DNA of 64,000 nt from Isotricha intestinalis. Its lineage: Eukaryota; Ciliophora; Litostomatea; Vestibuliferida; Isotrichidae. Within the stretch, counting starts at the first letter, position 1, and the number at the start of each line of letters is the position of its first letter. The translations under genes and the position numbers were made by a program. The notes beneath the pieces are model-generated. The model was given only the letters and a program-made list of their open reading frames with translations, ran no database searches and was not told where the DNA came from. Below are positions 1 through 64,000 of the stretch, one piece after another. Location: NCBI GenBank assembly GCA_023807065.1, contig JAJJLU010003497.1, positions 1 through 64,000 on the forward strand, read 5' to 3'.

Positions 1-779
1 TTCCCAAAAATGTGCTTTTTTCTAAAATTTTATTATCTTATCTTATAATAATTTTGATTAACAATTAATATCATCTAAATCATTTTTTTATTCCTTAATT
101 ATTTTGTTTTCTATTATCAGATTTTAGAAATATTATTATTATATTTTGATTAAAAAAAAACTATTTTTTCAAAATTTGTTTTATAAGACAATTTTTAATA
201 AAATTATTAAATCTTGCAAATTATTATAAGAATAGATAATCAATTAATATAATATAATTATTTTTGATAATAAAGAAATAATTTAAAGAATTGGGTATTT
301 CTTTTTCATTCTAATTTAAAAAATCTAATATATTGTAAAAAAAAAAATGAATAATAATTAATTTCATTCAATAAAAAAAATAATTTATTTTACTCTTGGA
401 TTTTTTAATATAATCTTAAAAAGGTAAACATTCTAATAAAATTTATCTTTGATGATATAATTCAATAAATAAATATATTATTTATATAGAATATCATTTT
501 GTGAAATCATTACATGGTCAATGCAAATTAAATTCAAAAATTATATAAAATATTAATAAAGAAATAATATATAATTATGAGTATAATTTTAAAAATTTTT
601 AAAGTAAATAATAACTCATTATTATTTTTAAATAATAATTATATAATTATATAAATCTTTAAAAGATTAATTCTTTTTTAAACACACATTTATAAAATAT
701 GTATATTACCTCAATATCATATAATAAAACTAAAATATAAATAATAAAATAGAAAAATTAAATTTTCTTTTTGAAAAAA
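1..779. other. AT-rich intergenic DNA, no gene seen
   Basis: Very AT-rich sequence without a coding-like open frame on either strand. It lies downstream of the minus-strand hydrolase-like gene and runs off the window edge. I see no tRNA, clear repeat or regulatory motif. Confidence 0.6.
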
Positions 780-2288
780 TCAACCAATTCTTTCAGATTG
801 TTCATCATATTGTCCAATTTTAAAATGTTCTAAATCTTTAGATTCAAAAATAATACAAGCACTAAATATATAATTATAATCTCCTCTTTCTAATAAAGTT
901 CTTCTTTCAGTTTGAAAATTATGAGTTAATAAAATATTTTTTGATTTTCCTTTATAAAAAACTTTAACTTCTTTTGTTATTTCCACCATTCTATTATTTA
1001 ATAAAATTCTCAAATATTTAATTGGAGAATCAATATAAATAGAATTATTTTTAGAATCTAATCGAACTATTATTTCCAATTGTCCGATTTCTGAAATATT
1101 AACAGTACCTATTTCAAGCCAATAAAAATATTGATTATATTTAAATTTATTTCTATTTAATAAATCATGATTTGCTGTTGATGTCATATTATTTTGATAA
1201 AAAAACTCTTTAGTTCCATTTTTTGTGAAATTTCCTTCTTTTGTAAAATTAGCTTTTCCTATTTCTTGAATTTGATTTTTAATTCCTTTTCCTTCAGGAA
1301 TTTTTAATATTAAAGTTAAATCCCAATATAAATTTTTAGGAAAAGGATTTCTTACATGTTTATTCAAAAATGAAATACTATTTACATTTTGTTCTATAAT
1401 TATACTATTTCCTCTTTGAGTTAACCAATTAATTGGATTTTCAATTATTGAAATTCCTTTTAAATTTTTATCATAATCTATAATATTAAGCCCTTTTCCA
1501 ATATGAATATAACATTCAACTTTTCTTTCTTCTTCTTTAATATCATTATTAGTAACAAGAAAATTCTCTTGTATATCTTTTTTTTCATTTAAAGAAATCA
1601 TTTTTTGATTAAAATACTCTGAAAAATCAATAATTCTTTTATAAGTGAAAACAGCATCTTTATTTCTATCATATAAAAAATCTTTTTCTCCAACTTGAAT
1701 AAGAATAGGAACATTAATTAAATTTTTTAATTTTTTCTTATAAGAATGTCCAGAAACAACAACAGCAGCAGCAAATTTAGAAGGCAATAAATTTACAATT
1801 TGATAAACAGCATCACCTCCCATTCCAATACCAATTAAATATACTTTATTAGGGTTTACTTGATGAAAAGAAATAAAATTTTTAATAATTCTATCCAATA
1901 AGATAATTCCTTCATTTGTATAATGCATATTTGATAAATCATTTATTCCTTTTACTCCAACTAAAATACCAAATTTAACAGAAGAAACATATCTAAATTT
2001 AGCTTTTAAAAATTCTCCATTATTAAAACCAGATTGTCCAATTCCACCATTATGTAAAATTATATAAAGAGGAAAACCAGGTTCAATATATTTTCCTCTA
2101 ATAATATAATCAAAGGTTGTTTCTTTTCCATTATATTGTAAATGTTTTGTATTCATTTCAATAACCAATTCTCCGTCTTTTTGACAATCACTTACATATT
2201 CTGCCCATATATATGCTATATTTTGTGGAAGATATGAATATTCTGATTTTTTTGATATTGTTTTTATACCATTACTTGAACATCCCAT
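780..2288 (-). CDS. N-myristoylated alpha/beta-hydrolase-like protein, nucleophile missing
   Basis: 502-residue protein, stop TGA. The N-terminus MGCSS is a classic N-myristoylation site followed by a palmitoylatable Cys, so membrane anchoring is likely. The middle resembles the PHB-depolymerase/feruloyl-esterase type of alpha/beta hydrolase: LHNGG (about residues 78-82) fits the oxyanion strand, and YLIGIGMGG (150-158) sits where the nucleophile elbow G-x-S-x-G belongs. Here the central Ser is Gly (residue 155, GGA codon). A later PILIQVGEKD stretch (about 194-203) matches the strand carrying the acid residue. The C-terminal half is beta-rich and unrecognised. The fold call is moderately safe. 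Hydrolase activity is doubtful, because the expected catalytic Ser is absent, so a binding or scaffold role is possible. Confidence 0.6.
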   Translation of the reverse strand: MGCSSNGIKTISKKSEYSYLPQNIAYIWAEYVSDCQKDGELVIEMNTKHLQYNGKETTFDYIIRGKYIEPGFPLYIILHNGGIGQSGFNNGEFLKAKFRYVSSVKFGILVGVKGINDLSNMHYTNEGIILLDRIIKNFISFHQVNPNKVYLIGIGMGGDAVYQIVNLLPSKFAAAVVVSGHSYKKKLKNLINVPILIQVGEKDFLYDRNKDAVFTYKRIIDFSEYFNQKMISLNEKKDIQENFLVTNNDIKEEERKVECYIHIGKGLNIIDYDKNLKGISIIENPINWLTQRGNSIIIEQNVNSISFLNKHVRNPFPKNLYWDLTLILKIPEGKGIKNQIQEIGKANFTKEGNFTKNGTKEFFYQNNMTSTANHDLLNRNKFKYNQYFYWLEIGTVNISEIGQLEIIVRLDSKNNSIYIDSPIKYLRILLNNRMVEITKEVKVFYKGKSKNILLTHNFQTERRTLLERGDYNYIFSACIIFESKDLEHFKIGQYDEQSERIG

Positions 2289-2903
2289 TTCAAATAAAAA
2301 ATATTTTTTAATAATTATTATTTTTTTATTAGATTTAGTTTTTATTGTTTTTAAAATTATTTAAGAAGAAATTTCTATATTAAATAATATTTCTTTTTAT
2401 AATAGTAGAGATTGATTGATATTTTTTTAAAATTAATTTAAAACTTTTTCATGTAAAAATATTTTAGGTTTGATTCATATTTATTATATTTTAATTTTAT
2501 TTTACTCTTGAAATAAAAACTTTTTTGATTCAAATTAATAGTATTATCAAAGCCATTATCTAAATTAAATTTTTAGAAAAAACATTATTTTATTTTTATA
2601 TTTGTTAATTCAAAATAATTTAACTTTTTTTTTTGAATTAATTTTAATCATTACTATTTTAACATCATTTACAGAATCTTTTTTTTCTCGTTTTTTAAAT
2701 TTTTAAATTTATTTTATTAAGAAAAAGTATGAATATTATAAAGAAATATTAAGTTTAATTTGATATATGTTAATATAATATTATTTAGTTTATTTTATTT
2801 ATGAATTGAAAAATTTTTTTTGAACAAAAAGAAATAAAGTTTATTCTAATTTTTATCTTTAATTTATTTAAATTAAAAAAATGTAATAATATAAACATAT
2901 AAA
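2289..2903. other. Divergent intergenic region
   Basis: Poly-A/T-rich spacer between two divergently transcribed genes, so it must hold both promoters. No coding-like frame and no RING-type Cys/His cluster was seen that could extend the downstream CNOT4-like gene. Confidence 0.6.
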
Positions 2904-4106
2904 ATGTCCAAACTTCAACAAAAATCTAATCAAATATTGAACAAAGAGGAAATAAAGGAATTATCAAAATACAGAATTATAACAAAAAACTTAGTATATG
3001 TAATAGGTTTAAGTCAAAATATTTCATCAAGAGAAATATTATTGAAAGAGGAATATTTCGGTCAATATGGAACAATAATAAAATTAGTGATAAATAAGAA
3101 AAAAGCATATAATTTGAATCATCCTTTTGGACCCAGTTACTCAGCTTATATTACATATTCAAAACCATATGAAGCTTCAATTGCAATTTTAGCTTTAGAT
3201 AATATTACAATTGATAATCATGTTATTAGAGCAAGTTTTGGAACAACAAAATATTGTCAAAATTTTTTAAATGGAAATGAATGTCAGAATAAAGATTGTT
3301 TATTTCTTCATAATAAAGCTCCAAAAAGTGATATTATTAAAAGGGAAGAATTAAATGGAAATAAAAATATATTTTACAAACAACAACTTTATGCTATTAA
3401 AATTGCTGATGTTTATAATCCAGAAGTTAAAAATAGTTTAATGAAAATGAGAAAAATGAAAAATACTGTTTTTCCCTCTCCTGAACTTATTTATCAAAAT
3501 AGAATTGTTGTTGAAAATGAAAAATATTTAAATTATTATACAAGCAAAAAAAGTTTAAAAATTATTCATCCAAGTTTTAAAGGAATTAAAAATGAAAAAA
3601 GGGAAAATAATCATATTATGAAAAAAATATTTTCTGAAGATTCTAAAGAAGAAAAAAAATCTGAAAGTGAAAGCAAAGAAAATAATCAAAAAAACACAAG
3701 AAACGATAATATAATAAATAAATTAGATAATAAAGATGAAATTACTTGTTCAAGCACAAGTGATGAAAAAGATAAAACTTTAATACCTCTTTATAATAAA
3801 GGAAAATCAAGATTTGATTTTGTTGATAGTAATAATAATAATGAAAAATATGATGTTCCTCAGATTTTTGTTGATATTATAAATGAAAAATATAAATTAA
3901 AAAATATTGAACATTATTTTAAAAATTCTGATATAATATTATTAAACAATAAACAAATTCAGAAAGACATTGAAAATAATAAAGAAGATTTTAATTCTTT
4001 AATGAATGAAAATAACAATATTAATTTAGGATTTGAGAAAGATGAATTTGAATTAGATTTTGAGAACATAAATAATTTTGTTCTAGAACAGACATCAAAA
4101 ATATAA
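2904..4106 (+). CDS. CNOT4-like RNA-binding protein (RRM + CCCH) without RING
   Basis: 400 residues, stop TAA. Residues about 25-112 form the RRM characteristic of the NOT4 family: KNLVYVIGLSQ, then EEYFGQYGTIIKLVIN, then PSYSAYITY, ending at RASFGTTKYC. A CCCH zinc finger follows directly (C-x8-C-x4-C-x3-H, ending DCLFLH). This RRM-CCCH order and the GTTKYC link are diagnostic of CNOT4/Not4, an E3 ubiquitin ligase of the CCR4-NOT complex. The N-terminal C4C4 RING that normally precedes it is absent: only about 24 residues lie before the RRM, and the sequence upstream has no matching exon. The C-terminal 260 residues are Asn/Lys/Glu-rich and low complexity. It may bind RNA or CCR4-NOT without ligase activity, or the RING may be in a separate protein. 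Confidence 0.8.
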   Translation: MSKLQQKSNQILNKEEIKELSKYRIITKNLVYVIGLSQNISSREILLKEEYFGQYGTIIKLVINKKKAYNLNHPFGPSYSAYITYSKPYEASIAILALDNITIDNHVIRASFGTTKYCQNFLNGNECQNKDCLFLHNKAPKSDIIKREELNGNKNIFYKQQLYAIKIADVYNPEVKNSLMKMRKMKNTVFPSPELIYQNRIVVENEKYLNYYTSKKSLKIIHPSFKGIKNEKRENNHIMKKIFSEDSKEEKKSESESKENNQKNTRNDNIINKLDNKDEITCSSTSDEKDKTLIPLYNKGKSRFDFVDSNNNNEKYDVPQIFVDIINEKYKLKNIEHYFKNSDIILLNNKQIQKDIENNKEDFNSLMNENNNINLGFEKDEFELDFENINNFVLEQTSKI

Positions 4107-4871
4107 AAAAATAAAATATAAATATTAAATAATAAAAAAATATTTTAATTTATAAAAATTTATAATATATTTTCCTTTATTAAATTATAATTAATAATTA
4201 TTTTTAAGATAACAAATAATTTTTTCATAGATAAAAAATGAAATATAAAAAAGCTCTAATCTAAATAATAGGGCTTGTCTACATTTAAATTTCTAAAAAT
4301 TAGGTTTATTGTTTATTAAATTATTTGAAATTAGAATTCTCAAAGTTTAAATTTAAAATTTATTATTATTGATTAACAGGAATTTTTTTCAAGATCTCTC
4401 AAAATTATTAATTCCCTAAAATATTTGTTATTTCTATATCAAAAATATTTTAAATATGAAATATTTTTACTCTACAATTATTCAATTGAAGTCATCACAA
4501 ATATATCCTATCAATAATGTTATTAGTAATAAAACTTTAAAAATAATTCTACTCTAATTAATCAAAAATTATATAAAATAATACATTATAACAATATTAA
4601 TAAAAAATTCTTAAAATAGTTATTTTATGGTAACTGTTCAAATTATTTCATAATTTAAATCACAGTCAGAAACATGAAATCTTTTTGAAAATTAAATAAT
4701 ATTAAAATCAAAAAATAATTTTTATAAATTATATATAAAATAATAATCCATTAAATTACCTTATAAATTTTTTAAAAATCTAAGAATTAAATAATATATA
4801 TAAAAAACATAAACATTTACATTAAATAATTTATTCAAAAAAGAAAATTATCCAAAAAAAATAAAAAATAG
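4107..4871. other. AT-rich intergenic DNA
   Basis: 765 bp between two plus-strand genes. I see no coding-like frame, tRNA or clear repeat. It should contain the 3' end signals of the CNOT4-like gene and the promoter of the next gene. Confidence 0.55.
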
Positions 4872-5669
4872 ATGAAGAAATCCAATAAATTAGTATTAGA
4901 AAGCAGTAGACCAGAAAGTAAAAGAACATTTAATGTAACATCAACATCATTATATTCAAGGCCTACAAGACATACATTTTTTATGTCATCTAATAATTTC
5001 ACAGAGCAAGATAGTACTGTTTTGCCGAAATTTGAAAAAAAAAAAAAATTAAAAAAAACAAGAGAAAAATTAGGATTAAACATTCAATGTCCAATAACAG
5101 TTTTAAAAACAGAACCTTCAATTAGTGTTCCAAATAAAAAATATATTAGACCTGAAATTGGTCCTATAAAAAGAAAAGACAGATTTATTCCATATACTAA
5201 AGTAAAGTCACCTTTTTCTAATGAAGGAAGGGAATTAAATTTATATAAGAAAATATTTTATTTTTTTGCTGAGAAGAAAAAAAAATTTGCAAGAGATATT
5301 AAATTAATTCATAATAAATTAAATTTAGAATATGCTGAAACTGATGAACAATTTGATCAAATGTTAGCTAAATATAATATGGAATTAATTAAAAAAGGAG
5401 AAAAAATTAAACATTTTAGTGGACCTACTTTTTCTGAAATCCAATTAAAGGATTTACAACAAAAAGTTAAATTTATGAAAAGTGTTGTTGATTATACTTA
5501 TCCTGATATGGTCTTATTTAAAGTCAAACAAACTGAAAAATTATTGAAAATTAAAAATGAAAATTATAAAGTTTTAGAACCTTTTAAAATAACTGATTTA
5601 AATAATAAAAATAATGAGAATTTATTGAAAGAATATCTAAATAGAGCTATTAAAATAACAAAAGTATAA
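4872..5669 (+). CDS. Hypothetical Lys-rich protein
   Basis: 265 residues, stop TAA. I do not recognise a family. The first 60 residues are Ser/Thr/Arg-rich and probably disordered. A run of six Lys follows (around residue 57). The part from about 130 onwards (NLYKKIFYFFAEKKKKFA to the C-terminus) is Lys-rich and likely helical. No signal peptide or membrane segment is evident. The codon pattern and continuous frame support a real gene. The ORF on the opposite strand here is a shadow. Confidence 0.6.
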   Translation: MKKSNKLVLESSRPESKRTFNVTSTSLYSRPTRHTFFMSSNNFTEQDSTVLPKFEKKKKLKKTREKLGLNIQCPITVLKTEPSISVPNKKYIRPEIGPIKRKDRFIPYTKVKSPFSNEGRELNLYKKIFYFFAEKKKKFARDIKLIHNKLNLEYAETDEQFDQMLAKYNMELIKKGEKIKHFSGPTFSEIQLKDLQQKVKFMKSVVDYTYPDMVLFKVKQTEKLLKIKNENYKVLEPFKITDLNNKNNENLLKEYLNRAIKITKV

Positions 5670-5932
5670 TATTCTTTTTATTCATTGAATCTTTTAAAGT
5701 AAAGAGTTAAAATTAAATTATTTGAAAACAAAAAGATATTTAAATAATATAATTTTATTATTTTTAAAGATTTAAATAATTTAAAATATAAATGATAAAT
5801 AATAAGTTTAGAAAATATTATAATTATTTTAGTTAATTAGAAGAAATAAATTCATCAGAATTGTTTAATTAATATTGATAAAAATAAATTTATGTTATTA
5901 ATATTAAGATCATTTTTGAAATTTATTTAAAA

Positions 5933-7579
5933 ATGAATCCTTCAAGATTTCAAAATCAAATAAGACACCTTAACTTTAATGAAAAAATAAAAAAACAATT
6001 TGAAACATGTCATAATATAATATCAATACCTCATATTAAAATGATTAACAAAAGTAAATCAGAACTTCGAAATAAAAATAATTCAGGATCTACTTTTGAT
6101 ACATATAATTATTTTCAAAAGAAATTATTACATTCAAATACAAAAACAGATAATATTGAACATCCAAATATAGTCATTGAACCAGATAATAAATTTATTT
6201 TTAATAAAAAAATAAATACTGATATAAAAAAACATAATAATCCTAAATTAATAGATACTTTATTCAAAGAAAAATTAGAAGAATTTTATAAAGACAAATT
6301 AAAGATATCATTATTGTCTAAAACTAATTTAGAAGAAATAAATGATTCAATTTCTATAACAAAAAAAATAGAAGAACAAATAAATAATATACAAAATTTA
6401 GAAAAAGATCATGAAAAAGAAGAAATGAAAATGTTATATAGAACAAATTGTAAAAATGATGTATTAATTTATAATAAATTTTTTGGATGTTTTTATGGTT
6501 TTTTAGCAACAACCTTTAAAAACAGAAAAAAAGAAAATAATGATAAATTACAAATAAAATTAAATATAATTGATGAAAAAACAGATAAAAAAATATTTTA
6601 TTTTGGTCTTTTCTCAGGTCATAAAGGAACAAATGTTTCAAAGTATTTAAAAGATAATTTAGGAGAGTTAATATTAAAAGATAAAAATTTTTTATTAAAT
6701 CCAATAAAAATAATAAAAAATTCTTTTGAGGAAATTGAGAAAAAAATTAGTTTAGAAAATCAAAAAAAATTAAATATTTATGAAAAAGGAGGATCTTGTG
6801 TTCTTGTTTTTTTTCATTTTGATAAGAAAATTTATATTGGGAATTGTGGGAATTTAAGGAGTGTAATTTCTTCAAAATTAGGAAATGAAATTAATCAGTT
6901 AACTATTGATCATATCCCAAATGAAGAAAATGAAAAAAAAAGAATTGAACTTCATGGTGGAAAAATAATTAAAAAAAATAATATATATTATATTAATCCT
7001 AGTAATTTTCTTTTTAGCAGATCTATTGGTAATTTTGATATAAAAAATAAAAATAAAGAAATGATTATTTCTGAACCAGATGTTATTGAAATTGATGTTT
7101 CTTCAAATATGGATTTTATTATTATAGGAGGATATGAATTATTTCAACATACAACAAATGATAAAATTTGTAAATCAGTTTTTAACTCTTTTTATAAAGG
7201 TATTAAAGAAAATTTAGATTATCAAGATATTTTGTCAAAAGTTAGTGATAATATAATAGAAAATGCAATTGATAATGGAGCGAAAGATAATTTATCAATT
7301 ATTGTATTAATTATGGAAAATTTATATAATTTATATAATAATAATGATATTAAATCTTTGGAAAATATAGTGAAAAATATTTGTTTAAATATAGATGATT
7401 GTAATAAATTATATACTCCTAATAAATTTTATGGATATAATATTTTTGAATTAAATAGAATTAATTCGAATGTTTATGAAGAAAGTAAAGAAAGTATTTT
7501 AGAAGATGTACAATTAATGCAAAAACAAAAAATTAAAAAAAAGAAAAAACGATTTTTAAGTTGTTTATGTTTTAAATGA
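5933..7579 (+). CDS. PP2C-family pseudophosphatase
   Basis: 548 residues, stop TGA. Residues about 180-465 follow the PP2C (PPM) fold in order, but the metal-binding acids are changed. The DGHGG motif reads SGHKG. The GDSR motif reads GNLR within NCGNLRSV. The DG-x-W-D motif reads GGYELF. The SR-x-x-GD motif reads SRSIGN. The DH-x-x (TIDHIPNEE) and the final G-x-DN (GAKDNLSIIVL) motifs remain. Loss of at least two metal-binding aspartates predicts no phosphatase activity, as in TAB1-type pseudophosphatases. The N-terminal 170 residues are poorly conserved-looking. The C-terminus is polybasic and ends RFLSCLCFK, a plausible palmitoylation site for membrane attachment. The fold is seen in the sequence; loss of activity is inferred. 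Confidence 0.75.
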   Translation: MNPSRFQNQIRHLNFNEKIKKQFETCHNIISIPHIKMINKSKSELRNKNNSGSTFDTYNYFQKKLLHSNTKTDNIEHPNIVIEPDNKFIFNKKINTDIKKHNNPKLIDTLFKEKLEEFYKDKLKISLLSKTNLEEINDSISITKKIEEQINNIQNLEKDHEKEEMKMLYRTNCKNDVLIYNKFFGCFYGFLATTFKNRKKENNDKLQIKLNIIDEKTDKKIFYFGLFSGHKGTNVSKYLKDNLGELILKDKNFLLNPIKIIKNSFEEIEKKISLENQKKLNIYEKGGSCVLVFFHFDKKIYIGNCGNLRSVISSKLGNEINQLTIDHIPNEENEKKRIELHGGKIIKKNNIYYINPSNFLFSRSIGNFDIKNKNKEMIISEPDVIEIDVSSNMDFIIIGGYELFQHTTNDKICKSVFNSFYKGIKENLDYQDILSKVSDNIIENAIDNGAKDNLSIIVLIMENLYNLYNNNDIKSLENIVKNICLNIDDCNKLYTPNKFYGYNIFELNRINSNVYEESKESILEDVQLMQKQKIKKKKKRFLSCLCFK

Positions 7580-7865
7580 TTAAACTAATTTTGTAAAGGT
7601 AAATTATTAGTATAAATATTTTTTCAAATTGATTATTTTATAAAGATATTTTATTTATTTATTAATTTAAATATTTAAGGAAATTATTGTTATGAAAATG
7701 TTTTTTGGGAATAAATTAATTTCTTTTTTTGTTTATAACTTAAATACCTTTTAAGAAATAATTATTTGAAAAAATATATTAAAATTAAATAAATAAAATA
7801 ATAATATTAATTAAATTTATACTATAAATAAATATATGAAAAGAAAAAAAAATTGCAATAATATT

Positions 7866-8486
7866 TTAACAAATGCAATTTTTTTTTTCTTTATTCTCTT
7901 TTTTTTTTCTATTATAATTATTATCTATTACAATATCATTAAGTGTAATATTTTTTTCATTATCATAAATTTCCTTTGCTACACTATAAAAAGCTTCATT
8001 AACTCCTTCAGCACTTTTAGCACTAGTTTCAATAAATTTAACTCCATATTTTTCAGCAAAATTTTTACCTTCATCATAACCAATAACTCTTTTTTCTTTT
8101 AAATCAATTTTATTTCCAATTATTAAACAAATTGCATCTTTGTTTCCATTTTCTTTAAATGATTTCATCCAAAAATTTAATGCTTCAAAACTTTCTTTCT
8201 CAGTTACATCATATACTATTAAAATTCCTTTAGATGAATTAATTTGATTTTTAGATAAAGTTCTAAATCTTTCATGTCCTGCAGAATCATAAATTAAAAG
8301 TTTAATTGTTTTTTTATTTATTTGAATTACTTTTTTTTTTAAATCTAGACCTGCTGCACATAATAAATTTTCCTCAAATTTTCCTTCAATATATTGATTT
8401 ATTAATGAACTTTTCCCTACAGCTTGTTCTCCTATTAATAAAAATTTCATTTGTATTTCTTCATTGTTTTTATCTTTTTTTTCCAT
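7866..8486 (-). CDS. Rab-family small GTPase with Gln-to-His in switch II
   Basis: 206 residues, stop TAA. All G motifs are visible: GEQAVGKS (G1, residues 18-25), DSAGHER (G3), NKID (G4) and ETSAK (G5). The tail KKNCIC ends in C-x-C, the double-geranylgeranyl signal of Rab proteins, so it should act on a vesicle membrane. The G3 Gln that positions the catalytic water (DTAGQER in most Rabs) is His, and effector-loop residues are also unusual (AAGLDLKKK). A slow intrinsic GTPase is expected. The subfamily is not assignable by eye. A lysine/asparagine-rich insert precedes the tail. Confidence 0.85.
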   Translation of the reverse strand: MEKKDKNNEEIQMKFLLIGEQAVGKSSLINQYIEGKFEENLLCAAGLDLKKKVIQINKKTIKLLIYDSAGHERFRTLSKNQINSSKGILIVYDVTEKESFEALNFWMKSFKENGNKDAICLIIGNKIDLKEKRVIGYDEGKNFAEKYGVKFIETSAKSAEGVNEAFYSVAKEIYDNEKNITLNDIVIDNNYNRKKKENKEKKNCIC

Positions 8487-8776
8487 TTAAATTTATTATT
8501 TTATATTTTTTGACTAAAAATAAATAAGTTTAATTAATTATAGTAATTTTTAATAAAATGTTTAATGGATGTATAATATTAATAATTCCATTTTTTTAAA
8601 AATTAAATACCTATATATCATATTTAAAATTGAAATATTTATAAATGAATTATCCTAAATCATTAGATGTAAAACTGAATAAAATAATAGTTTTTCAAAA
8701 ATATGGTTTTTAATTTCTCCTCTTTTTTATATTTTTATTAATAACTTTCAGTATCATTCTTCAAAATTAATATTGT

Positions 8777-11155
8777 TTAATTCTTAATAGGAAACAACAT
8801 ATCTATAAATAAATTATTATTTTTTGCATTACCTTGCTTAGATATTACACTAATAAAATAAATATTATCTGAAATCAATAATATTTCAATAAAAAATATA
8901 TCTCCATTTTTAGAGCAATGATATTTAAATTGGGTAATTTTAGAATGATTTATTTTATTTTTATTTAAACATTTTTCTATATTTTCATTAATTTTAATAA
9001 TATCTTCATAAAAAATACATCTTATATCTATAGGTCCTTTATATTGTTTTGGTTTAGAAATCTTATAATTTATATAAGAAGTTGATGAAGAAGCTTCAAA
9101 AGACTTTAATAGAGCATTATTATTTTTTTTAAAAAATGAAATTTTTAATTTTTCTGGACTTCCAATTTTTTTAGTTGAATTATTAATATATTTTATTTTT
9201 GATTGAAAACTTATTGTATATTTATTAAAATTTGATAAAGTACTTGATTTTGGACTTTCAGGATTTTTATAAATTTTCTCTTTTTGAATTTTTTTTTTCT
9301 TTTCTAATATACTTAAATCTTTTTTTTTTTGCCTATTTGTAAGTGGTTCTTTTTCATTTCTAAATTTACTTTTATTTTCATTTTTTTTGAAAAAACTTTT
9401 ATTTAATAATTTTTTAGTTTCTTTTTTATAATATTTATCATATAAATTTGGTTTATCACTTTTTTCTAAATTCACAAATTTCCAAGGAATTTTATTTAAT
9501 CTTTCTTTCTTATTTAATTTAGCTTCTTTTGGAGAAAAAGAGATTTCTCTCATTTTATCTTTTTTTATAATATCTTTATCACTTTTTTTATTTTCATTTT
9601 CTAAAGCTGAAGCATTTCTATTATGAATTATTGTATGTCCTTTATTTTTAATTGCTGTACTTTTATTAAATAATATTTGTTTTTTATTTTTGCTATGATG
9701 ATAATTAGAAGAAGAAATTCTTTTGTTTTTTCTTATTTTTTTTTCTTCTGAATTTAAAAATTTTTTATTCGATATTATTCCAATTATTTCCAAATCTTCA
9801 GAACAATTTGAAATCTCATTTTGTAATGATTTATGATTTTCAGTGTTTTCATATTGAGAATTTTTTTTAGTTTGTTTTAATAAAATATTATTATTTTGAG
9901 AATCATTTGAAGTAAAAAATCGAATTTCATCTTTAAGTGTTTTATTTTCTGTAGAAGTTGTTTGTTCATTATTTATATTATTATTCTCAGTTTCATTATT
10001 AACTTTAATAATATTATTAGAACTATGATTTTTCTGGTTATTATTTCTCTTTAAAACTTTCTCTTCTAAATTCTTCTTGTTGTTAATATAATCAATAAAT
10101 TTTATACTAAATAAGTCAGAACAACTTCTATAACCTTCTCTTACCTTTTTTTTTAAAACTAAATAATAAATACTATAATTTCTATCAAATTTACAATTTA
10201 AAATACTTTTCAAAATAGATTCCTTCTCATAACCATAACCAACACAAAAATTTAAAATTTTTTCATCAACCGGAATTTTATTATACCCTATAATGACTCC
10301 AGGAAATTTTTCAACAGGTTTAACTAAATTAAACCAAGCATGACTTCTTATTTGGTTTAAATCATATCTTTTTAAAGGATCAATATCTAAACAATGTTTA
10401 ATTAAATTTCTAACATTTTCACTGGCACAAGCATCTAATTCATAATTACCATTAATAATATTTTGAATATTTTCTTCACTATCATCATCACTAAAAGGTA
10501 AATAACCATAAATCATAGAATATAAAACTACTCCAGCACTCCAAATATCACTTAATAATCCATAATATTCTTCTCTTTTGTGCATTTCTGGAGGTGCATA
10601 AGCTGTTGTTCCACAAGGAGAATTTAATAATTTATTTCTTGGATAAACTCTACTTATTCCAAAATCTATTATTTTTATTTCAATTTTATTTTTTCCATTT
10701 GAATTATCCAATAACATATTTTCTGGTTTTATATCTCTATGAACTATATTCTGTGAATGTAAGTATTCTAATGAATTTATTATTTCTTGAAAAAATTTAC
10801 ATGCTTGTTTTTCACTTAATTTTTTATGATTTACTATATAATCAAATAATTCTCCTCCTTCACATAGTTCCATTACTAAATAAATTTTTTGAGGTGATTC
10901 CATTAATTCATATAATTTTATTATGTTTTTATGTTGAACCTTTTTTAATATTGAAATTTCATTTTCTACTCTTTGAAAATTTAAAGGGTCTTCCATTAAT
11001 TGGGTTTTATCCATTATTTTTATTGCTACTTTTTCTCCTGAAGGAATATGAATTCCTTTAAACACTTTTGCAAATCCTCCTCTACCTAATTCATTTTGAA
11101 TTAGATAATCTCCTATTGTTTTTTCATATTTTGAATATTTTATTTTGTCTGACAT
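8777..11155 (-). CDS. SNF1/MARK-like Ser/Thr protein kinase
   Basis: 792 residues, stop TAA. Complete CAMK-group kinase domain at about residues 16-276: Gly loop LGRGGF (23-28), VAIK Lys46, HRD (139-141), DFG (164-166) and a TAYAPPE segment (184-190) with a Thr in the activation loop. A short globular segment follows (about 295-345, NFCVGYGYEKESIL) that fits the UBA-like domain of SNF1/MARK kinases. A long Lys/Asn/Ser-rich linker ends in a C-terminal domain (about 722-792) that resembles KA1. Kinase plus UBA-like plus KA1-like is the AMPK-related layout, with roles in energy sensing or polarity. The kinase call is firm. The two accessory domains are judged by position and pattern and need a profile search. 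Confidence 0.85.
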   Translation of the reverse strand: MSDKIKYSKYEKTIGDYLIQNELGRGGFAKVFKGIHIPSGEKVAIKIMDKTQLMEDPLNFQRVENEISILKKVQHKNIIKLYELMESPQKIYLVMELCEGGELFDYIVNHKKLSEKQACKFFQEIINSLEYLHSQNIVHRDIKPENMLLDNSNGKNKIEIKIIDFGISRVYPRNKLLNSPCGTTAYAPPEMHKREEYYGLLSDIWSAGVVLYSMIYGYLPFSDDDSEENIQNIINGNYELDACASENVRNLIKHCLDIDPLKRYDLNQIRSHAWFNLVKPVEKFPGVIIGYNKIPVDEKILNFCVGYGYEKESILKSILNCKFDRNYSIYYLVLKKKVREGYRSCSDLFSIKFIDYINNKKNLEEKVLKRNNNQKNHSSNNIIKVNNETENNNINNEQTTSTENKTLKDEIRFFTSNDSQNNNILLKQTKKNSQYENTENHKSLQNEISNCSEDLEIIGIISNKKFLNSEEKKIRKNKRISSSNYHHSKNKKQILFNKSTAIKNKGHTIIHNRNASALENENKKSDKDIIKKDKMREISFSPKEAKLNKKERLNKIPWKFVNLEKSDKPNLYDKYYKKETKKLLNKSFFKKNENKSKFRNEKEPLTNRQKKKDLSILEKKKKIQKEKIYKNPESPKSSTLSNFNKYTISFQSKIKYINNSTKKIGSPEKLKISFFKKNNNALLKSFEASSSTSYINYKISKPKQYKGPIDIRCIFYEDIIKINENIEKCLNKNKINHSKITQFKYHCSKNGDIFFIEILLISDNIYFISVISKQGNAKNNNLFIDMLFPIKN

Positions 11156-13309
11156 TCTAAATTTTTTTTTCTTTAAAAAAATTAATTCAAATAATAAATA
11201 AAATAATCAAAATAAAAGTAATGGAAAAAAAATCAAGTTTTAATAAATCTATTGTTAAGTTCTAAGAGTTTAAAATATTTTCGATAATTAAATTCATAAA
11301 TAAAAAATCTGGGAAATAACTTAATAATTGGAAAAGGAAATAATAAAGCATTAATTTAATTATGAAATTTAGATAACAAAATTTTTGATTAATTTATCAA
11401 TTTATCTTTTTAAATAATATTTAAAATACTTTAAAGAATTAGAGTTTATATATTTATTCTTAAACAAAGAAAGATTTAAGTTTATAAATTATTTTTTGAT
11501 AAATATTTAATATAACTATTTCCTGAAGAAAATTCTTGAAAAAAATCAATTATATTTTATGATTCTGTGACTTTAAAACCATTTTCTTGAAATATTTGTT
11601 ACAATATATTAATTTAATTTTTTAAATAATTTTTATTTTTTAATATTTAAAGTTTAGTTTATCAGTCATTAGATTTTATTTTTTAATCAATATACTTATT
11701 TTGATTAGATATTGAAATCAAAGGATTTTGATAACTATCAATTATTATTAAATAAATATATAAATAAAAAGATAAATTCTGATTCATATTTAATATTATT
11801 ATCTTTTTTTCAGATATTGAATAAATATTTTTTTCATAAATAAAATATTCTCTTTTTCAAGTTTAAACTATAAAAAAAATATTAAATGAAACAAAAGAAT
11901 TTAAATATTTTAACATATTCACATAGATTTTATATTTATCAATATTACTGTTTGACATATATAGAATAATATAATTTAGTCTTTAATATATTATATTATT
12001 ATTTTAAGTAATTTTTTTTCATTCTTTAAATTTTGAAAAATGATTTTTTATTATTAGAATATATATTTATAAAAGAAAAAGAAGCAAGTATATTAAATAT
12101 ATGTTATAAGATTAACTATTTAATAGTAAATAATTCTCCCCTAATTCTAATGTTTTTCATTTTTTAATTTTTATCTCTCTCCATTTATCAATAATTTCAG
12201 AACTTATTTTTTGAACTCGAATAAATTTATTATTATGAGATTCTCAAAAAAAGCTGAAAAAATACATAAAACTGAATGAATAATATCAAAAAGCCAAAAA
12301 AATTATTGTAAACGACACAAAAATAAAATAATTTAAAGTACACTTTTCTATTAAAAATAAAACTAAAAAAAAAATATTGGAAAATATTCAATATAGATAG
12401 ATATAGATGTAAATATTATAGAAGAATTAAGAATTTTTATTCTACAAATGTTAAAAAATCTAAGAAAGAAATAAAGTTTATTATTGAAAAAAATAATTTT
12501 AGATTGTTTTAAGTTTTTAATATTTAAGGCCAACAATAATACGCAAATATTATATCAATTAAGTTAAAAAATTTTAGTTATTTAAATTGAATAGATTATT
12601 ATAATCAAGTTGATTTTAGACTAAAATTGTTAGAAATATAAATATTATTACTTAAAATTCTTTAAAAATTTAAAAAATAGAAAATAAAAAGATAATATAT
12701 TAGGAGATTAAATTATATGGTATTATTTAGTATATTCCAGAAAACAAAATCATTAATATCTTTATACAGAAACAAAAAAAAATCATATAATTTTCATATT
12801 GTTTATATAAAAATCAAATATTCTATTCTTATTTCCCTGTTGTGATATTTTTATTATTCGATCTAAGTTATAATAATCTTGTTAAAATTAAAGAAAAAAA
12901 ATTTTAAATTAATTAAAGACATATTAACATTAGATTAATCTATATTAAAAGAATATATTCAAAGTATAACTGCCTATATATTTAACCTTTGGGTAAAAAT
13001 ATAAATTCTATTTTTTAAATCAAGTTGAAAAAACAATAAATATAATTGGAAAGATATAAACACCTTTTATTCAGTTGTCCATAAAAAATATATATTAAAA
13101 TTTAAAATTTATAATCTTTAAAAAAGAAAAAATCCAAAAAAATGATAAAACTTTAAATAATAAAACATTAATAACATTTTTACTTTTAATAAATAATAAA
13201 AAACAAAAAATTTTTGATTTTAAATTTAATAAAGGTTCCTTTAACTATTAAATAAAGATTATAAAACCATGAAGAAAAAATATTAAAATTATTTTATGAA
13301 ATTAAGTAT
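11156..13309. other. 2.1-kb gene-poor interval with possible coding relics
   Basis: The longest gene-free stretch in the eukaryotic part. No long frame exists. A short coding-like segment on the minus strand around 12,140-12,245 reads about 27 residues (including KFIRVQKISSEIIDKWREIK) before a stop, and may be a decayed exon. Low-complexity AT sequence fills the rest. No tRNA was recognised. Confidence 0.4.
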
Positions 13310-14227
13310 TTATTTTTGAGCAAGATAAATACATAAATTTCTATAATCTCCAGAAGTATCAGATTTAAGATCATGAACCATTTTAGATTTATGTTTCCAA
13401 TTATAAATTTCTCTAATATCTGTCAAATCAATTTCATTTCTGGAGGCTAAAATTCTTATAATAGTATCATTATCAGTTCCTAATCCTTTCATAGCATAAT
13501 AAATTTTATCAGCAAACATTTCACTTGGATTAATAGTATTAAATAATATTTCTTTCATTAATAGTTTATTTTTTCCACTTAATTTCTTTTCTATTACTTC
13601 ATTTAAAGGAATTCCTGTTTTTTTAAAATAATATCTACAAATCATAACTAATTCTTCAGGAGATTTTTTCACAAAAATAGAATCAAATATTTTTTCATCA
13701 TTAAACCAATTATCTTCTTTAGTATTTTTTAACATTTCAGCATCTTTCTCACATTGATTCTTATTTGGTCTTTCTGTTGTGCTTCTATAATTATTTAATA
13801 AAGAAATAACATTTCTTTTTAAATTTCCAGAAAAATTTTTTTCAAAATCTTGACTTAAATCTCTTCCTGTTGTACTTTTATAAGTTTTTTTTATATCATC
13901 AATCATCCATTTAGGTCTAGTTGTTAATATTTCAAATATTGGAATTTCATCAATAGAAAAACCTTTCATTGCTTTTTTTAATATTTCAATGTCTAAATCA
14001 ATAGGAGATAAAAATAAATACATTACAAGATCTCTAAATTTAGAAGATAATTGTGATTTTAAATCATCTTGAAGTTTTTTTCCATAAACAGCATCATAAT
14101 ATTGGGATATTGATATTCTTGTTGCAAGATTTGAATTTGAAACTATTTCTGTTACTTCTTTTTCTTTATTTTTAGAATTAAATAATGCTTCATGAAGTCT
14201 ATCTCCTAATTCATTTACTGCTTGCAT
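13310..14227 (-). CDS. Annexin
   Basis: 305 residues, stop TAA, close to the usual four-repeat annexin core of about 310. Repeat boundaries are visible. The last repeat is the clearest (about residues 230-305): KIYYAMKGLGTDNDTIIRIL, then ASRNEIDLTDIREIY. MKGLGTD is the type-II calcium-binding loop. The second repeat has KAMKGFSIDE and a TTRPKWMIDDIKKTYK helix, and the first and third are more diverged. Annexins bind acidic phospholipids when calcium is present, at the cytosolic face of membranes. There is no N-terminal extension. The gene is divergent from the EF-hand/PH/kinase gene with only 59 bp between start codons, so the two calcium-related genes may share control. Confidence 0.85.
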   Translation of the reverse strand: MQAVNELGDRLHEALFNSKNKEKEVTEIVSNSNLATRISISQYYDAVYGKKLQDDLKSQLSSKFRDLVMYLFLSPIDLDIEILKKAMKGFSIDEIPIFEILTTRPKWMIDDIKKTYKSTTGRDLSQDFEKNFSGNLKRNVISLLNNYRSTTERPNKNQCEKDAEMLKNTKEDNWFNDEKIFDSIFVKKSPEELVMICRYYFKKTGIPLNEVIEKKLSGKNKLLMKEILFNTINPSEMFADKIYYAMKGLGTDNDTIIRILASRNEIDLTDIREIYNWKHKSKMVHDLKSDTSGDYRNLCIYLAQK

Positions 14228-14286
14228 TTTTTTAAATAAAATTGTTTTTTATTTATTTTTATTTGGTTTTTTTTTTTATTTTTTAA
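14228..14286. promoter_or_regulatory. 59-bp bidirectional promoter
   Basis: The start codons of the annexin (minus) and the EF-hand/PH/kinase gene (plus) are separated by only 59 bp of nearly pure A/T, which must hold both core promoters and both 5' leaders. No specific element can be named. Confidence 0.5.
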
Positions 14287-16809
14287 ATGTCTTCTGAAAA
14301 ATTAGATATTGAACTTTTAGTTAAGTCTTTTAAAGTTACAAATGTTGAAGCATTTAATTCTTATTTAAAAGAAGTTTGGATTGATTTAACACAAAGAACT
14401 GAATCTAAAAAAGGTATTGATAGAATTACTTTTTCTTCTTATTATCAAGTACCCGGGATTTTATCAGTTAGATTATTTTCTGTTTTTGATAAAGGACATA
14501 CTGATTATATTGATAAAGATGAATTTTTAAATGGAATGAATAATCTCTTTTGTGACTCATTTGATATTACTTCTAAATTTATTTTTGATTTTTATGATTT
14601 TGATAAAGATGGTTTAATTGATAAAGAAGATATAAGAACTGTATTATCATATATAGCTTTAAATAATAATAATAACAGTTCAGAATTTCAAGGATATTTA
14701 AATAGAGTAAATTCTCAAAAGGAATTATATAATTTATTAGAAATTTCTTTTAAAAATGTGAACAAAGAAAAAATTGATTATAAAGAGTTTTTAGATATAA
14801 TAGAAAATACAGCAAGTGATATTTACATTTCAATATTATTGTTTCTTCTAGATAAAAAGCCTTTTAATAAAAGTGCAATTAATGAATATGGTAAAAATAA
14901 CCCAACACTATCTCCAAAGAAAATTCATAAAGTAAATTCAATTCCAAAATTAATAGCATCTCCTTTAGTTCATGAATCTTCTTTTACATCCTCTTCTATT
15001 TTTCAAAGGGAAAGTAAAAAAAGAAAAACACTTTCCTTAGTAATGAATCAAGCTCAAAAAGATCGTTTATTTGGAAAAATAAAAGCAGAAGAGAATAATG
15101 AAATTAATAGAAAAAAAGCAAGAGCTGGTACTTTTCATCATAGTAGAAATTCCCTTTCTAATATAAATAAAAAAACTGAAAGTAAATTTATTAATAATAA
15201 TACAAGTATTATTAATAATAATGAAATTGATAATCATACTATTTTATATGATGAACAAAATGAGAACGATTATAATGAAAATGATAATATTATTCATTTT
15301 GTTGATGATGATGATGAAGAATTAAATAATGAAAAAGAAAATTTCGTTCCTGTTATTAGGAAAACAAAAACAAATTTAAAAAATATCAAAGAAGACAATT
15401 TTTCATCTGCCAAAAATAAAAATTATAATTATAATGATATGGAATTAATGCCAGCTTATAAACAAAATGAAACAAATATCACAGAAGGAAAAGATTTATC
15501 TGAAACTGGTTCTCAAATTTCAGGTGAAGAAATTAAAAAAGAAGAAAGTATAAATGAAGAAAAAGATAATGAAAATGAAAGTGAAAAAGTATTTGAAAAG
15601 AATGATGAAGAAGAAGAAGATGAAGAGATGGTAAAATATGAAGGATATTTATATAAAATGATAAATAATTCCAAATTAAAAAGATTATATTTTAAATTAC
15701 TTCATAAAGATTTATATTTTTATAAAAATGATAAAGAAACTGTTCATAAAGGAATGCATAATTTAAGTGGTGTTTTTTTAAAAGAAGAAAAAGCTCATAA
15801 TTTCAATGGTACAAAATTTTATTCTTTTGCAGTCATTTATCCAAAAAAAACAAGAGTTTATTACACAGATAATTTATCTCAATATAAAATTTGGGTGGCA
15901 AAATTAAAATTAGCAACAGGATATACAAATTTAACAGATTTATATGAAGTAGCATCAAAATTAGGAAATGGAAAATTTGGATTAGTAAAATTAGGAATAA
16001 ATAAACAAACTAAAAAGAAAGTAGCAATAAAAATAATGTCAAAAAATGATATGAATACAGAAGATTTAGAATTAGTAAGAACAGAAATAGAAATATTAAA
16101 AATATGTCAACATCCAAATATAATTCATTTATATGAAGTATTTGAAAATGAAGAATATTTTTATATAATAATGGAATATTGTGCAGGAGGAGATTTATTT
16201 TCATATTTAGAAAAGCGTCACTTTCATTTAAAAGAAATTCAAGCTTGTAGAATAATTCACAAAATGTTAACAGCATTATATTATATTCATTCATATGGTA
16301 TAATACACAGAGATATTAAACCAGAAAATGTTTTAATGACTTCAAATGAAGATAATGCAGATATTAAAATATTAGATTTTGGATTAGGAAAAATTTTAGG
16401 ACCAGGAGAAGTCTGTACTGAACCTTATGGAACTTTATCTTATGTAGCTCCTGAAGTTTTACTTGAAAAAAGTTATAATAAACAAGTTGATTGTTGGTCT
16501 CTTGGAATTACTGCTTATTTATTAATTGGAGGTTGCTTACCTTTTGATCATCCTAAGAATGATAGAGAAATTGCAAGACAAACCATTCATGATCCTCCAC
16601 CTTTTAAAGGTAATATTTGGAAAAAAGTTTCTAAAGAAGCAATTGATTTTGTTAATAAATTACTTGTTAAAGAACCTGAAAAAAGAATGAGTATAAAAGA
16701 AGCTTTGGAACATGATTGGATTAAAAAATATCATAAAAGTGCCGAAAGGAGAAATAGTACTCATTCTGCTACAAGCTTTGAAGAGTATACTTTCACTGGA
16801 GAAATCTAA
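14287..16809 (+). CDS. EF-hand / PH / protein kinase, CDPK7-like
   Basis: 840 residues, stop TAA. Two EF-hand loops lie near the N-terminus (residues 68-79, and the canonical DFDKDGLIDKED at 104-115). A 300-residue acidic, Asn-rich linker follows, then a PH domain (about 448-547) and a CDPK-type kinase domain (about 550-820): LGNGKFG Gly loop, VAIK Lys582, HRD 674-676, DFG 698-700 and VAPEVL. EF-hands before PH and kinase, the reverse of classical CDPKs, is the arrangement known for apicomplexan CDPK7. It suggests a kinase recruited to phosphoinositide membranes and tuned by calcium. The domain order is seen in the sequence. Orthology to CDPK7 is inferred. Confidence 0.85.
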   Translation: MSSEKLDIELLVKSFKVTNVEAFNSYLKEVWIDLTQRTESKKGIDRITFSSYYQVPGILSVRLFSVFDKGHTDYIDKDEFLNGMNNLFCDSFDITSKFIFDFYDFDKDGLIDKEDIRTVLSYIALNNNNNSSEFQGYLNRVNSQKELYNLLEISFKNVNKEKIDYKEFLDIIENTASDIYISILLFLLDKKPFNKSAINEYGKNNPTLSPKKIHKVNSIPKLIASPLVHESSFTSSSIFQRESKKRKTLSLVMNQAQKDRLFGKIKAEENNEINRKKARAGTFHHSRNSLSNINKKTESKFINNNTSIINNNEIDNHTILYDEQNENDYNENDNIIHFVDDDDEELNNEKENFVPVIRKTKTNLKNIKEDNFSSAKNKNYNYNDMELMPAYKQNETNITEGKDLSETGSQISGEEIKKEESINEEKDNENESEKVFEKNDEEEEDEEMVKYEGYLYKMINNSKLKRLYFKLLHKDLYFYKNDKETVHKGMHNLSGVFLKEEKAHNFNGTKFYSFAVIYPKKTRVYYTDNLSQYKIWVAKLKLATGYTNLTDLYEVASKLGNGKFGLVKLGINKQTKKKVAIKIMSKNDMNTEDLELVRTEIEILKICQHPNIIHLYEVFENEEYFYIIMEYCAGGDLFSYLEKRHFHLKEIQACRIIHKMLTALYYIHSYGIIHRDIKPENVLMTSNEDNADIKILDFGLGKILGPGEVCTEPYGTLSYVAPEVLLEKSYNKQVDCWSLGITAYLLIGGCLPFDHPKNDREIARQTIHDPPPFKGNIWKKVSKEAIDFVNKLLVKEPEKRMSIKEALEHDWIKKYHKSAERRNSTHSATSFEEYTFTGEI

Positions 16810-16956
16810 AATCTCTTTTTATTTATTTTTATATTTCTGGCTATATTAATATTTGTGGTTAATATTTATTAATTCTTTAATTTTTGTTAAATATTTTTTT
16901 ATAAAAAGAATTATAATAAATGAATTTTAACTTAATTACTAAATTATAATTTTAAT

Positions 16957-18204
16957 ATGGATATGTCTTCAAAAGATGTTTTAATTAATCAATTAAAAAG
17001 TAGAATTTTTGATTTAGAACAACAAAGCAAAAATAATGAAGAATTACAAAATGAAAATCTAAAATTAAAACAATTAATTGATGAGCTAAAACAGAATCAA
17101 ATGAGAAATGATTATGAATCCAATCAAAAAATAACTATTCAACATAATCAAATCAATGATTTAAAAACTGAAAATGAAAGTTTAAATAATGTATTAAATG
17201 AAAAATTAAATATTAATAAAAAATTATATTCTGATAATGAAACTTTACTTCATGAATTAAATAAAAATAATACAGAAATAGCAAATTTAACAAATAAATT
17301 AAATGATATTCTTCATAATAATGAAAGTTTGAAAAATGATATTTCAAAATATGAAAAAATAAATAATGATTTAAATAATAATATAAAGATGCAAAAAGAT
17401 CAAAATGAAAAGTTATTTAAAGATAATCAGAAATTGAATTCAATTTGCAAAGAACAGGAAATTATAATTAATCAATATGAGGAAGATAAAAAAACTTTAG
17501 TTCAAAAAATCGAAGATATAAATTATGAACTCAATAATTTAAAATCAAATTTAAAAATAAAAGATGAAAATATAAATCTAATTCAAAATCAAAATGAACA
17601 AATGAAATCTCATATTGATGAAATTGAAAATAATATTCATAATTTATCAAAAATTAACGACACTTTAAAAATAGAGAATGAAGGTTTAAAAAATAATATT
17701 TTAGATGTTAAAAATAAAAATATATTACTTCAAAAAAACAATGAACAATTACAAACAATAATTTATGACAAAGAAAGAGATATAAGCAATTTAGGAGCAA
17801 ATTTAAATGAACAAAAGAAAATAATAAATGATAGTATATTAGAAAAAACATCAATGAACAATGATAAAAATAATTTAATGAATGAAATAATAAGATTAAA
17901 AGAACAAAATAATAATTTATTTAATAGATTAAAAACAATATTAGAGGCAAATGATCAAATAAAAAAAACAGTTGATAGAAAAGATAAGATTAATGGTGTT
18001 TTAAGAAAAAATAAAAGAAATATTGAAAGATCTTTAAATTCATTTAATACAAATTCAACCCTTAATAACAGTAATTTAAATGTTACAGTACATTCTGCAA
18101 TGATTGGAGGATTTAGTAAAGATAATAATAATAGTCCTTTAATGGATAAATCTGCTATTACTTATTCTCCTCAAATTAATAATAATTTGAATTTAAGCAA
18201 TTAA
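16957..18204 (+). CDS. Long coiled-coil protein
   Basis: 415 residues, stop TAA. Residues about 5-345 are an almost unbroken coiled coil of Asn/Glu/Lys/Leu heptads, beginning KDVLINQLKSRIFDLEQQ. A basic patch (around 335-350, including RKNKRNIERSL) and a Ser/Asn-rich tail follow. No catalytic motif, membrane segment or localisation signal is seen. A structural, tethering or cytoskeletal role is likely, but no family is recognised. Confidence 0.65.
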   Translation: MDMSSKDVLINQLKSRIFDLEQQSKNNEELQNENLKLKQLIDELKQNQMRNDYESNQKITIQHNQINDLKTENESLNNVLNEKLNINKKLYSDNETLLHELNKNNTEIANLTNKLNDILHNNESLKNDISKYEKINNDLNNNIKMQKDQNEKLFKDNQKLNSICKEQEIIINQYEEDKKTLVQKIEDINYELNNLKSNLKIKDENINLIQNQNEQMKSHIDEIENNIHNLSKINDTLKIENEGLKNNILDVKNKNILLQKNNEQLQTIIYDKERDISNLGANLNEQKKIINDSILEKTSMNNDKNNLMNEIIRLKEQNNNLFNRLKTILEANDQIKKTVDRKDKINGVLRKNKRNIERSLNSFNTNSTLNNSNLNVTVHSAMIGGFSKDNNNSPLMDKSAITYSPQINNNLNLSN

Positions 18205-18311
18205 TTTACTTTTTATTTAATAAACTTTTTTAAAAACAAATTAAATGATAAACTAAATTTTAATTTAAACAATTTTTAAAATTTAAATATGTAAATAAAT
18301 TATTAATAAAT

Positions 18312-18659
18312 ATGTCTTTATTTTATATTACTGAACCAAAAGAATTGTCATTATTAGATGATGAAAGAGAAGACTCAGTAAAAGGAATTAATATTAGTAA
18401 TAATATAGATATTAATCTAATAAAAGAAAAATTACCTCAGATTTTAAAAGTTTTATCTCCAGGATATGAATGTTCAATTAATTATAGATTACCTTTTAAA
18501 GAACCAGTCTTTGAATATATTCCTTTTGTTGATGAAGCTTATAAAATGGGATTTAAAACTACGAATGTTAGAAAAGCTAAAAAAATTGAAGGTGAAGAAA
18601 TTGTTAATAGAATTGATATTATTTTAGGAAAAGAATCTAATTACATTCAAAGTTTTTAA
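18312..18659 (+). CDS. Small hypothetical protein, 115 residues
   Basis: Continuous frame with stop TAA, 107 bp after the coiled-coil gene on the same strand. It looks like a compact globular protein: an acidic N-terminal third, then LPQILKVLSPGYECSINYRL and a C-terminal part rich in Glu/Lys. No transmembrane segment or known motif is recognised. The composition (Cys, Tyr, Pro, Gly at ordinary frequency in an 85% AT background) argues that it is a real gene rather than chance. Confidence 0.6.
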   Translation: MSLFYITEPKELSLLDDEREDSVKGINISNNIDINLIKEKLPQILKVLSPGYECSINYRLPFKEPVFEYIPFVDEAYKMGFKTTNVRKAKKIEGEEIVNRIDIILGKESNYIQSF

Positions 18660-19164
18660 AAATAATCAATTATTTAATTTTTTAAGTTTTTTATATTTTG
18701 AAACAATTATTTTTTTATCGATTCTTTCTTTTATTATAAAATAATTATTATAATCAAAAGAAAAATGTTTATAAATAATTATTCAAAAAAAAAGAAATTT
18801 TTTTTTAAATAAATTTATTTTATAAATGTAGAATCTATATAATTTTATCTATTTTCATTTATCAAAAAAAAAATAACAACCTCAAATAGAAATAAAAATT
18901 TAAAAAAAGTAATAAAACCAATTAAAACATTTTATATAAAAAATAATCAATTCAAAAATAAATCTTCTTTTTTTCAAATGAAAAAGACAAAATAAAAAAC
19001 CTAAATTAATTTAACATCTTTTACTTCCTTAAAAAAAAACTAACAACAAATAAATAAAAAAAATTTCAAAAAAAAAATAAAAATATAAAAAATATATTAT
19101 AAAATTAATATATAATCACTTCATTATAAAATCCAAAAAAAATTAAAATTTATAATCTAAATAA
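18660..19164. other. AT-rich intergenic DNA
   Basis: 505 bp of A/T-rich spacer with many short poly-A tracts, between two plus-strand genes. No coding-like frame was seen. It presumably carries the promoter of the strongly coding-biased MFS transporter gene that follows. Confidence 0.55.
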
Positions 19165-20697
19165 ATGAAGGAAGACGACTCAAAGCCAAAGGCTCCGACT
19201 CGAATTACATTATCCCGTGGATATCGTATATTTTTATGGGCATGTTTAGTTTCAGTAGAATGTGCAATTAATAATTCATCAGGTCTTTTATCCTCAGCAT
19301 CAAAAACAATAAAAGCCACATTAAAGTTAAACGACAAACAATTTGGTTTAGTAGGATCAGCAAATGGATTAGGTCGTACTCTTGGTTCTTCTGTTTTTAT
19401 CTTTGTAAATACTAGAATGAGTGCAAAATGGACTTGTGCGTTTTTCGTTATTGTGAAAGGATTTTTCCTTATTGCTTTCAAAATTGTTAACAGCGGTGAA
19501 ATGCTTGTAATTATGAGAGGATTAGTTGGTGTTGTACATATGCCTCCTAGTATTTATTTACCTGTTTGGATTGATCAATTTGGAGTTCAAAAATTAAAAA
19601 CTTTAATGCAAAGTGTTGTTTTAGTTGTTCAACCTGGAGGAAAAGTTGTTGGATTTTTACTTCATATAATTGTAGGTGATGCTGAATGGAGAATGGGATT
19701 CGTACTTGAAGGTATTTATCTTGTTGCTGTAGGATTCGTTTTTGCTTTGTCTCCTATTAGATACTTCGATTCTAAATTACAAGTTGTTAAAGACCCTGAT
19801 GGAGGAGAACATGTTGAAGTTAAAAAAGAAAAACAAGTTTCAAAAATATCTGTTTTTGAAGAAAAAGAAGATTTACCAGTTAGTGGAGAAAAAAAACAAG
19901 CACCATCATTCTTTAGTGATATGATAGAATTATGTACAAATGGAACTTTCTTAACAAGTTCATGGATTCGTGCAGTTATTTATGGTGTAAATACTGCTTT
20001 CCATTTCTGGATTGCTGATTACATGAGAACTGTTATGGACATTAATAACCCATCAACTATATTCTTCTCATATACTATAATTGCATTAGCAGGACCAATA
20101 GGAGGAGTTCTTTGTAATGCTATTATTAATCCATGGATGGGTGGTTATGAATCATCAAAATCATCTTATGCTTTATTAATCCTTCATTTAGTTTCATGTG
20201 TATTTGGTGTTGCTTTCCCATTATTTATGGGACTTTATCCTTTCTGCCTTTTATGTGGATTATATTTAGTATTCAATTCATCAATGCTTTCTATTTTACA
20301 AGGAGTTATTGTTTCCTCAATTCCACCAAGACTCAAAAGTACTGGATTTTCAATCACAAATATTGTAACAATGCTTGTTACAAGTGGTCCTTCCCCTGTT
20401 CTTTATGGTTATGTTAATGATAAATATAAAACATTGTATAAACCACTTGCAATGCTTTGTACAATGTTAGGTGGTGTTGCTTGTATTCCTTTCTTCTTCA
20501 TTCTAATTTGTCTTAGAGCAAGAACATTCAAAAGAAAAGGAGAACAATTACTTGATAAAAAAGAAGGTAAGACTAATGATCTTGCACAAGACCTTGCTGG
20601 TGCTGTTGATCCTGATGCATTAAGTAAACACTCTGCTGTTGAAGATGCTAAAGGAGCAAACGGTGAAGACCAAGGACAAGAAATGGAAGAAAAATAA
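19165..20697 (+). CDS. Major facilitator superfamily transporter
   Basis: 510 residues, stop TAA. About twelve hydrophobic segments in two halves surround a charged central loop (about 205-255). The N-terminal half has the spinster/sugar-phosphate-transporter feel: AINNSSGLLSSASKTIKATL, then LNDKQFGLVGSANGLGR and RGLVGVVHMPPSIYLPVWI. The C-terminal tail is hydrophilic and acidic, ending QGQEMEEK. It should move a small organic solute across a membrane; the substrate is unknown. The third-position base use is richer in C and G (TTC, GGT, GCT) than in its neighbours, the usual mark of a highly expressed gene, or possibly of a recently acquired one. Confidence 0.8.
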   Translation: MKEDDSKPKAPTRITLSRGYRIFLWACLVSVECAINNSSGLLSSASKTIKATLKLNDKQFGLVGSANGLGRTLGSSVFIFVNTRMSAKWTCAFFVIVKGFFLIAFKIVNSGEMLVIMRGLVGVVHMPPSIYLPVWIDQFGVQKLKTLMQSVVLVVQPGGKVVGFLLHIIVGDAEWRMGFVLEGIYLVAVGFVFALSPIRYFDSKLQVVKDPDGGEHVEVKKEKQVSKISVFEEKEDLPVSGEKKQAPSFFSDMIELCTNGTFLTSSWIRAVIYGVNTAFHFWIADYMRTVMDINNPSTIFFSYTIIALAGPIGGVLCNAIINPWMGGYESSKSSYALLILHLVSCVFGVAFPLFMGLYPFCLLCGLYLVFNSSMLSILQGVIVSSIPPRLKSTGFSITNIVTMLVTSGPSPVLYGYVNDKYKTLYKPLAMLCTMLGGVACIPFFFILICLRARTFKRKGEQLLDKKEGKTNDLAQDLAGAVDPDALSKHSAVEDAKGANGEDQGQEMEEK

Positions 20698-20957
20698 ATT
20701 AAAGGATAGAATAATTTTAATTTTATATTTTTATTTAAGGAATTTAAATATGGGTTTATTTTAAATTTTCCTTTTTTCATTTTATAAAAAAAAATGATGT
20801 AAAATAATATGGTATTTTGTTAAATGATGTTATATCATATTTATTTGTTATAATTATATTTTTTAATATTAAATAATAAAGTTAATTATTATAAAATAGG
20901 TGTTTTGAAATAAATTTTTCTATTTTAAATATAATCTTTTTTTATTCATATTTACAA

Positions 20958-22105
20958 TTATTTTTTGATATCCAATTGTTTTTCTTGAATTTTTTTTGCA
21001 ACTAAAAATTTATTAGTGTTTTTCTTAATAAATTCATATAAACTTTGTTTTTTATTAGTTAAATGAAATTTTTTATGTATTTTATTTTTACTTTCTTCTT
21101 TATTATCTATATTAATTACTGAATTTCCATTAAAAACACTAATACAACTAAAATTATGATTTGAATTTTTTTCAATAGATTTCTCTTTACTTCTTTCTCT
21201 AAAAGATTTATTATATTCTTTATTTCTTGTAATTATTTGCTTTCTTTTATTTATAATTTTTTTATATTCATTTAATTTTTCATTTGATTTGTCTTTTTCC
21301 ATTGGAAAAGAACTTTTCTTCATTAAATTCATTTTTGTTACTGAATTTTCTTTTGAAATACCTGAAGTGATATGTGTTGAAGTTGAGGAATTACTATTTA
21401 TATTAATAAGATTTGTGTATGATTTATTTATTAAATTAGAGTTTGAATCATTATTTTTTCTGAAAAATTTGGACTCAAAATACTTAATTTCTTTATCTTT
21501 TTCATTTATGAGAATTTTTAATCTTTTTTCACTTTGAATTAAAGTATTAATTAATTCTTCTAAATTTTTTAATTTTAATTTTAATTTCCCAACTTTTGTT
21601 CTATATTTTGAAAGTATTTCATCATTTTGTTTATAATTTTCCTATATTGTTTTAAAAATATTATATACTAATTTCTTTTCTAATATTAAATTTTCTTTTT
21701 CTAACTCATCATTTTTATCTAATATACTTTCTAAATATAATTTTAACTGATTTTGGATTCCAATATATTCTCTAATATTACTTTCCTCTTTTCTTAATAA
21801 TATTTCATAATTTTCTGAATAATGTTCGTTAGATTTATAATTTAAATTTTCCTTTAAATTTGAAAATTTCTTTTCTGCTTCAATAGTAACTGCGATATCA
21901 AAAGTAGATTTAATATATTCAATTAATGTTAATAAATTTTGTTTTTTTAAATTATTAATTTCTAAATCGAATTCTTCTTTTGATTTTTCTTTCTCTTTCT
22001 TCTAATTAATTATTATATTTTCTTTACTTTTTGATTATAACATTTTTTAATTTGTAAATATAATTCAATTAATGCTTTTTTTACTTTTTTAAAATCATCA
22101 TTCAT
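20958..22105 (-). CDS. Coiled-coil protein with two tiny introns
   Basis: Spliced CDS of 1,095 nt, 364 residues, starting at 22,105 and ending TAA at 20,958. Intron 1 is 22,002-22,027 (26 nt) and intron 2 is 21,642-21,668 (27 nt). Both begin GTA and end TAG on the coding strand. Each contains or creates an in-frame stop if kept, and removing them gives one continuous frame. The protein starts MNDDFKKVKKALIELYLQ, is a Glu/Lys/Asn-rich coiled coil for about 220 residues, and ends in a Ser- and Lys-rich tail. No family is recognised. The intron calls rest on restored frame and on the shared GTA...TAG ends seen in other genes here. Confidence 0.7.
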
Positions 22106-22213
22106 TTAAAAATTCTTAAAAAATTAAATTAATAAAAAAATTAAAATATAATTTTAAAAATATAAAAAAACAAAAAACAAAACTCAAAATCCTTTTATCA
22201 AAAATTAAAAAAA

Positions 22214-22882
22214 TGTCTCATCAAAAAGGCAAAGATTAGTAATTATTATATATAAAAAAGAAAAATAGTGATTATATTTTTAAAATAGTATTAGTAGGAG
22301 ATACATGTGTAGGAAAGAGTTGTATACTTGTTAGATTTAGCGATGATATATTTTCTGATAATTATGTAACAACAATTGGAGTTGATTTCAGATTTAAAAC
22401 TATGAAAGTAAATGAAAAAATAACAAAAATTCAAATTTGGGATACTGCAGGTCAAGAAAGATATCGTTCAATAACTACTGCTTATTATAGAGGTGCTGCT
22501 GCAATTTTAATTTGCTGTGATTTAACTAATCATGATAGTTTTGCTAATTTAAATAATTGGTTAGATGAAGTTGGGAAATATACTGGAAGTGATATTGATA
22601 AAATGGTTCTTTGTAATAAAGCAGATTTAAGTGATAAAAGGAAAATCAGTAAAGAAGAAATTTTGGGATTTGAAAAAAAAACTGGCATTAAAGTTATGGA
22701 AGTTTCTGCTAAAAGTGGGGATGGAATTGAAAATGCTTTTAAAACTATAATTGAAAAACTTATTATGAAAAAGTAAGTTTTTTATTTTTTAATTTTTTAG
22801 AGATGGAATTAAAAATAAAAGTTTTATTATTAATAATCCAAATAAAGAGGATAAAGAGGCAAAATGTTGTGTAAAAATATAA
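22214..22882 (+). CDS. Rab1-like small GTPase, two introns
   Basis: Exons 22,214-22,239, 22,269-22,772 and 22,801-22,882; introns of 29 and 28 nt (GTAATT...TAG and GTAAGT...TAG). Splicing gives 203 residues. G1 is GDTCVGKS, the effector region TTIGVDFRFKT, switch II WDTAGQERYRSITTAYYRGA (typical of the Rab1/Rab8/Rab10 group), G4 NKAD, G5 VSAKSG. Removing intron 2 adds 27 codons and a tail ending AKCCVKI, which supplies the paired cysteines needed for prenylation. Without splicing the protein would stop at EKLIMKK and lack them. It likely regulates ER-Golgi or secretory traffic. The first intron joins codons so that the N-terminus reads MSHQKGKDYDYIFKIVLVG. Confidence 0.85.
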
Positions 22883-23604
22883 AAATAACAAATTAAATAA
22901 AAAATAAATTTTTTTTAAAAGATAAAATCTTTTATTTGTAAAAATGTTAAAAATTTATTTAAGAGTTCAATATAAGATGAAGTATCTCTTCATTCAATTT
23001 ATTGAGGAACAAAAAATAAAAAAAGTCAAGTACATAGATAGATGATAACAATTCAAATTTAAGTTTAAGATGAAATTTTGACTTTAATTATCTTAAGTAA
23101 AAGAATTTGTGGTCGAAAACTTCATAGAAACAAAAATTGTTTGTTGAAATATTAGATTGGTCACAACATAAAATTGAAGTTTTAAAAAAAGTTCAATTTA
23201 TAAAAGTATAATAGAAAGTGTTTATAAAAATGAAAGAAAGGAAAAGTTTATATAAAATTGTTTTTAAACTTCATTTTATTTTTATTAGGAGTAAAGATAA
23301 GAGATATTTTTCTTAAATTAAAATCCATTATCTTAACTCTTAATTATTATTATTTTATCTTTTTCTTATTATTAAAAAAGTATTAATTTTTTTTTCATGA
23401 TAAATTTTTTAATATTCTTAATTCTCTAATAAAATTGAAAGGCTCAATCATTTACTTTTTTTCGCTATTTAATTATTGATTTATTTCAATAATTTCTAAT
23501 TTTTTATTTATTGATTTAATTTTATTTTTTAAATTTTTTAAATAAAATGGTAAAGAAAAAAATATAATATACATTTATATTAAAGAAAAAAAAATTTAAA
23601 AAAA
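22883..23604. other. Convergent intergenic region, possible coding relic
   Basis: 722 bp between two convergent genes. Short plus-strand pieces with coding-like composition occur, for example a 22-codon frame starting at 22,978 (MKYLFIQFIEEQ...), each closed by stops. They could be a decayed gene, but I see no homology. No RNA gene was recognised. Confidence 0.35.
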
Positions 23605-24414
23605 TTAAGAAAATAATTCATTAAATTTTTTGATCAACATTTCATAATTTCCATTCAATAAAATATCCATAATATTATCATAAGCTTCCTGTTTTGAGAT
23701 TTGTTTTGAATTAAATAAATGAACAATATCTATCATATCAGAATATTCATTTTGACTCATATAATTTCTACATTTTTGAAAAAAATCATTATTATTTTCT
23801 TTTTTTAATTGAAAAACAGGATTTGATAAATTTGAAAAAGAATTCGCAGTACTTAATTGTCTATCATTTTTTTCTGAACTACTTCTTTTTAAATTTTTTC
23901 CTTTATAATGTGGAGTATTACTTTTAGAACTATAGTTCAAAATTTCTTTTTTAATTTCTTTTAAATTTTTTTTAGAATTTTTAACACCCCTAAAACTTTT
24001 ATTAAACTCAAATTTCTTATTAATTAAAGAAGAGTAATTTTTTGGATTTTCTTTTTCTTCTTCCTTTCTCTTTGAAATTTTTGTATGTGAAATTGATGAA
24101 TTTTGAATATTGTTTAAATCATTTTTTTCTTTAAGTAAAGTTTCTAAATTAGCAGATAATTCTTCATTTTGTTTTGTTAATGAAGAAATAGTGATTTTAT
24201 AAGAATCATTTTGTTTTAAAATAGCTGAACAAAATTCTTCAATTTCATTTATTTTACTATTTTTTTTATTTAATTCTTCATTTAACCTATTTATTTCAGA
24301 TGATAAATAATTTGTTTGAGCTTCATATGCATTAACAATAATTTGAATTCCTTCTTTAAATTGATTATCAGGGAAAACAGATTCTGTATTATTGGTATCA
24401 ATTTGAGTTGCCAT
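23605..24414 (-). CDS. Coiled-coil protein, At4g15545-like
   Basis: 269 residues, stop TAA. A coiled coil covers about residues 25-105. A Ser/Lys-rich linker follows, then a short conserved-looking C-terminal helical module (about 222-269; MSQNEYSDMIDIVHLFNSKQ...). A coiled coil plus a small C-terminal module built around an F/Y-x-x-F/M...LN...K-Q-x...E-A-x-x-x pattern recalls the plant At4g15545 protein family of unknown function. That link is from memory of the pattern and is tentative. It is probably cytosolic, as no membrane segment is seen. Confidence 0.6.
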   Translation of the reverse strand: MATQIDTNNTESVFPDNQFKEGIQIIVNAYEAQTNYLSSEINRLNEELNKKNSKINEIEEFCSAILKQNDSYKITISSLTKQNEELSANLETLLKEKNDLNNIQNSSISHTKISKRKEEEKENPKNYSSLINKKFEFNKSFRGVKNSKKNLKEIKKEILNYSSKSNTPHYKGKNLKRSSSEKNDRQLSTANSFSNLSNPVFQLKKENNNDFFQKCRNYMSQNEYSDMIDIVHLFNSKQISKQEAYDNIMDILLNGNYEMLIKKFNELFS

Positions 24415-24646
24415 TTTAAAAAATTTAAAATATTATAAATTAAAATTTAAAATTCTTATTATCTTTATATTTTCAAATTAATAAATATCATTTTAAATAT
24501 AATTCTTGTTTAAATATAAATTTTTATTTATTTAAGGTTATGAAGAAAAATTAATTTTGATGTTATATAAAAATAAATAATCACTTATGAAAAAATGAAT
24601 TTTGTTAAAAAAAATTCTGAAAAAAAAACAATAGAACTAAAAAAAT

Positions 24647-27104
24647 ATGGAGGAATACTCTAATTCAAGTAATTTTATAATTATTTAAAAAAATAATAGG
24701 TTATTCATCAAAAAATATATCAGATCTCAGAATTCAATTAGATGAAATTCAAGAAGAAAAAGAGAGATATCAAAATGAATGTTTAGAGAAAAGTAAAAAA
24801 ATTATAGAATTAGAAGGAAAAATTTTTACGTTAGAAGAATTAAAAAGAAAAAATGAAAAAGAAATAAATAAATTAAATGATGATGTTGAATCAATTCAAA
24901 AAGATAATGTTTCATTAACTTCTTGTTTAGATAATAAGACAAAAGATATAGATAAAAAAGAAAAAGAAATTAAAAAAATGAAAAATGAGTTAAATAAATT
25001 TCAAGAAGACAGAAAATCTTTACTTTTACAAATTAAAGAATTAAAAGAAAATAATTTTAAAGATAATAATGATTTGAAAGAAAATTTTGAAATGTTTATT
25101 AAAGAAAAAGAAAAAATTTTAAAAGAAAAAGAAGATATAGGTATTGCCCTTTTAGAAATGAATGAAGAAAAAAAGAATGTTATGGAAGAAAATGAAAAAT
25201 TAAAAGAAGAAAAAAAATATTTTGAGAAAGGATTTGAACAATTAAAAATTGAAAATGAAGAACTTGATAAAGAAAATGAAGATTTAGATAATGAAAATAA
25301 GGAATATTTAAAAGATAAAAAAAATTTAGAAATAGAATTAAAAAAAATAATAATAGAAAGAGACCAATTAAATAATGATATTGAAGAATTAAAATTAAAA
25401 AATTCTGAAAATATTATTCAAATTGAAAAATTATTAAAAGAAAATAATGATAAAGAAGAAGAAATTAATAAATTAAAAAATGAAATTGAAATTGTAAAAA
25501 ATAAATTAAAAGAAAGTACAATTATTTTTCAAAATCAAATACAAAATATTTTAAATGAAAATGATTTAATTAATAAAAAATTACAGAATGAAATAGAAAT
25601 ACTAAATTTAAAAATAAAAGATTTAGAAGACAATAAAAAAAATTCTTCTCAAAAAATAATTGATTTAGAAAATTTAATTAAAAATAAAGATGATAATATA
25701 AAAACATTAAAAGAAATTTTAATTGAAAAAAATAAGAAAGAAGAAGAAGAAAAAGAAAATAATATAAATAAAGGAACAATAAATTTAAATAAACAAAATG
25801 AAAATCTAAATACAAACTTTGAAACAGAAACGATAAAATTAGAAAATGAAATAAAAGAATTAAAATTAACACTTCAAAAAAAAGATAAAGAAAACCAGTT
25901 AATTATAAATGATTTAGAAAAACAAATAAAAGAAATGGATGAAATAATGAATAAAACAAATAAAAATATTTCAAAAAAAAATGACTTATTATCTAAAATT
26001 CATTTATTAAATGAAGAAATAAAAGAAAAAGATGAAGAAATTCAAAATTTAAATGAAAAATTAGATGAAGATGATAAAATATTAGATAAATATGAATCAG
26101 AAATATTAAATGAAAAAAATAAAAATAAAGAATTAGAAGAAATAATAAAAAAATATGAAGATGAAAAAGCAAAAAGAGAAGAAGAAGAATATAATACAAA
26201 TAAATTAACAAGAAAAATTTCTAGATTAAGTAGTAGATTAGAAGATTACCAACAAAAATTAGATACAGCAAATGAACAATTAGCAACAACACATAATGAA
26301 TTAGAGAAATTAAAAAAACAATCTTCTAATAGTTCTTTTTCTTCAAGATTAACTTTAAGAAGTATTAGAAATGAATATCCAATAATTACACCTGAAAAAT
26401 ATGAATTAATTAAATTTGTACAATATAGAAAATTAAAATGGATTTTATTTAGAAATAAAATTCAATATAAAGAAGATTATTCTCATTTTATTTGGAGTCC
26501 AATTCGAAATGAAAAAGACTTTGAAGATTTTGGTAATTATTTAATTAATACTTCTTCTGATCTTCAACAACAAATTGAAGAATTAAAAGATAATCAAGCT
26601 GAATTAATTGAGCAATTAGCTAAAAAAGAAAATGATTATAATAAATTAAATTTAAATTTTGCTAAGTTATTTAATAGAAAAAAAACAGGTGATATTAATC
26701 AAGATAAATTAATTGAAACAATTGATAAATTAACAAGAGAAAATAAAAAATTACAATTAGCTTTAAAGAATATGAAACATGGTGATAATTTTATTGGTAT
26801 TTCTTTTATTGAAGATGATATAAATGGTTCTCAATTTATTGATGATGATTTTGAAGAAATTTTAGATAATTTAGTTAAATCTGAAAATTTATCAAATGGG
26901 AAAAATAATAAAAAAATTAATTTTAAAATGACTAATCAATTGAAAAATTCTGTTGATTCCTTATTAGGACAAAATAATTTAAATCCAAATGTTAAATTTA
27001 TTTTAGCTTCTATTTTTAAACAATTAAATTTAAATGATGAAGATATTCAATATTTACTTGGAAAAAGTAGAGGTGTAATTAGTCTTTCTCCTATGAATGC
27101 TTGA
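24647..27104 (+). CDS. Large coiled-coil protein, possible golgin
   Basis: Exon 1 24,647-24,668, intron 24,669-24,699 (31 nt, GTAATT...TAG), exon 2 24,700-27,104 (stop TGA). Splicing gives 808 residues starting MEEYSNSSYSSKNISDL. Residues about 25-560 are a nearly continuous Glu/Lys/Asn coiled coil, with a short hydrophobic, less charged region near 575-625 (FVQYRKLKWILFRNKIQY). The C-terminal about 50 residues (KNSVDSLLGQ... then LNLNDEDIQYLLGKS) resemble a GRIP domain, which binds Arl1-GTP at the trans-Golgi, although the conserved Tyr of GRIP is not evident. Golgin is therefore only a candidate role. The first exon was missed by simple ORF calling because the intron carries a stop. Confidence 0.7.
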
Positions 27105-27201
27105 TTATTAATTTTATTTTTTTTTTATTTTTTTATTTTTCATTTATTATAATTTATTTATAGGACTAAATTTTTTTGTTATTGCTTTTTAATTTAAATA
27201 A

Positions 27202-28125
27202 ATGATTAATAATGAATTTTTCTTAAATTATGATTATGAAAAAGGAAATAATATAAGTAAAAATAAAAATGGTGATTCATTAATTGAAAGATTACAAAAT
27301 GAAATATTAAATTTAAAAAAAAAAAATAAACAAATTGAGAATAAGGCAAGTGTTTTAGAAGGTGAAAATAATATTTTTAGAAAAATAACTTATGAGAAAG
27401 ATCAATTGATTTTAAAATTTCAAAAAGTTTATTTAAAGGCTAAAACAAGAATAGTGGTATTATTAGAAGAAAATAAAAAATTGATAAAAGAAGTTAAAAC
27501 ATTAAAAGAAAAAATTGAAATTTTTCGAAAAGAAAGAAAAATTGAAAAATATAATTTAAAAAAAGAAATAGAGGAAAAAGTGGATCAATATAAAACAAAA
27601 ATTGATAAAATGCAAAAATATTATGGAGCCCAAATAATAGAAAAGGATAAAATAATTTCAGACTTAGAAAATTTAAAAAATGATATAGAAAATAAACTAA
27701 TAATTTCAAATATATATAATAACAGAAGAAATGATAAATTTTCTCAACAATATTTATTTTTAGAAAATAATGTAGAATCAGAAATAAATAATAATTATAA
27801 TATAAGTCCAATAACTTCATTTAATCGAAATAAAACTCCAAATTTAATCAAAAAAAATAAATCAAAAATTAATAAAATCAATTTAAATAAAAAATATTTA
27901 AATTATTCAGAAATAAAAACAAATAAAACTATAAATTTCGATTCAAATAATAGATTAAAGCTAATAAATAATAATACTAATATTAATAATACACTTAAGT
28001 CATCTAATTATTTTCAACATAAGAAATTAAGTGAATATCTAAATCAATGTAGACAAAAATATTTATCATCTGAGCATTTTGAAAATAAAAAAACAATCGC
28101 AGAAAAAAATGATAAATCCATTTAA
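27202..28125 (+). CDS. Coiled-coil protein, 307 residues
   Basis: Continuous frame with stop TAA, 97 bp after the golgin-like gene on the same strand. Residues about 25-170 form a coiled coil rich in Lys, Glu and Ile. The rest is Asn/Lys/Ser-rich and probably disordered. No catalytic or targeting motif is recognised. Its position next to another coiled-coil gene may be coincidence, since such proteins are common in this window. Confidence 0.6.
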   Translation: MINNEFFLNYDYEKGNNISKNKNGDSLIERLQNEILNLKKKNKQIENKASVLEGENNIFRKITYEKDQLILKFQKVYLKAKTRIVVLLEENKKLIKEVKTLKEKIEIFRKERKIEKYNLKKEIEEKVDQYKTKIDKMQKYYGAQIIEKDKIISDLENLKNDIENKLIISNIYNNRRNDKFSQQYLFLENNVESEINNNYNISPITSFNRNKTPNLIKKNKSKINKINLNKKYLNYSEIKTNKTINFDSNNRLKLINNNTNINNTLKSSNYFQHKKLSEYLNQCRQKYLSSEHFENKKTIAEKNDKSI

Positions 28126-28343
28126 AAAATATTGATATTATAGTATATAAGGATAATAATTTTATCTTTCTTTGTCATATTATTCAATGACTTAGTAAAA
28201 GTTAATTAAATATATCAAAATATTTATTATATAATTCTATATTTAATATATATTTATAATTCATAGACATTTATAAATCTATTTCATTTATCTACCTAAT
28301 ATATAATTCATTTATTACAAGAAAATATATTTTTTCTCATAAA

Positions 28344-29030
28344 TTAAAAACAATTATCGCAACTTCTTCCATCATTTTCTTTCTGATTTTCTTGTTCATA
28401 ATTTAGAGAAAATATTTTATTTTCATTTTCTTCATATTTTTCGTTTTTTTCTTTTTGTAAATCATATTCATATAAAATTTTAGCAGAATTAAAAATAAAT
28501 TCTTGAGCATTAAATCCTTCTTTTGCAGAAGTTTCTAAAAATAAATCAAATTTATTTTCATTTGAAAAATTTTTTCCTTCTTCAAAACTAACTTGTCTAT
28601 TTGAATCTAAATCTTTTTTATTTCCAATTAAAATTAATTTTATATCACTTGAAGCATAAGATTTAATTTCTCTTAACCAAAAATTTATTGTATTAAAACT
28701 TTCAATATCATCAATTGAGTAAACTAAAATTGCTAAATGTGTTCTTTTATAAAAAGTTGAAATGATAGATTTAAAAAGTTCTTGTCCTGAAGTATCCCAA
28801 GTTTGAAGTAAGATTTTTTTTTTATCTATTTCTGTTAAAATATTGTAATATTCAAATCCTAAAGTAGATTGACAATTTACATTAAATTCATTTCTAAGAG
28901 CTTTTAATATTAAAGAAGTTTTTCCTACTCCTATGTTTCCTAGTAAAATTATTTTAAATTTTTTATCTGCTTTATATTGCTTATTTTGATTTTGCTTTAT
29001 ATTTTTTATTGAATTGTCTTTGTTACTCAT
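28344..29030 (-). CDS. Rab-family small GTPase with long C-terminal tail
   Basis: 228 residues, stop TAA. G1 GNIGVGKT, effector region STLGFEYYN, G3 WDTSGQELFKS (catalytic Gln kept), G4 NKKD, G5 ETSAKEG. The tail of about 45 residues is acidic and ends GRSCDNCF, which has cysteines that could be prenylated but in an unusual spacing. It should act in vesicle traffic. The family call is firm. The subfamily is unclear: SFNTINFWLREIKSYAS resembles the Rab2/Rab4/Rab14 area, but the effector loop differs. Confidence 0.85.
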   Translation of the reverse strand: MSNKDNSIKNIKQNQNKQYKADKKFKIILLGNIGVGKTSLILKALRNEFNVNCQSTLGFEYYNILTEIDKKKILLQTWDTSGQELFKSIISTFYKRTHLAILVYSIDDIESFNTINFWLREIKSYASSDIKLILIGNKKDLDSNRQVSFEEGKNFSNENKFDLFLETSAKEGFNAQEFIFNSAKILYEYDLQKEKNEKYEENENKIFSLNYEQENQKENDGRSCDNCF

Positions 29031-29434
29031 TATAATTTAATACTAATTTTTAATAAAATAATTTATAAAATTTATATTATTATTATAATTTAAAAAATAA
29101 AGTGAGTCATTAAGTTTTTTTTACAATTAATAAATATTTAATTTTAAATATGAATATTAATAAATAAAAATCTTGAATTTCTCTTCAATGCAATATGATT
29201 GAATGAATTATATTTATTTAATTTTACATTATTCAAAAAATATTTAAAATAAAATAGGCTTAGTATATTTTAATTTGAAATTAAAGAATTCCAAAAGTTC
29301 ATCTTTCTGTTATTATCCAACTTTCATGTATATATTTTTCACAAAAATTTTCATTATTTGATTGCTTTATTATCTTGTTTTTCATTCTTATTTTTCAAAC
29401 AATTTTTCTAGAACAACAGAAATAATTACCTCTA

Positions 29435-29597
29435 ATAAAGTAAAATTTGTAAACTTTCTATTAATTCTTTTAGTTCATTAAATAACTTCTTTCTTAGTTC
29501 CTTCAATATTACATATTCATTAATTTCATGCTAAATATCTTTTCTTTCTCAATCTATATTTACTAAATATATCTCCTGAAAAATACCTCTCTGACAT
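29435..29597 (-). pseudogene. Decayed coding relic, copy A
   Basis: On the minus strand from 29,597 the sequence reads MSERYFSGDIFSKYRLRKKR and then coding-like fragments (ending NELKELIESLQ) interrupted by several stops. Copy B, about 380 bp away, aligns with it along most of its length, showing that both come from one ancestral coding sequence. The function is unknown. The surrounding 29,031-30,066 interval is otherwise AT-rich and gene-free. Confidence 0.4.
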
Positions 29598-29807
29598 ATA
29601 TATCATAATAAAAAATATAGGTTATTAGAAAGTAAAGTGCTCAAATTTAATATTCAATTAAAGAAAGAAACTCAAGCTTTTCTTTATTCCTCTTTTGTAA
29701 TATTTTACTTTCCATATTTACAGTAGATATCTTTAATAAACATCTTAATTATTTTTATTACTTTATCTTTGTTTTTTTTTTAGACTAAAAATAGTCAATT
29801 GTATCTT

Positions 29808-29979
29808 AAAGGTTCATTATTTTAATTTTTGTTCCTAATTCTTTTACTTCACTCATTAATTTATTTCTTATTTTTTATTCTTCACATTCATTAATTAACA
29901 TATTTAATACTATTATTTTTTGTTTTATATTATATACATTTATTAAATATATTTTCTCTGAAAATCCATTATGACACAT
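29808..29979 (-). pseudogene. Decayed coding relic, copy B
   Basis: From 29,979 the minus strand reads MCHNGFSEKIYLINVYNI and later INECEE, one stop, then KIRNKLMSEVKELGTKIKI. It aligns with copy A at FS-x-x-I, INE and K-x-R-x-K-L-x-x-E-x-K-E-L. Divergence and stops indicate an old tandem duplication of a short gene or exon, now dead. Confidence 0.4.
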
Positions 29980-30066
29980 AAAATAAGTAAAAATATAATT
30001 ACTATTTACACCAACTATATATTCTACCTTTCTATTGCTTAATTATCAATAATATTAATAAAAAAT

Positions 30067-30137
30067 AGGCCAAGCCGGGAGTTGAACCCGGTTCACATGT
30101 TCCCGAAACATGTATCCTACCGGTAGACTACTTAGCC
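30067..30137 (-). tRNA. tRNA-Pro (anticodon CGG)
   Basis: A full cloverleaf folds on the minus strand. The acceptor stem is GGCTAAG with CTTGGCC (one G-T pair), with discriminator T at 30,067. The D arm has the ACCGGTA loop. The anticodon stem is CATGT/ACATG around loop TTCGGGA (anticodon CGG). The T stem CCGGG/CCCGG encloses TTCAACT. No intron and no encoded CCA are present. The GC-rich island stands out in AT-rich DNA. A-box- and B-box-like sequences (the latter GGTTCAACTCC) fit a eukaryotic Pol III gene. Confidence 0.9.
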
Positions 30138-30370
30138 TCACTAAAAATTTGAAATTATTTCTTAACAATAAAACTTAAATTTTATGCAAATAAAAATAAA
30201 CTAAATAATAAATTATTTTAAAAAAGTAAAAAATTTATTTTAATATTTGTTTACATATTTATATAATAATATATATATAATGTTTTTCTTTGATTAAAAA
30301 TTGTCATTACAAAAAGGTTAAAAAATGTTTATAAATTATCAAAGAAAAATATAAAATAAAGTATTATATC

Positions 30371-33351
30371 TTAAAATTCATCAGCCCAGTTTTGATCATA
30401 ATCAGGAGGAAATTCTTCTTTTTCTTTTTTTTTAGGAACAATATGATCACTAGACACCATATCTTCATATAAATTTTCTTGATTTAAATATTGAGATAAA
30501 TCACTAGTATGAGGAATATAAGGAGGAGTTAATTTAAAATCATTTAATTGATCAAAATCAAAATCACTGAAAAAAGCTTTTTGTTTTAAAATAGAAACAT
30601 TACAAATTCTTTCATTTACTTTTTTAGCAAGTAAATCAGCAATTAAAGTATTGACATTAGCATATTTAACATTTTCAGAAGGGAAGAAAAAATCTTTACG
30701 TAAAATTTCTTTATAAATTTCTATAACTTCACTAGCATAATGTCCAAAAGGATACATACCATAAAAAATTTCATACATACAAATTCCAACAGACCAAAAA
30801 TCACAACTTAAAGAATAACCTTTTCCTTGTAAAATTTCAGGAGCAATATAATGGGGAGTTCCAATGACAGTTGAAGTATAATCTGTTAATACTTTTGCAG
30901 TTCCAAAATCTATCATTTTTAAATAACCATTTGAATCAATCATAATATTACTTGGTTTTATATCTCTATGAGCTACTAATTTTTTTTGTAGATAATCTAA
31001 CATTAATAACATACTTCCTATATAAAATTGTGTTTCATATATATTTTTTTTTACAACTCGAGACGATAAATATTCATCTAAATTTTTCCCATTTACATAT
31101 TCAATTAATAAAAAACAGTAAAATGAATTTTTCATACTTTTTACCATTTTTACTATAAATGGATGATCTAAACTTAACATTATTCTTCTTTCATTTACAA
31201 AATATTTTGCTAAAATTTTTTGTTTATCTACACTTCTTCTTGATATTGCTTTAATTGCATAAATATTTTTTTTATTATGAACTAAAGAAACAGAACCAAA
31301 TTTTCCTTTTCCTAAAAATTTAATATAATGTAAATCACTTAAAGTAATAGAAGTATCTTGTAAAGATAATTTTTTAATAAGGAAATTTTTAATATTTTTA
31401 TCATCAATTATCATTTCAAACTCAGTTTTTGATAAAGCATAACATACTATTTTTTCTAATGCAGTTACAGTTGCAGTTCTTTTTACAGTTTCATTTGATA
31501 ATAAAACATTTTCTCCGAAACAATTTCCACTTTCTAAATCTCTTATAAAAGTTCCTTCTTTTGTTATTTTTACTCTTCCTTTAGAAATTAAATAAAATGT
31601 ATCTCCTGTTTGACCTTCTTCTACTATAATATCATTTTCTTTAAATTTTAATTTTTTTAATTTTGTTGCAAGTAATTCCAAAGTTTTTTCTGAAAGATTT
31701 TTAAATAAATATAACTTTTTTAATTTGCTTATTCTATTTAAAATATTTAAAGGTTTTTCTTCATTTAAATTTATTTTCATTATTTTTGCTAAATTTACTA
31801 TAGGAGATTCTAATGTTATACAATCTGGATTTGCGATTAAATTTTCTGGAATATCATTTTGAAAATCTTTAAATAAATGTTCACCTAATATTCCTCCTTT
31901 ACTTGCAATTAATTCAGAATCATTTTCTTTAATAATTGAACCTTCAATAACAACAATTAATTTTTTATTAATTGATTTTAACTTGTCTGTACTTTTAGGA
32001 TTATATATTCTTTCTTGTTTAGAGTAAATTTTAATTTTAAAACTTTTAAAAATTTCATTCATTAAAGATTCAATAAATATAGTTTTTAAAATTTCATTTT
32101 TTTCAATAGCATATTTAAAAAAACAATATAAAATAACATCAATATATTTATTTCCTAATGCTTCTTTTAAATCATTTCTAGATAATTCATAACAAAGGGT
32201 TTTTTGTAAAGCAAATACATCAACCCCTCTTTTAACATCAATTAAAATAGCATTTTGACCAAAATAATCATTATTACCTAATTTTCTAATTTCTTTTATT
32301 CCAATTCTACAAGAAACTAAACCATCTTTTATTATATATAAAGTATCACCAACTTCACCTCTTGATATTATTTGTTCACATTGTTTAAATTCTTTTAATT
32401 TTATTTTCTGAGCAACATTATATTTATAAACATTATCTAAGGATTTAAAAATTGAAATTGTGTTTAAAAAATTAAATCTGTCTTTTAATGTATATTCATT
32501 TATTCTTTTTAATATATCTCTAAATGATTCACCATCTATAATAAATACTTCAACTCTATCAATACATTTTAAAGTCTCTTCTCTTTTTTTTTTGGTAATT
32601 AGACTTAATTCTCCAAAACATTCCCAAGGAGAATAATTTTTCTTTTTTTTTCCTTGAACTGAAGCTTCAACATTTCCTGAAGCTAAAATATAAAAAAAAT
32701 TTCCTTCATCACCTTCTTCATAAATAATTCTTCCTTTTGGAAAAGGAAAATAAATTAATTCATTTAAAACTAAATTTAAAACTTCTTTTGTAATATCTTT
32801 AAACAAAAAATGAACACTTAAGGATTGTCTAATATTTTTTTCTTCTTCATTGGTCATTATATGAGCTTTACCAGTTAAAGGTAAATTTTTTATATTTTCA
32901 GATTCATCATCATATTCACCTAAATTTAATTCATTTTCATTATTAATTGAACTTTTTGTTCCTTTTTTAGAAAAAGCAAATTGAGTTATCGTTTTTTTAT
33001 GCTTATAAATCTGATTTAAAATTGCTTCTCCACTTTTTAATTTTATTTCGTCTTTATCTATACATAAACTTCTTATTCTCATTTCTCTTCTTTGAAAAGA
33101 TCCATTATTTATATTTTCATTATTACCATTTGAAACATTTTCATCATTTAAATTTATTTTCTCTTTTTTTTCGATTTTTTTATTTAATATTGAGTGAATT
33201 TCTTCTCCATTATCATTCTCTATCTTTTCATTTTGTATTTGTCCATTTTCTACTGGAATTTCTCCATAATTCCCATTTTTACCTAATTTTTATGATATTT
33301 TTTATTTAATTTTAATATACCTTGACATAGACAATTAGCTACTTGTCCCAT
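30371..33351 (-). CDS. cGMP-dependent protein kinase (PKG), four cNMP domains
   Basis: Exon 1 33,321-33,351, intron 33,283-33,320 (38 nt, GTATAT...TAG), exon 2 30,371-33,282, stop TAA; 980 residues. Splicing restores the N-terminus MGQVANCLCQG, an N-myristoylation plus palmitoylation signal like that of apicomplexan PKG. Four cyclic-nucleotide domains follow (about 171-270, 277-375, 405-500, 535-640). The third lacks a recognisable phosphate-binding cassette. The fourth is best conserved (FGENVLL...KRTATV). The kinase domain (about 663-920) has LGKGKFG, HRDIKPSN, IDFGTAK, a GTPHYIAPE loop and an AGC tail ending NWADEF. It is the expected effector of cGMP signalling. The first 1.4 kb of the locus is duplicated at 36,558-37,973. 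Confidence 0.92.
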
Positions 33352-33865
33352 ATTATTTTTTTATTTATTTTTAAATTTTTTTAAAAATATTCAAAAGCCT
33401 TTTAATTTTATATATTGATTTTTACATAATTTTTATTTGATTATAGATTTGTTTTTTTTTAATTTACTTTGGAATATTGTAAAATTTTATAAGTATTTTT
33501 TTTATTAAATAAATAATTATAAAATTACTTAATCATTGAATTATTATTTATATGAAAAAGATTAAAGATTATAAAAAATATTTTTAATAAAGGTTGAAGT
33601 TTGTAAAATCTTTTTAAAAATTTGAATCATTTTTGAGAATGGTTTTCTATTTTGGTTTTTTGTTAAAAAAATTCATTCTAAAATTCTTTCAGATATGTTT
33701 TTTTTTTATATTTTTTAGTTGATTTATTATTATAATTTTATTATTCAATTTTTTTCTTTTATCTCCTATTATCTTTTCATTTATCCAAAAATCATTTTCT
33801 TTTAATTCATATAATTCTGTTCTTTTTTTCTTCTAAATATATTCAAAACTTTTATTATTTTTCAT
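32450..33865. repeat. 1,416-bp direct repeat, copy 1 (PKG 5' half and upstream)
   Basis: Matches 36,558-37,973 at a constant offset of 4,108 bp, so there is no net insertion or deletion. Every part I compared was identical except position 33,857 (A) against 37,965 (G). It starts within the first cNMP domain of PKG and ends about 510 bp upstream of the PKG start codon. Confidence 0.9.
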
Positions 33866-33925
33866 AATAAAAAAGTAATTTTTGGGATAACTTCTTTTTC
33901 CATTATAAAATTCATATTCTAATAG
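33689..33925 (-). pseudogene. Coding relic upstream of PKG
   Basis: On the minus strand a frame reads LLEYEFYNGKRSYPKNYFFI then MKNNKSFEYI, one in-frame TAG, then KKKRTELYELKENDFWINEK and on to a TGA at 33,689. Composition and word use are coding-like, and the length is about 78 codons. A related copy lies upstream of the truncated PKG copy (about 37,797-38,010), where the part beyond 37,973 has diverged (YYPKN, stop, FLY). It is probably a remnant exon. The gene family is unknown. Confidence 0.4.
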
Positions 33926-33975
33926 TTAAAAATAATTTTTCAAATTTAATAAAATATTGATTTATTATTTTAAAT

Positions 33976-36429
33976 ATGTTAAGCAATAATATGGATAAAT
34001 ATAAAATCTATGAAATATTACATAAATCTTTTGGTCTCCAAAAATTTTTATCACAATTAAATGATTTTTTTCAAAAAAACGATGAAGAAATAAATTTTTA
34101 TTATAATAAATTGAAATCTTATGGAGGTCAATATCCAAAAGAATCAAATGGAAAAAATCAATTATTTTTAAAAAACGGAGAAGATTTCTTATATATTTCA
34201 AATGATGAAAATACTATTCAATTAAAATTTGAATATTTAAAAAGAATTGAAATTCATAAAAAAGATAATATAAAAGAATATTTATGGTCTTTTAACAATC
34301 GTTACAGTATGTTTATATTAAAAAAAACATTAGATAATCCTTCAATAAAAACATCAGATGAAGAATATTACTCACTTAATGCTTCTCCTGATTTTGAGAA
34401 AACTTTTGAAATATCAATTGATAAAATAATTTATGACCATAATTCCTTTGAAGAAAAAAAATTAAATGAAATTTATCAATTATTTCATTCAAATCAATTC
34501 AAATCTTATAATCAATATTTAATAGAAATTTTTCCTGAATATGAGGGTATGACTGAGTTTAAGAAAACAAAAATAAAATATTCAATAGATTATATGGATA
34601 GATTAAGTGAATGTAATTATTATTTTTATAATAATAAAATAGGATTAACTGTTTATTTTTTAAAAAATATAAAAGATTATTCATCAATTTTTAAAGAAAA
34701 AAGCCTTTATATTGATGTTAATTTTATTTTTACAGTAACAAATATTAATAGATTAAGAAATTATTTTTATTATTTTGTTTCAATATTTAAAGATGAAAAT
34801 GAGGATTATTTATATTTATGTTCCAATATTAAAAATTTAATTCAACCATCAAAAGAAAAAGATGATATACTGAAAGAAATAATATATTTATTAGGTAATA
34901 ATTATATTATTCTTTTTGATAATATATATACTGAACAACAATTTAATAGAATTCAAAATATTCTAAATTATGAAATGTATCAAAAATTCAAAATAAAAAA
35001 TCTTTTTTATATTCAATTTAATTCATCTACAATTAATTTATTTCAATTTTATTATCAATATTTGGAATTTATATCATTTAATGACATTGAATCAATTAAT
35101 GTATTAGATGATTTTTCGGTGGTAGACATTGATAATTATGAAAATAATATAAAAAAGGAATTTCAAGAAATTGAGAATCTAAATTATAATTTAATAACTT
35201 TTTTAAAAATAAAATATTATATTTCTAATACATTTATTCCAATTTATCTTGTCAATCTATTTACTTTACAATTCTTTTATAAATTTATTATTCTTCAATT
35301 GAATCTAAAGAAAAAAATAAAAATTAGATTTCGTAATAATATAATTAAAAATGTAGCTCAAACTTTTTTTGAGAAATATTATATTGAATATATTAATAAA
35401 AATATAGATGAACTTCATAAAATTATTTCAAATTCTCAAGAAGGAGGATTCCTTGAAAAAAATATTATTTTAGATTTGATTACTGATGTAAACAAAAATT
35501 ATTTATTAAAGATTGAAATTGATTCCATTTATTGTTTTAAAAATTTTAATGAAACAAATATTGATAATATAAAAAATAAATCAAATATGGTTTTTATTCA
35601 AACCACTGATAATGCTCCCAAATATGATTTTTCTCTCCTTTATTCTTATATTGAAGAAAATAATAATAAATCAATATATTTAGATTCATATCAAGTTGGA
35701 ATTAAAAAAACAAATGATGATTTAAATAAATTAGATTCAAATATAATTCTTTTTGATTTAAGTTATTTTGCTTATAAAATAAAAATATTAACAGGTAAAA
35801 AAATAGATAAAATATCTTTTAATATAATAACAATATCTAAAACCCAAAATGATATTCAATTTGAAAATATGAAACAATTTTGTAAGAATAAATCATATAA
35901 TTTCCTTATTTATGATCCTAAAGAATCTTTATTTTATACATTTGATAATAATAATGAAATAAAAAAAATAGAAAATATAGTAAATCCTAAATTATCATAT
36001 TATTCTCCAATTAACATCTTCAAAGATAATTTACAATTCGATGAAATCCCAAACAAATATCCAATAGAAAAGGATAAAGAAAAAAAATTACCAAAACAAG
36101 TTTGTGAAATTCTTCAAAAAGTTGAAATAAATGTCAAAGCTAGTATGTTAATTGCAAAATTTAATGTGAATATGTTAAAATATTTAGATTTTTTTGTTTC
36201 ATTTAATAATTATGTTTTATATTTTAAACTTGAAAAAGAAGAATATTTTATTTATGAGAAAAATATTTATTCTGTAACTGAAAAAAAGATAATAACATTA
36301 AATATGAATCAAAATTTATCTTTTAATTTATATATTTATTTAATAATAATTGATAGTTATCAAAATCCTTTGTTTTCAGTATCTGCTAAAAATAAGTATA
36401 TTGGCAAAAAAATAAAATCGAATAATTAA
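33976..36429 (+). CDS. Putative Crinkler/RHS-like NTPase-nuclease protein
   Basis: 817 residues, stop TAA, Asn/Ile/Tyr-rich. I suggest two domains. Residues about 225-390 look like a degenerate STAND-type P-loop NTPase: KIGLTVYFLKNI where a GxxGxGKT loop should be (the Lys replaced by Leu), KSLYIDVNFIF as the following strand, and a Walker-B-like NNYIILFDNIY. Residues about 495-660 resemble a PD-(D/E)xK fold: GGFLEKNIILDLI helix, TTDNAPKYDFSLLY with the Asp, then SIYLDSYQVG. This NTPase plus nuclease order is that described for Crinkler-RHS (CR) proteins of protists and fungi, often multicopy and linked to mobile DNA. The gene sits exactly between the two PKG direct repeats. The family call is tentative. 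No other function is recognised. Confidence 0.4.
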   Translation: MLSNNMDKYKIYEILHKSFGLQKFLSQLNDFFQKNDEEINFYYNKLKSYGGQYPKESNGKNQLFLKNGEDFLYISNDENTIQLKFEYLKRIEIHKKDNIKEYLWSFNNRYSMFILKKTLDNPSIKTSDEEYYSLNASPDFEKTFEISIDKIIYDHNSFEEKKLNEIYQLFHSNQFKSYNQYLIEIFPEYEGMTEFKKTKIKYSIDYMDRLSECNYYFYNNKIGLTVYFLKNIKDYSSIFKEKSLYIDVNFIFTVTNINRLRNYFYYFVSIFKDENEDYLYLCSNIKNLIQPSKEKDDILKEIIYLLGNNYIILFDNIYTEQQFNRIQNILNYEMYQKFKIKNLFYIQFNSSTINLFQFYYQYLEFISFNDIESINVLDDFSVVDIDNYENNIKKEFQEIENLNYNLITFLKIKYYISNTFIPIYLVNLFTLQFFYKFIILQLNLKKKIKIRFRNNIIKNVAQTFFEKYYIEYINKNIDELHKIISNSQEGGFLEKNIILDLITDVNKNYLLKIEIDSIYCFKNFNETNIDNIKNKSNMVFIQTTDNAPKYDFSLLYSYIEENNNKSIYLDSYQVGIKKTNDDLNKLDSNIILFDLSYFAYKIKILTGKKIDKISFNIITISKTQNDIQFENMKQFCKNKSYNFLIYDPKESLFYTFDNNNEIKKIENIVNPKLSYYSPINIFKDNLQFDEIPNKYPIEKDKEKKLPKQVCEILQKVEINVKASMLIAKFNVNMLKYLDFFVSFNNYVLYFKLEKEEYFIYEKNIYSVTEKKIITLNMNQNLSFNLYIYLIIIDSYQNPLFSVSAKNKYIGKKIKSNN

Positions 36430-36545
36430 CTAATATGCTCTTATAACTTAACTTCTAATTCTAAATAAATAATAAAAATTTTTTTTTAAATTTAATTAAT
36501 ATCTTGTAAGAAATATTATAAGAAAATTGTTTTCAAGTCACAGAA

Positions 36546-37459
36546 TTATGAAAATATAATTGAAATTGTGTTTAAAAAATTAAATCTGTCTTTTAATGTA
36601 TATTCATTTATTCTTTTTAATATATCTCTAAATGATTCACCATCTATAATAAATACTTCAACTCTATCAATACATTTTAAAGTCTCTTCTCTTTTTTTTT
36701 TGGTAATTAGACTTAATTCTCCAAAACATTCCCAAGGAGAATAATTTTTCTTTTTTTTTCCTTGAACTGAAGCTTCAACATTTCCTGAAGCTAAAATATA
36801 AAAAAAATTTCCTTCATCACCTTCTTCATAAATAATTCTTCCTTTTGGAAAAGGAAAATAAATTAATTCATTTAAAACTAAATTTAAAACTTCTTTTGTA
36901 ATATCTTTAAACAAAAAATGAACACTTAAGGATTGTCTAATATTTTTTTCTTCTTCATTGGTCATTATATGAGCTTTACCAGTTAAAGGTAAATTTTTTA
37001 TATTTTCAGATTCATCATCATATTCACCTAAATTTAATTCATTTTCATTATTAATTGAACTTTTTGTTCCTTTTTTAGAAAAAGCAAATTGAGTTATCGT
37101 TTTTTTATGCTTATAAATCTGATTTAAAATTGCTTCTCCACTTTTTAATTTTATTTCGTCTTTATCTATACATAAACTTCTTATTCTCATTTCTCTTCTT
37201 TGAAAAGATCCATTATTTATATTTTCATTATTACCATTTGAAACATTTTCATCATTTAAATTTATTTTCTCTTTTTTTTCGATTTTTTTATTTAATATTG
37301 AGTGAATTTCTTCTCCATTATCATTCTCTATCTTTTCATTTTGTATTTGTCCATTTTCTACTGGAATTTCTCCATAATTCCCATTTTTACCTAATTTTTA
37401 TGATATTTTTTATTTAATTTTAATATACCTTGACATAGACAATTAGCTACTTGTCCCAT
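36546..37459 (-). CDS. Truncated PKG copy: myristoylated single cNMP-domain protein
   Basis: Exon 1 37,429-37,459 and exon 2 36,546-37,390, with the same 38-nt intron as PKG; spliced length 876 nt, 291 residues. It matches residues 1 to about 287 of PKG and then ends after a few new codons (NTISIIFS). It keeps the MGQVANC acylation signal and only the first cyclic-nucleotide domain, with no kinase. It also keeps the whole PKG upstream region present in copy 1, so it could be expressed. It may be a dead fragment, or a cGMP-binding decoy or membrane-anchored inhibitor. There are no stops within the copied part, which is expected from recent origin and is not proof of function. Confidence 0.6.
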
Positions 37460-37973
37460 ATTATTTTTTTATTTATTTTTAAATTTTTTTAAAAATATTC
37501 AAAAGCCTTTTAATTTTATATATTGATTTTTACATAATTTTTATTTGATTATAGATTTGTTTTTTTTTAATTTACTTTGGAATATTGTAAAATTTTATAA
37601 GTATTTTTTTTATTAAATAAATAATTATAAAATTACTTAATCATTGAATTATTATTTATATGAAAAAGATTAAAGATTATAAAAAATATTTTTAATAAAG
37701 GTTGAAGTTTGTAAAATCTTTTTAAAAATTTGAATCATTTTTGAGAATGGTTTTCTATTTTGGTTTTTTGTTAAAAAAATTCATTCTAAAATTCTTTCAG
37801 ATATGTTTTTTTTTTATATTTTTTAGTTGATTTATTATTATAATTTTATTATTCAATTTTTTTCTTTTATCTCCTATTATCTTTTCATTTATCCAAAAAT
37901 CATTTTCTTTTAATTCATATAATTCTGTTCTTTTTTTCTTCTAAATATATTCAAAACTTTTATTGTTTTTCAT
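36558..37973. repeat. 1,416-bp direct repeat, copy 2
   Basis: Near-identical copy of 32,450-33,865 (see that entry). The left edge joins unrelated sequence at 36,557. To the right of 37,973 the two copies diverge but still share TTTTTGGGATAA about 35 bp on, so the edge there looks like the end of a conversion or recombination tract within older, already diverged homologous DNA. Confidence 0.9.
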
Positions 37974-38120
37974 TCTCTTGAATTAAATATATAAAAATTA
38001 ATTTTTGGGATAATAATTTTTATATCTATAAAAAAATGAAAAATTAAATAACTGTCCAAACAAATATAATTAAAATTAAAAAATAAATAAATAATTAATT
38101 GTTTAATATAAAGCTTTATT
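37974..38120. other. Intergenic DNA beyond repeat copy 2
   Basis: Contains the diverged upstream part of the relic described at 33,689-33,925, and the 3' flank of the following minus-strand gene. Together with the non-coding part of copy 2 (37,460-37,973) it makes a 661-bp gene-free interval. Confidence 0.4.
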
Positions 38121-39325
38121 TTAACCTATAGTAGAATTCATAGAAGCAGTCATCATTGGGGATTTACCACTTAAATTTTTATACATTTCCCGAACATCAT
38201 AATCATCAGCATAAATTTTATCTTCATTAATATCATTAAGAAATTTCTCAAATTCAGGAGCAGTTAATGTTCTACTTTCTTCTAAAGTTTCTAATTGATT
38301 TCTTTTATATAATCTTTTCTTTCCTGGAATCTTTGATTCAAAATGTCTTTCAAAATCACATAAATTTTTTCCTCTGACATATAAATGAGCCATTTCTCCC
38401 ATTTCTTTCACTGTATTTTCACCATATGGAATTAAAGATAAATAAGGATTTCTATCAAATGTTTTTAAATATTTTTTATTTATTAAAGGTTTTCTACATT
38501 TTAAAACAGTTTTTGGGCTTTTTTCAAAAAATCTTCCCCAGAAAGGATTATCATTTGTTCTTATATTTATATAACAATCTCTATGTCCAATAAAATTTTT
38601 TGGTCTTCTTAAATTATAATACCAAGAATTATCTCCTAATTTTAATTCATTTGGAATTTTATCTGATATTGTTCTTAATATTGCATTTTTAAATTGAAAA
38701 GAATCTATATTTGTCATCAATAATTGCTCCCTTGTTTTATGTGTTTTTTTCATTATATAATTTTCCATTGTATGATATCTTTTTTCTGAATCTATATAAT
38801 CTTTTAAATTTTTTTGTTGATTTTTTAATCTGTCTTGAATTAATGTTGGTAGTTGTTTTAAAATTTCTTCATTAGTTTTTATTTTATTTTTTTCTGTTTG
38901 ATTTCTCATATCTAAATATAAATTATGTAACATTTTCCCATCTAAAACATCATAATCAGCTCCTTTCCTTTTTAAAGTTTGTGCTTGAGATTCATAAGTT
39001 CTATGACTTAAATTACCAGATGCAGACATTTTCTTTGATATAATATTTTGAGGTTTTTTAATCATATTACTTCTTTTTATTATATTTGGATCACCGACAT
39101 AAGAATAAGGTACTATTTCATTTTTTTGATTATATCTTGGTCCTTTCGGTTTTCTTCCTACATATATATGAGAGTCTAAACGTAAATAATTGTCTTCATC
39201 ATCAAAAAAATTGTCTATATCTTTAATTATTTCTGTTTTATTATCATGTTGTTTAAGTGAAGTTAATACTAAACTTTTTTTGGGGCAGGTTCATTAAAAA
39301 AATCACGAATCTCTTCGGATTTCAT
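38121..39325 (-). CDS. Conserved-looking hypothetical protein with a frame break at an A7 run
   Basis: The intact part (314 codons from 39,065) begins MIKKPQNIISKK and ends TAA. The frame stays open upstream to about 39,280 (SLVLTSLKQHDNKTEI..., LRLDSHIYVGRKPKGPRYNQ...). A start at 39,325 (MKSEEIRDFFNEPAPKK) runs into a stop just after a coding-strand A7 run (39,275-39,281). One extra base, or a -1 slip on A-AAA-AAA, joins the two into about 401 residues. The sequence is rich in Arg, Tyr and Pro and looks well conserved (PYGENTVKEMGEMAHLYVRG). I cannot name the family. A sequencing or assembly slip is the simplest explanation, since no GT-AG intron fits. Confidence 0.6.
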
Positions 39326-39655
39326 ATTTTTTTATGTAATATTTTTAATTATTTATTAAATCTATCTTCATTTATTCTAAATAAATAATAAAAATAATTA
39401 AAAGAATTATATTTTTAAATTTTTATATTATAAAATTTAATTTACCAAAAATATTATCTAATTATATATAATTATTTATTTAGATGAAAATATTTTAATA
39501 TCGAGATGAACTTTGTTTAAAGGGATTCTTTATTTTTTTCTTTTTCTTTATTTTTTTCTTCATCATTATATAAATTTTTGAATCGAATCCTATTTTTTTA
39601 ATTTTTTTTAACAATTCTTTTTTAAACATTTCTTCATCTTCTTTATTTTTTTTTT

Positions 39656-40440
39656 TTAAACATCAAGATATTTACTGAAAATTTCATTTGAGTCAACTTC
39701 TTCAAATTTCCTAATTTTTTTTCTTTCCTTTAAAAAGCTAAAAAATCCAACATCATAAGAACCAGGGAATTGTCTATCATGTTCACCTTTAACTAAATCA
39801 TCTAACCCATTGAAAATAAATGATAATCCTAAAGTTGCTCCTAAAATACTTTCAGATATTCCCAATCCTTTCAAAACTTTAATATATATGGAAATGCATT
39901 TATAGTTCTTATTCCTAAACCAATTGCTAATCCCATTGATGCAATTCCTATTGTTAAAGCTATTATTATTTTCAATAGGGAAGCTTTTTCAGTAAAGAAA
40001 AAAACATTTTCAAGCCCATTATCACATAAAATATCAAAATATTTTTGATAATAATATGGGATTTCTCTATCCTTTTTTTTTCCATTATTCTCTTTAAATA
40101 TTTTCATATTATTTTCCTCATCAAATATATTTTTCCTTAAATTTTCATTATTATTATTTTTATTAATTTTTTTATTCTGAAAATTATTATTTTGAATTAA
40201 ATTATTTTTTTCAATGCTATTATTATCTTTATTACTTTCTTTATCTTTATCATTTTCAATAGGAAATTTTTTTATTTCATCAGTCCATTGATAATTCATA
40301 ATTAATTCATTAGTTTTTGGAGAACCATAAGCAGTATAAATATCTCCAATATCATAAGCTCTTTTATTATCATTTAAAGAAAAATATATTAATTCATGTG
40401 GTATCCAAAACTCAGAAATTGGAATTAAATAAAGAATCAT
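39656..40440 (-). CDS. Hypothetical membrane protein with a frame break
   Basis: Two frames, 39,871-40,440 (189 codons, starting MILYLIPISEFW) and 39,656-39,874 (72 codons), meet at a TATATAT tract around 39,885, where a one-base change would link NAFPYI to KVLKGLGISES. Alternatively a 44-nt GTTTAG...AAAG intron could be removed, but it does not share the GTA...TAG ends of the other introns. The joined protein has an Asn/Lys-rich middle, a hydrophobic segment (LLKIIIALTIGIASMGLAIG) and possibly a second. After the TAA at the 3' end, a coding-like Lys-rich frame continues behind an A12 run, so the true C-terminus may lie near 39,530. The start codon is only 17 bp from the end of the bacterial block, so the 5' end may be cut off. 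Confidence 0.5.
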
Positions 40441-40457
40441 TTTTGGATTTATTTTAA

Positions 40458-42082
40458 TTATTTAGCTCCTTCATTATCCCTATCTGGATCATAAGCATCA
40501 ATTACAAGATATGAGCTGTTATAATATGTTCTTATTCTTGAATATTTTGGAGAATATTATCAAACAATCTCTCTAAAAAATCATCAAAATCTTCTATATT
40601 TGTATTTTCATAAAAAGATTCATATGTCTTTTCACCATTTTTTTTTAAATGATAAATTTTCATATCAAGATACTCACCATGACTTCTCTCTTGAAATGCT
40701 ATACCAATAGATTTATTTTCAGATCGACCACCATTAATCCATTCGTCAATAGTGTTTTTAAAATTAGCATTAAAATATTTTACTCTTTCATCATTTGAAT
40801 TAAAAAGTGCTTCGTAATCATCATCACTATAGTGCGATAAAATATAATACCCTTGATATATGTTATTATAATTGTATACTTCATTACTTGTGGTAATAGT
40901 TTTTACTCTATCAGTAAATTCATCAGAAGTATCACCTTTCCCTAAACTCACATGATTAATATTTCCATTAATATATCTATAAAATACTCTCAACCTTTTT
41001 GTAGAAGCTGGGTCAATGCAATATACATATACTGTATCTTCAACTATACTTATAGCTTTATCACCATGCACTAAATCACCATATACTACTTTTAAAGTAA
41101 AATCATTATTTATAACTGTATTAGTTGTGATTTCTTCTCCAGTATCATTATTATAAAATTTAAATCTACATTTTATATCTGGTGAATATTCTACATATCA
41201 GTTACATTATTTACATATTTAACATCAATTATTAAACCATCAGGACTAAACTTTTCACCTTTTTCATATTCAGTATTTATAATATGTTTAATAATTGACA
41301 TTTCACTTAATTTGTCATAATTAGCATATATTATCGTTTCATCTTGATTTACATTCCACTTACAATAATCAAAATAATTAGGTAACGAACATGGATTTTC
41401 TGTATAAATATTTTCATCATCCCATTTATAATTATTACGAAAATTAGGATATGAAAATGGATAGATACCTAAGTCTACAACACCATTATATCTTTTATCA
41501 TAATAATGTATGGATTCAACTGCTATATCAGCAATTGTAACATTATCTGAATCATCATTAGTAAAAGTATATAAATCAAAATTACTCATATCTTCTTTAA
41601 AATATACAAAATATAATTTTCTGCCATTAGAGCCATAAGTGTCATTATTTTTTTTATTTATATTTTTAACATTTATATCATCATCTACCAAAATCTCACT
41701 TATTTCTTTTTCTGTTTCTATTTTTTCATCATTAGCTGTTACTTCACTATCATTAGTTTCTTCTTCATATATTTCTGACACTACAACAAATATTTCTTTA
41801 TTAGCTTTTTCTTCTTCATCTGCTGTTTCTTCATAATCAAAATCTTCAGTCAATTTTGATTCTAACTTGACACTATCTTTTGTCATTTTACCAATAATAT
41901 TTTGGTTATCATTAATATTCTCATTAAATTCTGTTAATGACTCATAATTTTTATATTTACTTTCATTCAATTCTATTGTAGTTTGTAGTTTCATAATTAT
42001 TTGAATCAGCAAACAAAACAAATGATTTAGAAGTAATTACTAAACTGATTATCAATAAAACTAATAAAAATTTATGCTTCAT
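40458..42082 (-). pseudogene. Secreted hypothetical protein, frameshifted
   Basis: Starts at 42,082 behind a strong Shine-Dalgarno (GGAGGG, 8 nt spacing) with signal peptide MKHKFLLVLLIISLVITSKS and a likely cut near VLFA. Three frame changes (about 42,000, 41,190 and 40,535) split an original frame of about 541 codons. It can be followed through YVEYSPDIKC, GYYILSHYSDDDYEAL and finally IDAYDPDRDNEGAK before TAA at 40,458. An acidic linker rich in Glu (about residues 50-130) is followed by a beta-rich extracellular part. No family or anchor is recognised. It lies next to the surface-protein/RHS operon, though rplA now separates them. Confidence 0.65.
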
Positions 42083-42172
42083 AAAATTACCCTCCTATTA
42101 CTATACTCTATATATAAATTATACCACAATATATTATATAATACCATAAATAAAAAATACCAAACACAAGAT

Positions 42173-42203
42173 AAAAAAAGCCCGAAGATTCAATAATCTT
42201 AGG
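42173..42203 (-). terminator. Rho-independent terminator after rplA
   Basis: Minus-strand stem CCTAAGATT / AATCTTCGG with loop ATTG (42,182-42,203), followed by a run of T (complement of 42,173-42,179). Confidence 0.75.
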
Positions 42204-42219
42204 ACTTAAATAAATTATA

Positions 42220-42805
42220 TTATTCAGTTACTAGTTTCATAGTATTTACTGCAACTCCAGGACTCATATTTGATGCAAGAGTTACACTTTTCAAAAATGT
42301 TCTTTTTAAACTTTGTGGTCTTGCTTTTTCAATTGCTCCCATAAGTGCATTAAAGTTTTCTTTCAATTTATCTTTTCTAAAAGATGCTTTACCTATTGGA
42401 CAATATATAATATTTGATTTATCAAGTCTATATTCTACTTTATCAGCTTTAAATTCATCTATAGTTTTCTTTATATCCATAGTAACTGTACCAGTTTTTG
42501 GATTTGGCATAAGTCCTTTTATACCAAGAATTTTAGCCAAACGACCAACATTTCCCATCATATCAGGAATAGCTATAAATGAGTCAAAATCTAACCAACC
42601 TTCATTTTGAATTTATTTACTTAATCATCAGCACCTACATATTCTGCTCCAGCAGCTTTTGCTTCATCTGCTTTTGCATCTTTAGCAAACACTAAGATTT
42701 TAACTTGCTTTCCTGTTCCAGCTTTAATATAACTGAACCTCTTATTTGTTGTTCTGCATATTTAGAATCACAACCAATTCTAACATGAAGTTCTATTGTT
42801 TCGTA
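42220..42805 (-). pseudogene. rplA: 50S ribosomal protein L1 fragment
   Basis: Reads [20 protein letters not shown], then [17 protein letters not shown], and from 42,561 an intact run containing [22 protein letters not shown] and the C-terminal [12 protein letters not shown], all typical of L1. A TTA-to-TAA stop after GADD and single-base losses break the frame. The first about 30 residues are missing: the coding sequence begins abruptly after an RHS-repeat gene at about 42,805. In bacteria rplA precedes rplJ-rplL, which here lie 16 kb away, so the region is rearranged. Confidence 0.85.
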
Positions 42806-44974
42806 AATTTACTTAAAGTTTTGAGTAGTTTCTCTTCTATCAATCTTTTTAATAACATTGCCTCTGTAATCATATGTATAAAGTTCGTCTTTACCATTAC
42901 ATCAATCTTCTTAGTAAGATTATGTAGGACATCATACTCATAGTTTACTTGTCTTCCAAGTATATCAGTTGTTTTTAATATGTCATCTCCTAATGAATAT
43001 ATAAGGTTAATTCTATAATTCATTGAGTCTATGGTGCTTGTAAATCGTTTTGCTCTGACATAATTATACTTATAAATCCTGCCATCTTTTTGTATCTTTT
43101 TAGTTACTTGTTTATTGAGATTGGTTTCATATCTTTCAGTATTGTTAAGATCATCTATCATTGATATAACACTATATTTATCATATGTGTAAGTTGTAAC
43201 TTCGTTACTTTAGGTTGTTTTCTTAATTATGTTGCCGTAACGATCATACTCATAATTAATGAAGTGGTTTTCACCATCTATTTCTTGAGTTAATCTACTC
43301 TCTTTATCATACTCAAATTTATTTGTTATGTTCTCAGCTGTTTTTATCTCTACTACATTGTTATTTCTATCGTATTTAATATTTATAGCATTATTTCTAC
43401 TATCAGTTTTTTTAATTTCACAATTTAACTCATCATATATATATGTTATAGTATTATCTTCTTCATCCTTAACCTCGAGTTGTCCTGGAGTTAAATCATT
43501 CTCATATGGCTCAGCTGTTATTGGATCTCTTATAAATAACACATCACCTTCATAACACATAAGTCTACTAAAATGATTGTCTAATCCTATATCATTTGCT
43601 TCAACTCCATAATGCATAGCAATCTTTTCAAGGACATCACCATCCTGAACTTTGTAAAATAAAAATGTGCTACTATCAATAGTTCTAACCATATACCTGT
43701 ACTATCAGTTGTATCATAAACCTTAGCCCCTGTATGTTTTTCTTTTATTGGTTATGGAGGTGGTTGCTAATTATCACCAATATCTAAATCTTGAGTTGTA
43801 TAACTTGCACACCCTGATGCCTTTTCAGTGGTGTTATAATTTGTATTAAATTTAAGTGGTGAACTTACACTAAAAAGGCTGCTTTGCACCTTATAAACTT
43901 TTGATTCAGTAAACGTTGAACCGAAACTACTATAATTAGGATATGCAATAGCCCCTGGAATACAAGTTTGTGTGTTTACAAATACATCATTTCCTTCTTC
44001 ATCTTCTTTATATACATCAAATTTAACTTGATGTCTATCAGTATGTGTACAGACTGCCTGTAAAAAGGAATCAGGATTGGACTGAAATGAAGTTTGCATA
44101 ATCCCACATACTAAAAGACCAGAACAAGTTTGACCACCACTCCTACTTTTCTTCGTCACTGCTCTAAGAACAAAATCGCTGCTACTTTCTGGCATTGTAA
44201 ATAATTTTTGTCCACCACTATAGCCAAACAAGCCATTACTAAAATTATTTAATTCCCAACTATTTATTACCGCAATTTCTGATTCTATAGCAATATCTAA
44301 TTCAATACCATAATTCTCTTCACTTATTTCTGATGGTGTAGATTTTCAAATTCTATGTCAGTTATTTCATCTTCTATTTCTGATTTAGTTGCAATGTCCG
44401 TATTCCCCTCACTTTAATTGGTAGTTGTTTCTACATAATTCTCTTGCTCCTCCCCATCCTCACCACTCTCTTCTGCATCAGAACCCGTAGCGATATTCTC
44501 ACTTTTCTCATCTTCTATATTTTCATTAGTTAATATTTTATTGTTTATGATTGTTGTAGTTTCTTCTTTTCCTACTGTTTCATTAGTTTCAGGTTCATCT
44601 TGCTAAGAACTCTCTATTAACTTATCAGTTTCTGGCTCTTCTGCATTCTCATTTGTAGTAATATCTTCTTCAATTCCACTAATATATATACTTTCATCAT
44701 TACTTGAAGAACTTTGTTGCTCACTATTCTCAACACTCGTTCTCTCAGTATTTTTATTAATTATATTATCTTTATTTTCATCAGAAGTGAGAATTGAGAG
44801 ATGTTCCTCTCTATAAGAACTTTCTCTCTCTTTATATTCCATATCTTCTATCGCATTAATCATATAAATAATAGAAAGTTTAAAATCTCGTACATTACAA
44901 ACAGAGCAAATATTTGTTATAAGCATTGAAGTAATTATATAAAGTATAATCTTTCTTATTATTCTTTTTATCAT
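42806..44974 (-). pseudogene. Secreted RHS/YD-repeat protein, truncated
   Basis: Starts near 44,974 (MIKRIIRKIILYIITSMLI, a signal peptide) with AGGTGA upstream, about 10 nt after the stop of the surface-protein gene, so the two form an operon. Order: signal; acidic Ser/Glu linker; a DNRLRE-like beta domain (SGGQTCSGLLVCGIMQTSF); a LysM-like module (FYKVQDGDVLEKIAMHYGV); then RHS/YD repeats (NAINIKYDRNNNVVEI, FINYEYDRYGNIIKKT, LYTYDYRGNVIKKID). Several stops (for example SS-TAG-QDE) and frameshifts occur. The C-terminus is lost: coding stops at ETTQNFK, where rplA begins. No toxin domain is present in what remains. Confidence 0.75.
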
Positions 44975-44983
44975 ATCTGTCAC

Positions 44984-47557
44984 CTATCTACAACTTCTTT
45001 TTTGAACTTGAGCGTTATTGCACCACCTTCAAAAAGCATCTACTCTATATCCATCTCTTGTTGCTGAATCGGTTGCAAAAGCTCCTTAATTTTCTGTACT
45101 TGTATCAAAATAATAACAAAAGTACCCACTATCATGTGATGGAAGCCAATTCCAGCCGACCAGCTTCTTACCTTCATCACCTATATTTAATATTCCATCA
45201 TTAAAACAATAAATTCTACCATCAACAGCATAATATCCTACTTGCATTTGCCATTCTCAACAAATCTATACCAATCTGCATTTTGTACCATTGGATTACT
45301 TGATACATCAATTAATGCCCATCAATTTTTATAATCATGTCCACTACTATCAATAAATGACCATTTATTCACTAGACTAAAACCAGTTGCCTTTTACTGC
45401 GACAGTATTCATAGTGTTTGGAATATTTAAATTAGCATTTGTATTTGTAGTGGCCTTTAATGTATTTAACATATTAGAGATTGTGGTTCCAGCAGGTATA
45501 TAAGCACCTCCACTGCCATGACTTCCATCGCCTCCATCTCCGCCACCACTGCCTCCGCCGCCTCCTCTTGGTGCAGGATTTGGTATACTTTGTCCCCATA
45601 AAGCATATAAAGTATTGCTACCAACTAAATACTCATTTGTATCAAATTTATTTTGAAAGTTTGGGTCATTAAACCATCCTTGAAATACAAAGTTATTTTT
45701 ACTTGGATTTGTTGGAAGACTTAGTATGTTCCCTTCTTCTACATTTATATTTGAAAGTATTGTGCCACCATTTGTATTAAAACTTAGTATATATGATGTT
45801 TTATTAATACTTGCACTTCTTATAAGACTTATGTAGCTATTTACTATCCTTCCTTCTGCATCTGTTATATAATCTCCCGCGTCATCAAGCAATATAAAGC
45901 TCACTACATTTCTACTATTCTCTTCATCAAGAAGTTTTGAACCATCTATCCTAATTTGGTACTTGCCATTTGTTAATGTATATAGTCCTCTATTGTTGTT
46001 TGTTACAAGTTTCTCTCCATTAAGATATACTTGAACTGATTTGGCTCTTCTTTCAGTCGTATTTATGTTTAATTCAGCATATGTATTATAGGAAAGCATT
46101 CCACCTGCTCTTAGTTTATTTTCTTCATTTACATTATCAGCTCTAAAGCTTCCTGTAATTGTTATACTATTGGTTTTATCATATGGTTGAACTGTCATAG
46201 TACTTGTATTATCATTTAGTAAATCATCTTCTGTTTTATAAATATCATCTAACACTACAAGTCTTTCTGATACATTTCCATATGCTCTCTCAGTTAAATA
46301 TTGTTCATAATATCCTTCACTATATTCACTAAAATATGTGCTCTGCTCTATGCTTTCACAAAGATTCCAATATTTCTCTCCTGTTTTTATTAAGAAATAT
46401 GGGAAATTAACCCATTGCTTTGCATATGATTCTTTATTTTTGCCTGTCAAATTGTCATTGTTTACTACCCATGTAGGTTTAAATGAAAGTTGCTCTCCAC
46501 TTGGGCTCTTATAATAATATTCTGATACTATATTATAAGTTCTCTCCATTATTCTCTTGTTTACATAAAATGATACTGCTCTATCAATTTCAGTTGTATT
46601 TGGGTCATAATAATAATATTCTCCCAATACTCCTTCATAACAACTTAAGTAACAGAGAACTCCATATTCAAATAAATCGTATTTCCCTAAATCAGTATTG
46701 TTAAATTCAACATTAACTTCTATATGGTCAAGTCTATTTATTCCTTGTGGATTAAGATAACCATTGCCACTATATCTCACAACTATATCTTCTATAAAGC
46801 CATCTGGTAGCAACACATAGTTATCATTACTGTTGTCAAAATCAAAAAAATGCACATTGTTTGCAAGATTTACGAGTATGGGGCTATTATTATTGCTATC
46901 AGCCATATCTCTTATTACTTTTACATTTGTATTTCCATTATGTTCAGAAATACTTACTTTCCCTGCATTCTCACCTTTGTATATCTCATATCTATCATAA
47001 GTTGAATGAATGGCTACTGATGGCGAAGCAGTTGATGGGTGATTTCCTGCAACAAAAAGCATATCTCTGTATATTTTATTCTCTACAAATATCTCATTTA
47101 TTTCATTATTACTGATAACTACTTTTTCAATTGCACTTTCTAAAATGCTTGTGTTTATATCAGTCTCCAGTTCACTGCTTCCAATAATTTCATTAATTTT
47201 ATCAAGTGCATCTTTCTCATAATCATTAATATGTAGCCCTTTTCTTGTTTCTTCAATAAAATCATACGACCTACTTGATTCTACTTCTCTCTCTTCTTCA
47301 GGCTCATTGTATTCTTCTTTTTCAAACATTTCTTAGGAGGATATTTCAATGTATTCATCATTGTTAGATTCATTAAAATCATAAACTTCTGTGGTTGATT
47401 CTATAATTTCATCATCCATTTTTTCTTGATTTAAAGTCGTGCTTTCTGCAAAACTTTCATTTGTTGTAAAGTCTTCTGCAAATGATACAATTACTAAACT
47501 ATTAATTATAAAAAGCAATACTACAACTAACATAATTCGTTTACGAGTTTTACTCAT
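44984..47557 (-). pseudogene. Large secreted surface protein (InlB repeat, cell-wall-binding C-terminus)
   Basis: Start at 47,557 behind GGAGG (8 nt). Signal peptide: basic SKTRKRIM, then LVVVLLFIINSLVIVSFA. About 855 residues were encoded, broken by one in-frame TAA (47,333) and frameshifts near 45,390 and 45,250. The 650-codon core is intact. It holds a beta-rich extracellular region, one InlB/Flg_new repeat (ILSFNTNGGTI...FVFQGWFNDPNF...TLYALWG) and a Gly-rich linker. The tail has aromatic repeats (KWSFIDSSGHDYKN, NGKMQVGYYAVDGRIYCF) like choline- or cell-wall-binding repeats. It is likely held non-covalently on the wall. It lies immediately downstream of an invertible segment that should switch its expression. 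Confidence 0.75.
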
Positions 47558-47648
47558 TTCTTTATTCCTCCATTTCACTTATTTTTTTATAAATACAAAA
47601 TTATATATTTCATATATAAATCAAAACTGACCATATACTTCTTGGTTT

Positions 47649-47669
47649 CATCATAAGATTCGTTGTGGT
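47649..47669 (+). repeat. Left inverted repeat of invertible segment
   Basis: 21 bp, beginning CATCATAAGATTCGTTGTGG. Perfect reverse complement of 47,950-47,970. Matching stops on both sides of the repeat. Confidence 0.95.
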
Positions 47670-47949
47670 GCAAAAATTAAATACTTTAAATAATATGTTT
47701 TTTATGCAAAAAAGATAGTTTTACTTATTTTTTTATAAATGAAATTTTATTTTGATATAATAATAATAGATAATTTGTATCTAAATTATTTTCATTTCAC
47801 AAAAAACAAGTCAAATTATGATTTTTTTTAATTTGACTTTACAGATTTAAGTTTTTATGAAATTTTATAAAGTTTTCTTCAAATTTCTATTGATTTTTTA
47901 TCTAATTTAATTTAAAATTCTAATCAATCAAAAATTCATTAAAGATATA
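47670..47949. promoter_or_regulatory. 280-bp invertible control segment
   Basis: Lies between perfect inverted repeats, between a tyrosine recombinase gene and the surface-protein operon. On the plus strand it has an extended -10 promoter TGATATAAT (47,753-47,761), which in this orientation points away from the operon. Its minus strand carries an intrinsic terminator that would stop read-through from the recombinase towards the operon. Inversion would turn the promoter towards the operon and remove the terminator from that strand. I read the present state as OFF. Confidence 0.7.
47801..47839 (-). terminator. Rho-independent terminator inside the invertible segment
   Basis: Perfect 11-bp stem AAGTCAAATTA / TAATTTGACTT (47,808-47,818 and 47,829-47,839), followed on the minus strand by GTTTTTTG. 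Confidence 0.8.
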
Positions 47950-48831
47950 ACCACAACGAATCTTATGATGGCTATTTTTATTTTTAGATTAATAGCTGTT
48001 ATGCTATTAGCAGCATTAGATAGTGTATCTCGTAAATATATTCTTGTAGATTCAATACTACGATGACCAAGTGTTTCTGATAATTTACTAAGTGCAACAC
48101 TACTATATCTTTTTAGATAATTTACTGCAAAACTATGTCTAAAGCTATGTGGATGTGCTTTAGTCAATTCTATCCCTATTTCTTCCGCAAGTTTCCTTAT
48201 ATTTCTACTAATAGTTGACCTATCTAGATATACCATTAGTTTTGCAATAATTGATTAATTTGTTTCTCAAATTAGTAGGTAGTGGAACTTTTCGTAATGT
48301 TCCTTTATTGTAAACACATATAAACTTTCTATTTAGTGACTCTACAGTTACAAATTTAACTTCTGATACTCTTAAACTCTTCTGTGATAATATTTTCAAA
48401 ATGAAATATAATAAAATGTTCACTTTCTTGCTTTCATTAATCATTCTCTCGATCTCATCATTTTCAAATATTTTATTATCATCAATAAAAGTCTTCCTTT
48501 GACATTATAATGTTTTAGCCTTAAGGTTATTCAAATGATGATATTCTAATAATTGATTTATCCCCGCAATTTTGTTATTTATAGTTTCAGTAGTGTATTT
48601 TCTACCTATCTCAAACTCATAATCTTTTAAACACTCAATAAAATCCCTGATATTCCGTTTTGTTAAATTATTAACATCAGCAATCTTAGTGATACCCACA
48701 AAATCTACTAATGATTTTGCTGACCTACAATAATCATCAATAGTATTTTCAGCACTATCTCTCTCCCATAAATAATTCCTAAAATCATTGACTACTACAT
48801 TTCTATAGTCTTTTTCGTGATACTTTACCAT
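47928..48831 (-). pseudogene. Tyrosine recombinase (XerC/D-like DNA invertase)
   Basis: Start at 48,831 behind AGGAGG (MVKYHEKDYRN...). The N-terminal SAM-like domain includes FRNYLWERDSAENTIDDYCR. The catalytic set is complete: Arg in LRVSEV, HSFRHSF (H-x-x-R), LGHRS and the nucleophile Tyr in TRIYLRDTL. One TAA (about 48,508, KTL-stop-CQRKTF) and a shift near 48,230 break the frame. The last about 14 codons overlap the right inverted repeat (AIIRFVVV), so inversion would alter the protein's C-terminus, as in known DNA-invertase switches. It is about 300 residues, normal for the family. It probably flips the adjacent segment. Confidence 0.85.
47950..47970 (-). repeat. Right inverted repeat of invertible segment
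   Basis: 21 bp, perfect inverse of 47,649-47,669. It lies inside the 3' end of the recombinase coding sequence. Confidence 0.95.
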
Positions 48832-48864
48832 AATAAATTCCTCCTTAATTTTTTTACTACAATA

Positions 48865-48897
48865 CAAGAAAAAAAATAAGAAGTGTTGCCACTTCTT
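48865..48897 (-). terminator. Rho-independent terminator upstream of recombinase
   Basis: Minus-strand stem AAGAAGTG / CACTTCTT, loop GCAA (48,878-48,897), followed by ATTTTTTTTC. It insulates the recombinase from upstream transcription. From here to about 49,225 I see no gene. Confidence 0.75.
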
Positions 48898-49224
48898 ACA
48901 ATAATATAGATATATCTTGAATTTTTGTAGTTCTAATTAAAGAGGTCTCAAACCTTATTTATGCCATCTGCTATCTTAATATCAAAATTTTGTAAAAGAG
49001 GCATTTATATCCATCATATTCATTTTTCGTTCCTTTCATATTTGCATTATATCACAATTATTTAATTCATTATAATATATTTTTGTTTATAGATAAAGTA
49101 AAAAATTATTCTGATTTTTTATTAAAAAAATCATACTTTTTGTATTAGTTTTATATTTATAATATCCCTTGAAAATAGAATCTTTTACGAATTTGTTCAG
49201 TTAGTTCTACATTTATTATATCAT

Positions 49225-50014
49225 AATATTTTCCAAATAACTTCTAATTTGGCAATGTTTTGAATCATCTATTTTATCTAGTCCAAATTTAATTTAAAAT
49301 CTATTCTGTTTCTTTGATTATCTATTAATGTTCTTATATTTCCACCATTAAGCTTATATGCTCTTAATTTAGACATTTTATCATCATTTTTGTTTGTTCC
49401 ATCCCATAGGTCTACATTTGTTCTGCAAGTATATGTGATACATGACCTTCAGCAGAACAACTTATTATATTTTCATTGTTATTGATTCAAAATTATTACT
49501 TAAATATGTCCATTGATCATATTCCCACCTTTCTTCTACTTCTCTTTTTACATAGGTTTCATTATATTAAATGATATATCAAACTATCTCTGTCATTATT
49601 TTTAAAATTTGTTATTAATTCTTCTATAGCTTCACCTAATATTATTCTTCTTACACCATCTGCCATTCTTTCTTCTGATTCTATTGATAAATATTTATCT
49701 ATTAAATACAAATATTCATTATTTTTTGTATCATAATATCTAGTTTTTATAAAATCAACTTCTCCAAGCTCACATAAAAGCCTTTTTTTAACCTTATCAT
49801 CAATTTTAAATCTATTTACTCGTCCTTCAATCTTTTTGATATCATTATCAAGCAATTCTAAGTTGTTCTTTAATATCATTAAGCTAATCTTTTGAATATC
49901 AATATATACTTCTGTAGATGAGTTATGAATTGATTTTCCTTCTGATAAATTTCTTAAATTTTTTATTGAAATCTCTTGCAAAATATCTACTGTTTGTTTT
50001 ATAATACCTTCCAT
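49225..50014 (-). pseudogene. ISLre2-family (UPF0236) transposase remnant
   Basis: Starts at 50,014 behind AAGGAGATA. The N-terminal part is typical of ISLre2/UPF0236 transposases: KKRLLCELGEVDFIKTRYYD and EYLYLIDKYLSIESEERMAD. After about 150 residues it passes straight into the family's C-terminal block: ENIISCSAEGHVSHILAEQM, then MSKLRAYKLNGGNIRTLID, ending near SKHCQIRSYLEN. The central catalytic part of about 200-250 residues is missing, and stops and shifts occur in the C-terminal part. It is therefore an internally deleted, non-autonomous copy. Inverted repeats and target duplications could not be made out. Confidence 0.7.
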
Positions 50015-50128
50015 AAGGGAGTATCTCCTTGTTTTTTTTTCTTTCAAAACTATTATATAAGAAATACTCCTTTTTTCATACCTTTTTTTTATAAAATCCG
50101 ATTCTAATTATACACTATAAAGCAAATA

Positions 50129-50154
50129 AATAGAGTCCATATATGAACTCTATT
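50129..50154 (-). terminator. Terminator after clpX
   Basis: Stem AATAGAGT / ACTCTATT around a 10-nt loop just beyond the clpX stop. The following T-run is short (TATTT). Confidence 0.5.
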
Positions 50155-50160
50155 TTTAAA

Positions 50161-51475
50161 TTATGCTACACCTGCAAAATTTTTATTTTTATATTTGATT
50201 TTCATTTTTTTGTCTTCTAAATCTCGCTGTTTTAAATTGTTAGTGTTTTCAAATATTGGTTTTGATTTACCAAGAACAGGTTCTTTAGTGATTATTACTT
50301 TTTTGATGTTTTCATCAATTGGAACTTCATACATAATATCAAGCATAGTATTTTCAACTATATACCTGAGTCCTCTCGCCCCTAATTTTTTATCATTTGC
50401 AATTTTAGCTATCTCATCTAAAGCTTCATCAGTAAACTCAAGTTTAACACTATCCATTTCCATAATTTTCTTAAATTGACTTACTAATGAATTTTTTGGT
50501 TCTACTAAAATCTTTTTTAAAGTCTGTTTGTCAAGTGATTTTAGAGTTGATACTACTGGAAGCCTATCTACAAACTCTTGTATCAAACCATAATTTATCA
50601 AATCCTCAGTATCACATTTGTATATAATCTCATCATACAATAAATTCTTTTTATCTTTTATAGTAGCAATAAAATCAATTGATGATGAATCTATCCTTTT
50701 TTTGATTATGCTCTCAGTCCATCAAAAGCACCACCACAGATAAACAATATATTTTTTGTATTCACTTGTATATACTGTTGCAGCGGATGCTTTCTACCAC
50801 CAAGAGGTGGAACATTTACTACTGTTCCTTCAAGTAGTTTGAGTAATGCTTGCTGCACTCCTTCACCTGATACATCACGATTTATACTTACATTTTGATT
50901 TTTCTTAGTTATCTTGTCTATCTCATCTATATATATAATACCAGTTTCTGCTTTTTCTACATTTCCACCAGCTGCTATTATCAATTTTAAAATGATATTT
51001 TCTACATCTTCTCCAACATAACCTGCTTCAGTAAGTGTAGTAGCATCTGCTATAACAAATGGAACAAAGAGAAATCTCGTTAAACTTTCAGCAAGATAAG
51101 TCTTGCCAGAACCTGTAGGTCCTATAAAAAGTAAGTTTGATTTTTGTAATTCAACATCACTTTTTTCATTGTTATGCAGCCTTTTACAATGATTATATAC
51201 TGCGAAAGAAATAGTTTTTTTAGCTGCATCTTGACCTATAATATATTCATCAAGATAAAATTTTAATCTTTTGGCTTAAATGATTTTGAATTTATCGCAT
51301 ATTCTGAATTAAAATCAGTTATATGGTCATCTTCAAGTATCTCATTGTAATTTTTTATACAAGCATCACATATGAAAATATCGCCTACAAAACCTTCTAT
51401 CAATTTATGAATTTTATCTGCTGGCTTGACAGAAAAATTACAATGTGGCATATTTTTCTTTTCTACATTAGACAT
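50161..51475 (-). pseudogene. clpX: ATP-dependent Clp protease ATPase subunit ClpX
   Basis: About 438 codons from 51,475. The Walker A motif [13 protein letters not shown] lies near 51,110. The region 50,984-50,706 is intact and has [10 protein letters not shown] (Walker B), [20 protein letters not shown] and GGRKHPLQQ. The C-terminal domain follows (FVDRLPVVSTLKSL, KKLGARGLRYIVENTMLD). In the N-terminal zinc domain the first C-x-x-C pair reads CNFS, so one Cys is lost, while CDACI is kept. Frameshifts lie near 51,270, 50,700 and 50,645. ClpX unfolds substrates for ClpP; gene order tig-clpP-clpX matches Firmicutes. Confidence 0.9.
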
Positions 51476-51492
51476 TTTAACCTCAGTTATTA

Positions 51493-52102
51493 TTAATCTT
51501 TTTCTATAACTTTATCAAATATACCATAATCCATAGCTTCTTTTGCTGTCATCCAATTATCTCTCTCTGTGTCAAGAGCTACTTTCTCATAACTTTGCCC
51601 TGTATTCTCTGATAACATTTCATTTAATTTCTTTTTAGTTTTTAAAATTTGATCTGCTTCTATCTGTATCTCTGTAGCTTGACCTTGAGCACCACCACTT
51701 GGTTGGTGAATCATTATCTCTACATTTTGAAGGCAAATCTTTTTCCTTTTTGACCACCAGCAAGTAAAAAAGCACTCATAAATGCTGCCATACCTATATA
51801 TATAGTTGAAACATCACATTTAATATATTTCATAGTGTCATATATTGCCATACCAGCAGTTACTGAACCATCCGGTGAATTTATATACAACATTATATCT
51901 TTATTTGGGTCTTCTGCTTCTAAAAATAAATCTGTGATACTATGAGACTTGCCAAACCATCACTTACTTGGTCAGGTAAAAATATAATTCTCTCTTCAAG
52001 TAATCTTGAAAATATATCATATGTTCTCTCATCATGACCTGATTGTTTTACTACATAAGGTGTAGTGCCTATTGATTTTATCTCATTTTTTATATTAGTC
52101 AT
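51493..52102 (-). pseudogene. clpP: ClpP protease subunit, catalytic Ser replaced
   Basis: Start at 52,102 ([12 protein letters not shown]), 9 nt from AGGAG; the nearby in-frame ATG at 52,108 is too close to the Shine-Dalgarno. Recognisable blocks: [18 protein letters not shown], then the nucleophile region [17 protein letters not shown], the His block [16 protein letters not shown], and [17 protein letters not shown]. In the family the nucleophile block is GMAASMGA. Here the Ser codon is TTT (Phe), a single C-to-T change, so even an intact frame would be inactive. Frameshifts lie near 51,925 and 51,720. The length of about 203 codons is normal. Confidence 0.9.
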
Positions 52103-52114
52103 AATCATAATCTC

Positions 52115-53397
52115 CTAATCTTTTAAATTTGCATTTTCATATATAAAATCCATCACAGTAGCGAAAAGCAAATCTTTTTTGATATTCTCTCTCTCTTCAT
52201 CAGTTATATATGTCTCTTTAAATTTGTGGAGTGAACATACTATAAGCTGTTGCCATATTTTTTATTTTTTCTTCTACTTTTTCATCACTTGCTGATATAT
52301 TTTCAAGTCTATTTATCTCTTCAAGAACTAAACTTGATTTTAAATTTGCTATAGCTTGTGGTTTTTGTGCTTCTCTAAACCGCTCATAATTTTGATTAGT
52401 CATTTTTAGATAATCATCAAAACTTATTCTTTGATAATAAAGTCTATTTTCTAAATTTTTCTTTATATCATCAATTGATGCTTCTATATCTTCGTCAGCA
52501 AGATTTATATCAGTCGCTGTAACTATTTTTTCAAGAAGTTTTTGTTTGTCAGCTTGAACTGCTTTTTTTGAACCTTCTTCTAATAATTTTTTCTTTAAAT
52601 CTGCTTTGTAATCGTCTAATTTATCAAACTCAGAAATCTCTGATACAAACTCATCATTAATCTCTGGTAGTTCTTTTACTTTAACTTCTTTTATTTTTAC
52701 TTTAAATAATGCTTGTTTTCCTGCGAGTGACTCTCACCATAATCAGAAGGGAAAGTAACATTAATATCTACTTCTTCATCTATTTTATGACTGATAAGTT
52801 GGTCTTCAAAAGTATCTATAAAACTATGGCTTCCTATAGTTAGTGGATAATCTGTTCCTTTTCCACCTTTGAATCTACACCTTCTATATAACCTTCAAAA
52901 TCAATAGTAACTACATCATCTTTAGCAGTAGCTCTATCTACACTTACCATACGAGCATTTTTATCTTGCTCTATTATCAATTTTGCTTTTATATCATCTT
53001 CTGTTCAACTAACTTTTGTTTTTGTCAAATCTACACCTTTATATTTTTCTACTTTAAATTCAGGAACAAATGTAGTTGTGTAAACTAAATCTTTATCACT
53101 TCCTACTTCCAATAATTCTATTTCTAGTCTTGATAATATTTTTGAGTCAGCTTCTTTTATAGCATCATAATAAGTATTGTTGATACTTTCATTCGCAGCA
53201 TCTTCATACAAAACACTCCTGCCATAAATTTTAAATACCATCTCTTTAGCTACATGACCTTTTCTAAATCCAGGAAGTCTAAATTTTGATTTGTTTTTTT
53301 CAAATGCTTTATCTTCAGCTTTTAAAAAATCAGCATTATCTACAGTTATAGTTAGTTTTTCTTTATTATTGTTTATAGATTGTTTTGAAACTTTCAC
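52115..53397 (-). pseudogene. tig: Trigger factor chaperone
   Basis: GTG start at 53,397 behind GAGGA (KVSKQSINNNKEKLTITVDN). The ribosome-binding loop FRLPGFRKGHVAKEMV is typical of the signature G-F-R-x-G-K-x-P. A stop at about 53,005 (KVS-stop-TEDDIK) and several one-base losses follow, but the PPIase domain can be read ([19 protein letters not shown]). The C-terminal domain continues to TAG at 52,115, which overlaps the clpP ribosome-binding site. About 427 codons, a normal length. It assists folding at the ribosome exit. Confidence 0.9.
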
Positions 53398-53418
53398 TTA
53401 TGTTCCTCAGTAAAAAAA

Positions 53419-54344
53419 TTATTTTATTATTTTTGTTCTGCTCTCACCTTTTATAGCAGCGCTTGTTTTTTCAAGACTCGCTACGATAGCTTCACCGCCG
53501 CCGTTTACAAAATTTACACAAGCTTTAACTTTCGGAAGCATTGAGCCTGCAGGAAATTGACCATCATCACAATATTTTTCTGCTTCTGCTATAGTCATAA
53601 CTTCCAAATTTTTCTGGTCAGGTTTTCCAAAATTAATAGCTACTCTGACAACATCAGTAAGTAATATAAATGAATCTGCTTTTTTAAGTTCAGCAAGTTT
53701 TGCAGAAGCAAAATCTTTATCAATAACAGCTGGTGTGCCTACGATTTACCAGATTTATTTATAACTGGTATACCACCACCACCTACTGTTATAATTATAT
53801 TTCCACTATCTACTAAAGTATTGACTGTATCTTTTTCTACTACATCAACTGGTTTTGGACTTGGAACAACTTGACTGTATCCTCTACCTGAATTTCTACC
53901 ATAGTATATCCTTTTTCTTTTGATATCCCACCAACAGTTTCTTTATCGTAAAAAGCACCTATTGGCTTTGTAGGTTTTTGAATGCTTCATCATTTTCATC
54001 TACTAATACTTGTGTAACTAGAGTAGCTACATTTTTCTTAATGCCCCTTTTATTTAATTCATTTCCAATACTGTTTTGTAAATAATAACCTATATAACCT
54101 TGACTTATTGCTCCAAATTCTGGAAATGGCATATCAGCTTTTATAACTTTTGCTTCTGCTGCAGTTGACATTCCAAGATTAATCATTCCTACTTGTGGTC
54201 CATTACCATGTTCTATCACTACTTGATTACCTGCTTTTATAAGGTCAACTATAGGTTTAGCTGTTTTTTCTACTAATTCAAGTTGTTCATAAGCTGTATT
54301 TCCAAGTGCATACCACCAAGTGCTATTAAAATTTCCTTACCCAT
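53419..54344 (-). pseudogene. arcC: Carbamate kinase
   Basis: Start at 54,344 behind GGAGG ([11 protein letters not shown], the conserved N-terminal phosphate loop). Then [32 protein letters not shown], a Gly-rich ITVGGGGIPVINKSG, and the C-terminal FPAGSMLPKVKACVNFV. Each is a family landmark. Frameshifts occur near 54,320, 53,960, 53,880, 53,745 and 53,610. About 308 codons, the usual size. The enzyme makes ATP from carbamoyl phosphate in arginine or purine fermentation. The neighbours are not the usual arcABD set, so its pathway here is not clear. Confidence 0.9.
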
Positions 54345-54371
54345 TTTATTCCTCCAAAACTAATTATTATA

Positions 54372-54941
54372 TTAAGAAAAATAAGAATTAAATATATAAA
54401 TTCTTCTTATATATCTATCCATATAATCATTTAATACTGAAACTTCCATAGTTATATTTTCATGTGGATTAAAATATATAGTTTCAATAACTAAATCAAC
54501 AAATCTATTGCTTATAGTTCTTGATCAGTTTCCGTTTCTATATATATTTATCACATAATCAGCTTCGTCAGTAATATAATCACCGGTTATATCAAATGTT
54601 AAATGTGAATTATCACCACTATTAAAACTAAATCTTGCAACTTGTTCTGTAAGCCCTATAGCATAAAGATAACTTGTGCTACCAGCTATGAAAGTAGTTA
54701 TAATAGCATTGTATTGATTAAATATTCTTGAAGCAAGGTTACCAGTTAAAATTTGGTCAATATTTGTAGAATAACTTTCAGGACTTGTGCTTGATATATC
54801 TAAATATGAAGGTGTAACTAATTCATAATCATATTTTGCGATTGCTTTAGTTTGAATTACACCATTTACTACTAATCTACCTGCTGTATCTACAAATTAT
54901 CCATCTGGTATAGCAGTATTTGTATGTATAGATATAGCCAT
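54372..54941 (-). pseudogene. Hypothetical protein fragment, beta-rich
   Basis: A frame from 54,941 (MAISIHTNTAIPDG) to TAA at 54,372 of about 190 codons, broken by TAA after PDG and TGA after YRNGN. The sequence is Ser/Thr/Tyr-rich with alternating hydrophobics (GNLASRIFNQYNAIITTFIA, SGDNSHLTFDITGDYITDEA), resembling phage- or surface-type beta proteins. There is no signal peptide. The family is not recognised. Confidence 0.5.
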
Positions 54942-55023
54942 ATTGGTTAAAATAATAACAATTTGCAATGAGATAAATTAATTTAATTTATAAAAATAAA
55001 AATTGTATTAAAGGAGAAAAAAA

Positions 55024-55196
55024 ATAAAACATTTATCAAAAATCTTAATAGTATTAATATTTATATTATTTTTTTCAATGAATTGTTTTGCAAGAAGTTT
55101 AATAAATGATGGTATAGGTATTAGATTGATGTAGGTGGTGGCAGATATTTAGAGAGTAGTTGGGCTTGGGCTGATGCATCAGGCCTCGGTGCCTAA
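55024..55196 (+). pseudogene. N-terminal fragment of a secreted protein
   Basis: One of the few plus-strand bacterial pieces. AAAGGAG precedes an ATA codon where ATG is expected. Then comes a signal peptide (KHLSKILIVLIFILFFSMNC) and, after one frame change, DVGGGRYLESSWAWADASG and a stop. It ends tail-to-tail and overlapping with the vanY-like gene, so a breakpoint or deletion is likely here. Confidence 0.45.
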
Positions 55197-55911
55197 AAAA
55201 TATTCTTCTAAAGTCAAATTATTAGACATAATATATTTTGCTGCCTCTACACCTACATATCTAAAATGCCAAGGCTCGTATATTATACCTGTTATATTAG
55301 TTTTATCTTTTGGATATCTAAGTATAAATCCATAATCAGCACAATGTTTCAACATCCATTTATATCCATCAGTCTCTTCTTACTTATTATCAAGATTTTT
55401 ATAAGACATATCTATTATATCCATACATAATCCTGTCTGGTGCTCACTTGTTCCTGGAAACGGTTGATTTTTATAGCTTCCATAAATGCAACCATTTCTT
55501 TTTTCCCTTTTGACAAATTATTTTGTAATTTTTTATTGAATAAATAACCTTGTCTGTCAGAACTTCTATATCCAAAAACTACATATAGTGATATTTTATC
55601 AGCTTTAGAATCAAGTAATATTTTTTCTACTATAGGTGCAACTTCAGCATGCATTTTTTGACCACGTGTGATATCAGTTAGAGGTGGCACATAATTTAAC
55701 TCTATAGGATGAGAATAATTAGAAGTTTTAAAAATTTATCCTTCACTTTAACTTCTTCTTTTTTAATAGTAGTTAAAGGACCAGCCGTTGATATAAATAA
55801 TGCATCAGTAGCTGAACTTATTATAACAGAAGTTTCTAATGTTTTTTTATTTAATATCAAAATAAATAAGAATATAATATATAGTTTATTAATTAGTTTT
55901 TTTAGTCTCAT
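55179..55911 (-). pseudogene. D-alanyl-D-alanine carboxypeptidase (VanY family)
   Basis: Start at 55,911 (MRLKKLINKLYIIFLFILIL, signal anchor). The peptidase part has a KADKISLYVVFGYRSSDRQ segment, then, after a frameshift near 55,420, GTSEHQTGLCMDI (zinc ligands His and Asp of SxHxxGxAxD) and EPWHFRYVG (catalytic Glu and zinc His). All the metal and catalytic residues are readable across frames. Further shifts are at about 55,700 and 55,380. About 240 codons. It would trim peptidoglycan stem peptides outside the cell. Confidence 0.85.
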
Positions 55912-55965
55912 AATATCCCATTTTATTGTTTTATATTATAATTTTATAAATATATTTAAATCAAG

Positions 55966-55999
55966 CAAAAAATCCCCTTGAAAATTTAGGGGATTTTTA
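55966..55999. terminator. Bidirectional intrinsic terminator
   Basis: Stem AATCCCC / GGGGATT with an 11-nt loop, flanked by A-run and T-run on both strands, between the vanY-like gene and the repeat array. Confidence 0.7.
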
Positions 56000-56008
56000 T
56001 ATAAAAGG

Positions 56009-56192
56009 GCTCCGCAAGCGTTCGCCAGTACATTTGGGTTGCAAGCCTCTGCCCTTACAAACTTAGATTCAAGCATTTGCCCGTCCAAACTTATTTTCAA
56101 GCATTTACCCGTTCAATTTAGATTCAAGCATTTATTTTTACAAAATTAGGGTCAAATGTTCGCCCGTACATTTGGGTTACAAACATTTGCCT
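56009..56192. repeat. Degenerate tandem array, unit about 28 bp
   Basis: About six to seven units of the form TTCAAGCATTTGCCCGTACA followed by about 8 AT-rich bases (for example starting near 56,071, 56,098 and 56,123, with more diverged units on either side). There are no unique spacers, so it is not CRISPR. It lies between the terminator and the permease 3' end. Confidence 0.65.
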
Positions 56193-56205
56193 TAAAAATT
56201 CATAA

Positions 56206-57546
56206 TTATACTATACTTTTTCGTTTTTTATGCAACAATATATTAAGTACTATAGCTACTATAAATACAACTGCAACAACATTGTTTTGGAATATATCTT
56301 TTATAAGTTGTGGAGAAAATTGGAATATAGTATTTGAATCTGTAGCAGTAAATCCACTACCGATACAAAGTGCTAAAGCAGCTATAGTAAAGTTTCTATC
56401 ATTAAATCCTGCTCTATGTCTCATTTGCATACCAGAAACAAGGATTTGACCAAACATCATTATAGTACATCCACCAAGAAGTGGTTGTGGTATAGTTTGG
56501 TAGAAACCAGCAAGTGGAGGTAAAAATTCAGCTATTATAAGTATAACTGCAGCAGTACCAACTGTGAATTTATTTACAACTTTAGTCATAGCACAAAAGT
56601 CCAACATTTTGTGAGAAATTTGTTAAAGGTGAACATCCAAAAAGTCCAGCTATAGATGAAGCAACACCATCACAAGCAAGTGAAACAGATGTCTCTTCTG
56701 AAGTGATATCTCTATCAAGTCCACCTTGGCAAAGTGCTGCAGAGTCACAGATAGTTTCTGTAGCAGATACAAGGAATATAACTGTCATAGAAATAATAGC
56801 ACTTAATTCTCTTGGCATACCTGTTGGTAATGGTTGAGGAACAGCTACTTCACCTCTTGCCATTATTTCGCTAAAGTCAACCATACCAAATGGTATAGAT
56901 ACTATATAACCAACTATAAGACCAACAAGTGCTGATAATGCTTTGATAGGTCCTTTACATGCATATGACCATACTAAACAAGTGATAAATGTAATTGAAT
57001 CTATTATCCAATATTTTGGAGCACCAAAATCAGGTAGATAAGTTCCACCACCACCAAATGAATTAGTTCCTACTGTGAATAGTGATAAACAGATACCACA
57101 AACAACACAAGCAGATACTATTGGTGAAAGGATACCTTTCCAGTATTTGTAAGTAAGACCAAGCACACCTTCAATATAACCACCAACTATTACAGACGCA
57201 TAGTGATATTGTAATCTTTGCCAACTGTAGTCATCATAGCTGCAAGGAATGTGAAACTGATACTCATTATGATAGGAAGTCTACTACCAATTTTCCAAAT
57301 ACCAGCTATCTGAATAAGCCAAGCTATACCAGCGATAAACATACAGTTTTGAATAAGAATAGATACTGTATGAGAGTCCATTGGTGAACCATTAACTTGA
57401 GCAACTCCAATAACTAAAATGATAGGAGTTACTTTTGACACAAACATTGCTAAAATGTGTTGTAGAATGAAAGGAATAGCAACACCAAGAGGAATGCTAC
57501 AGTTTAGTTTGTAGACATTCTCAATTGAAGAATTTCCATTTCCCAT
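56206..57546 (-). pseudogene. NCS2-family purine (xanthine/uracil-type) permease
   Basis: Start chosen at 57,546 (MGNGNSSIENVYKLN). About 447 codons with roughly twelve to fourteen hydrophobic segments. Family landmarks: GVAIPFILQHILAMFV near the N-terminus, LIQNCMFIAGIAWLIQ, VSATETICDSAALC, the signature NFSQNVGLL, and GCTIMMFGQILVSGMQM in the C-terminal part. Two frameshifts (about 57,190 and 56,590) separate three long intact parts. A proton symporter for purine bases, most like xanthine permeases. Confidence 0.9.
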
Positions 57547-57671
57547 ACTTCTTATGTGCAATTTTTCACAAGAATTGCACTTTCCTCCTTAAAGTTTTGT
57601 TATTTTAATTATATAAAATTTTAATTTTTTCTAAAGAGTTTTTTTGCAAAAATTTTAAGAAAAATGTTTTA

Positions 57672-57704
57672 GATAAAAAAAATCAGGCAAATTAGCCTGA
57701 TTTT
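57672..57704 (-). terminator. Rho-independent terminator after rplL
   Basis: Minus-strand stem AAAATCAGGC / GCCTGATTTT with loop TAATTT, followed by T-run. Confidence 0.85.
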
Positions 57705-57729
57705 ACTATAATAACAATATATATTCTTA

Positions 57730-58108
57730 TTATTTAAGTGTACATTTAGCTCCAACTTCTTCAAAAATTTCATTTTGAATTCTTCATCTTCTGCTTTAGA
57801 TGCAGCTTCTTTTATAACTTTTGATGCACCTTCAACTAAGTTCTTAGCTTCTACTAAACCAAGTCCTGTAGCTTCACCAACAACTTTTATAACTTTAACT
57901 TTCTCAACACCTGCTTCAGTTAATTCTACATCGAATTCTGTCTTCTCTTCAGCTGCACCACCTGCTGCACCTGCTCCATCTTCTTGAACTACTACTTCTG
58001 CTGCAGCTGATACTCCAAATTCTTCCTCACATGCTTTTACTAAATCATTTAATTCAAGCACTGACATTTCTTTTTCGCACTAATAAAATCTTCTTTAGAC
58101 ATAGCCAT
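57730..58108 (-). pseudogene. rplL: 50S ribosomal protein L7/L12
   Basis: Start at 58,108 behind GGAG ([11 protein letters not shown]). One lost base near 58,070 and one near 57,765 break it. The intact centre has [19 protein letters not shown], the Ala/Gly hinge, and the C-terminal domain [33 protein letters not shown]. Across the second shift the ending is [10 protein letters not shown] and TAA. About 126 codons, normal length. It forms the ribosomal stalk with L10. Confidence 0.92.
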
Positions 58109-58148
58109 TTTAATTTTCTCCTTTTATAAATGAATATTTTTTTTTAAA

Positions 58149-58638
58149 TTATGCTGCTGATTTCTTTTCAGTGATTTGTAAGAACTCTTGCAAATTAGAT
58201 GCCGGGCTCTTAAGTGAACCAAGTAATCTTGACAACAATTCATCTCTTGATGGTATCTCAGCAATAGTTAAGATACTCTTAGCTTCATAGAATATGCCTT
58301 CTACATTTCCTGCTTTAAACTCGAGTTTTGGTGCAGTTTTAGCAAACTTAGCCAAAAATTCTTGATGGAGCTGTAATATCTGTTTTACTTAAAGCTATAG
58401 CAGTAGGTCCTTCTAAATGCTCATTTAGTGGTTCAAGTTCTGTCCCAGCTATTGCTCTTTTTATATAAGTATTTTTATATACTTTATATAAAACGCCAGC
58501 TTCTCTTAATTGTTTTCTGAGAACTGTATCTTCAGCAACATTTAGACCTCTATAGTCTACAAGAACTGAACCTTTTGCTCCATCGATTAATTGTTTAATC
58601 TCTTCAATTATAGGAACTTATAATTCAACCTTTGCCAT
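58149..58638 (-). pseudogene. rplJ: 50S ribosomal protein L10
   Basis: Start at 58,638 behind AAGGAGG (MAKVEL). A TAA follows at codon 7, then VPIIEEIKQLIDGAKGSVLV, DYRGLNVAEDTVLRKQLREA and EHLEGPTAIALSKTD. A one-base insertion near 58,350 moves the frame into AKFAKTAPKLEFKAGNVEGI, then RDELLSRLLGSLKSPASNLQ. About 163 codons, as in other bacteria. A leader RNA precedes it, and rplL follows after 40 bp. Confidence 0.92.
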
Positions 58639-58684
58639 TTTTCCTCCTTGTCGAATTTATTATTTTACCTGACAGAGTTTTTAT

Positions 58685-58775
58685 AAAAAACCCATGCCAA
58701 AGAATGGGAATTAATCATATTCTTATCTCTCGGTAGGATTTATGCTTATACGCACCTACTGTCTTCAGTAAAACT
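58685..58775 (-). promoter_or_regulatory. Ribosomal protein L10 leader
   Basis: Minus-strand ACTGAAGACAGTAGGTGC pairs with CCTACCGAGAG (58,727-58,771), the classical L10-leader fold bound by the L10-L12 complex. It is followed by a terminator-like stem CCCAT...ATGGG and T-run (58,685-58,708). It would provide feedback control of rplJ-rplL and looks intact. Confidence 0.8.
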
Positions 58776-58817
58776 ATAAATATTTTATCATAAATTTGTT
58801 AAATGTCAAGTAGAAAT

Positions 58818-60529
58818 TTATTTTTTATTTTTCGCTTCATTCATTTCTTTAATATGGTATCTATGGAAGAAATGATGTGTTTTTTCGCTAAGTGGCTCTT
58901 GCAAATAATCTTTATAATAAGCAATAACTCATGGATTCTCATGTGAAAATCTTATATTATTTGCTTTATCAAGGCTGTATAAGATATTTGACCTTGCAGC
59001 AAAATCACCACCATCAAGGTCTATCATTTGAACACCACCATTTATACAACCACCTGCACAAGCCATCACTTCTACAAAATCATATGTAACTTCTTTATTT
59101 GAAATTCTATTTATTAATTTCCTTACATTAGATAAACTATGAACCACAGCAACTTTTACTTCTACACCATTGTCAAAATCAAATGTCGCTTCTTTATATT
59201 CGTCAAGTCCAAGAACATTTTTGAAAGCATTAAATCTGGATTCTTTTTATTTACAAGATAATATGCTGAACGAAGTGCAGCTTCCATGACACCACCAGTT
59301 ACACCAAATATTACACCCGCACCAGTTCCTACTCCAAGTGGGTTGTCAAAATCAGTTTCTTCTATTCTACATATGCATCATCAACCATAGTCCAGAGAAG
59401 TAATCTATCAAGTTCTCTTGTAGTTAGGACACAATCTATATCTTTATATTATCAAGAGTAGCTTCATCTTTTTTTGTAAGACAAGGCATAATAGACACAT
59501 TAAATATCTTTTCAGGACTTACATTTAATATATCAGCATAATATGATTTAGTTATAGCATAAAACATTCCCTGTGGTGATTTAGCACTTGAAAGCCTACT
59601 AACTAAATCAGGAAATTCTGATTTTATAAATCTAAGCCAACCAGAACAACATTATGTAAACATTGGAAGACCTGATTCTCTAATTTCTGGTAATCTTTTT
59701 AAGAACTCTGAACCTTCTTCCATAATAGTTAAATCTGCAGAAAATACAGTATCAAATACATATTTAAAACCTATATGCTTAAGCACACCAGCAAGTCTTT
59801 TTTCAGTAGCAACTTCTCTTCTAAGAGAAATCCCTCGCCATAAACAGAACGAACTGCTGGAGCAACTTGAACTATAGTTACAAGTTCTTTATCATCTAAA
59901 GCATGTAATACTTTTTTTACATCATCTCTCTCATTAAGTGCACCTACTGGGCAATTCACTATACATTGTCCACAATGAACAAATTACATCAGGTAATTTT
60001 TTGTTGTTTCTTACATTTACAGAAATTTTAGCACCAGTATTAACTGCATCCCATACACTCAAGATTTGAACTTTATCACATACTTGAACACATCTCATGC
60101 ATTTTATACATTTAATAAAATCTCTTATAAGAGGAAGTGTTTTATCTCATTATTTTTTTTCATATTCTAAATTATATAGATTTTCTTCTATCCTAAACTC
60201 TTTAGCGAGATTTTGTAATTTACAATTACCATTTCTTATACAAGTAGCACAGTGGAAATTATATTGTGAAAGTATAAGTTACAAATTTACTTCTCTACCC
60301 TATCTAACTTTTCATAAATTGGTTTTTATAACCATACCTTCTGATACAAAATTATTACAACCAGTTAAAAATTTATCTCTGCCCTCAATTTCTACAATAC
60401 AAACTCTACAAGCACCTATTTCATTTAACTCTTTGTAGGAATTTTTATTCCGATACTCTTTGCTACTTCAAATATAGTAGTTCCTTCTTTCACTTGAAGA
60501 TTTTTTCCATCAATAGTTATATTTACCAT
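58818..60529 (-). pseudogene. [FeFe] hydrogenase catalytic subunit (HndD/HydA type)
   Basis: Start at 60,529 behind AAGGAG (MVNITIDGKNLQVKEGTTIF). About 570 codons. Order: N-terminal 2Fe-2S domain (GACRVCIVEIEG), His-ligated cluster (HCATCIRNGNCKLQ), two 4Fe-4S sites (CIKCMRCVQVCDK and NCPVGALNE), then the H-cluster domain. L1 is T-stop-CCSGW, where TSCCPGW is expected, L2 is IMPCLTKKDEA, and L3 is VEVMACAGGCINGG. It reduces protons or oxidises hydrogen with NAD(P)H as partner. Many shifts and a TCA-to-TAA change in L1 mean it is dead as written. A TGA (58,929) interrupts the last 36 codons. Confidence 0.9.
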
Positions 60530-60539
60530 TTCGTGCTCC

Positions 60540-62299
60540 TTACACCTCTAAATACTCCATATCCAAAATGCTCACATCTCAAGCATCTACTACATTCTTG
60601 ATATGCTTCTTCATCACTCATACTGTATTCTATAGGTTCAAAATCATTTTTTTATCTTGAGGTAATCTAAGTGAAAGATCAACTCTTCCTCAAGGCGCTT
60701 TATCATCAAAAGTCACATATGGTATATCTATATCACAAGTTATCTCCTGTCTAAAACTAAGATAGTCATCAAGATTTGGTGCTACAACTCTACCAGCTGC
60801 TATTGTTCTTATAACATTAACTAGATCATATACATAATCACCACCAGCAAATATACCATCTTCTTCTACCATACCATTGTCCATTCCTGCTATAGAACCT
60901 TTTTTTACTTGTATTCCTTTATCTTCAAAATGTTTACTATCTATTCCTTGACCAAATGATACAACTATTATATCGCAAGGAATAAACACTTCATCTTCAT
61001 TTTTATCTTTTGTGATTTTCTCTTAAATACGATTTTACTTGTCATCTGTGGATTTACTCTGATGCCTTTAACAGTGCCATCTTCATTTTTCTCTATAGCG
61101 ACAGGTGATATAAGTTCAAGTATATTACAACCTTCAGCCTCTGCACCCTATACTTCTTCTGGAAGTGCAGTCATATCAACTTTTCTTCTTATATATATAA
61201 CATTAACTGAATCAGCACCAAATCTAATTGATGACCTCGCTACATCCATAGCAACATTTCCGCCACCAACTACAACTACTTTTTTTCCTTCATATCTTGT
61301 AATGTTATCATCACCAATACTACGAAGCATTTCTGAGGCTGATATAACACCTTTAGCATGATATATATATAGCATCATAATTTTTCTTTAATTTAGAAAA
61401 CTCTATATCTTTACCTACACTAACATTAAGTTCAAATTTGATACCAGTAGACAATATAAAATTTATTTCTTCATCAAGTATCTCTCTTGGAAAATGATAA
61501 TTAGGTATACCATACCTTAACATACCACCCAATTTTTTTCTTTGTTCAAAAACTCTTACATCATGACCCATTAAGACAAATAATAAGCTGCTCTAAATCC
61601 TCCTTGCCCACCACCGATTACTGCTACTTTCTTGCCAGTTTTTTCTGCAATTTTTGATAAACTTGGATTTTTTGATTTTTCTATAGCTACTCTTTTTATA
61701 CCACGGATATTTATAGGCGAATCAATAATTGTTCTTTTACATCTGTTTTCACAAGGATGTTCACATATAAAAGCACAAGTGATTGGGAAAGGATTCATTT
61801 GTCTAATTAGATTTATTGCATCATCATATCTTCCAGCTTTCACAAGTGTTATATACCCTGGTATATCTACATGAGTATAAGTTTACACAAGCACTGGTTG
61901 ATTACTATTACAAGTGCTATTATCATTTAACACATGTTCTTTATAATCATCAAAATAGCCCTCAATGCTATCAAGTACTAAATCTCCAGATTCATGACCT
62001 ATAGCACAGTCAGCAGTTAATTGAATTACTCTTGATGTTTTTTTGATTAATTCTAAAGTATTGAGTGTAGCTTTGCCATCAAGAACACTATCAAGCAAAT
62101 TGGATAGTTTTTTAAGACTTATCCTACAAGATATGCATTTACCACAAGACTGTGACAAACACATTGTACAAAAGAACTAGTTAAATCAGCTGGCTATAAA
62201 CCTGTTGGGCTTGCTAGTATTCTTCGCTCTAAATCTTTATTATAGATGTTCATGAACAGATTCTTGTTGATCACGAATCATAATAGTTAATCTACTCAT
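60540..62299 (-). pseudogene. Hydrogenase-linked flavoprotein (NuoF-type Fe-S region fused to GltD/NfnB-like domain)
   Basis: About 586 codons from 62,299 to TAA at 60,540, 10 bp before the hydrogenase start, so the pair form an operon. The N-terminal part holds a NuoF C-terminal-like cluster site (SCGKCISCRISLKKL). Then comes a GltD/NfnB-type flavoprotein: Cys-rich CEHPCENRCKRTIID, the FAD-binding VAVIGGGQGGFRAAYYL, GGMLRYGIPNYHFPRE, the NAD(P)-binding VVVVGGGNVAMDVARSS, and GIFAGGDYVYDLVNVI. It ends in a CSRCLRCE cluster. It would feed electrons between NAD(P)H and the hydrogenase. At least six frame breaks. Confidence 0.85.
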
Positions 62300-62352
62300 A
62301 ATTAATCTGTATAATTATTTATATCCTCCTTTTTAGACTTTTTTAATTTATT

Positions 62353-63250
62353 TTAATTTAATGCTTTTTCTAACATTTCAAGATTTTTTGTCATAATATC
62401 AATATAATTAGCACCATTTTTAACATCATTTACATTTGTAGCTTGCATAGAATCCATAATTAAAATATCTTTATTTTTATCTTTATTTTTCAATTATAGT
62501 TTTAGTTATTTTTTCATCAGAGCCTTCTATTTTTATTACATGTTTCAATCCAAATTCATCAATTTTTTTAGATAAAAATATAACATTTTCAAAACTTGCT
62601 TCTGATTCAGCTGAGCAAGCAGAAAATGCAGCATAATAATCTAGATCATAATCATCAACTAAATATCTAAACGGAAATCTATCTCCAAATAATAAAATTT
62701 GATTTTTTGCATTATTAGATATGTCATAAAATTTTTTATCTGATTCATTAAGTTTAGTAACATAAACTTCACAATTTGTTTAATATATATCAGCGTTTTG
62801 AGAATCTATATCAGATATACTTTTAGTTAAATTTTCACATATCAATTTTGCATTTTGGACAGACAACAGTACATGCTCATCATATTCTTCTTCATGATAA
62901 TCTTCGCTGTGTTCTTCTTCGTGTTCTCCTTCGTGTTCTTCATCATGCTCATGTTGCATGCCTTCTTTTATCTCTTCTAATTTTTTTCTACTACCCATTA
63001 TTCTAACAAATTTATTTTAACAATGTCTTTTTTGACTACATTCTTAAATACATTTTCACCCCAGTGGTCTGACTCACCACCAACATAAACAAACATATCA
63101 GACTTTTGAATTTTAGCAATGTCAGTTACAGTTGGTTGGAAATTAAATAGGTCAACCCCATTATCAAGAAGTATGTAATATCAAAATTTTCTATTTTTTC
63201 ACCTAAGATTTCTCTAACAAAATCATAAATAGGAAAAATAGTTGCGAATA
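62353..63250 (-). pseudogene. Zinc ABC transporter substrate-binding protein, 5' cut by junction
   Basis: Begins inside the gene with FATIFPIYDFVREILG (near 63,250), so the signal peptide and lipobox are missing. Then DMFVYVGGESDHWGENVFKN, a His/Glu-rich loop (intact part starting at 62,998; repeated HEHDEEHEGEHEEEH-like pattern) that binds metal in ZnuA/AdcA proteins, and LFGDRFPFRYLVDDYDLDYY with AFSACSAESEASFENV in the C-terminal lobe. It ends TAA at 62,353. Three or more frameshifts. The loss of the start coincides with the change to eukaryotic-type AT-rich DNA. Confidence 0.88.
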
Positions 63251-63693
63251 TTATATTTTATTTTTTTTAACTGTTTTATTTGGATTTTATTATTGTTTTT
63301 TGGAGTAAATATTATTATAGATATTAATTATTGATTGTAACATATAATTATTGTTATAATCATTTTTTAAGAGGTTTTGTTTGATTATTTAAATATAAAG
63401 CAACTGATAACATAGATAATTGAATAATAAACATGAGTTAAGACAAAATTTAGAATCATTATTTTGATTATTTAATATAAATTGATATGTTTCCATATAG
63501 TTAAATTAAACATATTAAAAATAATGAAAAATCTAATTTATTTTTAAATAAGATAATAAGAAATGAATTTATTGATTATTCCTATTAAATTTTCTAATTT
63601 AAGAATACCTTCTATATATTTTTCATTATATTTAGTTAATATTATATTTTTAAACATATATTTTTTGTGTTTATCTTCATTTATATAATATTA

Positions 63694-63720
63694 ATGGGAT
63701 TGGGCGTAATTCCCATATAT
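63694..63720 (+). repeat. Dyad-containing inverted repeat, left arm
   Basis: ATGGGATTGGGCGTAATTCC with following CAT is itself a small palindrome (ATGGGA...TTCCCAT) and matches the reverse complement of 63,835-63,866 with few mismatches. Confidence 0.5.
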
Positions 63721-63834
63721 TTTCATTAAATTTTTTTATTTTAAATAAATAATTTATTCTACGATAAAAATTAAAAAGAATTTTTAAAATATTAATAATT
63801 ATTAATATTAATGATTAATATAAATTAAATTTTA

Positions 63835-63866
63835 ATATGGAGATTTGGGATTATGCTCAATCCCAT
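63835..63866 (-). repeat. Dyad-containing inverted repeat, right arm
   Basis: Contains the palindrome TGGGATT-ATGCTC-AATCCCA. Inverted relative to the left arm, about 115 bp apart. It could be a small foldback element or paired protein-binding dyads. Confidence 0.5.
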
Positions 63867-64000
63867 TCGAAAAGAAATGTCTTTATTTTTTAATATATTA
63901 TTTTTAAATAAATTTTAAAATCTCTCAATTTATTTATTATATGTAATAAAAAATTAATTAATTATTACGAATATTGGTTTTTCTTCATTTAAATAATGTT

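Follow-up and report, generated by a model that had tools for sequence, protein, structure and literature searches.

Introduction

The fim switch of E. coli, whose recombinases FimB and FimE are tyrosine recombinases, offers a close point of comparison for the locus described here. Its invertible element, fimS, is described as measuring 296 bp without its repeats and as containing only a promoter (PMC5903667), with FimE encoded immediately 5' of this promoter-bearing segment (PMC5386303). A different mode of action is reported for C. difficile, where the cwpV switch is described as having no promoter activity and as working through a terminator, the cwpV and flagellar switches both acting after initiation (PMC5386303); in the flagellar switch, arms of 21 bp enclose 154 bp (PMC5386303, PMC5903667). 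Among gut invertons, a group of 33, of which 32 come from Clostridia, is linked to one tyrosine-recombinase group, and cell-surface products are reported near invertons (PMC11892184). Gut bacteria are thus already known to carry invertons that are linked to recombinases and lie close to genes for surface products (PMC11892184, PMC5903667). Ciliates, too, are known to have received genes from rumen bacteria, and bacteria of the rumen, Firmicutes included, are named as likely donors to rumen protists (PMC1413528).

The locus reported here lies in a window of 64,000 bases (bases 1-64000 of the 70,010-bp contig C933) within a protist assembly of 57,315,732 bases in 2153 contigs. Like fimS, it combines a putative promoter in a segment of about 300 bp with inverted repeats, a recombinase gene alongside and a surface-structure operon as the target; unlike fimS, with its FimE and FimB, it has a single recombinase gene at the locus, its target encodes InlB- and RHS-repeat proteins, it derives from Lachnospiraceae, and the copy in the window is dead. 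The arm sequence of fimS is expected to differ from that of the arms found here. With the RecV switches of C. difficile the locus shares a tyrosine recombinase, cell-surface targets and a place in the Clostridia, but RecV serves several sites with unlike arms, whereas here the arm family tracks the neighbouring recombinase group. The gut invertons of Clostridia are of the same general kind, and the genus concerned here consists of uncultured rumen Lachnospiraceae. In contrast to the ciliate genes of PMC1413528, described there as expressed and host-like in codon usage, the window carries a block of about 22.8 kb with many broken genes. Among the literature matches listed, judged by titles and abstract openings, none concerned this switch and none concerned decayed bacterial blocks in rumen protists. 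Our reading of the sequence is that the window probably holds a fossil bacterial phase switch, which came from a rumen Lachnospiraceae, decayed in the protist genome and is frozen in the OFF state.

Results

A bacterial block within a eukaryotic contig

Host DNA stands on both sides of the bacterial block within one contig (Table 1). The left flank has a GC content mostly of 15-23%, rising to 28% near 19-21 kb, and the protist open reading frames (ORFs) of the contig reach 903 aa. Three cNMP stretches were scored in the cGMP-dependent-type kinase of this flank, which matches four solved PKG sequences, presumably apicomplexan, over nearly its full length, the best solved matches spanning residues 79-866 of 903. 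A PDB search with two unassigned flank proteins gave no match. The host is probably a rumen ciliate, to judge from the habitat of the donor, the GC content and the PKG type; no 18S sequence was recovered, and PF00297 had no match. The left junction is placed by composition and by a single homologue of ORF 41191-42021, and the right end cuts znuA, the match beginning at residue 54 of the protein at a bacterial locus, L008. Just outside the insert at the left junction, the overlapping protist ORFs 39656-39874 and 39871-40440 appear to belong to a single gene that is interrupted either by an intron or by a shift of frame.

The block carries bacterial genes, of which the main ones lie on the minus strand: L1, RHS, InlB, the recombinase, ClpX, ClpP, trigger factor, a gene of carbamate-kinase type (named from sequence reading and the AA_kinase match of a related stretch, L035), a permease, L7/L12, the L10 leader, iron hydrogenase, a NuoF-type protein and ZnuA. 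The InlB-repeat protein is 52-75% identical to 15 proteins drawn from 24 matches, two of the 24 being named as Lachnospiraceae MAG proteins, and a scan of reference genomes found five loci. Each of the five is in a record titled as a Lachnospiraceae MAG, and two come from the reticulum of goat and water deer. Positions 44000-63300 of the window match all 12 genomes of the genus, with 64-81% identity among the matches listed above 500 bp. In other genomes of the genus the pieces of the block are spread over different contigs or are widely separated, which could reflect either a patchwork of bacterial pieces or a donor with another gene order; the latter is preferred because the main bacterial ORFs share one strand. 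In the window, 16 kb separate the L1 half from the L10 leader. L1 and L10 genes are neighbours in many bacteria. In genome G002 (L077) the frame upstream of an L10-type gene is, by eye, not L1-like either, and the separation may be the genus's own gene order.

Table 1. Positions of the features in the window
Feature	Position	Strand	Remarks
Eukaryotic left flank	1..40440	.	PKG-type kinase, EF-hand/PH/kinase protein, PP2C
Bacterial (Lachnospiraceae) block, ~22.8 kb	40450..63260	.	ends approximate; 23-34% GC
Ribosomal protein L1, C-terminal half only	42220..42561	-	PF00687 profile positions 99-198 of 198
LysM/RHS-repeat protein remnants	42793..44983	-	fragments; the relative's protein has 2745 aa, most of which is missing here
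Broken InlB-repeat surface protein	45377..47578	-	in-frame stop near N-terminus
Left arm of inverted repeat (operon side)	47649..47669	+	core CATAAGATTCGTTGTG identical to arm at G010:C195:3009-3024
280-bp invertible segment	47670..47949	.	orientation as in L010, L013, L025; opposite to L023
Extended -10 of the sequence-only reading, TGATATAAT	47753..47761	+	present; no conserved element aligned there
Terminator-like hairpin followed by GTTTTTTG	47808..47839	-	faces operon; -8.1 kcal/mol; T-run
Promoter-like TTGATT-N17-TAAAAT	47890..47918	+	faces recombinase, away from InlB/RHS operon; position kept in relatives
Right arm of inverted repeat (recombinase side)	47950..47970	-	
Broken tyrosine recombinase	47971..48833	-	pieces in ORFs 48505-48867, 48220-48444, 47928-48236
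clpX, clpP, tig in pieces	50161..53397	-	
rplL and following-strand L10 gene remnant	57669..58786	-	rplL profile positions 1-57 of 67 matched
L10 leader RNA	58675..58786		
Broken iron-hydrogenase/NuoF-type block	58820..62350	-	used for decay test
Eukaryotic right flank	63270..64000	.	AT-rich; AIG1 and MORN genes continue in L002 to contig end 70010

We asked whether a contaminating bacterial genome could have supplied the block, a possibility rejected on the finding that PF10385, the RpoB domain of bacterial type, matches the assembly only once, in a broken fragment with an internal stop on contig C1319. The search of the 57.3-Mb assembly thus yielded no intact rpoB of bacterial type; its two PF00562 matches are open over 1211 and 1197 aa and carry no PF10385 match. 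The block is therefore probably not from a contaminant genome. The fragment on C1319 (566-6606; L036, L039) contains trigger-factor, RpoB and L10 pieces, is about 70% identical in places to the window's block and adjoins an ORF that is eukaryotic in look by eye. On contig C315 (L035), a broken amino-acid-kinase (carbamate-kinase-like) gene sits between MORN-repeat and XPG-type protist genes. These other broken bacterial fragments in the same assembly suggest that passive capture may recur.

Inverted repeats and a broken recombinase

The defining feature of the locus is a pair of arms of 21 nt each, 100% complementary and spaced by 280 nt, which confirms, at identical coordinates, the perfect repeats that an earlier sequence-only reading had described. 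When the bacterial block was simulated 200 times with a first-order Markov model, no 21-bp inverted pair at a separation of 60-1000 bp arose, and an 18-bp pair arose in one of the 200 runs; the arms are real and exceed chance expectation. The only other inverted pair of at least 21 bp within 1 kb in the window is a perfect, AT-only hairpin at 63788-63809, in the protist right flank just past the insert. The 401-bp switch region is single-copy in its own assembly. That the arms are still perfect despite the decay described below can be a matter of luck, as a hand estimate gives a perfect pair about 1 chance in 7 of surviving a few percent divergence.

The recombinase gene with R-H-R-H-Y residues that the sequence-only reading had placed immediately to the right is indeed there, with the R..H-R..H..Y residues distributed across its pieces, but it is not intact: set against its counterpart L046, with about 75% amino acid identity over both pieces, it contains a single in-frame stop and has lost about 11 residues in a deletion that changes the frame, leaving three ORF pieces. 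In addition, the Gly of the closest relative's MGLRVSE is replaced by Ser beside the first catalytic Arg. The frames of the recombinase beside the segment are open in relatives and broken in the window. At the DNA level the region is 78% identical to G010:C195. The closest NCBIfam models are XerA, XerC and XerD, all below their cut-offs, and the closest PDB match is XerD at 49.8 bits.

The right arm had also been read as lying inside the 3' end of the recombinase gene. This holds for the window, where it comes about through one extra base beside the arm, whereas the stop precedes the arm in seven of the nine relatives compared (by 1-3 bp in L010, L023, L013 and L025) and falls within its first bases in the other two (L046 and L028). 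Given these positions, inversion would leave the C-terminus of the recombinase unchanged, contrary to the proposal that it would be altered.

Bacterial relatives carry the segment in both orientations

Matches to the recombinase of L006, a bacterial locus with the same gene order, were found in seven of the 12 genus genomes (25 rows in total) and in none of the other five. Inverted pairs were sought in 22 of the 25 rows (those other than L022, L033 and L034), and arms of at least 17 bp were present in 14 of the 22; thirteen pairs span 319-339 bp and one, in L011, spans 145 bp. Among the nine full-length rows of at least 41% identity, a count that omits the partial rows L017 and L032 (44-45%), seven have an inverted pair starting no more than 15 bp from the end of the recombinase match, while L024 and L031 show one arm before the contig ends. 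The arm pattern CAYAAGWTYYGTTRTG occurs at 16 sites in four of the 12 genomes, with none for the reversed control, and the arm beside the G010:C195 recombinase, an enzyme about 75% identical to the two pieces in the window, carries the window's core letter for letter. Four arm-bearing G010 contigs (C83, C84, C175 and C195) start or end at an arm or within 255 bp of one, as we infer would be expected if both orientations were mixed in the sample.

Evidence for inversion comes from L010 (G002) and L023 (G008), in which the recombinases are 97% identical and the segments stand in opposite orientations (reverse score 364, forward score 24). Fourteen segment pairs score at least 60; the five that include L023 match only when reversed, and the nine without it match forward. 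The window's segment aligns forward with L010 (score 55, reached by none of 500 shuffles, against 28 in reverse) and, with weaker support, with L013 (p 0.012) and L025 (p 0.028), and it matches L023 when reversed (p 0.002). Its alignments with L027 (p 0.89) and L028 (p 0.33, forward and reverse scores both 36) are not significant. The two orientations are thus seen in relatives of the window, L010 and L023, and not in the window itself. Together with the arms present in relatives, they support the site-specific inversion proposed from the sequence, for which the absence of the opposite orientation or of conserved repeats in close relatives had been named as a refutation. The switches are native to a genus of rumen and reticulum Lachnospiraceae.

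Two further observations concern the same genus. A second switch family (L016, L018, L019, L026, L029 and L032) has near-palindromic arms like GACATAATAAAAATTATGTCC, and its recombinase matches are 37-45% identical to the first family. A lone exact arm match at G002:C65:17267-17282 has no exact partner or listed recombinase on its contig and could be an orphan that is recombined in trans.

A promoter-like element at a conserved position in the segment

All seven aligned segments (six relatives and the window) contain the motif TTGNNN-N17-TAAAAT near one arm and on one strand only. It stands near the recombinase-side arm, except in L023, where it is near the operon-side arm, and its distance, taken from a reference point that lies 6 bp beyond the arm, is 57-60 bp in six of the seven segments and 45 bp in L013. 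In 2000 simulations for each segment, a motif turned up at 45-60 bp with a chance of 0 to 0.0025 and anywhere in the segment with a chance of 0.011 to 0.033. In the L010 orientation the motif is directed into the recombinase gene and in the L023 orientation towards the operon, the first frame of which opens within about 15 bp of the arm. If the motif is an active promoter, then the L010 orientation would be OFF and the L023 orientation ON. The window's motif points away from the InlB/RHS operon, and its switch is accordingly read as most likely OFF.

The sequence-only reading had also called the window OFF, on the strength of an extended -10 and a minus-strand terminator facing the operon. The OFF state itself is retained, although the supporting elements fared differently. 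The string TGATATAAT is present on the plus strand, but since the conserved motif stands elsewhere it is rejected as a functional promoter and remains a sequence fact only. The terminator-like hairpin with its T-run is likewise present, yet an operon-facing, T-tailed hairpin passing our hairpin filter was recovered at the matching place in just one of the six relatives.

These observations bear on whether the switch could instead be of the terminator type, as in cwpV, with the promoter outside the segment and inversion making or removing an operon-facing terminator. Such a mechanism would be compatible with a fossil origin and could draw on the window's T-tailed hairpin and on a central GAGATT...AATCTC hairpin seen by eye in the alignment of the relatives' segments. 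We nevertheless regard it as distinctly unlikely, as the element conserved in position is the promoter-like motif and the operon-facing hairpin has a single counterpart. Membership of the RecV/cwpV group was rejected on sequence grounds. The earlier likening to cwpV is not borne out either, in that cwpV is reported to lack promoter activity (PMC5386303) while the present segment contains a promoter-like element and adjoins the recombinase gene, as in fim. As far as sequence can tell, the mechanism would be promoter inversion of the fim kind and not the terminator mechanism of cwpV.

The putative target operon and its variable neighbours

The InlB-repeat gene of the window continues beyond 45377 as a shifted stretch with more in-frame stops in the C-terminal part. 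In L006 the order is recombinase, arms, InlB-like fragment, InlB and finally a frame of 2436 aa that is still open where the contig stops and is 64% identical to the RHS protein of L007, where InlB is followed by an RHS protein of 2745 aa. The InlB-RHS order claimed from the window is therefore found in two bacterial relatives. InlB adjoins the switch in two of the five loci found (L005/L057 and L006). L007 has, by eye, just a short recombinase-like ORF, no recombinase was seen upstream in L008, and the contig of L009 is too short to show one; the genomes of L007 and L008 contain no match to the L006 recombinase.

The switch neighbours vary among genomes. In L043, L044, L048 and L050 the downstream neighbour is another protein with a signal-like start, by eye, and no Pfam family was found for the two that were tested. 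In L048 (G002:C17) and L050 (G005:C24) the switch stands upstream of a secreted-looking protein followed by small membrane proteins that resemble, by eye, a conjugation or type IV secretion operon; if so, this would be a phase-variable transfer apparatus.

Probable decay of the block

Broken genes in the block include those for the recombinase, InlB, RHS, ClpX and hydrogenase, among others. In the hydrogenase block, each of three relatives has two long frames (579-615 aa), while the longest stop-free stretch in the window is 110 aa. To assess decay we compared each of four genomes (window, G002, G006 and G004) with the other three over the hydrogenase coding span, a test of one block of about 3.5 kb in one alignment. 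Indels not divisible by three numbered 14 in the window and zero in each of the relatives. At codon positions 1 and 2, window-specific changes comprised 79 GC>AT and 30 AT>GC, against 83 and 117, respectively, for the three relatives pooled (Fisher p 2.3e-7). The excess at position 2 relative to position 3 in the window had p values of 7e-4 (three pooled), 0.005 (G002) and 5e-6 (G006) and was not significant against G004 (p 0.36). These figures supersede an earlier comparison that used unequal sets and non-coding columns (17 of 20 non-triplet indels in the window, 11 of 16 in relatives; 79:32 against 156:170). The drift is towards AT, which is easier to explain by neutral decay in an AT-rich genome than by errors in the reads.

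Two readings would keep the switch alive. The first, that this is a working phase-variation switch of a living bacterium, was the view taken from the sequence alone; it agrees with the perfect arms and the promoter-like element as well as with the residues of the recombinase and the order of the genes. The locus does not, however, sit in a functional bacterial setting: the recombinase, InlB, RHS, L1, clpX, clpP and hydrogenase genes are broken or truncated within the same 23 kb, and eukaryotic DNA flanks the block on both sides, making this reading highly improbable. The main rival is an assembly or amplification chimera, in which DNA of a rumen bacterium with a live switch was misjoined and low-coverage errors mimic broken genes. 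A source bacterium of the rumen could share the protist sample, and nine of the 14 frame-breaking indels are single-base (eight deletions, one insertion). A chimera would nonetheless require two independent joins and would have to account not for indels alone but also for in-frame stops and for changes at codon positions 1-2 that run preferentially from GC to AT. Protist ORFs of up to 903 aa on the same contig, the broken state of the only bacterial-type rpoB domain in 57 Mb and two more contigs with broken bacterial genes also speak against it, and we consider a chimera unlikely.

Discussion

The evidence favours a fossil switch, for which the following course of events can be proposed. The source would be an uncultured rumen Lachnospiraceae with an invertible-promoter switch, in which a XerA/XerD-like tyrosine recombinase encoded at the segment edge would recombine arms built on CAYAAG-N4-GTTRTG and so flip about 320 bp; that the recombinase acts on its neighbouring segment is our inference from the arrangement of the loci. 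A promoter near the recombinase-side arm would read into the recombinase gene in the OFF state, and after inversion, in the ON state, it would drive an operon encoding a LysM/RHS protein together with a secreted wall protein that has InlB repeats. About 22.8 kb of donor chromosome would then have joined the protist genome and decayed, breaking the recombinase and the operon and leaving the switch stuck in the OFF orientation. As to how this came about, we lean towards the protist having taken in some 23 kb of the chromosome of a food or companion bacterium, which has no selected function and is decaying, with such capture recurring and the switch recording the OFF state of one cell at the moment of capture.

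The kind of switch is already known; what was less expected is to meet such a decayed block in a protist. On the bacterial side, the finding adds a recombinase-linked family of putative promoter switches from uncultured Lachnospiraceae of the rumen. Copies exist in nature both ways round, and they lie beside an InlB-repeat and RHS operon and other secreted proteins. The locus also advises caution, as an element that looks bacterial in a stretch of DNA could turn out to be a fossil. If the junctions hold, the block would show what gene transfer from eaten bacteria starts from, namely large, unselected and decaying pieces of chromosome, of a kind that is usually inferred just from a few surviving genes.
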